Source: Arthrobacter sp. KBS0703 (GTDB taxonomy: Bacteria; Actinomycetota; Actinomycetes; Actinomycetales; Micrococcaceae). Taken from it: a stretch of 64,000 nucleotides of DNA. Location of the stretch: NCBI RefSeq assembly GCF_002008315.2, contig NZ_MVDG02000001.1, forward strand, positions 4,154,001-4,218,000, given 5' to 3'. The position numbers and the translations under genes were made by a program. Position 1 is the first letter of the stretch; every line of letters starts with the position of its first letter. Below, piece after piece: positions 1-64,000 of this stretch. A model generated the notes under the pieces. It was not told the origin of the DNA. It did not search any database and saw nothing but the letters and a program-made list of their open reading frames with translations.

Positions 1-597
1 GGCGGCGCGGCAGAGACCGCCGTCGTCGACGCCCTGGACGAAGCCCAGGTGGAAGAGTTCGTCGGCCAGGTGGCCAAGAAGACCGGACGGATCGACGTCT
101 CGTTCAACCTCATTTCCCTCGGCGATGTCCAGCAGCCGCTCATGGAGATCCCCGCGGCGGACTTCCTCAAGCCCATCGCCAACGCCGCGCGCACGCACTT
201 CCTCACCACCCGGGCCGCGGCGCGGCACATGATCCGGCAGCGCTCGGGGGTGGTGCTGACGTTCGGCGGTTCCGGGCCGCAGACCCTCGCGGGGCTGGGC
301 GGATTCAAGGTGGCGCTGGACGCCATGGAAGGACTGCGCCGGCAATGGGCCTTGGAGCTCGGAAAGCACGGCATCCGCGTCGTCACGATCGTCACGGGCG
401 GGATCACCGAGACCATTCCCTGGCAGATGGAAGGCCGCGAGGAGATCGTGGGCGAGATCATCAGGACGGCCCACCTCAACCGGACGGCCACCCTGGAGGA
501 CGTGGGCAACGTGGCCGCCTTCGCCGCCTCGGACAAGGCGGGGTCCATGACGGACGCCACCTTCAATATCTCCGGCGGCGCGATCGTTGACTACTGA
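1..597 (+). CDS. SDR-family oxidoreductase, 5' end cut by window
   Basis: The frame is open from base 1, so the N-terminal Rossmann half with the cofactor glycine motif lies outside the window; 198 residues remain. The visible part has the usual short-chain dehydrogenase layout: a strand ending in SGVVLTFGGSG, a helix containing FKVALDAMEG, then VTGGITETI and the C-terminal SGGAIVDY. Family knowledge places a catalytic Tyr four residues before the conserved Lys (YxxxK). Here the Lys of GGFK is preceded at that position by Leu (LGGFK), and the following helix reads like a normal SDR. It may therefore be a non-catalytic or atypical SDR. It ends 18 bp from the convergent gntR. The substrate is unknown. 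Confidence 0.8.
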   Translation, partial: GGAAETAVVDALDEAQVEEFVGQVAKKTGRIDVSFNLISLGDVQQPLMEIPAADFLKPIANAARTHFLTTRAAARHMIRQRSGVVLTFGGSGPQTLAGLGGFKVALDAMEGLRRQWALELGKHGIRVVTIVTGGITETIPWQMEGREEIVGEIIRTAHLNRTATLEDVGNVAAFAASDKAGSMTDATFNISGGAIVDY

Positions 598-615
598 CGC
601 GACCGCTAAGCCGGC

Positions 616-1275
616 TTACGCCACCAGGACGGCGGCCGCACTGTCCATGTGCTCGCGAATGGTCTTGCCGGCCAGGGAGGCGTCGCCGGTCTCGATGGCC
701 GCCACGATGTCGTGGTGCCGTTCGACGCTCATGTTCCTGACGCCCTTCTCCAGGCCGGCAAACATGATGGACATCCGGATGGATCCCTCCAGCGATTCCC
801 AGGAGTGAAGCAGTGTCTCGTTGCCGGTAAGCCGGCACATGGTGCGGTGGAACTCGAGGTCGGACTCGATCCGCTCCTCGAGGCTGCCTTCGGTTGCGGC
901 CGCCATGGCGTCGATTGCCGCGCGCAGCGACGTGATCACATTTTGGCGGTCCGGGAGTTCGCACAGGGCCCGGGCTGCGAGGGACTCCAGCGCGGCCCGC
1001 ACGGAGTAGATATCGCGGATTTCCTTGGCATCCAGGTGGCGAACGGAGAGGCGGCCGCGCGGGCCCGCGGACAGCAGGCCTTCCTGCTCGAGCTGCCGCA
1101 GGGCCTCCCGGAGCGTTCCACGGCTGATCTGGAGCATGTCGGACAGCTCGGTTTCCACCAGGTGCCGGCCGGGCTCAAGCTCGCCGCTGGTGATGGCGGT
1201 GCGCAGCGCGGAAAGCGCCTGCTCGCGAAGGCTCTTCTTTTCCAGTCCCAGCAGGGGTGCTGTTGCTCCGGCCAT
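616..1275 (-). CDS. GntR-family regulator, FadR/FCD subgroup
   Basis: A 219-residue protein. The N-terminal winged helix-turn-helix (about residues 14-80) contains LREQALSALRTAITSGELEPG and the recognition region MLQISRGTLREALRQLEQEGLL, typical of GntR. Residues about 85-215 form an all-helical FCD effector domain with the metal/ligand-type histidines of EFHRTM and ERHHDIVAAIE. ATG at 1275 is preceded by GAGGAC about 7 bp upstream. The gene lies after the symporter and split-transketolase genes on the same strand, behind a 131-bp gap with operator-like repeats that also occur in the divergent promoter at 4728-4773. It is therefore inferred to be the local regulator, and autoregulated. The effector is probably a pathway sugar or sugar acid, but this is not shown. 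Confidence 0.9.
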   Translation of the reverse strand: MAGATAPLLGLEKKSLREQALSALRTAITSGELEPGRHLVETELSDMLQISRGTLREALRQLEQEGLLSAGPRGRLSVRHLDAKEIRDIYSVRAALESLAARALCELPDRQNVITSLRAAIDAMAAATEGSLEERIESDLEFHRTMCRLTGNETLLHSWESLEGSIRMSIMFAGLEKGVRNMSVERHHDIVAAIETGDASLAGKTIREHMDSAAAVLVA

Positions 1276-1297
1276 CGTTCGTCCTCAAGGTCAGTGA

Positions 1298-1344
1298 CTC
1301 TATGTCAGTGGTCAACTGTTTACAGCTGGTCTGTTAACTGTTGA
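1298..1344. promoter_or_regulatory. Putative GntR operator upstream of gntR
   Basis: The gap in front of gntR contains CTCTATGTCA-GTG-GTCAAC at 1298-1316, which matches CTCTATGTCA-ACA-GTCAAC at 4728-4746 in 16 of 19 bases. It is followed by CTGTTTACAG and CTGTTAACTGTTGA. The same GTCAAC/GTTGAC half-sites recur in the divergent promoter of the pathway genes, which fits one GntR protein binding both places. The binding itself is inferred. Confidence 0.6.
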
Positions 1345-1406
1345 TGTTACGTCAGAAGCGCGGAACCGGCGCGTACCGGCCCCGCGCTTCCGCCCGGAGA
1401 TTCCGC

Positions 1407-2414
1407 TCAGCCAAGCTCCGCAAGAACCTTGGCCACGATCCGCTGCACGGACAGGCCGTAGCGTTCGTGCAGGGTGGGCAGCGCGCCCGCGTCGAGGAAA
1501 GCGTCTGGCAGCGCCACCGGCACCACCCGCTTGCCCAGGCCGGCGGTGACGACGGCGGAGGCAACCGTTTCGAACAGGCCGCCCACCACGCTGTGGTTCT
1601 CCAGCGTCACGGCGAGACGGTCGGTGTTCAGCTCCGCCAGCACCGTTTCGGCGTCGAACGGCTTGATGGTGGGGGCATGCACGACGGCGACGTCCACGTT
1701 GTGCGCCGCCAGCGCCTTGGCGGCCTGCAGTGCCCGCATGGTCATGAGCCCGCTGGAGACAAACACGACGTCGTTCCCGCCGCGCAGCACCTTGGCCTTG
1801 CCGAGCTCGAACGTGTAGCCGTACTCGTCCAGCACCGTGGGGACGTTGCCGCGGAGCAGCCGCAGGTACGTGGGCCCGTCGCTGGCTGCCAGCTGCGGCA
1901 CGGCCTGTTCGATGTCGATCGAGTCGCAGGGATCCACGATGGTCAGATTGGGCATGCCGCGGAAGATCGCCATGTCTTCGGTGGCCTGGTGGCTTGGCCC
2001 GTAGCCGGTGGTCAGGCCAGGAAGTCCGCCCACGATGTTCACGTTCAGGTTCGGCTCGGCGCTGTCCAGGCACAGGAAGTCATAGGCACGCCGGGCGGCG
2101 AACACGGAGTAGGTGGACGCGAACGGCACCAGGCCGGTCTCCGCCAAACCCGCCGCGGCGCCGAACAGGAGCTGCTCGGCCATGCCCATCTGGAAGAACC
2201 GCTCCGGGAAGGCCTGGGCGAAGATGTGCATGTCCGTGTATTTGCCGAGGTCGGCAGTGAGGCCAACGATTTTGTCGTTCTCCTGCGCGGCCTTGACCAG
2301 GGCGTGCCCGAACGGGGCGGACGCGGTCTTCTGGCCCGGATCGGCGAAGGACGCGATCATGGCCGAGGTCTTCAGCTTCGGTGCGGTGCCCGTCAAGGCG
2401 GTGGAGGTGCTCAT
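1407..2414 (-). CDS. Split transketolase, C-terminal subunit (Pyr + C domains)
   Basis: A 335-residue protein carrying the pyrimidine-binding and C-terminal transketolase domains. It includes DPGQKTASAPFGHALVKAA at the start, the GMAEQLLFGAAAGLAETG region with the catalytic Glu that activates thiamine diphosphate, and FASTYSVFAARRAYDF. Transketolases normally have about 650 residues in one chain; here the two halves are separate genes. ATG at 2414 overlaps the N-terminal subunit's stop as ATGA, so the subunits are translationally coupled. It transfers a two-carbon ketol unit with its partner. Split forms occur in specialised sugar pathways, such as the apulose-4-phosphate transketolases of D-apiose catabolism; assignment here to apiose, erythrulose or pentose is inference only. 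Confidence 0.9.
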   Translation of the reverse strand: MSTSTALTGTAPKLKTSAMIASFADPGQKTASAPFGHALVKAAQENDKIVGLTADLGKYTDMHIFAQAFPERFFQMGMAEQLLFGAAAGLAETGLVPFASTYSVFAARRAYDFLCLDSAEPNLNVNIVGGLPGLTTGYGPSHQATEDMAIFRGMPNLTIVDPCDSIDIEQAVPQLAASDGPTYLRLLRGNVPTVLDEYGYTFELGKAKVLRGGNDVVFVSSGLMTMRALQAAKALAAHNVDVAVVHAPTIKPFDAETVLAELNTDRLAVTLENHSVVGGLFETVASAVVTAGLGKRVVPVALPDAFLDAGALPTLHERYGLSVQRIVAKVLAELG

Positions 2415-3301
2415 CGGACTGCCTTCCCTTCGTATCCTGCGGTCAGCTGCTCGCGGCAAAGCTGCCATTCGTGTTCCTCGATGCGCATGAAGTGCGCCTT
2501 CTCGCGGTCCTCGAGCAGCGGCACGCCGCGGCCCACTTTCGTGTCGCACAGGATGACGGAGGGACGCCCGACGGCGGCCGCCTGGGCTGCTGCGTTGTCG
2601 AACGCCGCCAGCAGCGCGCCGACGTCGTTCCCGTCCACCCGCTGGGTGTACCAGCCGAAGGCTTCCCACTTTTCCGTGACGGGTTCGGTGCGGAGCACGG
2701 TGTCCGTCTTGCCGTCCGCCTGCAGGGCGTTGATGTCCACCATCGCGGTGAGGTTGCCCAGCTGGTGGTGGTGCGCACCCATGGCGGCCTCCCAGGTGGA
2801 GCCCTCGTCCAGTTCGCCGTCGGAGAGGAAGTTGTAGACCCTCGCCGCGGAGCCCTGGTGGCGCAGGCCCAGTGCCATGCCGACGGCGATGGTGAGGCCG
2901 TGGCCCAGCGATCCGCCGGAGATTTCCATGCCCGGGGTGTAGGTGGACATCCCTGACATCGGGAGCCGGGAATCGTCGGAACCGTAGGTTTCCAGTTCCT
3001 CGACCGGAAAGATGCCGGCCTCGGCCAGCGCGGCGTAGTGGCCGATTGCGTAGTGCCCGGTAGAGAGCAGGAAGCGGTCACGCCCTTCCCAGCCGGGGTT
3101 GTCCGCCTGGAAGCGGAGCTGGTCCGCGTACACGGCGGCCAGCATGTCCGCCGCCCCGAGGGCCTGGCCGACGTAGCCCTGGCCCTGGACCTCGCCCATG
3201 GTGAGGGCGTGATGACGGATCCGGTAAGCGGCAGCGCTGATGCGGTGCAAGCGGTCCGTGGCAGTTTCTTTCAGCGTGCGTGTTTCCTGATCAATAGTCA
3301 T
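2411..3301 (-). CDS. Split transketolase, N-terminal subunit (TPP-binding)
   Basis: A 296-residue protein corresponding to the PP domain of transketolase. The thiamine-diphosphate/metal motif is visible as SDGELDEGSTWEAAMGAHHH (GDG-type motif with Glu and following Asn equivalent in the INALQADG segment). The FLLSTGHYAIGHYAALAE and GGSLGHGLTIAVGMALG segments are characteristic. The start at 3301 (MTIDQETRTLKE) shares one base with the stop of the upstream symporter (TAATG). The stop overlaps the next gene by four bases. Symporter, N-subunit and C-subunit thus form one tight operon. It needs the C-subunit for activity. Confidence 0.9.
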   Translation of the reverse strand: MTIDQETRTLKETATDRLHRISAAAYRIRHHALTMGEVQGQGYVGQALGAADMLAAVYADQLRFQADNPGWEGRDRFLLSTGHYAIGHYAALAEAGIFPVEELETYGSDDSRLPMSGMSTYTPGMEISGGSLGHGLTIAVGMALGLRHQGSAARVYNFLSDGELDEGSTWEAAMGAHHHQLGNLTAMVDINALQADGKTDTVLRTEPVTEKWEAFGWYTQRVDGNDVGALLAAFDNAAAQAAAVGRPSVILCDTKVGRGVPLLEDREKAHFMRIEEHEWQLCREQLTAGYEGKAVR

Positions 3302-4638
3302 TAGACCGTCACCGACTCGGGGGTGTTCTTCGTGGCCTCGTCCGCCAACTGGCGCTCGCGCTTGCCCCAGGTTTCGCGGGTGGCGACTGCGGCCCAGAGG
3401 CCAATGGCTGCGTACAGGCCAAAGAGCAGTGCCGGGCCCATCCAGCCGAAGCTGACGAACAGCAGCGTGGTGATGAAGGGGGTGAAGCCGGAGACCATGG
3501 CCGAGATCTGGTAGGACAGGGATGCGCCGGAGGCGCGGGTCTTCGCCTGGAAGAGTTCCGGGAACCAGGCGCCCTGGGAGCCGGCGAGCGAGTTCTGGCA
3601 GACCGCGTAGGAGATCACGAGGGTGGCGATGATGAAGATGGCCATGCCGGTGTTGACCAGCAGGAACATGGGGATCGCGAACAGCAGGGCGAAGGCGCAG
3701 GACCAGATGTAGAGCGGCCGGCGGCCGATCCTGTCCGTCAGGCGCGCCCAGGCCTGGGTGGCGAAGATGCCGATTGCGGAGGCGATGCACAGCGCCACGA
3801 GCGTCTGGGTCTTGTCGGCCAGGTGCTGGCTGTTCAGGTAGGAAATCATGTAGGTGATGGACACGGCGTAGCCGGCGGTCTCTGCGATGCGGAGGCCGAT
3901 GCCCTTGACGATGTTGCGCCAGTCCGTCTTGATGACCTCGACGATGGGGGACTTCACGATGTCCCCGCTGTCCTTGACCTCATCAAAGACGGGGGATTCG
4001 GGCACCTTGGAGCGGATGATCAGGCCGACGACCACCAGCACGATGCTGGCAAGGAAGGGAATGCGCCACGCGAGTTCGCCGCCGAGCTGGACGCTGACGA
4101 GGAAGACCAGGTTGGCCAGGAGGAGACCCACGGGGAAGCCGGCCTGGACGATGCCGGTGTACTTGCCCTTGGCCTTCCAGGGTGCGTGCTCGTAGCTCAT
4201 CAGGATGGCGCCGCCCCATTCAGCGCCGAAGGCCAGGCCCTGGACGATGCGGACGAACACGAGCAGGGCGGGAGCCAGCAGGCCCACCTGGCTGTAGGTG
4301 GGGAGCAGGCCGATCAGGAACGTGGCAACGCCCATAAGGATCAGCGACGCCACCAGGACGGGCTTGCGGCCAAGCTTGTCGCCCAAGTGGCCGCCGATGA
4401 TGCCGCCGATGGGGCGGGCCGCAAAGCCGACGCCGAGGGTGGCGAAGGCGGCCAGCGTGCCGGTCACCGGATCTCCGGTCGGGAAGAAGGCCGTTCCGAA
4501 GTAGAGTGCAGCCGCGGTGCCGAATCCGATGAAGTCGTAGGTCTCGATCACTGCGCCGACGCCGGAGCCGATGGCGACCCGCCTGGCGTCCTTGGTGCCG
4601 TGGACCGGGCCCCTCATGCTGAGAGCTTCTTTGCTCAT
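3301..4638 (-). CDS. MFS transporter, metabolite:H+ symporter (MHS) type
   Basis: A 445-residue protein with twelve predicted membrane segments. The MHS-type signature is clear: GAVIETYDFIGFG in helix 1, PIGGIIGGHLGDKLGRKPVL between helices 2 and 3, and ARLTDRIGRRPL in the second half. MHS symporters import organic acids, polyols or osmolytes with protons. The start at 4638 (MSKEALSMRG) is chosen because AAGGGA lies about 8 bp upstream. The gene heads the operon with the split transketolase, so it probably brings in the pathway substrate. The promoter lies in the operator-rich gap shared with the divergent isomerase gene. Confidence 0.88.
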   Translation of the reverse strand: MSKEALSMRGPVHGTKDARRVAIGSGVGAVIETYDFIGFGTAAALYFGTAFFPTGDPVTGTLAAFATLGVGFAARPIGGIIGGHLGDKLGRKPVLVASLILMGVATFLIGLLPTYSQVGLLAPALLVFVRIVQGLAFGAEWGGAILMSYEHAPWKAKGKYTGIVQAGFPVGLLLANLVFLVSVQLGGELAWRIPFLASIVLVVVGLIIRSKVPESPVFDEVKDSGDIVKSPIVEVIKTDWRNIVKGIGLRIAETAGYAVSITYMISYLNSQHLADKTQTLVALCIASAIGIFATQAWARLTDRIGRRPLYIWSCAFALLFAIPMFLLVNTGMAIFIIATLVISYAVCQNSLAGSQGAWFPELFQAKTRASGASLSYQISAMVSGFTPFITTLLFVSFGWMGPALLFGLYAAIGLWAAVATRETWGKRERQLADEATKNTPESVTV

Positions 4639-4727
4639 TGTGAATCCCTTTCGAAGAGCGCCCTGCGCTTCCGCACCGGCACTGTCGACTGTTAACAAAT
4701 GATATGCCAGTGTGACCTGCATCATGC

Positions 4728-4784
4728 CTCTATGTCAACAGTCAACTTCAAAGGTTGACTGTTGACAGTCAACGTCTGTACTGT
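4728..4784. promoter_or_regulatory. Divergent promoter with GntR-type inverted repeat
   Basis: Between the symporter and isomerase genes there is a perfect inverted repeat, TGTCAACAGTCAAC (4733-4746) and GTTGACTGTTGACA (4754-4767), arms 14 bp and spacer 7 bp. The second arm continues into GTTGACTG-TTGA-CAGTCAAC (4754-4773), another palindrome. A plausible plus-strand promoter is TTGACT (4755-4760), 18 bp, TACTGT (4779-4784), so the operator overlaps the -35. The same half-sites occur before gntR. Confidence 0.7.
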
Positions 4785-4831
4785 GGTTTTCATCACTACC
4801 GCCCCCGGGCATAACCAGAGGATCAACGACG

Positions 4832-5656
4832 ATGTTCAACTCCCGACTCGGCTGCTCGTCCATCAGCTTCCGCCACCAGGATCTGGGCACCGCACTGCGG
4901 ACCATCGGAGGCCTGGGCTTCGAAGAAATCGACCTGGGCGCCCTGCCGGGCGTCTGCGACCACGTCCCCTATGACCTGGATGCGGATGCCGTCACGGCCG
5001 TCACTGCGAAGGTTGCCGCCTCGGGGCTGCGGGTCCGCTCTGTCAACGGGGACATCGGGGACCTCAACGCACAGCTCGACGCCGGCCAGCAGGCGGCCCG
5101 CGACCGGCACCTTGATGCGCTGCTCACCCTCACGGCGAACACGGGCGCGAAGGCGCTGGTCCTTCCGTGCGGCGCCCTGGGCCACGAACCGGTCCGGAGC
5201 CCCGAGGAGGACCTCGACGAAATAGCAGCCCAACTGACCCGGGCCGGCCAGCGGGCGGCGGAGTTCGGCGTCGAACTCTGGACCGAGTCACTGCACTTCC
5301 TGCGCTTCTGCTGGAACCTGGAGCGCGCGGAGCTGCTGGCCCGCCGGCTGGCAGGTTCCGGCGTCGGGATTGTGATGGACTTCAGCCACATCGTCGCCGC
5401 CGGTGAAGACCCGCTGGAGTACATCGAACGCCAGCAGGGCCGGATTGCCCACGTGCACCTGCGCGACGCCGTGCCCGGCAACATCAACCTGAGCATCGGA
5501 AACGGCCACGCCGACTTCGCCGCCGGACTCCGGTCCCTGGCAGGGCACGGCTACGCCGGCCACTTCTCGCTCGAGCTGGAGACCCGGGACATCACCCACG
5601 ACGAACGCCCGGCAGCCGCGGCCAAGGCAGCCAGTTTCATCACCGACCTGATCTGA
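4832..5656 (+). CDS. Sugar phosphate isomerase/epimerase-like TIM barrel
   Basis: A 274-residue protein of the xylose-isomerase-like/AP-endonuclease-2 TIM-barrel family. The expected metal ligands are present: Glu in LWTESLHFLRF, Asp and His in MDFSHIV, the HVHLRD strand, and a terminal Glu in SLELETRD. These enzymes interconvert keto and aldo sugars, or epimerise them, through a metal-bound enediolate. It is the first gene of the plus-strand arm, directly behind the operator region, followed by an SDR and a dihydroxyacetone-kinase-type gene. Within the locus it could be the aldose-ketose isomerase (apiose or tetrose), but the sequence does not fix the substrate. Confidence 0.85.
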   Translation: MFNSRLGCSSISFRHQDLGTALRTIGGLGFEEIDLGALPGVCDHVPYDLDADAVTAVTAKVAASGLRVRSVNGDIGDLNAQLDAGQQAARDRHLDALLTLTANTGAKALVLPCGALGHEPVRSPEEDLDEIAAQLTRAGQRAAEFGVELWTESLHFLRFCWNLERAELLARRLAGSGVGIVMDFSHIVAAGEDPLEYIERQQGRIAHVHLRDAVPGNINLSIGNGHADFAAGLRSLAGHGYAGHFSLELETRDITHDERPAAAAKAASFITDLI

Positions 5657-5712
5657 ACCGACCCACCCGAATCAACTCACCTGAACCACCACCAAGCAAC
5701 CCAAGGAGCATC

Positions 5713-6486
5713 ATGACCACCATCCAGCGCACCGCCGTCCTCACCGGAGCCACCTCGGACCGCGGCATCGGGATCACCACCGCACGCCGCTACGCCAGCC
5801 AAGGCTGGGGCATCGTGATCCTGGACCTCGACGGCGAGAAGTCCGCGAAGGTCGCAGCGGAAATCGGCAACGAATTCAATGTCCCGGCTTTCGGCTACGA
5901 GATCGACGTTGCCAACGAGGACTCCGTCAACGCCGCCTACAAGGCAGTGGCGGCCGAGGTCAGTTCCGGCACGCTTCCGGCCGTCGGCGCTTTGGCCAAC
6001 ATCGCCGGCATCACCTCTCCCGTGCCGTTCCTGGAAACCACCCTGGATCTCTGGAACCAGGTCATGGCAGTCAACTCCACCGGCACGTACCTGGTGACCA
6101 AGGCGTTCCTGCCGGACATGATCGCCAGCGGCTGGGGCCGGATCGTCAACATGTCCTCTGTTTCCGCCCAGCGCGGCGGCGGCGTCTTCGGCAAGGTCCC
6201 CTACTCGGCCGCCAAGGCAGCCATCCTGGGCTTCACCAAGGCCCTGGCCCGCGAAATCGGCGCCACGGGAGTGACCGTCAACGCCATCACGCCGGGAGCC
6301 GTGGACACCAACATCCGGGTGGGCAGCACCGATGAGCAGGAAGCCGCCATCAACGCCGGCATCCCGCTGGGCCGCAACGCCACCACGGAAGAGATCGCGG
6401 CCGTCATCACCTTCCTGTCCTCGGAGGAGTCGGCCTACCTCACCGGCACCACCATCGACATCAACGGCGGCAGCCACATCCACTAA
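5713..6486 (+). CDS. SDR-family NAD(P)-dependent dehydrogenase
   Basis: A 257-residue classical short-chain dehydrogenase. It shows the cofactor motif TGATSDRGIG near the N-terminus, NIAG, the catalytic Ser of MSSVSAQ, the catalytic YSAAK and a C-terminal TGTTIDINGG. LDLDGEK after strand 2 has an acidic residue, suggesting NAD preference. AAGGAG precedes the ATG. It lies 56 bp after the isomerase gene and 32 bp before the kinase-like gene, so it is probably in the same transcript. A role in oxidising a polyol or sugar of the pathway is likely; the substrate is unknown. Confidence 0.92.
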   Translation: MTTIQRTAVLTGATSDRGIGITTARRYASQGWGIVILDLDGEKSAKVAAEIGNEFNVPAFGYEIDVANEDSVNAAYKAVAAEVSSGTLPAVGALANIAGITSPVPFLETTLDLWNQVMAVNSTGTYLVTKAFLPDMIASGWGRIVNMSSVSAQRGGGVFGKVPYSAAKAAILGFTKALAREIGATGVTVNAITPGAVDTNIRVGSTDEQEAAINAGIPLGRNATTEEIAAVITFLSSEESAYLTGTTIDINGGSHIH

Positions 6487-6518
6487 CAGCCCCTGCCCAC
6501 CCAGCTGAAAGAACCGCC

Positions 6519-6614
6519 ATGACCAGAATCTTCAACGACCCCGCCGACTTCGCCGATGAAGCGCTCGCTGGCTTCTGCGACCTCCACTCCGGACTGGTGC
6601 GCCAGGTCCCGGAC
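6519..6614 (+). CDS. Dihydroxyacetone-kinase-type gene, cut by adapter
   Basis: Only 32 codons remain (MTRIFNDPADFADEALAGFC and onward to RQVP), ending where the adapter at 6615 begins. The start matches the N-terminus of the DhaK domain of actinobacterial dihydroxyacetone kinase-like proteins, which phosphorylate dihydroxyacetone, erythrulose or related ketoses. The rest of the gene is absent; the sequence after the adapter is unrelated. The loss is an assembly gap, not a natural truncation. As the third gene of the plus-strand arm, it is the likely sugar kinase of the pathway. The identification rests on a short stretch. Confidence 0.6.
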
Positions 6615-6652
6615 CTGTCTCTTATACACATCTAGATGTGTATAAGAGACAG
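6615..6652. other. Nextera mate-pair junction adapter (artefact)
   Basis: A 38-bp perfect palindrome formed by CTGTCTCTTATACACATCT and its reverse complement, the transposase mosaic end used in Nextera mate-pair libraries. It is not bacterial sequence. The flanks are unrelated (start of a kinase gene on the left, the tail of another gene on the right), so this is a false join with missing sequence. Confidence 0.97.
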
Positions 6653-6653
6653 G

Positions 6654-6857
6654 CCGGTCCGGCCGAAGGTCGCCGGCCTCATCGGCAACCGGCGCGGGAC
6701 CGCGCCCGTGCAGTCGGGTGCGGCGCACGCGGCACGGCGGCTGGCCGAGAAGAACCTGGGGACCGCCGATCCCGGCGCGACGTCGCTGGCCATGATCTTC
6801 ACGGTGATGGGCCCGCATTTCACCGCCGTGCACGCGCCTGGGACGGCCGTGTCCTGA
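6654..6857 (+). CDS. 3' fragment of unidentified protein
   Basis: The frame is open from the adapter edge to a TGA at 6855-6857 and gives about 67 residues, ending SLAMIFTVMGPHFTAVHAPG followed by five residues. Codon use looks like real coding sequence. I do not recognise the family. The start is lost at the false join, so neither length nor function can be given. It faces the convergent molybdoenzyme gene. Confidence 0.4.
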   Translation, partial: PVRPKVAGLIGNRRGTAPVQSGAAHAARRLAEKNLGTADPGATSLAMIFTVMGPHFTAVHAPGTAVS

Positions 6858-6903
6858 CGTGCCCGAAGTCCTGGCGGGCAACTGGGGCACCTGAGATGCC
6901 GGG

Positions 6904-8011
6904 CTACTCCACCGTGACCCGCACGCGCTGCACCACGTTGTTCCCCATGCCCTGGTAGTTCCACTGCTGCTCCAGCGGCTGGACTGCGCCGGTGGCATCG
7001 CCGCCCGGCAGGCAATCTCGTGATGGCCCGGATCCGCCACCCAAGGCAGGCTCCAGCCGCGCCACGCGAAGGCGCCGGCGGCCTTGTCCAGCTGGGCATG
7101 GACCCACTTGCCGTCGATGCCGACCTCCACGCCGGTCACGGCGCCTCGCCGGACCAGGCCCGGCCGCGCAGCATGACCGGGCCGCGGGGGAGGATGCGGC
7201 GCCGCGTGAAGAAGTCCGGAATTCCCGGGGGAACCATCAGCGACCGTACCCTGATCCGCGAAACCGGCGTGCCGGCGTCGTTCGCGTTGTGCTGGTAGCG
7301 GTACGCGACCGCCTGCTGGAAGCCGTGGAACGGGGCCGTCACCACCTGGATCGACTGCAGCCATTTGACGCTCGCCATGCCGTACCAGCCGGGAACCACC
7401 AGCCGCAGCGGGTAGCCGTGCTGGGCCGGCAGCTCGCTGCCGTTCATCTTGTAGGCAAGCACGACGTCGGGCCGCAGCGCTTCCGCGATGGGCAGGCTCC
7501 GCGCGTAGTGGTGGCGGACGCCGCCCTGGACCCCTTCATCCGCCCCGGTGAACACCACCTCTACGGCTTCAGGCTCCACGCGGGCCTGCGCGAGCAGGTA
7601 GGCCAGCGGGACGCCTGTCCAGACTGCCGTGCCCACGCCCTCGAGGACCCATGGCTGGCTGAGCGGCCGCGGCTTGAGCAGTGAGCGGCCGTTGCCGGCG
7701 CATTCAAGCGTCACCGGAACGCTGATGGCCGGGTCCTTCTTGAGCGCGGCCAGGCTCAGTTCCATCGCCATCTCCACGGCGCCGCCGATCCGCAGGTGCC
7801 AGGAGCCGTCCTCTATCTGCGGGATGTCGAAGTGCGTCAGCACATAGTGCATGCCCGGCGGCGTCACGTCCTGGCGGAGGGCCTCCAGCGGCATCGAATG
7901 GTTCCGCGCGGCGAGCTGCAGTTCGTCCTGGGTGAGCGGCCCGTACGTGGGTTCCCCTGGATGCGGCCTGGGCCGGGCTGACTGACGGCGACGGTAGATC
8001 AGCTTTGTCAT
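6904..8011 (-). pseudogene. Sulfite-oxidase-family molybdoenzyme with two frameshifts
   Basis: The main frame covers the molybdopterin-binding fold: MTKLIYRRRQ at the start, the FDIPQIEDGSWHLRIGG strand, VTLECAGNGR with the Cys that ligates molybdenum, VLAYKMNGSELPAQHGYPLR and VPGWYGMASVKWL. It stops at 7136. The C-terminal dimerisation domain continues in a second frame (VTGVEVGIDGKWVHAQL to HEIACRA) and then a third (ATGAVQPLEQQWNYQGM to the TAG at 6904). Each switch is repaired by one added base, near 7136 and near 7000. Both lie within 500 bp of the adapter at 6615, so low-quality consensus is more likely than real decay. No signal peptide is obvious. Confidence 0.82.
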
Positions 8012-8111
8012 GGCGTTGCGATTCTGCTCGGTGCTGCTGACGGCGTGCTCCCTTTTAGGTTTACGCCGCACCCTCAGGGCCGTCAACAGTCCCGTCCGGC
8101 TGTGCTGCCGG

Positions 8112-8963
8112 CTACAGCTGCGGCAGCTTCACAAACTCCTCGAGCCCGATCGGGTCCTGCCCGGTGAGCCCGTTTACGTCCGACGTCGGCCCGGCCAGTT
8201 CACCGGCGGCAATCGCCGTGTAGGTGCTCACCCAGGCGTTCACCAGCCACGCCGGGGCCCCGTACGAGGCCCGGGAGGAGTAGGCCTCCTCCAAGGTTTC
8301 GTCGTGGTACGTGACGGCCCGGCCGGTGGCCCGGGTGAGCACCTCCGCCGCCCGCGCCAGCGAGAGATCCTCCGGGCCTGTGAGGTTGTAGGTGAACCCG
8401 GCATGCACGGCCGGATCCCGGAGTACCGCCACGGCGCTGCGGGCGATGTCCTCCCGTGTCACGGCTGCCATGACGCCGTCCCGGGCCGGACCGCGGATCA
8501 CGCCGTCCTCCCCGGTCAGCTTCGGCAGGAAGTCCAGGTAGAAGTTGTTCCGCAGGAACGTAAAAGACATCCCGGACGCGCGGATCCGCGCCTCGGTGGC
8601 GTAATGGTCGCGGCCCAGGGTGAACGTGCAGTCCGGGGCGGCGCCGAAGAACGACGTATAGACAATGTGCTGCACGCCCGCCTCGGCCGCGGCATCCACG
8701 AACGCGTGGTGGTGCTGCAGCCGGTCTTCCGCCTCGGCCGCCGAGACCATGAACAGGGTCTTCACGCCCTCCAGCGCGGGGCGCGAAAGCACCGGGTCCG
8801 CGTAGCTGACCAGGACGGTCGGTGCGTTATCCAGCTCTGGTGCGCGTCCGGCGTCGCGCACCAGCAGGCGCTGGGAGAACCCGGCGTCGGCGAGCTGGCG
8901 GGCCACCATTCCGCCGAGGACCCCCGTGGAGCCGGTGACGGCGAGATCGGGAAGGTCTGTCAT
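8112..8963 (-). CDS. NmrA/QorB-like atypical SDR
   Basis: A 283-residue protein. The N-terminus has the atypical-SDR nucleotide motif VTGSTGVLGGMVARQL, with LVRDAGR after strand 2. The pattern continues with HIVYTSFFGAAPDCTF and FTFLRNNFYLDFLPKL, as in NmrA-like and NAD(P)H:quinone oxidoreductase 2-type proteins. The latter group binds NADPH and reduces quinones, or senses redox state. The gene is 8 bp downstream of the aldo/keto reductase on the same strand, so the two are probably co-transcribed. The exact substrate cannot be told. Confidence 0.85.
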   Translation of the reverse strand: MTDLPDLAVTGSTGVLGGMVARQLADAGFSQRLLVRDAGRAPELDNAPTVLVSYADPVLSRPALEGVKTLFMVSAAEAEDRLQHHHAFVDAAAEAGVQHIVYTSFFGAAPDCTFTLGRDHYATEARIRASGMSFTFLRNNFYLDFLPKLTGEDGVIRGPARDGVMAAVTREDIARSAVAVLRDPAVHAGFTYNLTGPEDLSLARAAEVLTRATGRAVTYHDETLEEAYSSRASYGAPAWLVNAWVSTYTAIAAGELAGPTSDVNGLTGQDPIGLEEFVKLPQL

Positions 8964-8971
8964 GGCCGGTC

Positions 8972-9976
8972 CTAGCCTTCGCGCGTTGCGGGGGATTTTG
9001 TCTGGGCCGGATCGCGCTCGGCGAGGGAGCCGATGGCGTCGTCGATCTTCTTCAGGACCTCCGGTTCCAGCTTGACGCCTGCGGCCGCCGTGCTGTCCGC
9101 GATCTGCTCGGGCCGGGACGCGCCGATGATGGCCGAGGCCACGTTCGGGTTCTGCAGGACCCAGGCGACGGCCAGCTGCGGCATGCTCAGTCCGGCCTCC
9201 TCGGCGATGGGCTTCAGCTGCTGCACGCCGGCGAGGACGTCATCGCGCATCCAGCGCTGGATCATCTTGGCGCCGCCCTTGTCGTCCGTGGCGCGGCTCC
9301 GCTCGGGCAGCGGCTGGCCGGGCAGGTATTTGCCGCTCAGCACGCCCTGCGCCATGGGGGACCAGACGATCTGGGAGATGCCCAGCTCTTCGGACGCGGG
9401 AACGACCTCCGCCTCGATGACCCGCCACAGCATGGAGTACTGGGGCTGGTTGGAGATCAGCTGGAAGCCCAGTTCCTTCGCCAGCGCGTGGCCGTCCCGG
9501 AGCTGCTCGGCGGTCCACTCGCTGACGCCGATGTACAGCGCCTTGCCCTGCCGCACGATGTCCGCGAACGCCTGCATCGTCTCTTCGAGCGGCGTCTCGA
9601 AGTCGTAGCGGTGCGCCTGGTACAGGTCGACGTAATCGGTCTGCAGCCTGGTCAGGGAGCCGTCGATCGATTCCATGATGTGCTTGCGCGACAGTCCCAG
9701 GTCGTTCTTGCCCTTGGGGCCGGTGGGCCCGAACACCTTGGTGAAAATCTCCACGGACTGGCGGCGTTCGCCCTTCAGCGCTTCGCCGAGGACCGTCTCG
9801 GCCGCGGTGTTGGCGTAGACGTCAGCCGTGTCAAAGGTGCTGATGCCGGCGTCGAGCGCCGCCCGCACGCACTGGGTGGCGACGTCGTTCTCCACCTGGG
9901 AGCCGTGGGTCAGCCAGTTGCCGAAAGTGATTTCCGAGATCTTGAAGCCGCTGTTTCCGAGATATCTGAATTCCAT
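8972..9976 (-). CDS. Aldo/keto reductase (Kv-beta-like)
   Basis: A 334-residue (beta/alpha)8 oxidoreductase. Catalytic residues are recognisable: Asp and Tyr in FDTADVYANTAAE, Lys in EIFTKVFGP, and His in LYQAHRYD. SPMAQGVLSGKYLPG and AIIGASRPEQI form the NADPH-binding end, as in the potassium-channel beta-subunit subgroup. The protein reduces aldehydes or ketones with NADPH. It is the first gene of a two-gene unit with the NmrA-like protein. MEFRYLGNSGFKIS is the usual start for the subgroup, supporting ATG at 9976. Confidence 0.93.
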   Translation of the reverse strand: MEFRYLGNSGFKISEITFGNWLTHGSQVENDVATQCVRAALDAGISTFDTADVYANTAAETVLGEALKGERRQSVEIFTKVFGPTGPKGKNDLGLSRKHIMESIDGSLTRLQTDYVDLYQAHRYDFETPLEETMQAFADIVRQGKALYIGVSEWTAEQLRDGHALAKELGFQLISNQPQYSMLWRVIEAEVVPASEELGISQIVWSPMAQGVLSGKYLPGQPLPERSRATDDKGGAKMIQRWMRDDVLAGVQQLKPIAEEAGLSMPQLAVAWVLQNPNVASAIIGASRPEQIADSTAAAGVKLEPEVLKKIDDAIGSLAERDPAQTKSPATREG

Positions 9977-10093
9977 GGGCTTTACGCTAGCGGAGATGGT
10001 TGCTCAGGGTAAGGGATGCGCGCGGTTCATCTGCCTGCTGCGCCGGCCTGACCGCCGGGCCAGTCCGCCGGGCCTGACTGCAGGGGCGGTGCC

Positions 10094-10964
10094 TCAGGAC
10101 CGGACGCGGACGTCCTCGTGCTGTGCCAGCGAGACCATGGACCCGGTGTCCAGGACGGCCATGTTCCCGGCGGCGGGCTTCCGCGCCGGCCGCGGAGGCT
10201 GGGCGGACAAGGCAAGCGCGGACCGTGCCGGTGCTTCCTTGGGTCCCGTTTCGCCGGGGGCGGGGGCCTCTGCGTTCGGTTTCGGATTGTTCTGGGCGTC
10301 TTCCTGCACGCCCTCTTGGCGCCGGGATTCTTTGTGCAGCGCCTTTTTATCCAGGGCCGCCGTGTGCAGCGCCTCCGCATTAAGGGCGGACTCCACCAGC
10401 GGAGCAACCTTCACCACGCCGTCGGCAGCCACACCCAGTCCGGGCCGGTCCGGGGCGCTGTCTCTTATACACATCTAGATGTGTATAAGAGACAGCCACC
10501 GCACGGGCATCGGCGGCGGCCACCGCGGCTGCCCAGTCTTTCGACAGGACGGGCGGCACCGGCCGCGCGGCGGTCAGCAGCGGGTGGTGGGCGACGGCGG
10601 TGCGGAGCGCCTCTTTGAGCCCGGCACGGCTCAGGAGCTTCTTCCAGTCGCGCGGAGGGCGCGGTTCCCGCGCCGGCCGGGGGGCCTTCGGCTTTTTTGC
10701 CGGGCGTTCCTCCGCTGCGGGGACCTCGTCGGGGGCGGCGGCGTCGAAAGATTGCGTCCCCACGGGAAGCCGCACCACCTCGATGGTGTCGTTCCCGGGG
10801 AAGCGGCCGAACAGGGCCATCACGATCAGCGCAACCAGGCGTCCCACTCCGGCGATCACCAGCGTCACCATGAACAGGATGAACATGCCGATGAACATGA
10901 CGAACGCCACGCCCACGGTGCCGAAAAAGGTCAGGTTAAGTGCGATCGTTGTCGGATCTTCCAC
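10094..10964 (-). pseudogene. Small membrane protein with basic tail, broken by adapter
   Basis: The N-terminal part (10496-10964, 156 codons) has a hydrophobic stretch of about 40 residues from TFFGTVGVAFVMFIGMFILF to GVGRLVALIVMALF, then a Lys/Pro/Arg-rich cytoplasmic segment. The C-terminal part (10094-10457) is hydrophilic and Ala-rich, ending VSLAQHEDVRVRS. The 38-bp adapter at 10458 separates them. Simply deleting the adapter leaves the frame off by one, so some bases are missing. The N-terminal membrane part resembles the 100-residue protein at 14798-15100. Function unknown. Confidence 0.65.
10458..10495. other. Nextera mate-pair junction adapter (artefact)
   Basis: Same 38-bp palindrome as at 6615. 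Both flanks appear to belong to the same minus-strand membrane-protein gene, so the missing sequence is probably short. Confidence 0.97.
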
Positions 10965-11174
10965 TTCGCCCTCCTAAAACCAGCCCGCGGCCACCTCGTC
11001 CCGCCGCAGCGCAGCGGAAAAATGGCCCCTAACCACCATACGGACTATTTACTGCCGACATGCCCGCATGACAAGCCCTGCCGGGGGTTGTTTCGAAGCT
11101 GTTATCGGATGCGTCCCCGGGCGGGGCCTATAGTCGGAATTAGCAGGCGGACTCCATACTTTTTAGGGATGCAC

Positions 11175-11582
11175 ATGACCCAGCCCCAGCACTTCACCGG
11201 TAACTGCCCGTGCCTCTCCGGTGAGCAGTATGCAGACTGCTGCGGCCGGTTCCACAGCGGCCCAGCGGAGGCGGCCACAGCCGAGCAGCTGATGCGTTCC
11301 CGCTACAGTGCCTTTGTGCTCCTCGACGCCGGCTACTTGCTGAAAACCTGGCATCCGGACACGCGTCCTACCGAGCTGGAACTCGATCCGGGACTCGAAT
11401 GGCGCCGCCTGGACATCGTGTCCACAGCGAGGGGCGGCCCGCTCGACACCGAGGGGAAAGTGGAGTTCAAGGCGCATTTCCGGCAGGACGGGGAGCGCGG
11501 CGTCCACCACGAAACCAGCCGCTTCCTGAGGGTGGACGGCCGCTGGTACTACCTCGACGCCGTCGTCCTTCACCAAACGTAG
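11175..11582 (+). CDS. YchJ-like SEC-C motif protein (UPF0225)
   Basis: A 135-residue protein. It begins with the zinc-binding SEC-C-like motif NCPCLSG...YADCCGRFH (cysteines and His in the CxC...CC pattern). Next come EQLMRSRYSAFVLLDAGYLLKTWHP, the most conserved stretch of the YchJ family, and a C-terminal NTF2-like part ending in SRFLRVDGRWYYLD. ATG 11175 is preferred because AGGGA lies about 5-8 bp upstream; an in-frame ATG at 11169 would add two residues. The family has no agreed biochemical role. It is monocistronic and converges on the membrane protein gene at 11589. Confidence 0.9.
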   Translation: MTQPQHFTGNCPCLSGEQYADCCGRFHSGPAEAATAEQLMRSRYSAFVLLDAGYLLKTWHPDTRPTELELDPGLEWRRLDIVSTARGGPLDTEGKVEFKAHFRQDGERGVHHETSRFLRVDGRWYYLDAVVLHQT

Positions 11583-11588
11583 CGGCTG

Positions 11589-12509
11589 CTACCGCTCCTT
11601 ATTTTCCGCCGCGGGGGTGAATCCGGCACGGTCCACCTTGCGGTGGAAGTGCATGCCGGCGAGGCCGCCGAGGACGGCGCCCACCAGCGCCACCGCTGCG
11701 ACCACGACGGCGGCGATGATGCCGGTGGTGGTGAGCTGGCCCTCGTTGACCGGAATACGCGGGAAACTGTTCAGCCGGGCCAGGATGTTGAACCGCTCGC
11801 CGGCGATTAGTCCCAGCACCGCGACCACCACGGCGGCGATGAGCGCCCAGATCCACACCATGATGCCCTGCTTGGCCCCGTTGAAGCGGGCCATCCGCCC
11901 GGCCACGTAGCCTCCGCTGTAGTAGGAGACGAACAGGATTACGAGCAGCACGATGATGCCCACGATTCCGACCGTCTGGTCCGACGCCGCCTGGCCGACA
12001 GCCGTGTTGACATCGGTGTTCGTGGCGAGGCCCACGGCCGTCCCGGCTGCCGCCACCAGGGCCGTCAGCAGCACGGCCATTCCGGTGGCGGCCAGCCAGC
12101 CGAAGAATGCCGAGCCCACCTTGACCCCGCCGAAGGCCTCCTTTTCGCGGGCGACGGCGATCTCCCGCGTCGCGAGTGCTGGATCGGCGGGGACCACGTC
12201 TGCAGTGTAGGTCTCCGGCGTGTACTCCCGTTCAGCGGACGGTTCCCTGAGATCCCTGCCCCGGTCGCCGCGGTCCCGCATGCCGGTGTCCCGCGTGTCC
12301 AGCGTCCTGGTGTTCGTATCCGCGGCTGAACCGCCCGTCACCCTACCGCCGGCGCCTGCGCCGCGGGCCTGGGTGGCATCGTAGACCGGCGTGGCCTCGG
12401 TGCGGGGCTCGGATGAGCCGGTTTCTGCGGCGCGCTGTTCACCGGCGGCGCGCTCCTCGCCGGGGGTGCGGCGGGGGCGCTTGTCCTCGGAGCCCATGGA
12501 GTTGCTCAT
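11589..12509 (-). CDS. Multi-pass membrane protein with charged N-terminal tail
   Basis: A 306-residue protein. About 115 N-terminal residues are hydrophilic and rich in Arg, Glu and Thr, with acidic and basic runs. Then come four or five hydrophobic helices: AFFGWLAATGMAVLLTALVA, VGIVGIIVLLVILFVSYYSG, GIMVWIWALIAAVVVAVLGL and IIAAVVVAAVALVGAVLGGL. SYYSGGYVAGRMARFNGAKQG is the most conserved-looking loop. ATG at 12509 (MSNSMGSEDKR) follows AAGGAAAG. No enzymatic motif is seen; it looks like a general actinobacterial membrane protein of unknown function. Confidence 0.75.
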   Translation of the reverse strand: MSNSMGSEDKRPRRTPGEERAAGEQRAAETGSSEPRTEATPVYDATQARGAGAGGRVTGGSAADTNTRTLDTRDTGMRDRGDRGRDLREPSAEREYTPETYTADVVPADPALATREIAVAREKEAFGGVKVGSAFFGWLAATGMAVLLTALVAAAGTAVGLATNTDVNTAVGQAASDQTVGIVGIIVLLVILFVSYYSGGYVAGRMARFNGAKQGIMVWIWALIAAVVVAVLGLIAGERFNILARLNSFPRIPVNEGQLTTTGIIAAVVVAAVALVGAVLGGLAGMHFHRKVDRAGFTPAAENKER

Positions 12510-12688
12510 CGAACGTCTCACTTTCCTTGAACGGACCAGGCTCATGGTCTAAGCCGGGCAACGCAATGCCGGGGCCACCGCGATGGCCTCACTTCTAGCT
12601 AACGCCCATCAATGCCCCATAGCAAGGAAGCTTAGTATTTGGGTTTTCGTGCCGCCCGTGCCCGGCGGAAGCCGGATCAGATCCGTGA

Positions 12689-14734
12689 CTACCGGTAGGT
12701 GCGGTGCAGATTCTCCTTCTCCGTCGCCCGGGGAGACGCGTCCGCGATCCACGGCCCGGTGCCCTCGGACTGGTCCAGGACCCCCGCCTCGAGCCATTCG
12801 TAGTCCCCGGCGAGGACCTTTCGCGAAAGGTCGCGGTCGCCGTCGTCGGTGTTCCTCCACAGCTGGTCGAAGTACTCGTCCACGCGCACGCGCGCCTGCT
12901 CGCAGAACGCCTCCGCGAGTTCGAACGCGGTGGCGCCCCGCTCGGGTGACGTGCGCAGCAGCATCTCCGCGCGCGAGCAGGACGCCGCCATCGCGAAGAG
13001 CTCCGCGCCGATGTCCACGATCCGTCCCAGGAACGCCTGCTTGTGCTCGAGCCCGGCCTGCCAGCGGCCCATGCCGTAAAACGTCTGCCGGGCCAGCCGC
13101 CGCGAGGACCGCTCCACGAAGCGCAGCTGCTTGGCCAGCCGGCCGAATTCGGCATAGGAACGCGGGTCCATGCCCGCGCCGGCCACGAGCCTCGGCAGCC
13201 ACTTCGCGTAGAAGCCGGAGGCCCCGACGGCGGCCCGCGCCTTGTCTGACAGGCTCGCTTCCGCGGAGGCCAGGTCCCCTGCGGCGGCAAGGTGGGCGTC
13301 CACGGCTTCACGGGCGATCAGCAGCTTCATGATCTCCGAGGAGCCCTCGAAGATCCTGTTGATGCGGAGGTCGCGCAGCTGCTGCTCCGCGGGGACGGCC
13401 CGTTCGCCGCGGGCCTCGAGGGAATCGGCCGTCTCGAAACCGCGCCCGCCCCGGATCTGCACCAGTTCGTCGGCGATCCGGTAGCTGATCTCGGTGGACC
13501 ACAGTTTGGCCAGCGCGGCTTCGATCCGGATGTCCTTCTGCCCGGCGTCCGCCATTTCCGCGCAGAGCTCGAATACCGCGTCCAGGGCAAAGGCGGTTGC
13601 GGCAATGAACGCGATCTTCTTGCCCACGGCCTCGTGCCTGCCCACCGGACGGCCCCACTGGGTCCGCGCATTGGACCATTCGCGGGCGATCTTCAGGCTC
13701 CAGCGGCCCGTGGCGACGCAGAGCGCCGGGAGGGACAGCCGCCCCGTGTTGAGTGTTGTGAGGGCGATCTTCAGGCCCTGGCCCTCGCGGCCCAGCCGGT
13801 TGGCCGCGGGAACCGTGACCTGGTGGAACCGGGTGACGCCGTTCTCGATTCCGCGCAGGCCCATGAAGGCGTTGCGGTTTTCCACGGTGATGCCGGGGGA
13901 GTCCATCTCCACCACGAAGGCGGTGATCCCGCCCTTGTGGACGGTGCCGTCGGCGTCGGTGTGGCGCGGCACCACGGCCATCACCACCACCAGCTCGGCG
14001 ATCACGCCGTTCGTGGTCCATAGCTTCACGCCGTCCAGCACGTACGCCTCGCCGTCGTCCGTGGGGACGGCGGTGCTGCCCATCCGGGCGGGGTCGCTGC
14101 CGACGTCGGGCTCGGTGAGCAGGAACGCCGTGATGGCGCCCGAGGCGCAGCGCGGCAGGTACTCCTGCCGCTGTTCCGGGGTGCCGAACACCTTGACGGG
14201 TTCCGGGACGCCGATTGACTGGTGCGCCGAGAGCAGCGCGCCGAGGCTGGGGTGAACGGAGCCGAGCAGCGCGAGGGCGCGGCCGTAGTACACCAGCGAC
14301 AGGCCCAGGCCGCCGTACTCCAGCGGGATCTTCATGCCGAACACGCCGAGATCGGCCAGCCCCCTGAGGTATTCGTCGGGGATCCTGGCGTCACGCTCGA
14401 TCACCCGCCCGGATAAGGACCGGCAGAATTCCGTGAGCCGCGCCATGAAGGCCTCGCCGCGGACCACGTCGTCCGGCTTGGCCGCCGGCCACGGGTGGAT
14501 GAGGGTCAGGTCGAAACTGCCGAGGTACAGGCCCTTGGCAAAGCTGGGCCGGCCCCATTCGGTCTCGCGGGCTGCTTCGGCGATGGCGCGGGCGTCCTCC
14601 GCGGACGCGCCGGCCCCGATCTTCTCGGCGGCGACCGGCGTTTCGGAGGCCGGGCTGTCGATGGGCGGGATGGTGCCGGGACCCTTGGCCTGGGCGGGAT
14701 CCTCGGTGGCCTGACTCTCAGTGGCGGAGCTCAC
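12689..14734 (-). CDS. Acyl-CoA dehydrogenase, long/very-long-chain type
   Basis: A 681-residue FAD enzyme, clearly longer than the usual 380-400 residues of medium-chain ACADs and close to the mammalian VLCAD layout with an added C-terminal helical domain. Motifs in order: GVFGMKIPLEYGGLGLS (N-terminal helical domain), AFLLTEPDVGSDPARM and KLWTTNG (beta domain, FAD), GLKIALTTLNTGRLSLPALC, then RGGRGFETADSLEARGE and RINRIFEGSSEIMKLLI in the catalytic domain. It carries out the first step of beta-oxidation, making trans-2-enoyl-CoA. It is preceded by a Pro/Ala-rich N-terminal tail and seems to be transcribed alone. Confidence 0.92.
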   Translation of the reverse strand: MSSATESQATEDPAQAKGPGTIPPIDSPASETPVAAEKIGAGASAEDARAIAEAARETEWGRPSFAKGLYLGSFDLTLIHPWPAAKPDDVVRGEAFMARLTEFCRSLSGRVIERDARIPDEYLRGLADLGVFGMKIPLEYGGLGLSLVYYGRALALLGSVHPSLGALLSAHQSIGVPEPVKVFGTPEQRQEYLPRCASGAITAFLLTEPDVGSDPARMGSTAVPTDDGEAYVLDGVKLWTTNGVIAELVVVMAVVPRHTDADGTVHKGGITAFVVEMDSPGITVENRNAFMGLRGIENGVTRFHQVTVPAANRLGREGQGLKIALTTLNTGRLSLPALCVATGRWSLKIAREWSNARTQWGRPVGRHEAVGKKIAFIAATAFALDAVFELCAEMADAGQKDIRIEAALAKLWSTEISYRIADELVQIRGGRGFETADSLEARGERAVPAEQQLRDLRINRIFEGSSEIMKLLIAREAVDAHLAAAGDLASAEASLSDKARAAVGASGFYAKWLPRLVAGAGMDPRSYAEFGRLAKQLRFVERSSRRLARQTFYGMGRWQAGLEHKQAFLGRIVDIGAELFAMAASCSRAEMLLRTSPERGATAFELAEAFCEQARVRVDEYFDQLWRNTDDGDRDLSRKVLAGDYEWLEAGVLDQSEGTGPWIADASPRATEKENLHRTYR

Positions 14735-14797
14735 GGGGCATCTCCTTTAACCGGATGACCGGCTCAAGCCCTGGGTCCGCCGCGGGTGGAGAACCCT

Positions 14798-15100
14798 TCA
14801 GCTGTCCCTCAATGCTACTCGCGGGTAAGTACCGGTGCTAGGGGAAGGCTGGGCCTGAAAATCGCCCGGGAGTTCGACCGTGGAAGCATGGCGCACCAGC
14901 CCGTCCCACAAATCGTTGATGCCGTGGACCAGCCGGACCAGGGTGCCCGCCACAATCAGCCAGGCCAGCCGTCCCACCCCCACCAGGATCAGCGCGACGA
15001 AGGCCGCCACGGCCACGAACAAGACGAGCACCAAGGCAAAAGCCAAGGTTCCGATGAACACCAAGGTGGCCGTCTCCACTGCACTTAGGTCGAAATACAT
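14798..15100 (-). CDS. Small membrane protein
   Basis: A 100-residue protein with two hydrophobic segments, ATLVFIGTLAFALVLVLFVA and VALILVGVGRLAWLIVAGTL, then a hydrophilic tail. The GVGRLxxLIV segment and its position resemble the N-terminus of the interrupted protein at 10094-10964, suggesting paralogues. No function can be assigned. It is divergent from jetA, with about 300 bp between them in which I see no further gene. Confidence 0.6.
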   Translation of the reverse strand: MYFDLSAVETATLVFIGTLAFALVLVLFVAVAAFVALILVGVGRLAWLIVAGTLVRLVHGINDLWDGLVRHASTVELPGDFQAQPSPSTGTYPRVALRDS

Positions 15101-16637
15101 GCTTCCCCCTGCGCCTTTGCTGCGGTTGGATCAGTAGCACGAGCGTAGTGCCTGCCGTGAGCACGGGGCCACCGACAGCGGGGTGAGTCGGAGCCGTTGA
15201 TACGGGATCGAAATCATACTGCTCCGCAGGTCACGGATTTGTCTCAGCAGCCCCACCAGCAACAGCCGTAACGTTGCTTACCGGTCAACTCGGGGCGCCT
15301 CCATGCGGGGCGCCGGTTGGAAGTCTGTCTGCGTTAACCTTGTACTTGGCCGTTTTCAGGATTCCGCCGCCGAAACGATCCCCAGCTACTGAAGGAGAGT
15401 GTGTGCCCCGGTCCGCCACGTCCTCCGCTGACGCCATCGGCGCACGGCTCCGGGACCTCGAGCTCCTCACCAAGGGGCCCGCCTGGGCGCTCACGCGTTC
15501 CGCCCCGTGGGTCATCGCCGTGCTGCAGGCCTCCTTTACCCGCACGAGGCCGCAGCTTCCACTGGAAGAGTTCCACGCCGACGTCGACTCCTTCCTTGAG
15601 CAGCTCCGCCGCCAGGATCCCGGGCTGGGCGGCGGTGCCAACGGTAAGTCCTTCGGGGACGAATGGACGCGCAGGCAGTTCCTTACCCGCCGGAACCAGT
15701 CCGGGCAGATCGTCTACGAGGTCACCGAACCGGCTGCGCGCGTCCTCGCCTTCCTGGACAGCCTTTCCAGCGAACGCTCCACCCTGAACGGGTCGCGGCT
15801 CGGAACGCTGCTGGGCGACGTGGAGAAACTCGCCAACGAGACCAACCCGGACCAGACGGCCCGGCTGGAATCGCTGGAGGAGGAGATCGGGGAGCGCCGC
15901 CAGCTCATCCAGGACATCGCGTCCGGTGACTTCGACGGGCTGCTCGACGACGACCAGGCCGTGGAAGCCGCGGGCAATATCCTGGACCTCGCGGCCAGCC
16001 TGCCCGCCGACTACAAGAAGATGCGCGACCGGATCGAGGAGCTGGTGGGTGAGCTCCGCAACCAGATCATCGAGGAATCCCTGAGCAAGGGTGCCACCAT
16101 GGCGCAGGTCCTGGAAGCCGACAAGCGGCTGCGGCAAAGCCCCGAAGGCAGGACGTTCCGCTCCTTCACGGCCTTCCTCGAGGACCCGCAGCAGCAGTTG
16201 CGGTTCCGTTCCGCGATCGGCGAGGTGCTCAGCCGCCAGTTCGCGGACGACCTCTCGCCGGAGGACCGCGAAACCCTGAAGAACCTCGTGGCAGAGCTCC
16301 GGCAGCAGCACAGCCAGATCCAGCGCATCTACGGCAAGCTCAGCGAAAGCCTGAACACATACGTCCAGAGCGACGATTTCCGCCAGTCGGTGCGCCTCCG
16401 CAAGGTGCTCCGGGAAGCCGAACAGGCCATCCGTTCCCTGCCCTACGAGCGCGAACGCCCCGGCCTGGTCCGGGGACCGGTGCTGTTCAACGCGGGCTTC
16501 GAATCGCTGGCCATGGTCAAGCTGTTCGATCCCGACGAGTTCGCGGCCCCGCCCCGGCTCGCCGACCCCATCGCGTTCAGCGACTCCGACCGTGTGCGCT
16601 CGCCGCGCACGGGCAAGGCGAAGCCGGGGGCCATCAG

Positions 16638-16663
16638 GGACGTCCGCGGGCACCTGTTCATCC
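16638..16663 (+). repeat. 26-bp chimeric copy of jetC sequence
   Basis: These 26 bases are identical to 20692-20717 inside jetC (both encode DVRGHLFI). They sit directly left of the adapter at 16664, and the sequence right of it is at 16702. This is the geometry of a circularised mate-pair fragment covering 16702-20717, about 4.0 kb. Confidence 0.85.
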
Positions 16664-16701
16664 CTGTCTCTTATACACATCTAGATGTGTATAAGAGACA
16701 G
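16664..16701. other. Nextera mate-pair junction adapter (artefact)
   Basis: Same 38-bp palindrome as at 6615, here inside jetA. Left flank is a short piece of jetC; right flank is the true jetA 3' end. Confidence 0.97.
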
Positions 16702-16883
16702 GGCCTGGGCGCAGCTTCCGCCGGAGGAGCAGCACATCAACTCGATCCGGGCCCTCCTGTCCCACGCCCTGCACGACGGTGCCCGCTTCGACCGCGCAGC
16801 GGTGGACGCCCTCGACTTCGAACAGATAGACGGAACCACGCGCACGGCGTACCTGCCGGTGGTCACGCTCAAGAAGGATTCCG

Positions 16884-17726
16884 ATGACTGAACTTCCCCG
16901 CGAATCACACGGCAGGCCGGACGCCGACACAGCGGTATCGGCTCCGGAGTCACCCCGCGCCGACCCGTTCTCGGTCACCCCGCGGGACACGTTCGTTGAT
17001 GGCGCCGCGTTGTTCCCGGGCGACACCGGCGTGCTGTCGATGAAGGTCCGCCAGGCCCTGGTGAAGCTGCTGAAGGGCCCGTACGTGGACGGCGGCCGCG
17101 ACGAAAAACTGTGGACCACGCTCCTGGACAACCAGCTGATCCTGCGCAGCCGGCTGTCCGAGCTGTTTCTGGCGCTGCAGCTGGACCACGAGCGCAAGAT
17201 TGCCGTGCTCCGGCCGGTTGATCCGGAAGCCATCGGCGGCAGCACGCGATCCAGCATCCTGCGCCAGCAGCGTGCCCTGAGCCGCGTCGAAACCATCGTG
17301 CTGCTCCGTCTCCGCCTCCTCCTGGACCGCCACGTCACCGCCCAGACCGACCCCACCATCTCCCGCGAGGAAATTGCCGAGCTCGTGGCCCACTACCAGC
17401 CGGCAGGCCAGCAGGACGCGCTCCGCGATTCGGACGTGGTCAACCGGGCCATCACCAAGCTTCTGGCCCGCCAGCTCCTGCTCACCACGGCCCTGGACGA
17501 CGTCTACACCATCTCCAACGCCCTCCCGCTGGCCCTGCCCTTCGAGAACATCGGGGACATCCCCGCCCAGATCGAAGCCCTGGTCACAGCCACGGCTGAC
17601 CCCACGGGAACCGAAGCGCTGATAGAGCTCGACGGCGACAGTTCCGCGGAGGAAGACGGTGGCGACGACGCGGAATCGCCGTCGTCGTCCAAGGCGACCA
17701 CGGCCATGATTGGAGAAGCCAAGTGA
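16884..17726 (+). CDS. jetB: JetB/MksE (DUF4194) subunit
   Basis: A 280-residue protein of the DUF4194 family, the KITE-type winged-helix subunit of Wadjet and MksBEF complexes. The conserved core runs from [20 protein letters not shown] through [20 protein letters not shown] to RRV-type contacts in [19 protein letters not shown], ending with [20 protein letters not shown]. The C-terminal 35 residues are acidic and probably disordered ([10 protein letters not shown]). It overlaps jetA by 8 bp and jetC by 4 bp (GTGA), as expected for subunits of one complex. In the family, JetB binds the JetA kleisin. Confidence 0.92.
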
Positions 17727-20700
17727 CCATCGCAACCATGCTGCCGATGGGCGAGCTCACCAACCCGGGACAGATGCGGCTCGCGCTGGTCCAGGTGGTC
17801 AATTGGGGCACGTTCCATGGCGCCCACACCATGCACGTGGACCGCAACGGCACGCTGCTGACGGGCAACTCGGGCGTCGGCAAGTCCACGCTGTTCGACG
17901 CCATGCTGAGGGTGTTCGATGCCCGGCCGCGCTCCAACGAGGCCGCCGCCCAGCGCGCCGGCGGAGCCGTGGAGGACAAGAGGACCACGTTCACGTACAT
18001 GCGCGGCAAGGTGGGCGACAAGGCCGTGGGCGAAGGCTCGGCCAGTGCCTTCCAGCGCCCGGGCGCCACGTGGTCCGCCGTCGCCCTGACGTTCGACAAC
18101 GCCGCCGGCACCAAGGTGACCGTGTCCGCGCTGTTCGACCTGCCGAAGAACGGCACGGAATCGAGCGTGGGCCGGTACTACGTGATCGACAACAAGCCGC
18201 TGGACCTTCCCGCGATCGAGGACATCGCCGAGAAGCGCTTCACCAAGGCGGCGCTGGAGACGATCTTCCCGGACGCCCAGGTCTTCGACGTCCACAAGGC
18301 GTTCGCCGAGCGGTTCCGCCGCCTCCTGGGCATCAATTCGGACCAGGCACTTCCGCTGCTCCGGGTGATCCAGGCAGGAAAGGGCCTGGGCGGCAGCGTC
18401 AACACCTTCTTCCGTGACCAGGTGCTGGACGCCCCGGCCACGTTGGCCGCGGCGGACGACGTCGTGGAGGAATTCAGCAACCTCATGTCCATCCGGCAGC
18501 GGCTGGAGGACGTCCGCCAGCAGCGGGACCAGCTGGCTCCCGTGCCGGGGCTGAACAAGGAATACGCCCAGGCGCTGCTGGACGCCAACCGGCTCCGCGA
18601 GCTCGCGGGCGAGGAGTTCGAGGCCTACCGGCAGCAGCTTGCCGTCGCGGTGCACGAGAAGACCCTGGCCCGCTTCAAGGCGCTCGCGCAGGCCAAGGCC
18701 AGGGAGCTCAGCGCCGAGCGCGCCGTCCGGGACGGCCTGGCCAAGGAGCTGCGGCAGCTCGAGGCGGACTACAACAACCAGGGCGGCAACGCCATCTCCT
18801 CGATCGAACAGTCGCTCGAAAATGCACGGGTGGGGCTCAAGCTCCGCCAGCAGGTGGAGGAGGCCGCCCGCCAGGCGTTGGCCGAGGCCGGGCTCGAGCT
18901 GGACTGGTCGGCCGACGGCTGGGAGCAGGCCCACGAGCAAGCCGCCGCGCGTTCCGCCGAACTCAAGGACGATTCGGAGGCCCTCAAGGAGCTCCGCTTC
19001 GAGGCCTTCGACGGCCACGCCACGAAGAAGCGGGAGCTCGCCGCGGCGGAGCAGGAGCTCGTGTCGCTGAAGACGCGCAAATCGCTGCTGCCGCCGTCGA
19101 GCATTGAAAACCGCGCCGCCATCGCGGCCGCCACCGGTGTTCCCGAGGAACAGATGCCGTTCGGCGGCGAGCTCATCGACCTCGCGGACGGCCAGGATCA
19201 GTGGCGGCCTGCCGCCGAGCGCGCCCTGCGGAACCTCGCCACCACACTGCTGGTTCCCGGCGCGCACTTCGCCGCCGTCACCAGGTACCTGAACGACCAC
19301 TCCGTCCGCGGCGCCCTGCGCGCCGTGGACGTGTCCAAGCCGCTCGCCGGCGCGGCGCTGGCCGTGGAGGACGTGTCCGACGGCGACCTGCTGACCAAGC
19401 TGGAGATCCTCACCACCGGGCACAACGCCGCCGCGGGGGAATGGATCCGTGAACGCATCGCCCTCGATTTCGCTTATCCGTGTGTGGAAAACCCGGACGA
19501 ACTGGCCGGCCTGGACAAGGGCCTGAGCCTGGGCGGCGTGGTCAAGCGCAACCGGCACACCGTGGAGAAGGACGACCGCTTCACCAGCCGCCAGGACTAC
19601 GTCCTCGGATTCGACAACGCGTCCAAACTGGAACTCGTGGCCGGGCAGGTGGCGGACCTTCAGCAGGAACTCGCCAAGGCCGCCGAGCTGGCCCAAAGCC
19701 GGGAGGAATCCCACCAGGGCATGTCCCGGCAGCTCGAGGCCCTGCGCCGCGTGGCCGACGACCACCGGCCGTGGGAGCAGGTCTCGGCCGCCGTGGCCGC
19801 GGACGAGCTCGCCAGGATCGAGCAGCGGCTCAAGGATGCCCTGGCCGCGCAGGCGGACCTCGAGCCGCTCCGGGCCAACATCGAAGCGGCACGCCAGAAG
19901 CACCAGTCCAGCACCGAGGCGGCGGCTGTGCTGCAGAGCGAATACAAGGCGCTGGACCACCAGCTCACCGCCTCCGATTCGCTGCTGGAAGCCGGCCGGA
20001 CCCGCCTGGGCCAGGCGCCGCCGTCGGACTCCACAGTCACCGCGCTGGAACCGGATTTCACCGGATTCGGCGACGTCACGGAGATGCATGAGCTGGACAA
20101 CCTTGCTGCCCGGGTCAAGACCCAGCTGCTGGGCGAACTCCATGCCGCGGAATCCCGCGGCCAAGCCACGTCCGAGCGGCTGACCCGGATTTTCGAAGGC
20201 TTCGTGCGTGAATGGGGCACCGCCATCTCCGCCGACCACGGCACGTCCATCGGGGCGGCCGGCGAATTCGAGGCCCGCTACCACGCCATTGTCAGCGACG
20301 GGCTGCCCGCGCAGGAGGCCGAATTCCGGCAGTTCTTCAACCAGCGCACGCACGAATCCTTCAGCACGCTGCTGCACCTGCTGGACGAGGAGCGCCGCTC
20401 CATCACCAGCCGCATCCTGCCGCTGAACGGCATCCTGTCCGAGGTCAACTTCCACGAGGGCAGCTTCCTGGAACTGGACATCAAACAGACCCTGCCGGCC
20501 ACCGCCAAGCAGTTCAAGGACGCCATCCAGAACGCGCTGAAGACCCGGCACACGCGGCACGGCAAGCCCGCCGCCGGCGCGGATACCGACGACGACGCCG
20601 AGCTCACCAACCGCTACAAGTCCCTGGAAACGCTCGTGAAGCGCCTGGGTTCGCAGGCGCCGGAGGACAGACGCTGGCGCGCCGAGGTGCTGGACGTCCG

Positions 20701-21187
20701 CGGGCACCTGTTCATCCAGTGCAAGGAGCACCGCGAGGTGGAGGCTCCGGCGAAGCAGAAGGCCGCCAAGGCCGGCACCAAGACCGAAGTCTTCATGCAC
20801 GCCGACACCGGATCGATGTCCGGCGGTGAGCGGCAGCGGTTCACCGCGTTCATCATGGCCGCGGCGCTGAGCTACCAGCTGGGCATCGCCGAACAGGGCT
20901 TCACCACCTACGGCACCGTCATGATGGATGAGGCGTTCGTGCTGGCCTCCGAGGAATTCGCCGGCGCCGGCATCAAGGCGCTGCACGAATTCGGCTTCCA
21001 GCTGCTCCTCGCCGCCCCGGAGAACGTGATCGACCTGTCGCGGCACCTTGGCTCGGTCACCGAGATCCTCCGGGACAAGCGCACCAACCGCTCCGGCGTG
21101 CTGACCGCCCCGGTGATCACGCCGAAGCCCGGCTCCGAGGGACAGTGGCGGTCCGAAGCCAACCCCGTGGACATCGTGCTCCGCTAG
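17723..21187 (+). CDS. jetC: JetC/MksB SMC-like ATPase
   Basis: An 1154-residue SMC-type ATPase. Walker A is GNSGVGKST at residues 48-56. About 950 residues of Ala/Glu/Leu-rich coiled coil follow, with a central hinge-like region near [20 protein letters not shown]. The C-terminal half-ATPase has the signature [10 protein letters not shown] near residue 1031 and Walker [14 protein letters not shown] near 1065. In Wadjet and MksBEF this subunit extrudes DNA loops using ATP. Length and order (A-B-C) match Wadjet. It begins with GTG overlapping the jetB stop. No jetD (topoisomerase VI-like nuclease subunit) follows; the next gene is an unrelated lipoprotein. Confidence 0.95.
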
Positions 21188-21448
21188 CCGGACAACAGGT
21201 GGCTGTGCGGCCGGCACCTGTACAGCCAGCCCGTGTTGGCCGGATCACCCGTCGTGATCTTTCCGCGCCGTAAAATAACAAATCGATGGATTTATTGACG
21301 GATCCCTAGTGAGCGCCTGCTTCTGCGTGCGATTGTGTTGAGCACCAACACTTCGCCTCACGCTCCACCAGGGTCATCAACACTCCCACGCGGCGGGCCA
21401 AAGCTACCCTTTCCGGGCTTGACGGCGTCCTTCATGAAAGGCACCATC

Positions 21449-22102
21449 ATGCGTCCTGCACATCACGGCACCTTTGTCGCAGCCCTCGCCGCCGCCGCCA
21501 TCAGCCTGGGCGGCTGCGCCGCCGGCGCCCCGTCCGCGTCCACCACGGCGAGCCCGACGACGACAGCCGCCCAGCCGTCGTCGTCCGCTACCGCTCCGGC
21601 CGCGCTGGCGACGTACACGTTCCCGGACGGGCGCCTGTCTTTCAAGTACCCGGCTGACTGGAAGGTGGAGCTGTTCACCGGGGACGTGAAGCCCTCCACC
21701 TCCAGGACCGCCACTGTCTTCGACGCCAGCGGCACCAAGCAGGTCACGGTCTACTCGGGGCTGGTGGCCGACGGCGTGACCCATCCGGTCACCCGGACCG
21801 TGTTCGAGTCCGCACCCGTCGCGGGCCTCCAGCAGCAGCAGGCCCCCGCCGCGCACTACTCCTTCTACGTAGACCGGATGGAGAACAATCCCACGTACCG
21901 GATGCACCTGACAGCCGGGGCGCCGGCGGCCGGGAAGGGCATGGCGCTCGACGGGATCGTCCGCATCGGGAAGGAAGTCCTCGTGGCGGACGCGCAGTTC
22001 ATCGAGAAGCCCTTCGCCAGCGACGCCGCAGCCAAAGCCTGGCTGGCCAGCGACGAGGGGCAGTCCATCAAGGCGCTGCTGTTGAGCGTCACCTACCGCT
22101 GA
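21449..22102 (+). CDS. Putative lipoprotein
   Basis: A 217-residue protein with a signal peptide, MRPAHHGTFVAALAAAAISL, ending in a lipobox (SLGGC) for lipid attachment. A Ser/Thr/Ala-rich linker of about 35 residues follows, then a globular domain beginning YTFPDGRLSFKYPADWKVEL, a pattern common in secreted actinobacterial proteins. ATG at 21449 has AAAGG about 7 bp upstream. An upstream in-frame ATG at 21434 is less likely. No enzyme motif is visible. It is anchored on the outer face of the membrane; the function is unknown. Confidence 0.8.
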   Translation: MRPAHHGTFVAALAAAAISLGGCAAGAPSASTTASPTTTAAQPSSSATAPAALATYTFPDGRLSFKYPADWKVELFTGDVKPSTSRTATVFDASGTKQVTVYSGLVADGVTHPVTRTVFESAPVAGLQQQQAPAAHYSFYVDRMENNPTYRMHLTAGAPAAGKGMALDGIVRIGKEVLVADAQFIEKPFASDAAAKAWLASDEGQSIKALLLSVTYR

Positions 22103-22117
22103 CTTGAAGCGGGGTGG

Positions 22118-22144
22118 GCCGGCCGAACCAGCGTTTCGGCCGGC
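22118..22144. terminator. Bidirectional hairpin between convergent genes
   Basis: GCCGGCCGAA (22118-22127) pairs with TTCGGCCGGC (22135-22144) over a 7-nt loop. It lies between the lipoprotein and the convergent tetR gene, so it could end both transcripts. There is no T-tract. Confidence 0.55.
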
Positions 22145-22166
22145 TCAACCCGCGCCTTCGGCCAGA

Positions 22167-22718
22167 TCAATCCGCGGTTTCATCCGCGCACGCGTCGATC
22201 TGGGCCTGGACGATCGCCCCGTAGTGCGCCACGAGGTCGTCAAAGTCCCAGCCGTCGAACAGGCCGAGGGTCCGTACGGTCTCGCCGAAGCCGGTCATCA
22301 GGGCCGTCACCGTGGAGGCGAAACGTCGCTCAGGCGTGGCGTCCCCGATCAGCCGGGCCATGGCTCCCAGGTAGCGTTCGCGCAGTTCTGTCCGCGCCGC
22401 GTCGGGATCGGGGGAGTCGTGGACGCTGAACGGAATCATCGCCCACGGTTCCTGCATGCCGCGCTCCCGGCGCATCAGCACGCGGAACACGAGGGCGCTG
22501 CCGAGTTCCGACGGCGGGACGTCCAGTTCCGTAAGGAGCGACTCGTCCGGCTGCACGGCGGCGAACAGTTTGTCCTTGGAGATGAAGTGCTTCATGACCA
22601 GGGCGGCCGAGACGCCGGCTTCGGCGGCGATGTCGCGGACCGTGACCGCGCGGTAGCCCCGATCTCCGAACAGGCGCCGGGCGGCGCTGAGGATGGCCTC
22701 CTGGCTCGGGCCGCTCAT
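22167..22718 (-). CDS. TetR-family regulator
   Basis: A 183-residue protein with an N-terminal TetR helix-turn-helix: AILSAARRLFGDRGYRAVTV, RDIAAEAGVSAALVMKHFIS, then KDKLFAAV. The C-terminal part is a helical ligand-binding domain similar to the TetR_C family found with efflux pumps. Its ATG at 22718 overlaps the stop of the upstream MFS gene by four bases, so exporter and regulator share an operon. It probably represses that operon through the two GTGAAC palindromes at 24727-24766. The inducer is unknown. Confidence 0.92.
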   Translation of the reverse strand: MSGPSQEAILSAARRLFGDRGYRAVTVRDIAAEAGVSAALVMKHFISKDKLFAAVQPDESLLTELDVPPSELGSALVFRVLMRRERGMQEPWAMIPFSVHDSPDPDAARTELRERYLGAMARLIGDATPERRFASTVTALMTGFGETVRTLGLFDGWDFDDLVAHYGAIVQAQIDACADETAD

Positions 22719-24688
22719 GCTCTCACCGGCTCGCCGGCGTTCTGTGGCTCCCGAAGGGGAGCCCTGAGATCCACGGTCACGGAGCGGTTGTCGACGGCAA
22801 GCTTCCGCGCCATGGCCTGATGATTCACAGGATGAAGCATAGTCACTATGTAGCGGCCGGCTGCCGGCAGCGGAAGCCTGTAGACGCCGTCGTCGTCAGT
22901 CGTTGTGGTGGCCACGTGCTCGCCGCTGGCCTGCAGCAGCGACACCACGGCGCGGGCAACCGGCTCGGCCCCGAGGGTGGCGGTCCCGCTGAGTTCGAGC
23001 CGATCGTGCAGCAGGAAGTTCTGCTGGAGGGTGCGGCCGTCGAAGTCGAAGACCTCGGCCATGGGCGCCCAGCCGGCCGCGTTGGCCACCATGAGGTACT
23101 TGCCGGCGCCGGGCAGCGCCACCGAATAGTTGCCCTCGGTGTCCACCCGGCTCCAGTCGATGGGCTCGCCGGTGGTCTGGAGGACGGTCACGACGGCGGG
23201 AGTCAGCGGGCGGTGGTCGGCGGCCAGGACGCGGCCCTGAACGACGAGCTCGGTAGCCGCGACGGCGGGCACGGCCGGGCGGTGCGCGGCGGCCCGCGGG
23301 ATGGCGATGGCGGCCAGCACCGAGGCCGCCGAGGCCATCGCCGCCATCCAGAAGACGTCCTGGAACGCCGCGAAGGACGGCGCCCGGACCGGTCCCAGGT
23401 TCATGGTCACGGAGGTGAGGACGGCGGCGACGGCGGCGCTCGACGTCGAGGTGCCGATCGAGCGGACCAGGCTGTTCAGCCCGTTGGCGGACGCGGTTTC
23501 AGTGATGGGGACGGCGCCCATGATCAGGGTGGGCATGGCCGCGTATGCGATGGCCGTGCCCACGCTCACCACCGTGGAGCCGATGACCACCACGGTGATG
23601 GAGTCGTGGAAGAAGACGCGGCCCACGTAGCCGGCAATCATGACGCACGCGCCGGTCATCAGCGCCGTCTTGCCGCCGAACCGCCGGATGATCCCGCCTG
23701 ACACAGGCGCGAACACCACCATGGCCAGTCCGGACGGCACCATGCACAGGCCGGCAGTGATGACGTTCAGCTGGAACCCGTAGCCGGTGGCTGTGGGGAG
23801 CTGGAGCTGCTGGGTGGTCAGGAGCATGTTGGCGAACATCGCGAAGCCGATCAGCAGCGACGCGATGTTGGTCATGAGCACCGGGCGGCGGGCCGAAGTC
23901 CGCAGGTCCACCATGGGCTGGCCAACCTTGAGCTCGTACGGCACCCAGGCTGCCAGCAGGACTGCGGCGGCAAGGAACAGCAGGAGCACCGGTTCGGAGT
24001 CCCAGCCCCACGAGCCGCCCTTGGAAATGGCCAGCAGCAGGGACCCCAGCGCGGCGGACAGCACCAAGGCGCCCGCATAGTCGAAGCGGCCCGGGGTGCG
24101 GACCTTCGATTCCGGGACCACCAGCACCACAGCAAGGAGCAGGAGCGACCCCGCGCCGGCGGCAACCCAGAAGATTGATTCCCAGCCGAGGCCCTCGTAC
24201 AGCACGCCGGCAAGGGGGAGACCCAGGGCGCTGCCGATGCCCAGGGTGGCGCTCATGAGCGCCACTGCCGAGCCCATCTTCTCCTTGGGCAGTTCATCTC
24301 GCATGATGCTGATGCCCACTGGGATCAGGGCCGACGAGAAGCCTTGGAGGGCGCGGCCGATGATGAGCCACAGGAACGTTCCGCCCACGGCAGCCATGAT
24401 GGAGCCCGCCACCATGATGGCCAGGCACGCCACCATCATCCTGCGCTTGCCGTACATGTCGGCGCTGCGGGACACAATCGGGGTCGCCACGGCGCTGGAG
24501 AGCAGCGTGGCCGTCACGAGCCATGACGCGTCGTCCGCCGTGACGTCCAGAATCCGGGGAAAGTCCGGGAGCAGCGGCACCACAAGGGTCTGCATGAGCG
24601 CCACCACCGTGCCGCTCAGCGCGAGAACGGCCGTGATGGCGGACGGGGAGAGACGGCGGGATGGTCTCGTGGCAGCGGAATCTGTCAT
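22715..24688 (-). CDS. MFS drug exporter with C-terminal carboxypeptidase-regulatory-like domains
   Basis: A 657-residue protein. Residues about 15-460 form a 14-helix DHA2-type MFS exporter: LVVPLLPDFPRIL, the motif GKRRMMVACL, and GRALQGFSSALIPVGISIMR in helices 4-5. The last roughly 190 residues are not membrane sequence. They show two beta-sandwich repeats of the carboxypeptidase regulatory-like type: VVQGRVLAADHRPLTPAVVT to VDTEGNYSVALPGAGKYLMV, then ELSGTATLGAEPVARAVVSL to DDGVYRLPLPAAGRYIVTML. The usual family length is about 480. ATG at 24688 follows GGAGGA-type sequence weakly. It is co-transcribed with tetR. The tail may sit outside the cell and bind a partner or polymer; that is inference. 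Confidence 0.9.
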   Translation of the reverse strand: MTDSAATRPSRRLSPSAITAVLALSGTVVALMQTLVVPLLPDFPRILDVTADDASWLVTATLLSSAVATPIVSRSADMYGKRRMMVACLAIMVAGSIMAAVGGTFLWLIIGRALQGFSSALIPVGISIMRDELPKEKMGSAVALMSATLGIGSALGLPLAGVLYEGLGWESIFWVAAGAGSLLLLAVVLVVPESKVRTPGRFDYAGALVLSAALGSLLLAISKGGSWGWDSEPVLLLFLAAAVLLAAWVPYELKVGQPMVDLRTSARRPVLMTNIASLLIGFAMFANMLLTTQQLQLPTATGYGFQLNVITAGLCMVPSGLAMVVFAPVSGGIIRRFGGKTALMTGACVMIAGYVGRVFFHDSITVVVIGSTVVSVGTAIAYAAMPTLIMGAVPITETASANGLNSLVRSIGTSTSSAAVAAVLTSVTMNLGPVRAPSFAAFQDVFWMAAMASAASVLAAIAIPRAAAHRPAVPAVAATELVVQGRVLAADHRPLTPAVVTVLQTTGEPIDWSRVDTEGNYSVALPGAGKYLMVANAAGWAPMAEVFDFDGRTLQQNFLLHDRLELSGTATLGAEPVARAVVSLLQASGEHVATTTTDDDGVYRLPLPAAGRYIVTMLHPVNHQAMARKLAVDNRSVTVDLRAPLREPQNAGEPVRA

Positions 24689-24726
24689 GGGAGGACTTTC
24701 GGGGTACGGAGGGGCGCGGAGGCATG

Positions 24727-24766
24727 GTGAACGCGCGTTTACTCCTTCGAGTGAACCATTGTTCAC
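24727..24766. promoter_or_regulatory. Two TetR-type operators
   Basis: GTGAAC-GCGC-GTTTAC (24727-24742) and GTGAAC-CATT-GTTCAC (24751-24766) are two inverted repeats of the same form, with starts 24 bp apart. They lie 39-78 bp upstream of the MFS-tetR operon start. Paired palindromes of this kind are typical TetR sites; binding is inferred. Confidence 0.65.
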
Positions 24767-24842
24767 CCCGGAAAGGCAAAGGGATTTGGGCATGCTTTGC
24801 ATCACTCGGCAATTACGTGACGCAAACCTTTCGTAATCTATT

Positions 24843-24861
24843 GAAGGATAGGCTAGCCTTA
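24843..24861 (+). promoter_or_regulatory. Iron box (DtxR/IdeR-type)
   Basis: GAAGGATAGGCTAGCCTTA matches the IdeR/DtxR consensus TWAGGTWAGSCTWACCTWA at 16 of 19 positions, 33 bp before the GTG of the siderophore-binding protein. It predicts repression of the uptake operon when iron is plentiful. Confidence 0.75.
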
Positions 24862-24893
24862 CTTGGGTTTGCTTCAATGACCTAAGGAGTTCC

Positions 24894-26006
24894 GTGACTT
24901 CCCCCCTCTTCCCCGGCCCGAACGCCGGCCTGGGCGCCGCCGGCGCCACCCGCCGGACGCTGCTCAAGACCGCCGGCAAGGCGACCGCAGTCCTGGCCGC
25001 CGCGGCGCTCTCGCTGACAGCCTGCTCTACCGGACCAGTCTCTTCGGCCTCCGACGCCGGCTCGACCGCGTCAGCAAGTGCCCAGTTCCCCGTCACCATC
25101 AAGCACGTCTTTGGCGAAACCACCATCAAGGCCCAGCCCAAGCGCGTGGTTACGGTCTCCTGGGTCAACGACGACGTTGCCATCGCCCTGGGCGTGGTTC
25201 CGGTGGGTGTGCCGAAGAACGAGTGGGGCGGCAACGACAAGGGCTCCACCCCGTGGAAGGACGCCGCGCTGGAGAAGCTCGGCGCCGGCTTCGGCTCGGC
25301 GAAGGCGCCGGCCCAGTTCTCCGAGGCGGACGGCATCAACTTCACCGAAATCGCCAAGCTCAACCCGGACGTCATCCTGGGCGCCTACTCGGGGCTCACG
25401 GCTGAGGATTACAAGAAACTCAGCGAAATTGCCCCCGTGGTGGCGCACCCGGAGCTGGCGTACGGCACGTCCTGGCAGGATTCCACGAGCATCATTGGCA
25501 AGGCCCTGGGCAAGGAAGCCGAGGCCGCGAAGCTGATCTCCGACACCGAAGCCACCATCAAGGACGAGGTCGCCAAGTACCCGCAGATCGAGGGCAAGTC
25601 CTACATTTACGGCAACCTCGAGCCCGCCAAGGGTGACGGCGTCAACGTCTACACGGCTAATGACAACCGGCCGAAGTTCCTCACCGCGATCGGCATGAAG
25701 CTGGCTCCCGTGGTGGAGGAGAAGTCGAAGGGCTCCAAGGAGTTCTTTGTCCCGTGGTCCGCCGAGAAGGCCAACGAGCTTGATTCGGACATCTTCGTGA
25801 CCTGGGTTCCCGATTCCAAGACCGCCGAGTCGATCAAGAGCGATCCGCTGCTGAGCCAGATTCCGGCGATCAAGGGCGGCGCCCTGGTGGCTGACTCGGA
25901 TAACACGCTGACCCTGTCCATTTCCGCTTCCTCGCCGCTGAGCCTGCCGTGGTCACTGGACACGTTCCTGCCGCAGCTGGCCAAGGCCGCCGACGCGGTC
26001 CGGTAG
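24894..26006 (+). CDS. Iron-siderophore ABC transporter, substrate-binding lipoprotein
   Basis: A 370-residue protein of the FecB/FepB family. The N-terminus has a twin-arginine signal (TRRTLLKTAGKATAVLAAAA) and lipobox LTAC, so it is exported folded by Tat and lipid-anchored. The mature part begins PVTIKHVFGETTIKAQPKRV, with VSWVNDDVAIALGVVPVGVP and LNPDVILGAYSGLTAEDYKK, all typical of ferric-siderophore binding proteins. GTG start with AAGGAG 6 bp upstream. The iron box sits just upstream. It is first in the operon, followed by two permeases, an ATPase and a siderophore-interacting protein. Confidence 0.94.
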   Translation: MTSPLFPGPNAGLGAAGATRRTLLKTAGKATAVLAAAALSLTACSTGPVSSASDAGSTASASAQFPVTIKHVFGETTIKAQPKRVVTVSWVNDDVAIALGVVPVGVPKNEWGGNDKGSTPWKDAALEKLGAGFGSAKAPAQFSEADGINFTEIAKLNPDVILGAYSGLTAEDYKKLSEIAPVVAHPELAYGTSWQDSTSIIGKALGKEAEAAKLISDTEATIKDEVAKYPQIEGKSYIYGNLEPAKGDGVNVYTANDNRPKFLTAIGMKLAPVVEEKSKGSKEFFVPWSAEKANELDSDIFVTWVPDSKTAESIKSDPLLSQIPAIKGGALVADSDNTLTLSISASSPLSLPWSLDTFLPQLAKAADAVR

Positions 26007-26016
26007 GCAGCACTTC

Positions 26017-27120
26017 ATGACAAACGGCACGACGACGGCGGCCGATTCGCGCGAACTGGCAGCTAACGACGCCAAATCCGGGTCCAAAGGGCATTACCTG
26101 CCAGTTCGCGCTCCCCCGGGGAGGGCTCGTGGCCCGCAGGCCGCGTGGCTGCTGGCCGCCGTCGTCGTGCTTGCTGCCGCCTGCGCCGCCTCGCTGGCCG
26201 TGGGTGCCCGCGGGCTGTCTCCGGACACCGTGTGGCGGGCGCTGACGCACTTCGATCCCGCCGACGGCGACCACGCGGTGGTGCACGCACGCATTCCGCG
26301 CACCATCCTCGGGCTGCTCGCTGGCGGTGCGCTGGGCCTCGCCGGGGCAGCCATGCAGGGCGTGGCCCGCAACCCCCTGGCCGATCCCGGCATCATCGGC
26401 GTCAACGCGGGCGCCGCGCTGGCCGTGGTCACGGGCATCTACGTCTTCGGCGTCTCCTCGCTGACCGGGTATATCTGGTTCGCGTTCCTGGGCGCTGCGG
26501 GCGCCGCCGTCGTGGTTTATCTCATTGCCTCCATGGGCAGGGACGGCGCGACGCCGGTCAAGCTCGCCCTCGCGGGCGCCGCCCTCAGCGCGGGCCTGTA
26601 CTCATTGATGAACGTCATCCTGGTCTCCAGCCAGGACACCTTGGACCGCTTCCGTTTCTGGCAGGTGGGCGGAATCGCGGGGCGCGACTGGTCCGTGGTG
26701 CTGCCCGGCGTGCCGTTCCTCCTGGCCGGCGCACTGATCGTGCTCTCGGCCGGGCGGACCCTCAACGGCCTTGCCCTCGGAGACGACATTGCCCGCGGAC
26801 TGGGCCAGCGCGTCGGCCTCGCCCGCGGGGTGACAGCGCTGGGCATCGTGCTGCTGTGCGGCTCCGCCACCGCTCTCGCCGGGCCGATCGGGTTCGTGGG
26901 GCTGGTTGTCCCGCACGCCGTCCGCGCCCTGACCGGCCCGGACTACCGCTGGATCCTGCCGTTTTCCCTGGTGCTCGCTCCCGCGCTGCTGCTGCTCTCC
27001 GATGTGGTGGGCCGCGTTGTGCTGCTTCCCGGCGAGGTGCCGGCGGGCATCATGACCGCCCTCGTAGGTGCTCCCTTTTTCGTCTGGCTGGTCCGCCGCG
27101 GCAAGAGGGCAGGCCTGTGA
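26017..27120 (+). CDS. FecCD-type siderophore permease 1
   Basis: A 367-residue permease with about nine or ten helices. FecCD-family motifs: RIPRTILGLLAGGALGLAGA, MQGVARNPLADPGIIGVNAG and the C-terminal GPIGFVGLVVPHAVRALTGP, the loop that contacts the ATPase. About 45 residues before the first helix are unusual: the stretch RELAANDA...GHYLPVRAP is encoded by a DNA palindrome (26049-26111) and is shared with the next permease. Typical FecCD proteins have about 330 residues, so the extra length is this insert. The stop overlaps permease 2 as GTGA. Confidence 0.93.
   Translation: MTNGTTTAADSRELAANDAKSGSKGHYLPVRAPPGRARGPQAAWLLAAVVVLAAACAASLAVGARGLSPDTVWRALTHFDPADGDHAVVHARIPRTILGLLAGGALGLAGAAMQGVARNPLADPGIIGVNAGAALAVVTGIYVFGVSSLTGYIWFAFLGAAGAAVVVYLIASMGRDGATPVKLALAGAALSAGLYSLMNVILVSSQDTLDRFRFWQVGGIAGRDWSVVLPGVPFLLAGALIVLSAGRTLNGLALGDDIARGLGQRVGLARGVTALGIVLLCGSATALAGPIGFVGLVVPHAVRALTGPDYRWILPFSLVLAPALLLLSDVVGRVVLLPGEVPAGIMTALVGAPFFVWLVRRGKRAGL
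26049..26111. repeat. In-frame palindromic element, copy A
   Basis: GCGCGAACTGGCAG (26049-26062) and CTGCCAGTTCGCGC (26098-26111) form a perfect 14-bp inverted repeat inside the permease coding sequence. GGGCATTACCTGCC next to the right arm matches copy B at 27179-27241. The element keeps the frame and adds peptide before the first membrane helix. Confidence 0.85.
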
Positions 27121-28280
27121 ACAAGTCAGACCTCGCCGCCGTCGGGCGCGAACTGGGCGAAAACGCACCCGGCACCGTGCGCGAATCGGCAGATAATGCC
27201 CTCAAAACCGCGAACACAGGGCATTATCTGCCGGTTCGCGCTCCGCGGCTGCACAGGCTGCCGGACGCGGTGCTGAACCGGACAGCGGCCCTGGCGCTCG
27301 CCGTCGTGCTCCTCTTCGCAGCGGGCGTCCTGCTGGGCAGCTACACGGTGACCATCCCGGACTTCTTCAGGGTCCTCTCCGCCCACCTCACCGGCGGCGA
27401 GAAGATCCCGGGCGCCAGCTTCATCGTGATGGAGGCCAAGCTGCCCCGCGCCGTGATCGGCGCCATGATCGGCGTGGCCTTCGGACTCTCCGGCGGGCTG
27501 TTCCAGACCATGCTGCGCAATCCGCTGGCCAGCCCGGACGTGGTCGGCATCAGCTACGGGGCCAGCGCCGGCGCTGTCACCGCCATCGTCATTTTCGGCG
27601 CCTCCGGGGCCGCTGTTTCCGGGGCGGCGCTGGGCGGCGCGCTAGCGGTGGCCGCGCTGATTTACGGGATCTCCCGCAGCGGCTCCCTCGGCGACGGCAG
27701 CGCGGCCGGTAACCGGCTCATCCTGGCGGGCGTCGGCATCGCCGCGGCGCTCCACGCCGTGGTCAACTTCCTTCTGACACGGGCGGATATCCGCACGGCG
27801 GCGGATGTCCTCGTCTGGCTCAACGGCTCGCTCAATTCGGCCAGCTGGGACCGCGCCGGCGTGCTCGCCCTGGCGCTGCTGGTCCTCATTCCGGCCGCGG
27901 CACTCCTGGCCGGCCCGCTGCGCATCCTCGAACTCGGGGACGACGCCGCCGCAGGGCTGGGAATCCGTGTACGGCGGACCCGGCTGGGTGTGGTGATGAC
28001 CGCCGTCGCACTTGCCGCGGTGGCGACGGCGGCAGCCGGGCCGGTGGCGTTCGTCGCCTTCCTGGCCGGACCCATCGCGCGCCGCTTCACCGGGAAGGCC
28101 AGCCTCCCGGCGTCGGCCTTTGTCGGTGCCTCGATCGTCCTGGCGGCAGACTACTTTGCCGCCAACATCGCCCCGCTGCTGCTGGACGGCACCGTGCTGC
28201 CGGTGGGTGTGATCACCGGTGCGCTGGGCGCCCCGTTCCTGCTGTGGCTGCTGGTCACTTCCAACCGAAAGGATGCCTGA
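27117..28280 (+). CDS. FecCD-type siderophore permease 2
   Basis: A 387-residue permease, the second half of the membrane channel. Motifs: KLPRAVIGAMIGVAFGLSGG, FQTMLRNPLASPDVVGISYG and GPVAFVAFLAGPIARRFTGK. The GTG at 27117 overlaps the previous stop by four bases. As in permease 1, the N-terminus is extended by about 40 residues, ending GHYLPVRAP, encoded by a near-perfect DNA palindrome. This makes it longer than the usual 330-350. Both permeases are needed with the ATPase to move ferric siderophore inward. Confidence 0.93.
   Translation: MNKSDLAAVGRELGENAPGTVRESADNALKTANTGHYLPVRAPRLHRLPDAVLNRTAALALAVVLLFAAGVLLGSYTVTIPDFFRVLSAHLTGGEKIPGASFIVMEAKLPRAVIGAMIGVAFGLSGGLFQTMLRNPLASPDVVGISYGASAGAVTAIVIFGASGAAVSGAALGGALAVAALIYGISRSGSLGDGSAAGNRLILAGVGIAAALHAVVNFLLTRADIRTAADVLVWLNGSLNSASWDRAGVLALALLVLIPAAALLAGPLRILELGDDAAAGLGIRVRRTRLGVVMTAVALAAVATAAAGPVAFVAFLAGPIARRFTGKASLPASAFVGASIVLAADYFAANIAPLLLDGTVLPVGVITGALGAPFLLWLLVTSNRKDA
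27179..27241. repeat. In-frame palindromic element, copy B
   Basis: The 24-bp arms at 27179-27202 and 27218-27241 are reverse complements at 23 of 24 bases, around a 15-nt spacer. The core is GGCAGATAATGCCCT and its complement. An extra GCGCGAACTGG lies at 27146. The encoded peptide ends GHYLPVRAP, identical to copy A. Confidence 0.88.
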
Positions 28281-28281
28281 C

Positions 28282-29109
28282 ATGGCTGTTCTCAAAGCCC
28301 GGGACCTCACGCTGCAGTACGATCAACGTCGCGTCGTGGAGAACCTCACCGCCGAGATTCCGGAGGGCCGCGTGACGATGATCGTCGGGGCCAACGCCTG
28401 CGGGAAGTCCACGCTGCTGCGCGGGCTGTCGCGGCTGCTCAAGCCGGCCGGCGGCACGGTCACCCTCGACGGCAAGGACATCCATTCCCGCCCCGCGCGC
28501 GAGCTGGCACGCACGCTCGGCCTGCTTCCGCAGCACCCCGCCGCACCGGACGGAATTACGGTCCGCGATCTGGTGGGCCGCGGCCGGTACCCGCACCAGG
28601 GCTTCTTCCGCGGCTGGTCGGAGAAGGACGACGCCGCGGTGCAGCGCGCGCTGGAGGCCACCGAAACGCTGGACCTCGCCGGGCGGAACGTCGACGAACT
28701 CTCAGGCGGGCAGCGCCAGCGCGTGTGGATTGCCATGGCCCTCGCCCAGGAAACGGAGGTGCTGCTGCTCGATGAGCCCACCACGTACCTGGACCTTGCC
28801 CACCAGGTGGAAGTGCTGGACCTGGTCACCGACCTGAACCGTCAGCGCGGCACCACGGTGGCGATGGTGCTGCATGACCTGAACCTCGCGGCGCGGTACG
28901 CGGACCATGTCATCGCGCTGGAGGGCGGTCGGATCGTCGCCGAGGGCGCTTCGGCCGCCGTGATCACCGAGGACTTGGTGCGCGACGTGTTCGGACTGGA
29001 ATGCCGGGTGCTGCCGGACCCCGTCTCCGGCACGCCGCTGATCATTCCGCTCGGGAGGCATCACGCAGACCCAAAAGCCCCGACCTCAATCCTGGAGATG
29101 GCCTCATGA
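28282..29109 (+). CDS. Siderophore ABC transporter ATPase (FecE/FepC-type)
   Basis: A 275-residue ABC ATPase. Walker A is GANACGKST, the Q-loop is in LGLLPQHP, the signature is LSGGQRQRVW, and Walker B is VLLLDEPTTYLDLAHQ, followed by the H-loop in VLHDLNLAARYADHV. The YLDLAHQVEVL sequence is typical of iron-siderophore and vitamin B12 ATPases. AAAGGA lies about 11 bp before the ATG. It follows permease 2 directly and overlaps the next gene as ATGA. Confidence 0.95.
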   Translation: MAVLKARDLTLQYDQRRVVENLTAEIPEGRVTMIVGANACGKSTLLRGLSRLLKPAGGTVTLDGKDIHSRPARELARTLGLLPQHPAAPDGITVRDLVGRGRYPHQGFFRGWSEKDDAAVQRALEATETLDLAGRNVDELSGGQRQRVWIAMALAQETEVLLLDEPTTYLDLAHQVEVLDLVTDLNRQRGTTVAMVLHDLNLAARYADHVIALEGGRIVAEGASAAVITEDLVRDVFGLECRVLPDPVSGTPLIIPLGRHHADPKAPTSILEMAS

Positions 29110-30212
29110 GCACAGCAAAGAACAGCCCTGCCCGCTCGCGGCTGACAGCCGTCCCCGGAAGCTCCGCCCGGGCAGTCGCCGAGAGGCACCCGGTCTCCAC
29201 GGAGCCCATGACGCTCGCGTTCGGCGTCACGGTGTCCGCCGTGGAGGAACTGAGCCCTAACTTCCGGCGCGTGACGTTCGGCGGCTACGCGCTCCGCGAC
29301 TTCGGCGTGCACGGGGACACGCTGGACCTGCGGGTCAAACTGATGATCCCCTCATTGGCGCCGGACGGCAGCAGGCTCCCGCTGCCCAGTTTCCGGATGG
29401 AGCAAAGCGGCTGGTTCCAGGAGTGGCTGGCCATGGATCCGGCCACGCGCGGCTCTATGCGCACCTACACTGTCCGGCAGGCTCGGCTCGACGCCGTCTA
29501 TCCGGAGATCGACGTCGACTTCGTGATGCACTTTGACCCGGACGGAAACGGCGGTCCCGCCGCGAACTGGGCACTCAGCGCCAAACCGGGAGACGCCCTG
29601 ACGCTGATCGGCCCGAACAACCGCGCGGCGCACTGCGTCACGGCCGAAACTTACTCCGGCATCGAGTGGCGGCCCGGCCTGGCGCAGCGCGTGCTCCTGG
29701 CCGGCGACGAGACGGCCGTTCCCGCCATCAGCGCCATCCTGGAAAACTTGCCCGAGTACATGACCGGCCACGTTTTCCTGGAGGTGCCCGAAGCAGGCGA
29801 CTTCCTTGACCTCCGCACGGCCGCCGACGTCGAAATAACCTGGCTCGCCCGCGGCGCCGCGAGAGGCCGCTCCCGGCCGCACGGGGAGCTCCTCCAGGCC
29901 GCGGTCCGCAAGGCCGTCTCCGTCCCGGGCGGGGTGGCCATCAAGGCTGCCGGCCCTGCCGGGCCTGAACCGGACGACGTCGACGTGGACCGGGACATCC
30001 TGTGGGAAACGCCGGCCCGCATGGATACGGCCGCGATCAGTGCCACCAAGAATCCGGACAAGCCCGCCGGGGCCATGCCGTTCTATGCGTGGATCGCTGG
30101 CGAGGCCGCCGTCATCAAGGACATGCGGCGCTACCTGGTCCGCGACGTCGGGATCGACCGGAAGCAGGTGGCCTTCATGGGGTACTGGCGGCAGGGGAAG
30201 GCTGAGCTCTAG
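29106..30212 (+). CDS. Siderophore-interacting FAD reductase (SIP family)
   Basis: A 368-residue protein of the ViuB/SIP family, which reduces ferric siderophores in the cytoplasm to release iron. The FAD-binding barrel shows RTYTVRQARLDAVYPEIDVD (RxYT motif) and FVMHFDPDGNGGPAANWALS. The SIP domain shows LLAGDETAVPAISAILENLP and, at the C-terminus, FYAWIAGEAAVIKDMRRYLV with GYWRQGKAEL. About 90 residues near 260-320 (RPHGELLQAAVRKA...) form a loop seen in actinobacterial members. It is the last gene of the iron-box operon, coupled to the ATPase by ATGA. Confidence 0.93.
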   Translation: MSTAKNSPARSRLTAVPGSSARAVAERHPVSTEPMTLAFGVTVSAVEELSPNFRRVTFGGYALRDFGVHGDTLDLRVKLMIPSLAPDGSRLPLPSFRMEQSGWFQEWLAMDPATRGSMRTYTVRQARLDAVYPEIDVDFVMHFDPDGNGGPAANWALSAKPGDALTLIGPNNRAAHCVTAETYSGIEWRPGLAQRVLLAGDETAVPAISAILENLPEYMTGHVFLEVPEAGDFLDLRTAADVEITWLARGAARGRSRPHGELLQAAVRKAVSVPGGVAIKAAGPAGPEPDDVDVDRDILWETPARMDTAAISATKNPDKPAGAMPFYAWIAGEAAVIKDMRRYLVRDVGIDRKQVAFMGYWRQGKAEL

Positions 30213-30481
30213 GCTTTCTGCGCCGCTGGCGGCGACGCCGCACACTACGGGTGAGGGGCGGCCGTAAGGCGGCCATCCCGCGTGCTCGGTCGCTTGCCCC
30301 GCCGTCCCCCTGACCTCGCAAGCTCGGCCAGGGAACCCCGACGGCGGGCCTCTCCCTTAGACGCACGCTTCCGGATGGCCACCTCACGGCCTCTCTTTTT
30401 CTGGACGGTCTCGCCGATCCTGTCGCTGGCCGTTAACTCAGCCGTTCCCTGGCGCTCGCTTTGCTTGATTAGGGTGGCCGG

Positions 30482-31306
30482 GTGGGTGTGTCTCCTTTGC
30501 TGCCGGACCGGGGTGGGCGGCGTGTGTTCGTTGCTCTGGGGGATTCCTTTACCGAGGGCGTGGGGGACCGGAGCTCCCGGCTGCCGAACGGGGTGCGCGG
30601 ATGGGCCGACCGGGTCGCGGAGAAGCTGGCCAAGGCGGAGCCCGGCTGGGAGTACGCCAACCTGGCCATCCGGAGTAAGCGGCTGCGCCACATCGTCGAC
30701 GAACAGCTCGAACCGGCGCTCGCCATGAAGCCCACGCTCATCACTTTGTACGCTGGCGGAAACGACATCCTGGACTTCGGAACGGACATCAATGTCCTCA
30801 TGGCCCAGTACGAGGCCCTCGTCGCCAGGTTGGCTGCGACCGGCGCCACGCTGGTTCTGTTCACTGGTTTCGACGTCAAAGTGTCCGCCGTGCTGGAGCC
30901 TTTGAAGAAGCGGAACGCCGTGTACAACCAGCGGGTGCGCGACCTTGCGGCCAAATACGGGGCCGTCCTGGTGGACTACTGGTGCTTTGATGCCTTCCAC
31001 GACCGCCGGATGTGGGACACGGACCGGCTGCACATGTCCAAGGCAGGTCACAAATACCTTGCGGGGCAGGTCCTGGACCACCTCGGCGTGCCGCACAAGA
31101 TCACCCTCAAGGAGTGGGAGCCGCCGGCCAAGGTGACTCTCCGCGACTGGGAGCGAAGGCAGCGGCGCTGGGTGAACGACTGGGTGGTCCCGCTCTTCGG
31201 CAGGAAGCTCCGCGGCGTCACGCTGGGAGACAACCTCAGCCCGCGCTGGCCCAGGCCGGTGAAAGTTCCGCGCAAAGGCGGCCTGAAGAAGCTGATGGAC
31301 CGGTAG
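30482..31306 (+). CDS. SGNH/GDSL-type hydrolase, copy 1
   Basis: A 274-residue serine hydrolase of the SGNH family. Block I GDSFTEGVGD has the nucleophile Ser, block III YAGGNDIL has the oxyanion Asn, and block V DTDRLHMSKAG has the catalytic Asp and His. No signal peptide is seen, so it is probably cytoplasmic. GTG start. It resembles the protein at 36523-37284 throughout (LPNGVRGWADRVAEKL, YANLAIRSKRLR), so the two are paralogues. The C-terminus is extended and basic (RKLRGVTLGDNLSPRW). The acyl ester substrate is unknown. The 270 bp upstream contain no convincing gene. Confidence 0.88.
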   Translation: MGVSPLLPDRGGRRVFVALGDSFTEGVGDRSSRLPNGVRGWADRVAEKLAKAEPGWEYANLAIRSKRLRHIVDEQLEPALAMKPTLITLYAGGNDILDFGTDINVLMAQYEALVARLAATGATLVLFTGFDVKVSAVLEPLKKRNAVYNQRVRDLAAKYGAVLVDYWCFDAFHDRRMWDTDRLHMSKAGHKYLAGQVLDHLGVPHKITLKEWEPPAKVTLRDWERRQRRWVNDWVVPLFGRKLRGVTLGDNLSPRWPRPVKVPRKGGLKKLMDR

Positions 31307-31352
31307 GGCTCCTTCCAATTTGTGGCTTGAATAGTGCCACTGTAAACAACTG

Positions 31353-31382
31353 TTGACTTGTGTGCAACGTCACAGCTAGTGT
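31353..31382 (+). promoter_or_regulatory. Possible promoter of polyamine ABC operon
   Basis: TTGACT (31353-31358), 18-bp spacer, TAGTGT (31377-31382), about 190 bp before the binding-protein gene. The preceding CTGTAAACAACTG resembles the operator sequence before gntR, but only in part. Confidence 0.4.
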
Positions 31383-31573
31383 TGCGGCACTGACAATCCG
31401 TCAATCATCAAGCTTCAAGTCCGCTCAGCGTTGCGGGTACCGTTCGAGGGCGTGAACCGCCGTCGCCGGCAACCCGACGTAACAGCCGGATCCCTGCCCC
31501 TGCTCCCTCATCCACGCTCACCTTCTTCCCGCGTGCGCCGAGGGGAGCCACCGCCACGAGAGGCATCACCGCC

Positions 31574-32668
31574 ATGACTGACAGCAATTCCCTCCATTTC
31601 GACCGCCGGAAGCTCCTGAAGGCCGCGGCGCTGACGCCGTTCGCCGGCTTGGCCCTGTCCGGCTGTGGCTCAAAGCCCGCCGAAAGTGCGGCAGCCAACA
31701 AGACCGTGACGGTCACGTCCTATGGCGGCTCCTACAACGACCAGTTGACGCAGACAATCCTGGATCCCTTCTCCAAGAAGACGGGCATCCAGCCCACGCT
31801 GCTGGCCAACACCAGCCTCGCGGCGCTCAAGGCCCAGGTGCAGTCCGGCGACGTGCAGTGGGACCTCGTGGAAATCACGGCACCGGAGTACGAGACGGCC
31901 GTCGCCGAGGGCCTGCTGGAAAAGTTCGATTACGACATCATCAGCGACAAGGGCCTCCCCGGCTACGCCAAGGCCGAGTACGGCATCAAGTACCTCAGCT
32001 TTCTGTTTGTCATGGCGTGGGACCAGAAGGTCATTCCGGACGCGCAAGCGCCAAAGGACTGGGCCCAGTTCTTTGACCAGGACAAGTACAACACCAAGCG
32101 TTCCGTTTACAACCAGCTCTCCGACAGCTCGGTCCTGGAAGCCGCGCTGCTGGCAGACGGGGTCCCGTTCGACAAGATCTACCCCCTCGACGTGGACCGC
32201 GCCCTTCGCGTCCTTGGACACCACCCGGGCAAGGACCGGTTGCTTTACCACGCCGCAAACCAGGAGCCGATCCAGCAGCTCACGTCCGGCGAGGTCTCGC
32301 TCTCGACAAGCTTCAACAACCGGATCAACGCCGCCCGCACTGACGGCGCCAAGCTGAACTTCTCGCCTGAAAACGCGGTCCTGGCCGGAGACTACTTTGT
32401 GGTGCCAAAGGGGGCCAAGAACAAGGAAGCGGCATTCAAGCTCATGAACTTCATGTCCAACGACGCCGAGGCCGGTGCCGCGTTCGACAAGGTCACCAAC
32501 CTGACACTGGCCAACACGCCGGCTCTGTCCAAGCTGCCGAAGGAAATCGCGGACACGCTGCCGACGAGCCCGCGGCTGGCCGACAAGATCCTGGTGCGGG
32601 ACGACAAGTGGTGGTCTGAGAACCTGAAGAAGACCGAGCAGCAGTTCAAGCTGTGGCAGGCAAGCTGA
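31574..32668 (+). CDS. Polyamine-type ABC transporter, substrate-binding lipoprotein
   Basis: A 364-residue PotD/PotF-like protein. It has a twin-arginine signal (DRRKLLKAAALTPFAGLALS) with lipobox LSGC. The mature part starts VTVTSYGGSYNDQLTQTILD and has YLSFLFVMAWDQKVIPDAQA and WAQFFDQDKYNTKRSVYNQL, as in spermidine/putrescine-family and related amine/opine binding proteins. It is followed by two permeases and an ATPase of the same family with 1-14 bp spacing or overlaps. The ligand may be a polyamine, but the family also takes other cationic or aminated compounds. Confidence 0.9.
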   Translation: MTDSNSLHFDRRKLLKAAALTPFAGLALSGCGSKPAESAAANKTVTVTSYGGSYNDQLTQTILDPFSKKTGIQPTLLANTSLAALKAQVQSGDVQWDLVEITAPEYETAVAEGLLEKFDYDIISDKGLPGYAKAEYGIKYLSFLFVMAWDQKVIPDAQAPKDWAQFFDQDKYNTKRSVYNQLSDSSVLEAALLADGVPFDKIYPLDVDRALRVLGHHPGKDRLLYHAANQEPIQQLTSGEVSLSTSFNNRINAARTDGAKLNFSPENAVLAGDYFVVPKGAKNKEAAFKLMNFMSNDAEAGAAFDKVTNLTLANTPALSKLPKEIADTLPTSPRLADKILVRDDKWWSENLKKTEQQFKLWQAS

Positions 32669-32669
32669 T

Positions 32670-33554
32670 ATGACGGCTGCAACTCTCACAGTCCGGCCGC
32701 AGGGCCGCCGAGCGCCGGGGGAGGGGAATCCGAGGGTCCGGCGCCGGCTCAGTGGCTGGTGGCTGCTGCTGGCACCGATCATGGTCTTCGACGTGATCCT
32801 GTTCCTGACGCCGCTCGGGAAACTCGTGGCCTCCAGCTTCGCCGACAACGCGTACCAGCGGGTGCTCGAGGACCCGCTGGTGCTGCGCTCGCTCGTCAAC
32901 ACCCTGACGATCAGCCTCGCCAGCACGATCGTGACGGTGGTGCTCGGCTACATCATCGCCATGGTCCTGTGGCGTGCCGGGAACGTCGCCCGGGTGATCC
33001 TGTTCGCCGTCGTACTCCTGCCCTTCTGGACCGGCATCCTGGTGAAGAACTTCGCCTGGGCGGTGCTGCTCCAGGACAACGGCATCGTCAACGCCTTCCT
33101 GCAGGGAATCGGTCTGACCGATGCGCCGATCGAGCTGCTGCACAACCGGTTCGCCGTGATCGTCGGCATGGTGCACTGTCTCCTGCCATACGCGGTGTTC
33201 CCGATCTTCTCCTCCCTGACGTCCATCGATGACCGGCTTGGCCTGGCGGCCCGCTCGCTGGGGGCGCCGGAAGGATCGGTCTTCCGGAGGATCACGCTGC
33301 CGCTGAGCATGCCCGGCATCTCGGCGGCGGGGCTGCTGGTCTTCATCATCAGCACCGGCTTCTTCATCACTCCCGTGGTGATGGGCGGACCCGGCGACAT
33401 GATGATCGCCAACCAGATCGACTACTACGCGCGCCAGCTCACGGACTTCTCCGGCGCCGCGGCACTGGCCGTGGTCCTCACGGTGATGGTGAGCATCATG
33501 GTGGCCGTGTATCAGCGTGTGCTCAAGGCAGGAGGCCAACATGAAGACCACTAA
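32670..33554 (+). CDS. ABC permease, PotB-type
   Basis: A 294-residue permease with six helices. The cytoplasmic coupling EAA loop reads LAARSLGAPEGSVFRRITLP, in the expected place before helix 5. LVVSSF-like N-terminal sequence (FLTPLGKLVASSFADN) fits the family. It starts 1 bp after the binding-protein stop and overlaps permease 2 by 14 bp. It forms half of the import channel. Confidence 0.9.
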   Translation: MTAATLTVRPQGRRAPGEGNPRVRRRLSGWWLLLAPIMVFDVILFLTPLGKLVASSFADNAYQRVLEDPLVLRSLVNTLTISLASTIVTVVLGYIIAMVLWRAGNVARVILFAVVLLPFWTGILVKNFAWAVLLQDNGIVNAFLQGIGLTDAPIELLHNRFAVIVGMVHCLLPYAVFPIFSSLTSIDDRLGLAARSLGAPEGSVFRRITLPLSMPGISAAGLLVFIISTGFFITPVVMGGPGDMMIANQIDYYARQLTDFSGAAALAVVLTVMVSIMVAVYQRVLKAGGQHEDH

Positions 33555-34368
33555 TCCGCAGCACCGGGTGCTGGCGCTGCTTTCCGTTCCCGTGTTTCTG
33601 TTCCTGGTCATTCCGACGGCGATCGTGGTGCCGGTGGCGCTGAACGACAGCCGCTACATCACCTTTCCGCCGGAAGGATTCTCCCTCGCAGCCGTAGCCG
33701 GCTTCTTCGGGGACAAAGCATGGACGTCGGCACTGACGGCCAGCCTGCAATCGGCGGGTATCGCCGTCGTCATCGGTGTGCTCTTGGGCTCCACGGCCGC
33801 GATCGGCCTGCACGGGCGGAAATTCCCCGGCCGCTCAGCCGTGATGGGGCTGATCCTCGCGCCGATGATCGTGCCAACGGTGGTGCTGGCCCTGGCGTTT
33901 TACCAGTTCTTCATCTCGATCGGGATGGTGGGCAGCATCCTCCCCATCGGCCTGGCGCACGCCGTGATCGCCACCCCGTACGTCTACCTCACTACCCGGG
34001 CGGCCCTCGCAGGCCTTAACCCGGCACTCGTGAGGTCGGCGCAAAGCCTTGGTGCCGGCCCGTTGTCAGTACTGCGGCACGTGTACCTCCCGATCATCCT
34101 GCCGGGCCTGATCTCGGGCGCCCTGTTTGCGTTCTCGGTCTCCATCGACGAGACCGTGATGTCGCTGTTCATGCAGTCCCCGGGCGCCACCACGCTGCCC
34201 GTCAAGATGTTCACGGACATCCAGTTCAACCTGACCCCGAAGATCGCCGTTTCCTCCGCGCTTCTGGTCAGCGTCGCCACCATCGGGCTCCTTCTGCAGG
34301 TCATGTTTGTCCTCAGGCGCCGGTCCACCGCACGGATGCTGCCGCTCGCAGTCTCCGCCCAATCGTAA
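33541..34368 (+). CDS. ABC permease, PotC-type
   Basis: A 275-residue permease with six helices. The EAA loop is LVRSAQSLGAGPLSVLRHVY. LILAPMIVPTVVLALAFYQF and DETVMSLFMQSPGATTLPVK are typical of PotC-like subunits. The start is ATG 33541 (MKTTNPQHRV), which gives the 14-bp overlap with the previous gene. It pairs with the PotB-type permease. Confidence 0.9.
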   Translation: MKTTNPQHRVLALLSVPVFLFLVIPTAIVVPVALNDSRYITFPPEGFSLAAVAGFFGDKAWTSALTASLQSAGIAVVIGVLLGSTAAIGLHGRKFPGRSAVMGLILAPMIVPTVVLALAFYQFFISIGMVGSILPIGLAHAVIATPYVYLTTRAALAGLNPALVRSAQSLGAGPLSVLRHVYLPIILPGLISGALFAFSVSIDETVMSLFMQSPGATTLPVKMFTDIQFNLTPKIAVSSALLVSVATIGLLLQVMFVLRRRSTARMLPLAVSAQS

Positions 34369-34377
34369 GGAATGCCG

Positions 34378-35499
34378 ATGACCACATCAGTGATCTCCGC
34401 AGAATCAATGTCAGGCACCCGGACCGCTTCGCGGGGCGCCATTGAACTCCGCAGCGTCAGCAAGAACTACGGCGACGTCGTGGCCGTGGACCGGCTGGAC
34501 CTCGTTGTCCAGCCCGGCGAGTTCGTCACCCTGCTCGGGCCCAGCGGGTCCGGCAAAACCACCACCATGATGATGGTTGCCGGCTTCGAGGAGCACAGCG
34601 CAGGCTCGGTCCTGATCGACGGCCAGCCGGTGGACACGCTGCCGCCCCGGGAACGCAACCTGGGCGTGGTGTTCCAGAACTACGCACTGTTCCCGCACAT
34701 GAGCGCACTCGAAAACGTCGAATTTGCACTCCGCATGCGGAAAATCCCCAAGAACGAACGACGCAAACGGGCCGAAGAAGCCCTCGACCGTGTGGGCCTT
34801 GGCAAGATGGGAAGCCGCAAGCCCCGCCAGCTCTCCGGCGGGCAGCAGCAGCGCGTCGCGCTGGCCCGCGCGCTGGTCTTCAACCCGGCCGCGCTGCTCC
34901 TGGACGAGCCCATGGCCGCACTGGACAAACGGCTCCGGGAACAGATGCAGGAGGAAATCAAGACCCTGCAAAAGAGCCTCGGCATCTCCGTGCTCTTCGT
35001 CACCCACGACCAGGACGAGGCCATGGCCATGTCCGACAGGATCGTGGTGATGAAGGACGGGAAGATCGTCCAGTCCGGCCCGCCGGAGGAGGTCTACAAC
35101 CACCCGCTGACGGACTGGGTGGCCAGCTTCCTCGGCGATACCAACCTCATTCCCTGCACCGTGCTGGAACGCAACGGCACCGAGGCCTTAGTGGACCTCG
35201 GCGGGCTGGGCACGGCACGCGTGGCAGACCGCGGAGTCCAGGGCGAAAACTACGCCGTCTCCATCCGGCCGGAGCACCTCAAATTCCGTTCGGCGGGTGA
35301 GGGCGGCAACGGCGGCGCGGCAACGCTGGTGTCCTCCACCAACCTGGGAGCCACCGTCCGCCACCGCCTGACCGCAGGCGGCCAGGAGCTCCAGCTGCGC
35401 GAACTCAGCCCTGATTCCGCCGGCAGGCCCGCACCCGGCGGCCAGGTATTCGTGGGATGGGACTCCGGACGGGCCCAGCTCCTGGTCCTGGAGTCCTAA
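34378..35499 (+). CDS. ABC ATPase, PotA-type
   Basis: A 373-residue ATPase. Walker A GPSGSGKTT, Q-loop VVFQNYALFPHMSALENVEF, signature LSGGQQQRVALARAL, Walker B LLLDEPMAALD, H-loop FVTHDQDEAMAMSDRIVVM. The last roughly 120 residues form a TOBE domain (SIRPEHLKF, GATVRHRL) as in PotA, MalK and UgpC regulators of transport. AAGGA sits 6 bp before ATG 34378; ATG at 34372 is possible but would overlap it. It powers the amine-type importer and closes the operon before a strong terminator. Confidence 0.93.
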   Translation: MTTSVISAESMSGTRTASRGAIELRSVSKNYGDVVAVDRLDLVVQPGEFVTLLGPSGSGKTTTMMMVAGFEEHSAGSVLIDGQPVDTLPPRERNLGVVFQNYALFPHMSALENVEFALRMRKIPKNERRKRAEEALDRVGLGKMGSRKPRQLSGGQQQRVALARALVFNPAALLLDEPMAALDKRLREQMQEEIKTLQKSLGISVLFVTHDQDEAMAMSDRIVVMKDGKIVQSGPPEEVYNHPLTDWVASFLGDTNLIPCTVLERNGTEALVDLGGLGTARVADRGVQGENYAVSIRPEHLKFRSAGEGGNGGAATLVSSTNLGATVRHRLTAGGQELQLRELSPDSAGRPAPGGQVFVGWDSGRAQLLVLES

Positions 35500-35509
35500 G
35501 GCGCCCCAC

Positions 35510-35532
35510 CCGGGCCGAACTGGCCCGGTTTT
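35510..35532 (+). terminator. Rho-independent terminator of ABC operon
   Basis: CCGGGCC (35510-35516), 5-nt loop, GGCCCGG (35522-35528), then TTTT. A second hairpin, GCCCCGGAC/GTCCGGGGC (35555-35577), follows and may serve the convergent YciI-type gene. The GAACTGGCCCGGTTTTGACC around it also recurs near 63335. Confidence 0.7.
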
Positions 35533-35589
35533 GACCCGCATTCCGCCTGTTGAAGCCCCGGACAGCGCGTCCGGGGCCTCAAAAGTGGG

Positions 35590-35892
35590 CTAGTTCTGCA
35601 GCCCGGGCTCGTCCAGCAGGTTCTCAAAGCCCGGAGCCACCCGGTTCGCGGCGAATTCGATGACCTCGAACTCTGCAACGCCGTTGATGTAGAACGGGTC
35701 CTTGGCCAGGGATGCGTCGAGGGTCTCCCGGTCCGTCTTGGAGAGCAGCAGGCCGCCGGTGCGCGGAACCTTCCGGCCGGCGGCCAGGAACACGCCGTCG
35801 TCGAAGGCATCCTTCAGCCAGGCCACGTGGGCATCCAGGTGGTAGTCCACGATGTCTTGGGCAACCTTGTAGGTGAGGGAAACTACGTACAT
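35590..35892 (-). CDS. YciI-like protein
   Basis: A 100-residue protein of the YCII family. It begins YVVSLTYK and has the conserved HLDAHVAWLKDAFDDGVFLA (the His-Asp active-site-like pair of YciI), then RTGGLLLSKTDRETL and KDPFYINGVAEFEVIEF. ATG 35892 gives the length usual for the family. YciI proteins form dimers with a ferredoxin-like fold; few have a known reaction. It diverges from the MarR gene. The confidence applies to the family, not the function. Confidence 0.88.
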   Translation of the reverse strand: MYVVSLTYKVAQDIVDYHLDAHVAWLKDAFDDGVFLAAGRKVPRTGGLLLSKTDRETLDASLAKDPFYINGVAEFEVIEFAANRVAPGFENLLDEPGLQN

Positions 35893-35948
35893 GCCCGCCA
35901 GCCTACCCTCAGGGCCATCAGGGCAGCCCGCAAACACCGGCGCTCCAC

Positions 35949-35962
35949 CTTGAACTGTCAAG
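35949..35962. promoter_or_regulatory. Possible operator between yciI-like and marR genes
   Basis: CTTGA-ACTG-TCAAG, a palindrome 25 bp before the marR start, in the divergent gap. MarR proteins often bind such sites to control themselves and their neighbour. This is only suggestive. Confidence 0.35.
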
Positions 35963-35986
35963 CTTTTTTTCTCCTAGGATGGGGTA

Positions 35987-36466
35987 ATGACGGAACCGCG
36001 CTGGCTCAATGCCGATGAACGCCGGGCCTGGCTTGCCCAGCTCAGCATCAACACCATGCTGCCGGCAGCTTTGGACACCCAGCTTCACGCCGCCGGCAAG
36101 GTCTCGCTGTTCGACTACAACGTGCTTGCCATGCTCTCCGAGGCGGAGGGCCGCTTCCTGCCGATGAGCGAACTCGCGGCGCGGACCAGCGCCTCCCTCT
36201 CCCGTCTCTCTCACGTTGTCACCAAGCTCCAGAACCGGGGCTGGGTGGAGCGCAGGCCCCATCCGGGGGACGCCCGCGTCACCACCGCGCACCTGACCGA
36301 GGAAGGCATGACCACGATCGTGGCGCTCGCCCCCGGCCACGTGGAATCCGTGCGTTCGCTGTTCCTCGATGCCCTGAGCGAGCGTGACGTGGCGGACCTG
36401 GCCCGCATCGGCGAGAAGATCGTGGCGCGGCTGGACAGCAACCACTGGATCCTCCGCGAGCAGTAA
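35987..36466 (+). CDS. MarR-family regulator
   Basis: A 159-residue protein with a central winged helix-turn-helix: FDYNVLAMLSEAEGRFLPMS, ELAARTSASLSRLSHVVTKL, then the wing ERRPHPGDARVTTAHLTEEG with the family's conserved Asp-Arg contact. Flanking helices form the dimer. AGGATGGGG precedes ATG. MarR proteins sense phenolic compounds or oxidants and usually repress a neighbour. The candidate targets are the divergent YciI-type gene or the SGNH hydrolase gene 56 bp downstream. Confidence 0.92.
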   Translation: MTEPRWLNADERRAWLAQLSINTMLPAALDTQLHAAGKVSLFDYNVLAMLSEAEGRFLPMSELAARTSASLSRLSHVVTKLQNRGWVERRPHPGDARVTTAHLTEEGMTTIVALAPGHVESVRSLFLDALSERDVADLARIGEKIVARLDSNHWILREQ

Positions 36467-36522
36467 GCTCAGCTCTGCCAGCCGTCTTGGTTGCTCCCGG
36501 CAACGGATGGCAGACTTGCCCT

Positions 36523-37284
36523 ATGGATTTCACGGCTCGGTATGTCGCTCTAGGAGACTCGTTCACGGAAGGCGTGGGTGACGACGACCCCACCCTGCCC
36601 AACGGAGTCCGGGGCTGGGCCGACCGCGTTGCCGAGCAGCTCGGATCAGCCGACCCCGGCTTCGGGTACGCGAACCTCGCCATCCGCGGCAAGAAGCTCC
36701 GCCAGATCATGGCTGAGCAGGTGGACGCGGCCGTCGAGCTCAAACCCACGCTGGTGAGCATCTATGCCGGGGCGAACGACATCCTCCGTCCGAAGGTCGA
36801 CATCGACAACCTGCTGGTGGACTACGACGCCGCCATCGCCAAACTGACCGCCACCGGCGCCAAGGTGGTCATGTTCACCGGCTTCGACTCCCGGGGGTCG
36901 AAGGTTTTCAGCACGACGCGCGGCCGCACCGCCATCTACAACGAACTGGTCCGCGGTATCGCCGGAGACCACGGGGCATTGCTCGTGGACTACTGGCGCT
37001 TCAGCGAGTATTACGACTGGGGCATGTGGGCGAAGGACCGGATGCACATGTCCGCCGCGGGCCACGCGAATATGGCCAAGCGCTTCCTGACTGTCCTTGA
37101 GCACGACCACTCCATCGAGGTTCCGCCGATGACTCCGGTGCCGGAGCTCGGCAAGGTGGAAGCGATCCGGGCCAACGCCCGCTGGGTGCGGGAGTTCGCC
37201 GCCCCGTGGGTAGTGCGGCGCGTCACCGGCAAATCATCCGGCGACAACCTCCAGCCGAGGTACAGCCAGCTCACCCGGCTCTAA
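36523..37284 (+). CDS. SGNH/GDSL-type hydrolase, copy 2
   Basis: A 253-residue SGNH hydrolase: block I GDSFTEGVGDDDP, block III YAGANDIL and block V KDRMHMSAAGH. It is a paralogue of the protein at 30482-31306, with the same order of conserved segments (LPNGVRGWADRVAEQL, YANLAIRGKKLRQIM) and the same basic tail with SGDNLQPRY. ATG 36523 gives a start close to block I, as in copy 1. It is probably co-transcribed with marR, 56 bp upstream. No signal peptide. Substrate unknown. Confidence 0.9.
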   Translation: MDFTARYVALGDSFTEGVGDDDPTLPNGVRGWADRVAEQLGSADPGFGYANLAIRGKKLRQIMAEQVDAAVELKPTLVSIYAGANDILRPKVDIDNLLVDYDAAIAKLTATGAKVVMFTGFDSRGSKVFSTTRGRTAIYNELVRGIAGDHGALLVDYWRFSEYYDWGMWAKDRMHMSAAGHANMAKRFLTVLEHDHSIEVPPMTPVPELGKVEAIRANARWVREFAAPWVVRRVTGKSSGDNLQPRYSQLTRL

Positions 37285-37288
37285 CGCT

Positions 37289-37355
37289 CCTCCGCCGGTC
37301 CAGCTTGCCCTCTGCCGGTTCAGCGTGCCCTCCGCTGGTCGAGCCTGTCGAGACC
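37289..37355. repeat. REP-like repeat cluster
   Basis: Three imperfect 20-bp units follow one another: GCCGGTCCAGCTTGCCCTCT, GCCGGTTCAGCGTGCCCTCC, GCTGGTCGAGCCTGTCGAGA. The last is the reverse form of the GGTTTCGACAGGCTCAACC motif found after both rRNA operons. It lies between the convergent SGNH and apbE genes. Confidence 0.7.
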
Positions 37356-38242
37356 TACCGCCGGAATCCGGGCGTCGCGAGGAGGTCCCCGTCCCTGCGG
37401 ACAGCCAGCACCTCCACGTCCCACAGTGCGGTTGCGCGGTGGAGCATCGGGACGCCGCCGGCCACGATCGCCGTTGCCAGCACGTCGGCTGTGACCACGT
37501 CCGCGGCGGCCACGGAAACCTGCCGGAACTCCGAGGCGCCTGCGGCAAGACTCCAGATATGGTCACCGCGTTCCGCTGAACCGGACGTCGCCAGCGCCGC
37601 CTTGCCGCCGCCGGACGCCAAACCGCCGGACGCCAAACCGCCGGACGCCAAACCGCCGGACGCCAAACCGTCCGGAGCAGACCGCTCCGACACAGCCCCG
37701 CCCAGCGGAAAGCCAGCCAGCAGGGTCCGCCGGTCGGCCGGATCGACGATGCCTGCCCGCCAGGGTTCGCCGCTGCCGGGAGCAGGTGAGCCGCTGACCA
37801 GCACATCCCCTCCGGCGTTGACGCACCAATCGTCCAGCCCCAGGGCGCGCAGTGAGGTGCCGGCTTCCCTGATCGCATGCCCCTTGATGAGCCCGGAGAG
37901 ATCCAAGGCTCCGTCCGGGCGTTCCGGCGTGAAGGCGCCCTGGGTCAGGAGCCGCCACCCGGCGGCCTCCTCATACCGCGCCCTCATCCCTGCCGAGGCG
38001 TCGCGCAGCACTAGCTCGCCCCGCGCCATCCTGCTGGCCTCCGAATCGGGCCGGTACAGGCTGAACGTCGCGTCCAGTTCGGTGAAAAGGCGTTCGACGA
38101 CGGCGGTGGCCGCTTCCAGCTCATCCTCCGCCGCCTGGGGTGCCCTATGGGTATCGGCGGGGACGGTCAGGCTGATGACCGTGCCCATGCAGGTGAAGGT
38201 GCGGGCCCGCAGACGGTATCTGTTGTCAGAGGTTTGCTGCAT
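37355..38242 (-). CDS. apbE: ApbE, FAD:protein FMN transferase
   Basis: A 295-residue flavin transferase. It attaches FMN from FAD to a Ser/Thr of target proteins outside the membrane. Visible family motifs: CMGTVISLTV, DATFSLYRPDSEASRM, GALDLSGLIKGHAI, CVNAGGDVLVSG and ATSGSAERGDHIW. An unusual run of four LASGG repeats (near residues 190-215) interrupts the region before ATSGSAERGDH and comes from a 15-bp tandem DNA repeat. No signal peptide or lipobox is seen. It overlaps the FMN-binding protein gene by 17 bp, its likely substrate. Confidence 0.92.
   Translation of the reverse strand: MQQTSDNRYRLRARTFTCMGTVISLTVPADTHRAPQAAEDELEAATAVVERLFTELDATFSLYRPDSEASRMARGELVLRDASAGMRARYEEAAGWRLLTQGAFTPERPDGALDLSGLIKGHAIREAGTSLRALGLDDWCVNAGGDVLVSGSPAPGSGEPWRAGIVDPADRRTLLAGFPLGGAVSERSAPDGLASGGLASGGLASGGLASGGGKAALATSGSAERGDHIWSLAAGASEFRQVSVAAADVVTADVLATAIVAGGVPMLHRATALWDVEVLAVRRDGDLLATPGFRR
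37608..37667. repeat. Four-copy 15-bp tandem repeat inside apbE
   Basis: The unit CCGCCGGACGCCAAA occurs four times without change at 37608-37667. A partly matching copy follows. It encodes repeated LASGG and keeps the frame, so copy number could vary without stopping translation. Confidence 0.9.
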
Positions 38243-38759
38243 CGAGGGCCGCCTGGAGCGAGGTGAGGTAGGCGTCGCTGGTCACGGTGGCGCCGCCCAC
38301 CGTCTGCACGTTGGCCGACTGGGCCTGGAGCACCTCGCTGCGCAGGATCGGGGCGGCGTAGTTGCTGATCTGCACGGACCTTCCCTCGTGATCCGTGAGT
38401 TTCAGGGCGGTGACGTCAGTGATGGCGCCGGCCTTGACCGTAATCTGCACCTGGACCGTACCGAAGCGGGTCTGGACGACGTCGCCGTCGTACGTTCCGC
38501 CGGCTTTGGCCGCCGCCCCCGCAGAGCCCGCCGCGCCCGCCGCGCCTGTGGTCCCGGAAGAGCCGGTCCCCGAGGAGCTGGTTCCGGAAGAACCTGAGGC
38601 GCCGGACGTGTCCGGCCCGGACGAGGATTCCTCGGCGTTGCCTGTGGACGCGGCGGCCACCACGCTGCGGGTATCCGCCACGTGGACGCCTGATTGCCAG
38701 CCGGCCAGGAGGATTCCGGCGGAAGCCAAGGCGGCTGAAACTGCTGCTCTGATTCTCAC
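38226..38759 (-). CDS. FMN-binding domain protein, exported
   Basis: A 177-residue protein. The N-terminus is a signal or anchor sequence (AAVSAALASAGILLAG), followed by about 60 residues rich in Ser, Gly, Thr and Ala. The C-terminal FMN-binding domain starts GTYDGDVVQTRFGTVQVQIT and ends VGGATVTSDAYLTSLQAALD. In the family the Thr of the SGAT-type motif receives FMN from ApbE; here the motif is GGAT, with the Thr kept. It lies between apbE and the flavocytochrome gene with overlaps on both sides, so it is probably an electron carrier outside the membrane. Confidence 0.9.
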   Translation of the reverse strand: MRIRAAVSAALASAGILLAGWQSGVHVADTRSVVAAASTGNAEESSSGPDTSGASGSSGTSSSGTGSSGTTGAAGAAGSAGAAAKAGGTYDGDVVQTRFGTVQVQITVKAGAITDVTALKLTDHEGRSVQISNYAAPILRSEVLQAQSANVQTVGGATVTSDAYLTSLQAALDAANL

Positions 38760-40225
38760 CAGTCAAACCTTTCGTAATGAAGCTGATCTTCGCGGACGCC
38801 CGCCGAACGGGCGGCGCTGAGGACATTCGTTGCCCATCCTGCGGGGCCGCAGACATAGACGTCGGCATCGGCGATGTCCGGGGCGTAGTCGGTCAGGGCG
38901 TAGCCGGCCCGATGCCCGGCCACCGGAAGCCAGCTGTCTGGAGCGCCCGGATCCCGGGCGCCTGTGAGGTGAAACAGGGTGGCGCCGCGGCGCCGGCACA
39001 GCTCAAGGATTTCGCCGCTGAGGTAGAGCTCGTGGTCGCTGTGTCCGCGGAGCAGGACGGTGGCCTGGCCGGGGGCAAACGGAGTGCGTTCCAGAAGGGC
39101 CCGCAGCGGCGTGATGCCGATGCCGGCGCCGATCATGACGACCCGGTCCCTGCTGCGGGCAGCGGAACTGAAGAGTCCGTAGGGGCCTTCGACCGCCACC
39201 TTGGTCCCTGGCCTTAGCGCTGCCAGCTGCGCGGTGCCCCTGCCAAGATTCCGCACTGTGATCCGCAGCAGTCCGCGCCCGTCGTTCCCCGGCGTCATCG
39301 GCTCGGCCGAGAGGCTGAAGGGATGCGGATGCCACCAGAGGCCGGGGGCCAGGAACCGCCAAATGAAGAACCTGCCGCCGTTGCCCTCCAGTGCCTTCAA
39401 GTGCAGTCCGCTCATCTCAATACTGATCACACCCGGGGCTTCGGCCGTCACGCGTTCAACCGTCAGCTGGTGCCGGAAGGTGGCGAGCACCGGCTGCATC
39501 ACCCGGTAGTAGAGCAGGGCGGCGCCGGTCGCCGCGCAGATGGCAATCCAGTACCAGCGCTGCCATGTCCCCTCCGCGAAGAGTCCGCCCACGCTGAACT
39601 GGTGCGGCAGTGCCGTCAGCACGGCCGCGTAGGTGAGCAGGTGCACGACGTACCAGAATTCGTACGGGAAGCGGCGGCGTACTGCCACCAGCGACGTCAC
39701 CACCACGGCGATGAAGAGCGCCAGGGAGACGAAGGCAAGCCACATGTCCGGCACCAGCACCCAGAGGGCCACTGCCTCGCTGACCGGGTCCAAGCCCTCC
39801 GCCATGCCGTAGCCAACAGCTATCAGGATGCCGTGCGCCAGCAGCAGGTACAGGGACGGTTTCCCCAGCTTCCGGTGGAACTCCAGGGCTCGGTCGTGCC
39901 CCACCGCGCCATCGATCAGCGGAATCCGGGCGGCCAGCAGGAGCATGAGCAGAACCAGGTCCATGCCGGCCAGCCCGGCAACGATGCCCAGGGCGGTGAC
40001 GCCGGAGGCTACCGTCGAGACCGCCGCCATGCCGCCGTCGGCCAGCCACAACGAAACGGAGGCAGCCAGTGAGCCCCACGCCGCCACCGTCAGTGCATCG
40101 GCGCGGAGGAGGCGGCGCCGGTGCAGGGCCGCAAAGCGGGGCCAGGCCCCCTTGCCGGCGGGCAGTCCGCTGCCGGGGTTTCGCGGATCATCGGTCCCAA
40201 GACGGGGAGAGAGCTGTGTGTTCAT
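38756..40225 (-). CDS. Ferric-reductase-like transmembrane flavocytochrome
   Basis: A 489-residue protein. The N-terminal half has about six helices with histidines for two haems (GHDRALEFHRKLGKP, LLLAHGILIAVGYG, YVVHLLTYAAVLTALPHQFS). The C-terminal half has an FAD domain (WWHPHPFSLSAEP) and an NAD(P) domain (MIGAGIGITPLRALLERTP, YVCGPAGWATNVL). It moves electrons from cytoplasmic NAD(P)H across the membrane. It overlaps the FMN-binding protein gene by four bases, so it is the likely electron source for that protein and ApbE's target. A role in metal reduction or redox repair is inferred. Confidence 0.92.
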   Translation of the reverse strand: MNTQLSPRLGTDDPRNPGSGLPAGKGAWPRFAALHRRRLLRADALTVAAWGSLAASVSLWLADGGMAAVSTVASGVTALGIVAGLAGMDLVLLMLLLAARIPLIDGAVGHDRALEFHRKLGKPSLYLLLAHGILIAVGYGMAEGLDPVSEAVALWVLVPDMWLAFVSLALFIAVVVTSLVAVRRRFPYEFWYVVHLLTYAAVLTALPHQFSVGGLFAEGTWQRWYWIAICAATGAALLYYRVMQPVLATFRHQLTVERVTAEAPGVISIEMSGLHLKALEGNGGRFFIWRFLAPGLWWHPHPFSLSAEPMTPGNDGRGLLRITVRNLGRGTAQLAALRPGTKVAVEGPYGLFSSAARSRDRVVMIGAGIGITPLRALLERTPFAPGQATVLLRGHSDHELYLSGEILELCRRRGATLFHLTGARDPGAPDSWLPVAGHRAGYALTDYAPDIADADVYVCGPAGWATNVLSAARSAGVREDQLHYERFDW

Positions 40226-40721
40226 GACTCAAGATTCCGCCTTGAGGCTTTCATTTTGCTGTGAAAACCCTTCTCCCCGGGTGTGACTTCGCTGCAGGCA
40301 GTCCCGACGCCCATGAGGCCGTGCACCGGCCGCCTCGCATACACCCGCTGACGCGTGATTGGCCTTTAATTGGCGCGTCTCGTAGACTTGGTGGGCGCTA
40401 GGTGGCGCGGAGCGTGTGCAATTGCTCCGGTTGACGGTGGCTGTTGTCAGTAATGGCAGCTCCGGCGGCCGGTAGTTAGGGGCTCAAGTTGCGTGCATTC
40501 CAGTATTTCGCCCAGCATCCCGGCACTTCGCGGTGGCTTCCACTGCCCGGTGCCCGTGGCTCATCGTATTCGCCGCAGCAAGGAATTCCACGGCTTTTCG
40601 CCGTCGATTTCAGGCCTGCGGAATTATCGGAAACGCATGTGGCTGGATGCGGACGCCGCCTGCCGCACGGTGACGCAGAACTCTGCCAGCCGTTTCAATT
40701 ATTTTTCAGAGGAGAGTCGTC
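40226..40721 (+). promoter_or_regulatory. Long gap and 5' leader before rpmB
   Basis: No gene is seen in these 496 bp. A plausible promoter is TTGGCC (40359-40364), 18 bp, TAGACT (40383-40388), leaving a leader of about 320 nt before rpmB. I looked for a Zur-box-like AT-rich palindrome and did not find a clear one. The leader has GC-rich arms that could fold, such as GGAATTCCACGGCTTTTCGC. Confidence 0.4.
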
Positions 40722-40958
40722 ATGGCAGCACACTGCCAGGTGACCGGAGCCGAGCCGGGCTTTGGACACAGCATTTCGCACTCGCACCGCCGCAACAAGC
40801 GCCGGTTCGACCCGAACATTCAGAAGAAGCGCTACTGGGTTCCGTCCCTGCGCCGCAATGTCACCCTGCAGGTCTCTGCAAAGGGCATTAAGACCATCGA
40901 CGTACGCGGCATCGACGTAGTCGTCGCCGCCATCCTGGCACGAGGGGTGAAGCTCTAG
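40722..40958 (+). CDS. rpmB: 50S ribosomal protein L28
   Basis: A 78-residue L28. [20 protein letters not shown] near the start and [20 protein letters not shown] are the family core. GAGGAG lies about 9 bp upstream of ATG. Only one cysteine is present, so no four-cysteine zinc site is formed. It begins an operon with L33 and S14; its stop shares one base with the L33 start. Confidence 0.97.
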
Positions 40959-41125
40959 TGGCTAAGGACAAGGACGTACGTCCGATCATCAAGCTCAAGT
41001 CGACCGCGGGCACGGGTTACACCTACGTAACGCGTAAGAACCGTCGTAACGATCCGGACCGCATGGTCCTGAAGAAGTACGACCCCAAGATCCGCAAGCA
41101 CGTCGAATTCCGAGAGGAGCGCTAA
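40958..41125 (+). CDS. rpmG: 50S ribosomal protein L33, cysteine-free type
   Basis: A 55-residue L33 starting with GTG (TAGTG overlap with rpmB). The sequence includes [20 protein letters not shown] and [20 protein letters not shown]. The two CxxC pairs of the zinc-binding form are missing, so this is the zinc-independent form. It is placed between L28 and S14, as in many actinobacteria. Confidence 0.96.
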
Positions 41126-41129
41126 ACAC

Positions 41130-41435
41130 ATGGCTAAGAAGTCAATGATCGCTAAGAACGAACAGCGTAAAGTCATCGTCGAGCGTTATGCTGCAAAGCG
41201 CCTCGAACTGAAGAAGGCTCTGGTTGACCCCAACTCGACCGACGAAGTTCGCGAAGCTGCACGCCTCGGCCTGCAGAAGCTGCCCCGCAACGCCTCACCG
41301 GTACGTCTGCGTAACCGCGACATCATCGATGGCCGTCCCCGCGGCACCTTCCAGAAGTTCGGTATCTCCCGTGTTCGCTTCCGCGACATGGCTCACCGCG
41401 GTGAGCTCCCGGGCATCACGAAGTCTTCCTGGTAA
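41130..41435 (+). CDS. rpsN: 30S ribosomal protein S14, long cysteine-free type
   Basis: A 101-residue S14. [20 protein letters not shown] begins the long form, and the region that holds the CxxC zinc site in short S14 is replaced by [20 protein letters not shown]. The C-terminus [20 protein letters not shown] is well conserved. It assembles into the head of the 30S subunit. It is last in the rpmB-rpmG-rpsN operon, followed by a strong terminator. Confidence 0.97.
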
Positions 41436-41462
41436 TTCAGCACTGCTGATTCCAGCTGCTTG

Positions 41463-41500
41463 AGAAGGGCCGGCAACCGTATGGTTGCCGGCCCTTCTTT
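41463..41500 (+). terminator. Terminator of rpmB-rpmG-rpsN
   Basis: A 16-bp perfect stem, AGAAGGGCCGGCAACC / GGTTGCCGGCCCTTCT, with a 4-nt loop GTAT, followed by TT. It lies 28 bp after the rpsN stop. Confidence 0.9.
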
Positions 41501-41654
41501 GCGTTAACGCCGCGTCGGCGCCGCGCCGGTCTGTGGGTGACGCACCACACAAAGCGGAATTACGACGCCGGCACCCGGCTTTTCGCCCGGACCGCACCAT
41601 TTTTCCGCGGAATCACGCGGATCCCGGCCCCGCGGGAGGCGTGTTTGGGTGGGT

Positions 41655-41683
41655 TTGCGGTGGGGGTGGGGTGGGTGTATTGT
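41655..41683 (+). promoter_or_regulatory. rRNA promoter, operon 1
   Basis: TTGCGG (41655-41660), 17-bp G/T-rich spacer, TATTGT (41678-41683), about 420 bp before 16S. It is identical in operon 2. Confidence 0.65.
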
Positions 41684-41923
41684 TTTCTAAGTCGCCGCGA
41701 GGGGGCCAGCGAGGAGCTGGTGTCCGGAGGCGGCCAAATCCCCTTCTTGAACAGCCTGTGAATGGTTCGCTTGTTTGGCGTGCCGGGAGCGGGTGGGGCT
41801 GGTTTTGTTTGTTGGTGTGGGTCCTGGAACATGGATTTGCGTCGGGGGCTGAAACCGGGTAAGTTTGAAAAGTTGCTCCGGAGCGATCCACGGCTGTTTG
41901 GTTGTGGTGGTGCCGGGTGTGTC

Positions 41924-41952
41924 TGTTGTTTGAGAACTCAATAGTGTGCCAA
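41924..41952 (+). promoter_or_regulatory. rRNA leader: boxA-like element and 16S processing stem
   Basis: TGTTGTTTGAGAACT (41924-41938) recurs before 23S at 44011-44025 and resembles the antitermination boxA region of actinobacterial rRNA leaders. AGTGTGCCAA (41943-41952) pairs with TTGGCACACT (43840-43849) after 16S, giving the base of an RNase III processing stem. Confidence 0.7.
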
Positions 41953-42101
41953 GTTTGTTGATACCGGTTTATTTTATATGAATTGGTTGAATTTGCCGGG
42001 CCCGCCACCCCGTGGTGTGGTCTGGTTTTGACAGCTGGTTTCAAATTTTGTGCAGGGTGCGTGTCCCGTTTTCCCGGGGGCGCATGTTGTGTCTGTTTTA
42101 C

Positions 42102-47314
<5,213 letters not shown>

Positions 47315-47538
47315 CCACACACCACCCCGCAAACGGATTCAAAAGCGTTTGCACCCAGGGGCGGTAAGAAGAAACAAGACTGCTTGCGTCCACTATGTGG
47401 TTCCCGACCAACAAACCCGCACCACCGGTTTGTTGCACAGGAACCAACAACTACATAACAACACCACACCTGCCCTTCACCGGGCAGGGATGTTGTAACC
47501 ACAAATTTCCCAACCCCCAAAAGGGTTGCGGAGCAAGG

Positions 47539-47656
47539 GTTACGGCGGTCATAGCGTGGGGGAAACGCCCGGTCCCATTCCGAACCCGGAAGCTAAGACC
47601 CACAGCGCCGATGGTACTGCACCCGGGAGGGTGTGGGAGAGTAGGTCACCGCCGGA
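47539..47656 (+). rRNA. rrf: 5S ribosomal RNA, operon 1
   Basis: A 118-nt 5S with GTTACGGCGGTCATAGCG at the start, the conserved CCCATTCCGAACCCGGAAGC, and a 3' end GGTCACCGCCGGA that pairs with the start. Confidence 0.96.
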
Positions 47657-47672
47657 CAACCATTACACGGTC

Positions 47673-47710
47673 GAGAGCCCCAACCACAAGGTTGGGGCTC
47701 TCCCGCATTT
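47673..47710 (+). terminator. rRNA operon 1 terminator
   Basis: GAGAGCCCCAACC and GGTTGGGGCTCTC form a 13-bp stem with a 4-nt loop, followed by CCCGCATTT. Confidence 0.9.
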
Positions 47711-47755
47711 AACCCCCTCAACCCGGCCGCACCGCCCCAACCAACGCGGCCGGCC

Positions 47756-47777
47756 GGTTTCGACAGGCTCAACCAGC
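47756..47777. repeat. REP-like motif
   Basis: GGTTTCGACAGGCTCAACC-type sequence between the rRNA terminator and lacI. Related copies are at 58345-58430 and, reversed, at 37334-37355. Confidence 0.65.
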
Positions 47778-47807
47778 GGCCGGTGCCCGCATCTAGACTT
47801 ACCAACT

Positions 47808-48917
47808 ATGACCACTTCTTCCGGCGATGTTCCCTCCGGCCTTGCCCCGGGCGCTTCCGCCGGACCCGCCCGGCGGGCCACCATCCTTGACGTGGCAGCC
47901 GCGGCCGGCGTCTCGAGGCAGACCGTCACCCGCGCCATGAACGCGATGCCGGGTATTCGCCGGGAAACACGTGAGCGCGTCCAAGAGACGGCACGCCAAC
48001 TGGGGTACACGCCCAGCCGTTTTGCCAAGGGGCTGGTCCAAGGAGCGCGCACCTCGGTGGGGCTGGCCATTCCTGACCTCACCAACCCGTACTATCCGGC
48101 GTTTGCGTCCAGCGTGGTTGAGCTGGCCACGCAGCGCGGCTGGCACGTCGTCATGGATGACTACGGCCACGGCGGTACCACTGGCGTCGAGTCAGTGCAG
48201 CATCTCGCTCCACAGGTGGACGCCGTGATCGGATACTTGGGCGGAGCGGCGGACGAGGCGCAGGCCATCCTTGGGCGCCGGCCCCTGGTGGTTCTCGACC
48301 AGCCTGCGGGATCCGCGTCCGGCGGGATCGCCTTTGACTACACGCACGCCGCGCGAACCGCCTTGGAACACCTGCGGGCCAGGGGCTGCCGCCAGCTGGC
48401 CTACATCGATCGCGCCTGGGCCGGCACGGAGCACAGCTCCCCGGAACCCGCGGGCGCCGCCGGGCCAAGGCCCGGAACTGACCCGGTTCAAGGCGTTGTC
48501 ACCGTGCGTGGTCAGGCGTTTTCCCGCAGCGCGGCTGACTCCGGAATAGCCCTGGCCGTGTCCGCCTCCCCGGAGTCGGCGGACGCGGCCCGAAAAGTGA
48601 CGCGGCGGCTGCTCGACGAGCACCCCCAAACGGACGGAATCGTGGTGTTCAACGACCTCATGGCGGCCGGCGTATTGAAGGCGTTGGCCGACGTGGGGCG
48701 GGCCGTCCCGGCTGATTGTGCCGTGATCGGCATGGATGGCATCCCGCTCGGTGAGTTGCTGACTCCTGAGCTGAGCACTCTCGCGCTGGACCTGCGGGAG
48801 GTGGGGAGGGCCGCCGTCGAACTCCTTGACGGCTTGCTTACCGGATCCCTTGAGCCCGGCGGTCCGGGTACGGACCTGTTGCTCCGGCACCACCTGGTGC
48901 TGCGCCAGTCCGCCTGA
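47808..48917 (+). CDS. LacI-family regulator
   Basis: A 369-residue protein. After a 22-residue tail, the N-terminal helix-turn-helix reads ATILDVAAAAGVSRQTVTRA with hinge region ARQLGYTPSRFAKGLVQGAR. The periplasmic-binding-like effector domain follows (VGLAIPDLTNPYYPAFASSV, IDYT-type sites such as GGIAFDYTHAARTAL, and GIVVFNDLMAAGVLKALADV). ATG at 47808 was chosen because it fits the usual length. It lies directly upstream of lacZ with a 14-bp palindrome between, so it is inferred to repress lacZ and respond to a beta-galactoside. Confidence 0.92.
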   Translation: MTTSSGDVPSGLAPGASAGPARRATILDVAAAAGVSRQTVTRAMNAMPGIRRETRERVQETARQLGYTPSRFAKGLVQGARTSVGLAIPDLTNPYYPAFASSVVELATQRGWHVVMDDYGHGGTTGVESVQHLAPQVDAVIGYLGGAADEAQAILGRRPLVVLDQPAGSASGGIAFDYTHAARTALEHLRARGCRQLAYIDRAWAGTEHSSPEPAGAAGPRPGTDPVQGVVTVRGQAFSRSAADSGIALAVSASPESADAARKVTRRLLDEHPQTDGIVVFNDLMAAGVLKALADVGRAVPADCAVIGMDGIPLGELLTPELSTLALDLREVGRAAVELLDGLLTGSLEPGGPGTDLLLRHHLVLRQSA

Positions 48918-48959
48918 CCGGGAGCCTGGCCCTACCCAAACTGCCTGGATCACATTAGG

Positions 48960-48985
48960 CTTGTACAAGTTCGTGAACGTTCACG
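48960..48985. promoter_or_regulatory. LacI-type operator before lacZ
   Basis: CGTGAACGTTCACG (48972-48985) is a perfect palindrome with the central CG pair usual for LacI-family sites, 33 bp before the lacZ ATG. CTTGTACAAG (48960-48969) is a second palindrome directly upstream. Confidence 0.75.
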
Positions 48986-49018
48986 GAAATCATCATAGGC
49001 CCACCCAGGGGAACAAAT

Positions 49019-52000
49019 ATGTCAGTCGATTCATCCACTGTGCCCACCGATTCACGGCCGGCATCGCCCGCCAACCGGTCCCTCGACACGGCCGCAGCCG
49101 AGGTCCGGGAGCTCGAATCAATGGAGCCTGCTGACGGTGCGCTGCCTGCACGCGCATACCTGCACAGCGATGCCCCTCGGTTGATCCTGAACGGCACCTG
49201 GAAGTTCCGGCTACACGGCGGCGCGAGGCTGGCACCTCAGGTCGGTTGGCAGCTCGGCGAGGACCTGGCCAACTTCGGCGACCTGCCGGTGCCATCCAGC
49301 TGGCCCATGCACGGCCACGGAACACCTTGGTACACGAACGTCCAATATCCCTTTGCCGTGGAACCGCCCCACGTGCCGGACGCCAACCCCATCGGCGACC
49401 ACCTCCTGGAGTTCGAGGCCGGCCCCGAGTTCTTTCCGCGCTCGGTTCTTCGGTTCGACGGCATTGAATCCGCCGGCACCGTGTGGCTGAACGGAACAAG
49501 GCTCGGCATGACGCGCGGCAGCCGCCTCGCCCACGAGTTTGACGTCACCAACGTCCTGGTTCCGGGCCGAAACATCCTGGCCGTCCGCGTGGCCCAGTTT
49601 TCGGCGGCCAGCTACCTGGAGGACCAGGACATGTGGTGGCTGCCCGGCATCTTCCGGGACGTCACCCTGCAGGCTCGGCCGGACAACGGCATCGACGACG
49701 TCTTTGTCCACGCGGGATTTGACCACCTCACCGGCGAAGGGATCCTCAAGGTCGAGGTGACCCGGGCCGGCGAGGCGATTGACGCCGTCGTGCGCGTTGG
49801 AGATCTCGAACTTGAACTGCCCGCGGGAAGTGAGCAGCGCATCCCTGCGGTTGAGCCGTGGTCGGCCGAACTGCCGAGGCTGTACCCCGCTAACGTCAGC
49901 ACGGGCGGCGAGACCGTGGAACTTCAGCTTGGTTTCCGCAGCATCGCCATCGAGGACGCGCAGTTCAAGGTCAACGGCCAACGGATCCTGCTGCGCGGCG
50001 TGAACCGGCATGAACATGACCCGCGCCTCGGCCGTGCGGTGCCGCGCGAAGTCATGGAGAGCGAGCTGCGGCTCATGAAGCAGCACAACATCAACGCCAT
50101 CCGCACCTCCCACTACCCGCCGCACCCGGAATTCCTTGCCCTCGCGGACCGGCTCGGCTTCTACGTGGTGCTGGAATGCGACCTGGAGACCCACGGCTTC
50201 GAAAGCGCGGGCTGGCAGCAGAATCCGAGTGACGATCCCCGGTGGGAGCCGGCCCTGCTGGACAGGATGCGGCGCACCGTTGAGCGCGACAAGAACCATG
50301 CCTGTGTGGTCATGTGGTCACTGGGCAACGAGTCCGGCACGGGGCGGAACCTTGCGGCCATGTCCCGCTGGACCAAGCACCGCGACCCCTCCCGGCCCAT
50401 CCACTACGAGGGTGACTGGAGCTCGCCCTACGTGGACGTCTACTCACGGATGTACGCGGACCAGGCCGAGACCGCGCTGATCGGTCAGGGAATTGAGCCG
50501 GCCCTGGAGGATCCCGAACTCGACGCCCGCCGCCGCGCCATGCCCTTTGTCCTGTGCGAATACGTGCACGCGATGGGCAACGGACCGGGCGGAATGACCG
50601 AGTACCAGGAGCTCTTCGACCGGTATCCGCGCCTCATGGGCGGCTTCGTCTGGGAGTGGCTGGAGCACGGGATCACCCGCACTGCAGGCGACGGCCAGGA
50701 GTACTTCGTCTACGGCGGCGACTTCGGTGAGGAAATTCACGACGGCAACTTCGTGACGGACGGACTCGTCGACGCCAACCGCAAACCGAGGCCCGGGCTT
50801 CTGGATTTCAAGAAGGTCATTGAGCCGCTGGCCATCACGGTCGCGGAGGACTGGACGAGCTTCACCGTTGCAAGCAAGTTCGACTTCGCGGACACCTCCG
50901 CACTCCGGTTCGGCTATTCCGTGGAGGCCGACGGCGGCACTCTCGACGGCGGCGTAGTGGCGGTTGCGCCGTTGGCGCCCCGCAGCGAAGCCTCCGTTCA
51001 ACTGCCGTCCGGGCTGGCTGACCTGGCCGGCGATGCGGCCGCGGTGCTGACTGTCCGTGCCGAGCTGGCCGAGGCGACGGGTGGGCCGGCGCCTGTCTCT
51101 TATACACATCTAGATGTGTATAAGAGACAGCCTCAACGCACCCGCGGCGCCGCAGGTCCGTGCCACCGAAGGCGTCGGGGAGGCGGGCGCGACGGATTCT
51201 TCGGGCGGCACACCCGGCGCCGGATCCGATGAGCTGCTGCTGGGGCCGGCCGCCTTCTCCCGGTCCACCGGAGCGCTGACCCGGCTTGGCGGACTGCCGG
51301 TGGACGACCTCCGGCTGGTGCTGTGGCGCGCCCCGACGGACAACGACTACGGAGTGGACTGGTGGGGGAACCCCGAAGACCGGACTCTTGCTCAGCGGTG
51401 GGTCGACGCCGGCCTCAACCGGCTGCACTCCCGGCTGATCGGGATCACGGCTGTCCCGGCCCCGGACGGCGGGGAGGCGTTGGAGATCCGCACGCGCGTC
51501 GGCATCGCGGACAAGCAATACGGAGTGTTCGTGGACTACACGTGGACCAGCGACGGTGAAAGGCTCAGCCTGCGGACGCGGGTGCGGCCGGACGGGGACT
51601 GGAGGGATAAGGGCCGCGACGTGCCCTGGGCGCGGATAGGGCTGGAGCTCGTGCTGGGCGCCGGTCCCCGGCATGTGGACTGGTTCGGGCAAGGTCCCCA
51701 CCAGGCGTACCCGGACACCGGCCAGGGCACCCGCAAGGGATGGTACTCGCTGCCTGCGGCGGAGATGGCCGTGGACTACGTCCGCCCGCAGGAGTCCGGT
51801 GCCCGCGCCGCTGTGCACAGCGCAACGCTGCAGCTGGATGCAGGGGACCTGGCCATCAGCGGGGAGCCCTTTGCGCTGACGCTGATGCCGTATGGCCAGG
51901 CAACACTGGATGCCGCAAAGCATCAGCCGGACCTTGTGCCGGACGGACGCACCCACGTCTATCTCGACCACGTCCAACGCGGAGTGGGGACCGGCGCCTG

Positions 52001-52079
52001 CGGGCCCGGAGTGCTGGACGCCTACCGGATTGCCCAACGGGAGGCGGACTTCACCCTGGTGTTCGAAGCCAAAGGCTGA
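49019..52079 (+). pseudogene. lacZ: Beta-galactosidase LacZ (GH2), broken by adapter
   Basis: The left part (49019-51092, about 691 codons) holds the sugar-binding and TIM-barrel domains: GVNRHEHDPRLGRAV, RTSHYPPHPEFLALADRLGF, the acid/base Glu in SLGNESG and the nucleophile Glu in CEYVHAMGNGPGG. The right part (51132-52079, 315 residues) is the C-terminal small-chain domain with LWRAPTDNDYGVDWWGN and GPRHVDWFGQGPHQAYPDTG. The total of about 1006 residues is close to E. coli LacZ (1024). Only a short segment seems lost at the adapter. The enzyme hydrolyses lactose-type beta-galactosides in the cytoplasm. The lacI-type gene precedes it. Confidence 0.93.
51093..51130. other. Nextera mate-pair junction adapter (artefact)
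   Basis: Same 38-bp palindrome as at 6615, here inside lacZ between the fourth domain and the C-terminal domain. Confidence 0.97.
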
Positions 52080-52242
52080 CCGTCCGTCCGCCGACCCTTG
52101 GGCCGGCAGAAATGTGACGCGCCGCATAGCGGGAAAATAACCGACAATCCGCCAGGCGGCGGTCCTGACAGCCCCTGAAATCCCTGCAAATCCGGGGATT
52201 CCAGGGGCTGTTTCAGGGGCGCAGGGGCGTGTTTGGGTGGGT

Positions 52243-52271
52243 TTGCGGTGGGGGTGGGGTGGGTGTATTGT
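52243..52271 (+). promoter_or_regulatory. rRNA promoter, operon 2
   Basis: TTGCGG (52243-52248), 17 bp, TATTGT (52266-52271), identical to operon 1. Confidence 0.65.
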
Positions 52272-52689
52272 TTTCTAAGTCGCCGCGAGGGGGCCAGCGA
52301 GGAGCTGGTGTCCGGAGGCGGCCAAATCCCTTTCTTGAACAGCCTGTGAATGGTTCGCTTGTTTGGCGTGCCGGGAGCGGGTGGGGCTGGTTTTGTTTGT
52401 TGGTGTGGGTCCTGGAACATGGATTTGCGTCGGGGGCTGAAACCGGGTAAGTTTGAAAAGTTGCTCCGGAGCGATCCACGGCTGTTTGGTTGTGGTGGTG
52501 CCGGGTGTGTCTGTTGTTTGAGAACTCAATAGTGTGCCAAGTTTGTTGATACCGGTTTATTTTATATGAATTGGTTGAATTTGCCGGGCCCGCCACCCCG
52601 TGGTGTGGTCTGGTTTTGACAGCTGGTTTCAAATTTTGTGCAGGGTGCGTGTCCCGTTTTCCCGGGGGCGCATGCTGTGTCTGTTTTAC

Positions 52690-57903
<5,214 letters not shown>

Positions 57904-58127
57904 CCACACACCACCCCGCAAACGGATTCAAAAGCGTTTGCACCCAGGGGCGGTAAGAAGAAACAAGACTGCTTGCGTCCACTATGTGGTTCCCGACCAA
58001 CAAACCCGCACCACCGGTTTGTTGCACAGGAACCAACAACTACATAACAACACCACACCTGCCCTTCACCGGGCAGGGATGTTGTAACCACAAATTTCCC
58101 AACCCCCAAAAGGGTTGCGGAGCAAGG

Positions 58128-58245
58128 GTTACGGCGGTCATAGCGTGGGGGAAACGCCCGGTCCCATTCCGAACCCGGAAGCTAAGACCCACAGCGCCGA
58201 TGGTACTGCACCCGGGAGGGTGTGGGAGAGTAGGTCACCGCCGGA
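58128..58245 (+). rRNA. rrf: 5S ribosomal RNA, operon 2
   Basis: 118 nt, identical to the 5S of operon 1. Confidence 0.96.
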
Positions 58246-58261
58246 CAACCATTACACGGTC

Positions 58262-58299
58262 GAGAGCCCCAACCACAAGGTTGGGGCTCTCCCGCATTT
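58262..58299 (+). terminator. rRNA operon 2 terminator
   Basis: The same 13-bp stem GAGAGCCCCAACC / GGTTGGGGCTCTC as in operon 1, followed by CCCGCATTT. Confidence 0.9.
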
Positions 58300-58344
58300 A
58301 ACCCCCTCAACCCGGCCGCACCGCCCCAACCAACGCGGCCGGCC

Positions 58345-58430
58345 GGTTTCGCGCAAGCCCAACCAACGCAGCCCGCCGGTTTCGACAGTCTCAACCAGCG
58401 GCCGGCCGCGTTTCGGCAAGCTCAACCGGC
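58345..58430. repeat. REP-like repeat cluster
   Basis: Three related units: GGTTTCGCGCAAGCCCAACC (58345), GGTTTCGACAGTCTCAACC (58378) and CGTTTCGGCAAGCTCAACC (58409). The rest of the gap to the HU gene (58431-58708) shows no gene that I can support. Confidence 0.65.
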
Positions 58431-58708
58431 GTGGCCAGCTGGTTAGTGGCTCAACCGATGCACGAGGTGCCGCACGCTGAAAACCGTGCCGCCGCCGTCG
58501 GGCCTCACCGTAGTGAGGCCTTAACATCGTCCGCTATGGGCGGAATTCGGTGGAAAACCCCCGAAAATTCGGTGATTTAGGTCAAAAAGTCGCGGAAACA
58601 CGCGGAATTTGCCCCCCTCACGGGTGCAAGCTGGTAAGTTTTCGAACAGTGGCTTGTACGCATGCCGTGTGCAGGCTCCAGAAATCCAAAGCGTCCAGGA
58701 GGACATAA

Positions 58709-58996
58709 ATGGCTAAGAACCGTAGTGAACTTGTTGCAGAGGTAGCAGGCAAGGCCGGCACCAGCCAGGCAGCCGTCAACTCCGTGCTCGATGCACTGTT
58801 CGAGGTTTTCGAATCTTCCGTCGCCTCCGGCGAGAAGATCACCATCCCGGGCTGGCTCGCAGTTGAGCGTACCGACCGCGCAGCCCGCACTGGCCGCAAC
58901 CCGCAGACCGGCGAAACCATCCAGATCGCAGCAGGCCACAGCGTCAAGCTGACCGCCGGCTCCAAGCTGAAGGCCGCTGTCTCCAACAAGAAGTAG
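58709..58996 (+). CDS. hup: HU-family DNA-binding protein
   Basis: A 95-residue HU protein. MAKNRSELVAEVAGKAGTSQ forms the N-terminal helices, and the DNA-clamping arm has the signature TGRNPQTGETIQIAAGHSVK. The protein ends KLKAAVSNKK, with only a short basic tail, unlike the long Lys-rich tail of mycobacterial HupB. AGGAGGA lies 10 bp before ATG. It bends and compacts DNA. It is monocistronic, with a strong terminator. Confidence 0.96.
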   Translation: MAKNRSELVAEVAGKAGTSQAAVNSVLDALFEVFESSVASGEKITIPGWLAVERTDRAARTGRNPQTGETIQIAAGHSVKLTAGSKLKAAVSNKK

Positions 58997-59010
58997 TCTT
59001 CTCGACAGCT

Positions 59011-59054
59011 CAGGAGGGGCGGCAACCACACGGTTGCCGCCCCTCCTGCTTTTA
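59011..59054 (+). terminator. Terminator of HU gene
   Basis: A 17-bp perfect stem, CAGGAGGGGCGGCAACC / GGTTGCCGCCCCTCCTG, with loop ACAC and then CTTTTAA. Confidence 0.93.
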
Positions 59055-59115
59055 AGGCCCGATTCGCCGTAAGCACCGATTCGCCGCCCGGGCAGCGGTA
59101 GCGGACAATGGATAA

Positions 59116-61311
59116 GTGCCCTCAGCAGCAAAATCCCGTATCCCACAGCCTGCGCCCGATCAGGGAACGCAGAGCCAGGCTGACGCCGCCCTCGGTATTC
59201 CTCGGCCCTGGCAGTTGGCCGGCCTGGCCGCCCTCTTCCTAGGGCTGGCGGCCGCGTTGCTGTTCTCCGGCGCTGCGGCGGCCCGCGAGGTGTCCGATCC
59301 CGGAGCACTGGTGCGCTGGGGCCTCCCTGTCAGCAAGGCAATCCACAACATCTCGCTGGCCACGGTGATCGGCGGGCTCATATTCGCTGCGGGCATCCTG
59401 CCGTGGAAGCTTGGCGGCTCGCGCACCAAGGATCATGACGCTCCCGAGCACCCGGCCTTCGCCCGCGCCCTTGCCATCGCGGCGGCCGCCGGTGTGGCCT
59501 GGACCCTGTCAGCGATCGCCGTGCTGGTGCTCACCTACGCGGACGTGGCAGGGCAAGGTATTTCCGGGGACGCCGAATTCACCAGGGCCCTGGTCTACTT
59601 CATGACCGACATTGAAACCGGCCGGGCCTGGCTGGCCGTCACCATCATCGCCGCCGTGGTGACCACAGCCCTGTTCGGTGTGCGATCCCTGACAGGCTTG
59701 GCGCTAGCCCTGGTGCTGGCGCTGATCGGCCTGGTTCCGACCGCTCTGATCGGGCACTCCTCAAGCTCGAATGACCACGAGGGCGCCATCAACTCCCTCG
59801 GCCTGCACCTGGTGGGCGTCAGCGCCTGGGTCGGCGGCATCATCATGCTCGCGCTGCTTTCCGGCATCCTGGCCGGCGCCCGGAACTCGGCAGGCACGCG
59901 GAACGGTGCCGGCAAGCAGGCCATCCAGGCATCCCAGCCCGGCGGCCCCGCCGACATCACCGAACCGACGCTCCGGCGTTTCTCCTCCCTGGCGGGGTTC
60001 GCGTTCGTGCTGGTCTTCGCCTCGGGCGTGATCAACGCCAGTGTCCGGGTGACCAGTTGGGCCGACCTCTTCGGGTCGCCCTACGGCCAGCTGATCCTGG
60101 CGAAGACTGCCGCCGCCGTGGTCCTCGGCGGCATCGGCTTCATGCACCGGCAGTGGATCCTTCCGCAGCTGGGACGCAAGGGCGCAGCCATGTCCTCGCG
60201 CCGCGTGCTGTGGCAGCTGATCCTCATGGAACTGCTCATCATGGGAGCCACCTCCGGTATCGCCGTAGCTCTGGGCCGCTCCGCGCCGCCCGAGCCGACG
60301 TCGTACGCTCCGAACGCCTCTCCGGCCTTCATCCTGTCCGGCTACGAGCTGCCCCCGGAGCTGACGCCGGCACGCTGGCTCTCCGAGTGGCGCCTCGACT
60401 GGCTGTGGATCGCTGTGGCCCTCTTTGGGCTCGTGTCCTACTTCCTCGGAGTGGCCAAGGTCCGTGCCCGCGGCGACAAATGGCCATGGTTCAGGTCCAT
60501 CAACTGGGTGATCGGGCTGCTGGTGCTGACCTACATAACCTCCGGGCCGCCGTCGGTCTACGGGCGTGTGCTGTTCTCGGCGCACATGGTGGACCACATG
60601 GCGCTGACCATGGTGGCGCCGCTCTTCCTGGTCCTCGGCGCCCCTGTGACGCTCGCCCTGCGCGCCCTCCCGGCCAGGACCGACGGCTCCCGCGGACTCC
60701 GCGAATGGGTGCTGCTCTTTGTGCACTCGAAGTTCTCCCAGCTGGTCACGCACCCGCTGTTCGCGGCGGCCAACTTCGCTGGCTCGATTGTGCTGTTCTA
60801 CTACTCCGATGCCTTCGGCTTCGCGATGCGCGAGCACGTGGGCCACGAGCTGATGAACCTGCACTTCGCGCTGACCGGGTACATCTTCGTGCTCAGCATG
60901 ATCGGCACCGACCCGCTGCCGCTCCGGGCACCGTACCCGCTGCGTCTGGTGCTGCTGCTGGCCACCATGGGCTTCCACGCCTTCTTCGGCGTAGCCATCA
61001 TGGGTGGCACCAACCTGCTGGCCGCAGACTACTTCGGCAACCTCGGCCGGGCCTGGGGACCGTCCGCGCTCCTGGACCAGCAAATGGGCGGGGCCGTGGC
61101 CTGGGGCATCGGCGAAATCCCGACCCTGCTGGTGGCAATCGGCGTCGCCATCATGTGGTCCAGGTCCGATGAACGCGAGACCCGCCGCACCGACCGGGCC
61201 GCGGACAGGAATAACGACGCCGATCTCACCGCTTACAACGATATGTTTGCCAAATTGGCTGAACGCGACGCCAAGCTGGCTGAACGTGACTCAAAGCTGG
61301 AAGGACGCTGA
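59116..61311 (+). CDS. CopD / CtaG fusion membrane protein
   Basis: A 731-residue protein starting with GTG. The N-terminal half (about residues 30-380) has the copper-resistance D (CopD) membrane domain with the helix containing VSKAIHNISLATVIGGLIFA. The C-terminal half (about 410-690) is the caa3-type cytochrome oxidase assembly domain (CtaG), with FSAHMVDHMALTMVAPLFLV, a histidine-rich helix, and FALTGYIFVLSMIGTDPLPL. The fused form is usual in actinobacteria. It probably delivers copper to cytochrome c oxidase. The last 25 residues repeat AERDAKLAERDSKLE, a short coiled coil. The stop and the next start share one base. Confidence 0.92.
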   Translation: MPSAAKSRIPQPAPDQGTQSQADAALGIPRPWQLAGLAALFLGLAAALLFSGAAAAREVSDPGALVRWGLPVSKAIHNISLATVIGGLIFAAGILPWKLGGSRTKDHDAPEHPAFARALAIAAAAGVAWTLSAIAVLVLTYADVAGQGISGDAEFTRALVYFMTDIETGRAWLAVTIIAAVVTTALFGVRSLTGLALALVLALIGLVPTALIGHSSSSNDHEGAINSLGLHLVGVSAWVGGIIMLALLSGILAGARNSAGTRNGAGKQAIQASQPGGPADITEPTLRRFSSLAGFAFVLVFASGVINASVRVTSWADLFGSPYGQLILAKTAAAVVLGGIGFMHRQWILPQLGRKGAAMSSRRVLWQLILMELLIMGATSGIAVALGRSAPPEPTSYAPNASPAFILSGYELPPELTPARWLSEWRLDWLWIAVALFGLVSYFLGVAKVRARGDKWPWFRSINWVIGLLVLTYITSGPPSVYGRVLFSAHMVDHMALTMVAPLFLVLGAPVTLALRALPARTDGSRGLREWVLLFVHSKFSQLVTHPLFAAANFAGSIVLFYYSDAFGFAMREHVGHELMNLHFALTGYIFVLSMIGTDPLPLRAPYPLRLVLLLATMGFHAFFGVAIMGGTNLLAADYFGNLGRAWGPSALLDQQMGGAVAWGIGEIPTLLVAIGVAIMWSRSDERETRRTDRAADRNNDADLTAYNDMFAKLAERDAKLAERDSKLEGR

Positions 61312-63311
61312 TGAGCGAAACCGTACGCACCCACCACCGGGTCCGCGCCTCCGAACTGGTCGGCCGCAACTGGCTGAACACCGGCGGCAAGTCCCTGGAC
61401 CTGGAAGCCCTGCGCGGAAAGATTGTCCTCCTGGACTTCTGGACCTTCTGCTGCATCAACTGCCTGCACGTGCTGGATGAGCTCCGCCCGCTGGAGGAAA
61501 AGTACTCCGACGTCCTGGTCACGGTGGGCGTGCACTCGCCGAAGTTCGAGCACGAGGCCGATCCCGTGGCCCTTGCGGCCGCCGTTGAGCGCTACGAGAT
61601 CCACCACCCGGTCCTGGACGACCCCGAGCTGGACACCTGGAAGGCCTACACGGCCCGCGCCTGGCCCACGCTGGTGGTCATCGACCCCGAGGGCTACATC
61701 GTGGCCCACCTCTCCGGAGAAGGCCACGCGGACGGTCTCGCCGTGCTCATCCCGGAACTCATCGCCGAACATGAGGCGAAGGGGACCCTGCACCGCGGCA
61801 ACGGCCCTTACGTGGCGCCGGAGCCGACGTCGGGCACGCTGCGCTTCCCGGGGAAGGCCCTCTACCTGCCGGCGGGGCGGGGCTCCATTGCCGGACAGCC
61901 CGACGGCGCTGCTGCCGCCGCCGGATCCTGGCTGGTCACCGATACCGGCCACCACCGCCTGGTGGAGCTGGACACCGACTTCCACACCGTACTGCGCACC
62001 TACGGCTCCGGGACCAAGGGCTACGCCGACGGCCCCGGCACGAACGTCGACTCCGTCGAGCCGACCGCGCAGTTCAACGAGCCGCAAGGCCTTGTCCTGC
62101 TGCCGGAAGACGTGGCAGCGAAGACGGGCTACGACGTCGTGATTGCCGACTCCGTCAACCACCGCCTCCGTGGACTGTCGCTCGCGGAGGGCACCGTCAC
62201 TACACTCGCTGGCAACGGCGTGCAGCGGCTGCTGGAGACCGGCCCGGCCCGCGTGGACGAGGACGCCGCCGGCTTTACCGGCCGCCTCAGCGAGCACCCG
62301 CTGGAGGTTTCCCTCAGCTCGCCCTGGGACGTGGTGTGGTCCGCCAAGCTCAACGCCGTGGTGGTTGCCATGGCCGGCGTGCACCAGATCTTCAGCCTGG
62401 ATCCGCTGAACGGGGCCGTGTCGATCATCGCCGGCAACGGCCTGGAAGGGCTGCTGGACGGACCTGCCCACGAGGCATGGTTCGCGCAGCCTTCCGGCCT
62501 CGCCGAGGATGCCGACGGCAACGTCTGGGTGGCGGACTCGGAAACCTCCGCGCTCCGCAAACTCGTGATTGACGACGACGGCACGGTCACCGTTGAATCC
62601 GCCGTGGGCAAGGGACTCTTCGACTTCGGCTTCCGCGACGGCGAGGCTTCCGAGGCGCGCCTGCAGCACCCGCTGGGCGTGACGGTGCTGCCGGACGGCT
62701 CCGTGGCCATTGCCGACACCTACAACGGGGCGGTGCGCCGCTACGACCCCGCCACGCGCACCGTGTCCACGCTCGCACGCGGCCTGTCCGAACCTTCCGA
62801 TGTCATTGTGGACCACACCCAGGTGGCCGGCTCCGAGCCGCTGCTGGTGGTGGTGGAGGCCAACAAGCACCAGCTGGTCTACGTGCCTATTCCGAAGGAA
62901 GCCCAGCAGGTGGACGAAGGCGCGGTGCAGACGCACCGGCCCAAGAGTCCCGTGGCCGCGGGGCCGCTGGAACTGACCGTCCGCTTCACGGCGCCGACCG
63001 GCCAGAAGCTCGACGACCGCTGGGGCGACCCCACGCAGCTGAAGATCTCCTCCACCCCGCCGGAGCTACTGGTGTCCGGCGGCGGAACCTCCGTAGGTCT
63101 GCTCCGCACTCTGGAGCTGTCCTCCGACGTTCCCGAGGGCGTGCTGCACATAACGGCCCGCGCGGCAGCCTGCGACGGCCCGGAAACCGAGGACGGGGAG
63201 ATCCCCGACCACGCGGCGTGCCACCTGTACCAGCAGGACTGGGGCATCCCGGTGGTGCTGCAGGCGGACGGCGACACCGAGCTGGTGCTGGACCTCCGCG
63301 GCATGGACTAA
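61311..63311 (+). CDS. Thioredoxin-like protein with NHL repeats (NHLRC2-type)
   Basis: A 666-residue protein. Residues about 15-160 form a TlpA-like thioredoxin fold with LLDFWTFCCINCLHVLDELR, whose CCINC motif replaces the usual CxxC, and ARAWPTLVVIDPEGYIV with the cis-Pro. Residues about 180-540 hold NHL propeller repeats such as FNEPQGLVLLPEDVAAKTGY, VVIADSVNHRLRGLSL and FAQPSGLAEDADGNVWVADS. A C-terminal beta domain follows. No signal peptide is visible, so it is probably cytoplasmic. It starts at the stop of the CopD/CtaG gene (TGATG), suggesting a link to copper or oxidase assembly. The biochemical role is unclear. Confidence 0.92.
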   Translation: MSETVRTHHRVRASELVGRNWLNTGGKSLDLEALRGKIVLLDFWTFCCINCLHVLDELRPLEEKYSDVLVTVGVHSPKFEHEADPVALAAAVERYEIHHPVLDDPELDTWKAYTARAWPTLVVIDPEGYIVAHLSGEGHADGLAVLIPELIAEHEAKGTLHRGNGPYVAPEPTSGTLRFPGKALYLPAGRGSIAGQPDGAAAAAGSWLVTDTGHHRLVELDTDFHTVLRTYGSGTKGYADGPGTNVDSVEPTAQFNEPQGLVLLPEDVAAKTGYDVVIADSVNHRLRGLSLAEGTVTTLAGNGVQRLLETGPARVDEDAAGFTGRLSEHPLEVSLSSPWDVVWSAKLNAVVVAMAGVHQIFSLDPLNGAVSIIAGNGLEGLLDGPAHEAWFAQPSGLAEDADGNVWVADSETSALRKLVIDDDGTVTVESAVGKGLFDFGFRDGEASEARLQHPLGVTVLPDGSVAIADTYNGAVRRYDPATRTVSTLARGLSEPSDVIVDHTQVAGSEPLLVVVEANKHQLVYVPIPKEAQQVDEGAVQTHRPKSPVAAGPLELTVRFTAPTGQKLDDRWGDPTQLKISSTPPELLVSGGGTSVGLLRTLELSSDVPEGVLHITARAAACDGPETEDGEIPDHAACHLYQQDWGIPVVLQADGDTELVLDLRGMD

Positions 63312-63334
63312 GGTCCCCGCAGCCAAGATTGCTG

Positions 63335-63412
63335 AAGTGGCCCGGTTTTCGACCCCCAAGGCTTGAATTCCGGGCCATTTCCGTTGCTGCCGGGGTCAAA
63401 GCCGGGCCAGTT
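63335..63412. repeat. Palindromic intergenic element
   Basis: AAGTGGCCCGGTTTTCGACC (63335) and, reversed, GGGTCAAAGCCGGGCCAGTT (63393-63412) form an imperfect inverted repeat around a 35-nt middle that has a further CCGGGCCATT. A similar GAACTGGCCCGGTTTTGACC lies at 35517, and a partial reverse copy at 63912-63930. Confidence 0.65.
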
Positions 63413-63493
63413 GCGCACGGCGCCGGCGCCGGGCTTGTCCACATAGCCCAGTTTGGCCTGTGTGCGGGCCGGGGCGGCGGACATTGTGGGCTT

Positions 63494-63796
63494 ATGGACC
63501 CAACGGACATCCTCCAATCGGCCGGCGACGTACTGCTCACCCGGGACGTGCTGGCCCGGGGCTCCTCCGAGGCCGCCCTCCGCCGAGCCATCCGGCACGG
63601 CGATGTGGTCAGGCTGGAACGGGGCCTGCTGGCCGTCGCCGGAGCCGACCCGGAACTCGTGGCCGCCGGACGTTCCCGGGGCCGGCTCACATGCGCCTCG
63701 GCCGCCCCGAGGTACGCCCTCTGGCAGTTGCGTCCTGCAGCCCGGATGTCCTGCTCCACGCGCTCCTGTGCCGGCCGCCCCTGGAAGCGCTGGTGA
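63494..63796 (+). pseudogene. AbiEi-like antitoxin/regulator gene, degraded
   Basis: The first 70 residues look like the N-terminal winged helix of AbiEi-family proteins: DVLLTRDVLARGSSEAALRR, HGDVVRLERGLLAVAGADPE, then GRLTCASAA. After this the frame degenerates and stops at 63796. A typical later piece (PPLEALVMVECA) appears in another frame at about 63775-63815, and the usual middle is missing. It is likely a decayed gene; no partner toxin is seen. The following 150 bp hold no gene that I can support. Confidence 0.5.
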
Positions 63797-63955
63797 TGGT
63801 GGAATGCGCCCACAACTGGCTCGCGGCTCGCTCCGCTGGCCGCAGCCGGACCAGCCCGGTTATGGAGTCGCCAGCCGGCTGCAGGGGCAGTGATTTCCGT
63901 CGCGGGAGCCTGAAAACTGGGCCACTCCGGGCAGCCAAGGCCAGGGTCGGCGGCC

Positions 63956-64000
63956 TTAGAAGCTCAGGAGCGGAGTGACCTTGATGGTGTCGCCCTCGAT
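63956..64000 (-). CDS. 3' end of unidentified gene
   Basis: On the minus strand the last 14 codons (IEGDTIKVTPLLSF) and a TAA at 63956-63958 enter the window. The rest lies beyond base 64000. The short piece is not enough to name the protein. Confidence 0.4.
   Translation of the reverse strand: MEGDTIKVTPLLSF

Follow-up and report, generated by a model that had tools for sequence, protein, structure and literature searches.

Intrinsic terminators of high-GC Gram-positive bacteria are stem-loops located beyond the stop codon, frequently where two genes converge, and REP-RAYT systems have an associated Y1 transposase (RAYT, TnpA_REP) in the genome. REPs are defined as short, dispersed, extragenic palindromes, and Arthrobacter livingstonensis is named among the genomes with predicted REPs (PMC12306157); dispersed palindromes in this genus have therefore already been counted earlier. 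For the Rickettsia palindromic elements (RPE), of about 150 bp, 44 occurrences in genes unrelated to one another are reported from R. conorii (PMC10969869), and Wolbachia counterparts of RPE are named in another report (PMC2996958). Of 26 protective 3' hairpins of E. coli, which lack U-tracts, 17 are embedded in the coding sequence of the downstream gene; such embedded hairpins are found at a mean of 107 +/- 56 nt into the gene and their wobble positions are conserved (PMC5927463). The same paper gives the binding-protein gene as the stabilised one in malEFG and in four further operons for ABC transport (PMC5927463).

The stretch of DNA analysed here (the window) comprises 64,000 nucleotides of Arthrobacter sp. 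KBS0703, whose 4.86-Mb genome holds a predicted siderophore-uptake gene cluster. Domain assignments place a binding protein, two FecCD permeases and an ATPase in a packed cluster at 24894-29109 (Table 1). The best plasmid match to the operon was a record of Arthrobacter sp. StoSoilB13, with 79% identity across 85% of the query, and an Rfam search of positions 20000-32000 gave no match at any family's gathering score.

Table 1. Genes and palindromic elements of the predicted siderophore-uptake cluster, in window positions.
Feature	Position	Strand	Remarks
Binding protein, Peripla_BP_2	24894..26006	+	upstream gene; stop 41 nt before copy A
Permease A, FecCD, FepD-like	26017..27120	+	domain assignment
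Palindrome copy A, 65 nt	26048..26112		in frame, permease A N-terminal tail; codes RELAANDAKSGSKGHYLPVRA
Permease B, FecCD, FepG-like	27117..28280	+	GTG start; overlaps permease A stop
Likely remnant of older type-1 left arm	27146..27170	+	codes RELGENAP; upstream of copy B
Palindrome copy B, 65 nt	27178..27242		in frame, permease B N-terminal tail; codes RESADNALKTANTGHYLPVRA
ABC transporter ATPase	28282..29109	+	same cluster

The first-pass annotation had described a palindrome inserted in frame in each FecCD permease gene, and this was borne out. In copy A the 14-bp arms (26049-26062 and 26098-26111) are perfect complements and, when extended, give 17 matches in 18 nt, and those of copy B (27179-27202 and 27218-27241) give 23 matches in 24 nt. 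Folded as RNA, both go beyond chance: copy B reaches -52.1 kcal/mol (z -7.6), which none of 200 shuffles equals, and copy A -34.9 kcal/mol (z -2.7), which one of 200 shuffles equals. The two copies are 79% identical when 66-nt stretches are compared, share a common reading frame and encode peptides which both end in GHYLPVRAP. The accompanying estimate that the elements lengthen each protein by about 40 residues was too high, as each is 65 nt long, or about 21 codons.

The palindromic repeat suspected on first inspection proved to be a dispersed family. A 14-nt core gave six exact matches in the genome, three of them in A and B, and none for the reversed control; with two mismatches allowed there were 33 matches vs nine for the control. 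The outer 14-mer alone, with three mismatches allowed, gave 24 matches in the window, a number which 7 of 100 shuffles reach and which is not significant. Pattern searches found more genomic copies whose layout is exactly that of A and B, and 11 copies could be aligned without gaps over 65 columns. In these, the 12 two-sided cells and the covariation score were equalled by none of 500 shuffles; the two-sided pairs (99 of 500 shuffles as high) and the pair types (216 of 500) failed the same comparison. A covariance model built from the 11 copies matched at least 21 places in the own genome at E<0.01, model sequences included, a lower bound in that 150 of 2531 first-look candidates were scored; against model R1, of which both are members, copies A and B scored E 7.7e-13 and 2.0e-16, respectively. 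Among 59 genomes, matches were found in 30, namely 29 of the 37 from the genus (own included) and one of the 22 others; a single genome gave between 0 and 62 rows when each strand is listed separately, again as lower bounds from 89 scored candidates per genome. Copies A and B are members of a REP-like dispersed family of about 65-nt palindromes. No such family in Arthrobacter was named in the titles and abstract openings of the part of the literature matches that these cover.

The distribution of the family was examined in 102 distinct copies outside the operon, which are the best-scoring matches and not a random sample. Convergent junctions held 49 of them, tandem junctions 48 and divergent junctions four, the last copy having a gene on one side; the other junctions at the same loci were 21 convergent, 111 tandem and 31 divergent (chi-square p 1.8e-10). 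For the 97 stop-facing copies the median distance to the nearest stop was 15 nt past it, and 93 of these overlap the stop or begin no more than 50 nt past it. Such dispersed palindromes just past stops, in many copies per genome and patchily distributed across species, are like REPs, and these 102 copies have the REP feature of short, dispersed, extragenic palindromes at gene ends. REPs are rare in coding regions; here none of the 102 copies was called inside a gene (the calls being those of our own codon-usage caller, not annotation), yet the two permease genes in 13 species carry copies. Unlike REP-RAYT elements, they are ~65 nt long with near-perfect arms, include in-frame coding copies, and belong to several families which share sites. 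Membership of a REP-RAYT system fails on the Y1 transposase, and a RAYT origin is not supported: a search for PF01797 which was positive in 5-6 of 14 control genomes gave no match in the own genome, and none in 100 of the 101 genomes of the genus (own included).

The earlier suggestion that the repeat tolerates coding sites in general, as the Rickettsia palindromic elements do, was not upheld by a count of coding against gene-end copies. A search for the coded peptide in 101 genus genomes gave matches in 19, and of the 44 rows examined (two operon places being counted twice) 16 lay in the operon, all in the permease frames, whilst none of the 28 rows outside it was called inside a gene. The caller itself placed eight of the 16 operon rows inside a gene and gave four of the other eight a start past the hairpin; these eight were assigned by frame and adjoining sequence, the row of G036 having also been misplaced in another calling round. 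As the caller can miss N-terminal insertions, the non-operon copies were re-tested. Among 42 facing gene starts within 150 nt there were four (L201, L213, L223 and L229) at which an open frame runs across the element from a start ahead of it, and their scores are strongly non-coding (-23 to -77). Four operon rows put through the same re-test scored -2 to -12, and in each of them the frame was open. Confirmed in-frame copies are therefore limited to the two permeases of this one operon, in 13 species (G000, G002, G016, G020, G030, G036, G081, G085, G104, G109, G112, G118 and G120), and the others are intergenic. The likeness to RPE and their Wolbachia counterparts thus lies in the presence of in-frame palindromes in protein-coding genes, and in insertion sites compatible with fold and function, the coded residues preceding the structure-aligned region; insertion into many unrelated protein genes, the other feature of RPE, was not found.

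Orthologues of permease A were present in 83 of 101 genus genomes, and N-terminal tails were read in 82 orthologues. Of the 82 tails at each site, 21 in A and 16 in B contain a significant palindrome, and control stretches of the same genes gave palindromes in 0/82, 0/82, 2/82 and 0/30. The other 61 A tails and 66 B tails are without one, so the palindrome cannot be essential. By eye, the palindromes of the A tails were assigned to type 1 (GCGCGAACTGGCAG..., nine tails), type 2 (GCGCGAACGKACACTTGGGGCCC..., eight) and type 3 (three), with one short unrelated hairpin in G070; those of the B tails were assigned to type 1 (nine), type 2 (one), type 4 (...CTATCACTTCCGG..., two), type 6 (three) and one other. 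Many further B tails resemble, by eye, decayed type 4 or type 6 copies. Type 4 is also dispersed, with matches in six of seven genomes searched, own included, and none for the reversed control.

With tails labelled by eye, those of permease A with a type-1 element have a median length of 40 residues (36-52), and those without an element one of 36.5 (26-49, n=50); permease A is thus hardly lengthened by its element, since element-less A tails are nearly as long. In permease B the corresponding medians are 43 (21-51) and 6.5 (2-51, n=14), the shortest B tails being of 2-7 residues. The residues coded by the element precede the structure-aligned region and lie in a tail of free length, which suggests that the N-terminal tail of both permeases is dispensable and varies freely, so that in-frame copies would be tolerated.

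The probable left-arm remnant upstream of copy B agrees with the type-1 left arm at 20 of 25 nt, the same remnant occurs in G081 and G085, and G036 has a type-2 half arm at a like position, where its full type-1 copy adjoins the partial type-2 one. At the A site, G118 (type 1) and G064/G116 (type 2) have permease A bodies which are 93% identical and flanks which are near-identical, and the exchange is confined between the common ends GCGCGAAC and GTTCGCG. The first-pass annotation had named, as evidence against its reading, a GHYLPVRAP segment conserved as protein in permeases without the DNA palindrome, and by this check the orthologues do not refute it: the peptide follows the palindrome, and other palindromes give different peptides. 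A protein-level origin of GHYLPVRAP was rejected, as other species carry different peptides at the same place. By eye, G071, G084 and G101 retain a similar peptide with a decayed palindrome.

At two orthologous convergent junctions outside the operon, the place of the palindrome is kept whilst its sequence changes. At the junction of the own-genome copy C1:3691145 a strong palindrome was present in 28 of 30 genomes, and at that of C1:3327633 in 27 of 29, one genome being without a flank; for each junction the loci were the best 30 of 101 genomes. Among background junctions, three of the 12 convergent, 12 of the 64 tandem and three of the 23 divergent ones were positive in this palindrome test. 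These occupancies should not be taken as an unbiased estimate, because both junctions were picked for having an own-genome copy. Each of the two junctions holds about five palindrome sequence families by eye, of which types 1 and 2 share ends. Still, no other result points as strongly to some activity of the hairpin at gene ends as an occupancy which stays almost constant whilst the sequence changes.

The pairing of the arms in the coding copies was assessed after exclusion of G085 and G104, which have a longer loop, of G067 and G101 from A3, and of G030 and G101 from A2. Of the cells in the 11 B-site rows 94.6% were paired, seven of 22 pairs had changed on both sides, and none of 500 shuffles was as high in paired cells, two-sided pairs or covariation score. 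At the A site (16 rows) no shuffle in 500 was as high for the 37 two-sided cells or the covariation score; the two-sided pairs and the pair types failed, 88 and 323 of 500 shuffles, respectively, being as high, in an alignment which mixes two families. Templated correction of the arms or replacement by other genomic copies, and not selection, could be the source of this covariation. In the four outer codons per arm of the type-1 A copies, fourfold differences were 0/55, 0/7 and 0/21, where the gene bodies in the same comparisons gave 29%, 39% and 43%, the pairwise comparisons not being independent of each other. The B copies showed a weaker effect than type-1 A, with 16% in the arms vs 48% in the gene bodies. 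In type-2 A copies 12 of 31 differed in the arms vs 31% in the bodies, with the placement of the arms partly off, and a second count found one of five fourfold sites variable. In-frame stops are frequent in the intergenic copies: 27 of 81 are open in the coding frame when one strand is read, 20 of 81 when the opposite strand is read, and 35 of 81 when either strand counts. For the type-1 copies, these counts speak for upkeep at the level of DNA or RNA, though gene conversion or templated correction could have an equal effect.

Copies A and B are similar in position and depth to the embedded 3' hairpins of E. coli, in that they are stable, lie ~100 nt into the next gene and occur at the binding-protein/permease boundary of an ABC operon. 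The upstream stop lies 41 nt ahead of copy A and 57 nt ahead of copy B, a greater distance than in most family copies, and their stems end 96 nt into permease A and 126 nt into permease B. The conservation of wobble positions is a further likeness in the type-1 A copies, though it is weaker in B and was not seen in type 2. Unlike the E. coli hairpins, these belong to dispersed repeat families which differ between species at one place. As the genes of the operon are packed or overlap, the usual gene-end position of a hairpin would fall inside the next reading frame. Copies A and B would then be RNA hairpins which shield the 3' end of the upstream message, that of the binding protein and then that of permease A, from decay, and the binding protein is predicted to be in excess over both permeases. 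The first-pass annotation had already raised an mRNA hairpin which may set the subunit ratio, and such a hairpin at a gene boundary is the mechanism that we favour. It is on the basis of the E. coli embedded hairpins at similar depth that A and B are taken as likely 3' protectors of these two messages; for the whole proposal, in which in-frame gene-end palindromes protect the upstream message and the binding protein exceeds the permeases, we consider the chances to be about even. A wider and more tentative proposal, which we would put well short of even chances, is that the genus has a common stock of hairpin cassettes which can stand in for one another, whereby gene-end sites would stay occupied as a RAYT-independent process swaps the families, and swaps in the operon would rewrite the transporter N-termini and keep the hairpin that sets the subunit ratio. 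Such cassette swaps would at times be bounded by short shared ends.

The alternative which survives best is that the palindromes are selfish or neutral: a mobile repeat would persist where it is harmless, past stops and in dispensable permease tails, without any RNA function, and its arms would be kept matched by templated repair or repeated re-insertion. This would fit well with tails which vary freely and can be nearly absent, with the patchy occupancy in the operon, and with the at least 16 (A) and at least 23 (B) changes of type label on an 82-orthologue tree with weak support for 35 of its 79 inner branches; the half arm beside a full copy in the B tail of G036 also looks as if copies had arrived in succession. 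However, neutral insertion does not predict that both gene-end junctions should be so consistently occupied despite their differing families, the tolerance shown by just these two genes is left without account, and no Y1 transposase was found in 100 of 101 genomes. We regard this explanation as possible, with the balance tilted against it.

It is doubtful that the hairpins are transcription terminators, acting in both directions between convergent genes and partially inside the operon, such that fewer transcripts reach the permeases. Stable stem-loops past stops, with an excess at convergent junctions, are in keeping with the intrinsic terminators of high-GC Gram-positive bacteria, but the palindromes differ from these in forming repeat families and not unique hairpins, in having no clear U-tract and in having two copies in translated sequence. 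The 12 nt after the stem of intergenic copies contain 23% T vs a background of 17%, and six or more T are found in 12 of 146 tails; the canonical intrinsic terminator was set aside as a simple answer for want of a clear U-tract. Moreover, strong termination inside two genes which are translated would be expected to close down the operon, and translation should suppress it. A site acting at the DNA level at gene ends, be it for protein binding, recombination or cruciform formation, is unlikely; the near-perfect symmetry and the ends shared by types 1 and 2, which bound the swap between close relatives, would suit such a site, but families with other ends occupy the same junctions too. A reading in which upkeep acts on the coded peptide (R-E-x...GHYLPVRA), for example as a permease docking segment, is very improbable, for although one reading frame is used across the 31 listed coding type-1 and type-2 copies and the ends RE... 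and ...VRA recur, most residues are altered by swaps (RELADNA..GHYLPVR vs RERTLGA..GPQVYVR, or PVDLSLPVAKTGSKRPKLIAQ in B), the peptide is wholly absent from some tails, and alignments to solved FecCD structures start past it, at residue 40 or later in permease A and 48 or later in permease B.

The protective-hairpin proposal, together with the results on which it draws, sets the place of a hairpin apart from its sequence: where gene ends were examined, the former is kept over the genus whilst the latter is replaced. The two coding sites, with their repeated replacement between related species, provide a natural experiment, and the findings bear on a long-standing question about REPs, namely whether such repeats are selfish DNA or have a working role within mRNA. 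They also indicate how protein sequence at free termini can come from a repeat family which does not invade proteins in general.

The window carries four copies of a 38-nt palindrome, which we take to be the Nextera mate-pair junction adapter and which are probably sequencing adapter that was not trimmed before assembly. Any unusual join or interrupted gene close to one of these copies should be treated with suspicion. None of the four lies inside the siderophore-uptake operon. Upstream of the binding-protein gene of this operon is a putative site, AGGATAGGCTAGCCTTACTT, that resembles the DtxR/IdeR iron box consensus. The 41.6-44.6 kb stretch recurs as direct repeats 10.6 kb downstream (about 52.2-55.1 kb) and, as 16S and 23S rRNA genes are present, this single window probably holds two rRNA operons.

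Coordinates of features in the window and in genus genome G032
Feature	Sequence	Position
38-nt palindrome	window	6614-6653
38-nt palindrome	window	10457-10496
38-nt palindrome	window	16662-16703
38-nt palindrome	window	51093-51130
Iron-box-like site	window	24845-24864
16S rRNA gene	window	42103-43628
23S rRNA gene	window	from 44182
rRNA stretch	window	42103-46500
Y1 transposase domain	G032, C169	14061-14423
Y1 transposase domain	G032, C38	8682-9044

Among the 101 genus genomes, Y1 transposase domains were found in G032 only. The orthologous gene-end junctions of two copies from the window's genome (L308-L337 and L338-L367) revealed additional gene-end palindrome families, for example CCCAAGTAGGTAGCGCCAAGTGTCGTTTTGA, CAACGCGGGGTCACTTAGCGCC, ACGCCCGCCCACTTTCC and CGAGGTGACAGTTAAGGCCCATGTTC. 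Some gene-end copies of the palindrome, namely L117 in the window's own genome and L181, L188 and L207 in G004, G030 and G016, respectively, overlap the last 19 nt of a called gene, so that at these four loci the C-terminal residues, together with the stop codon, would be encoded by the palindrome itself.
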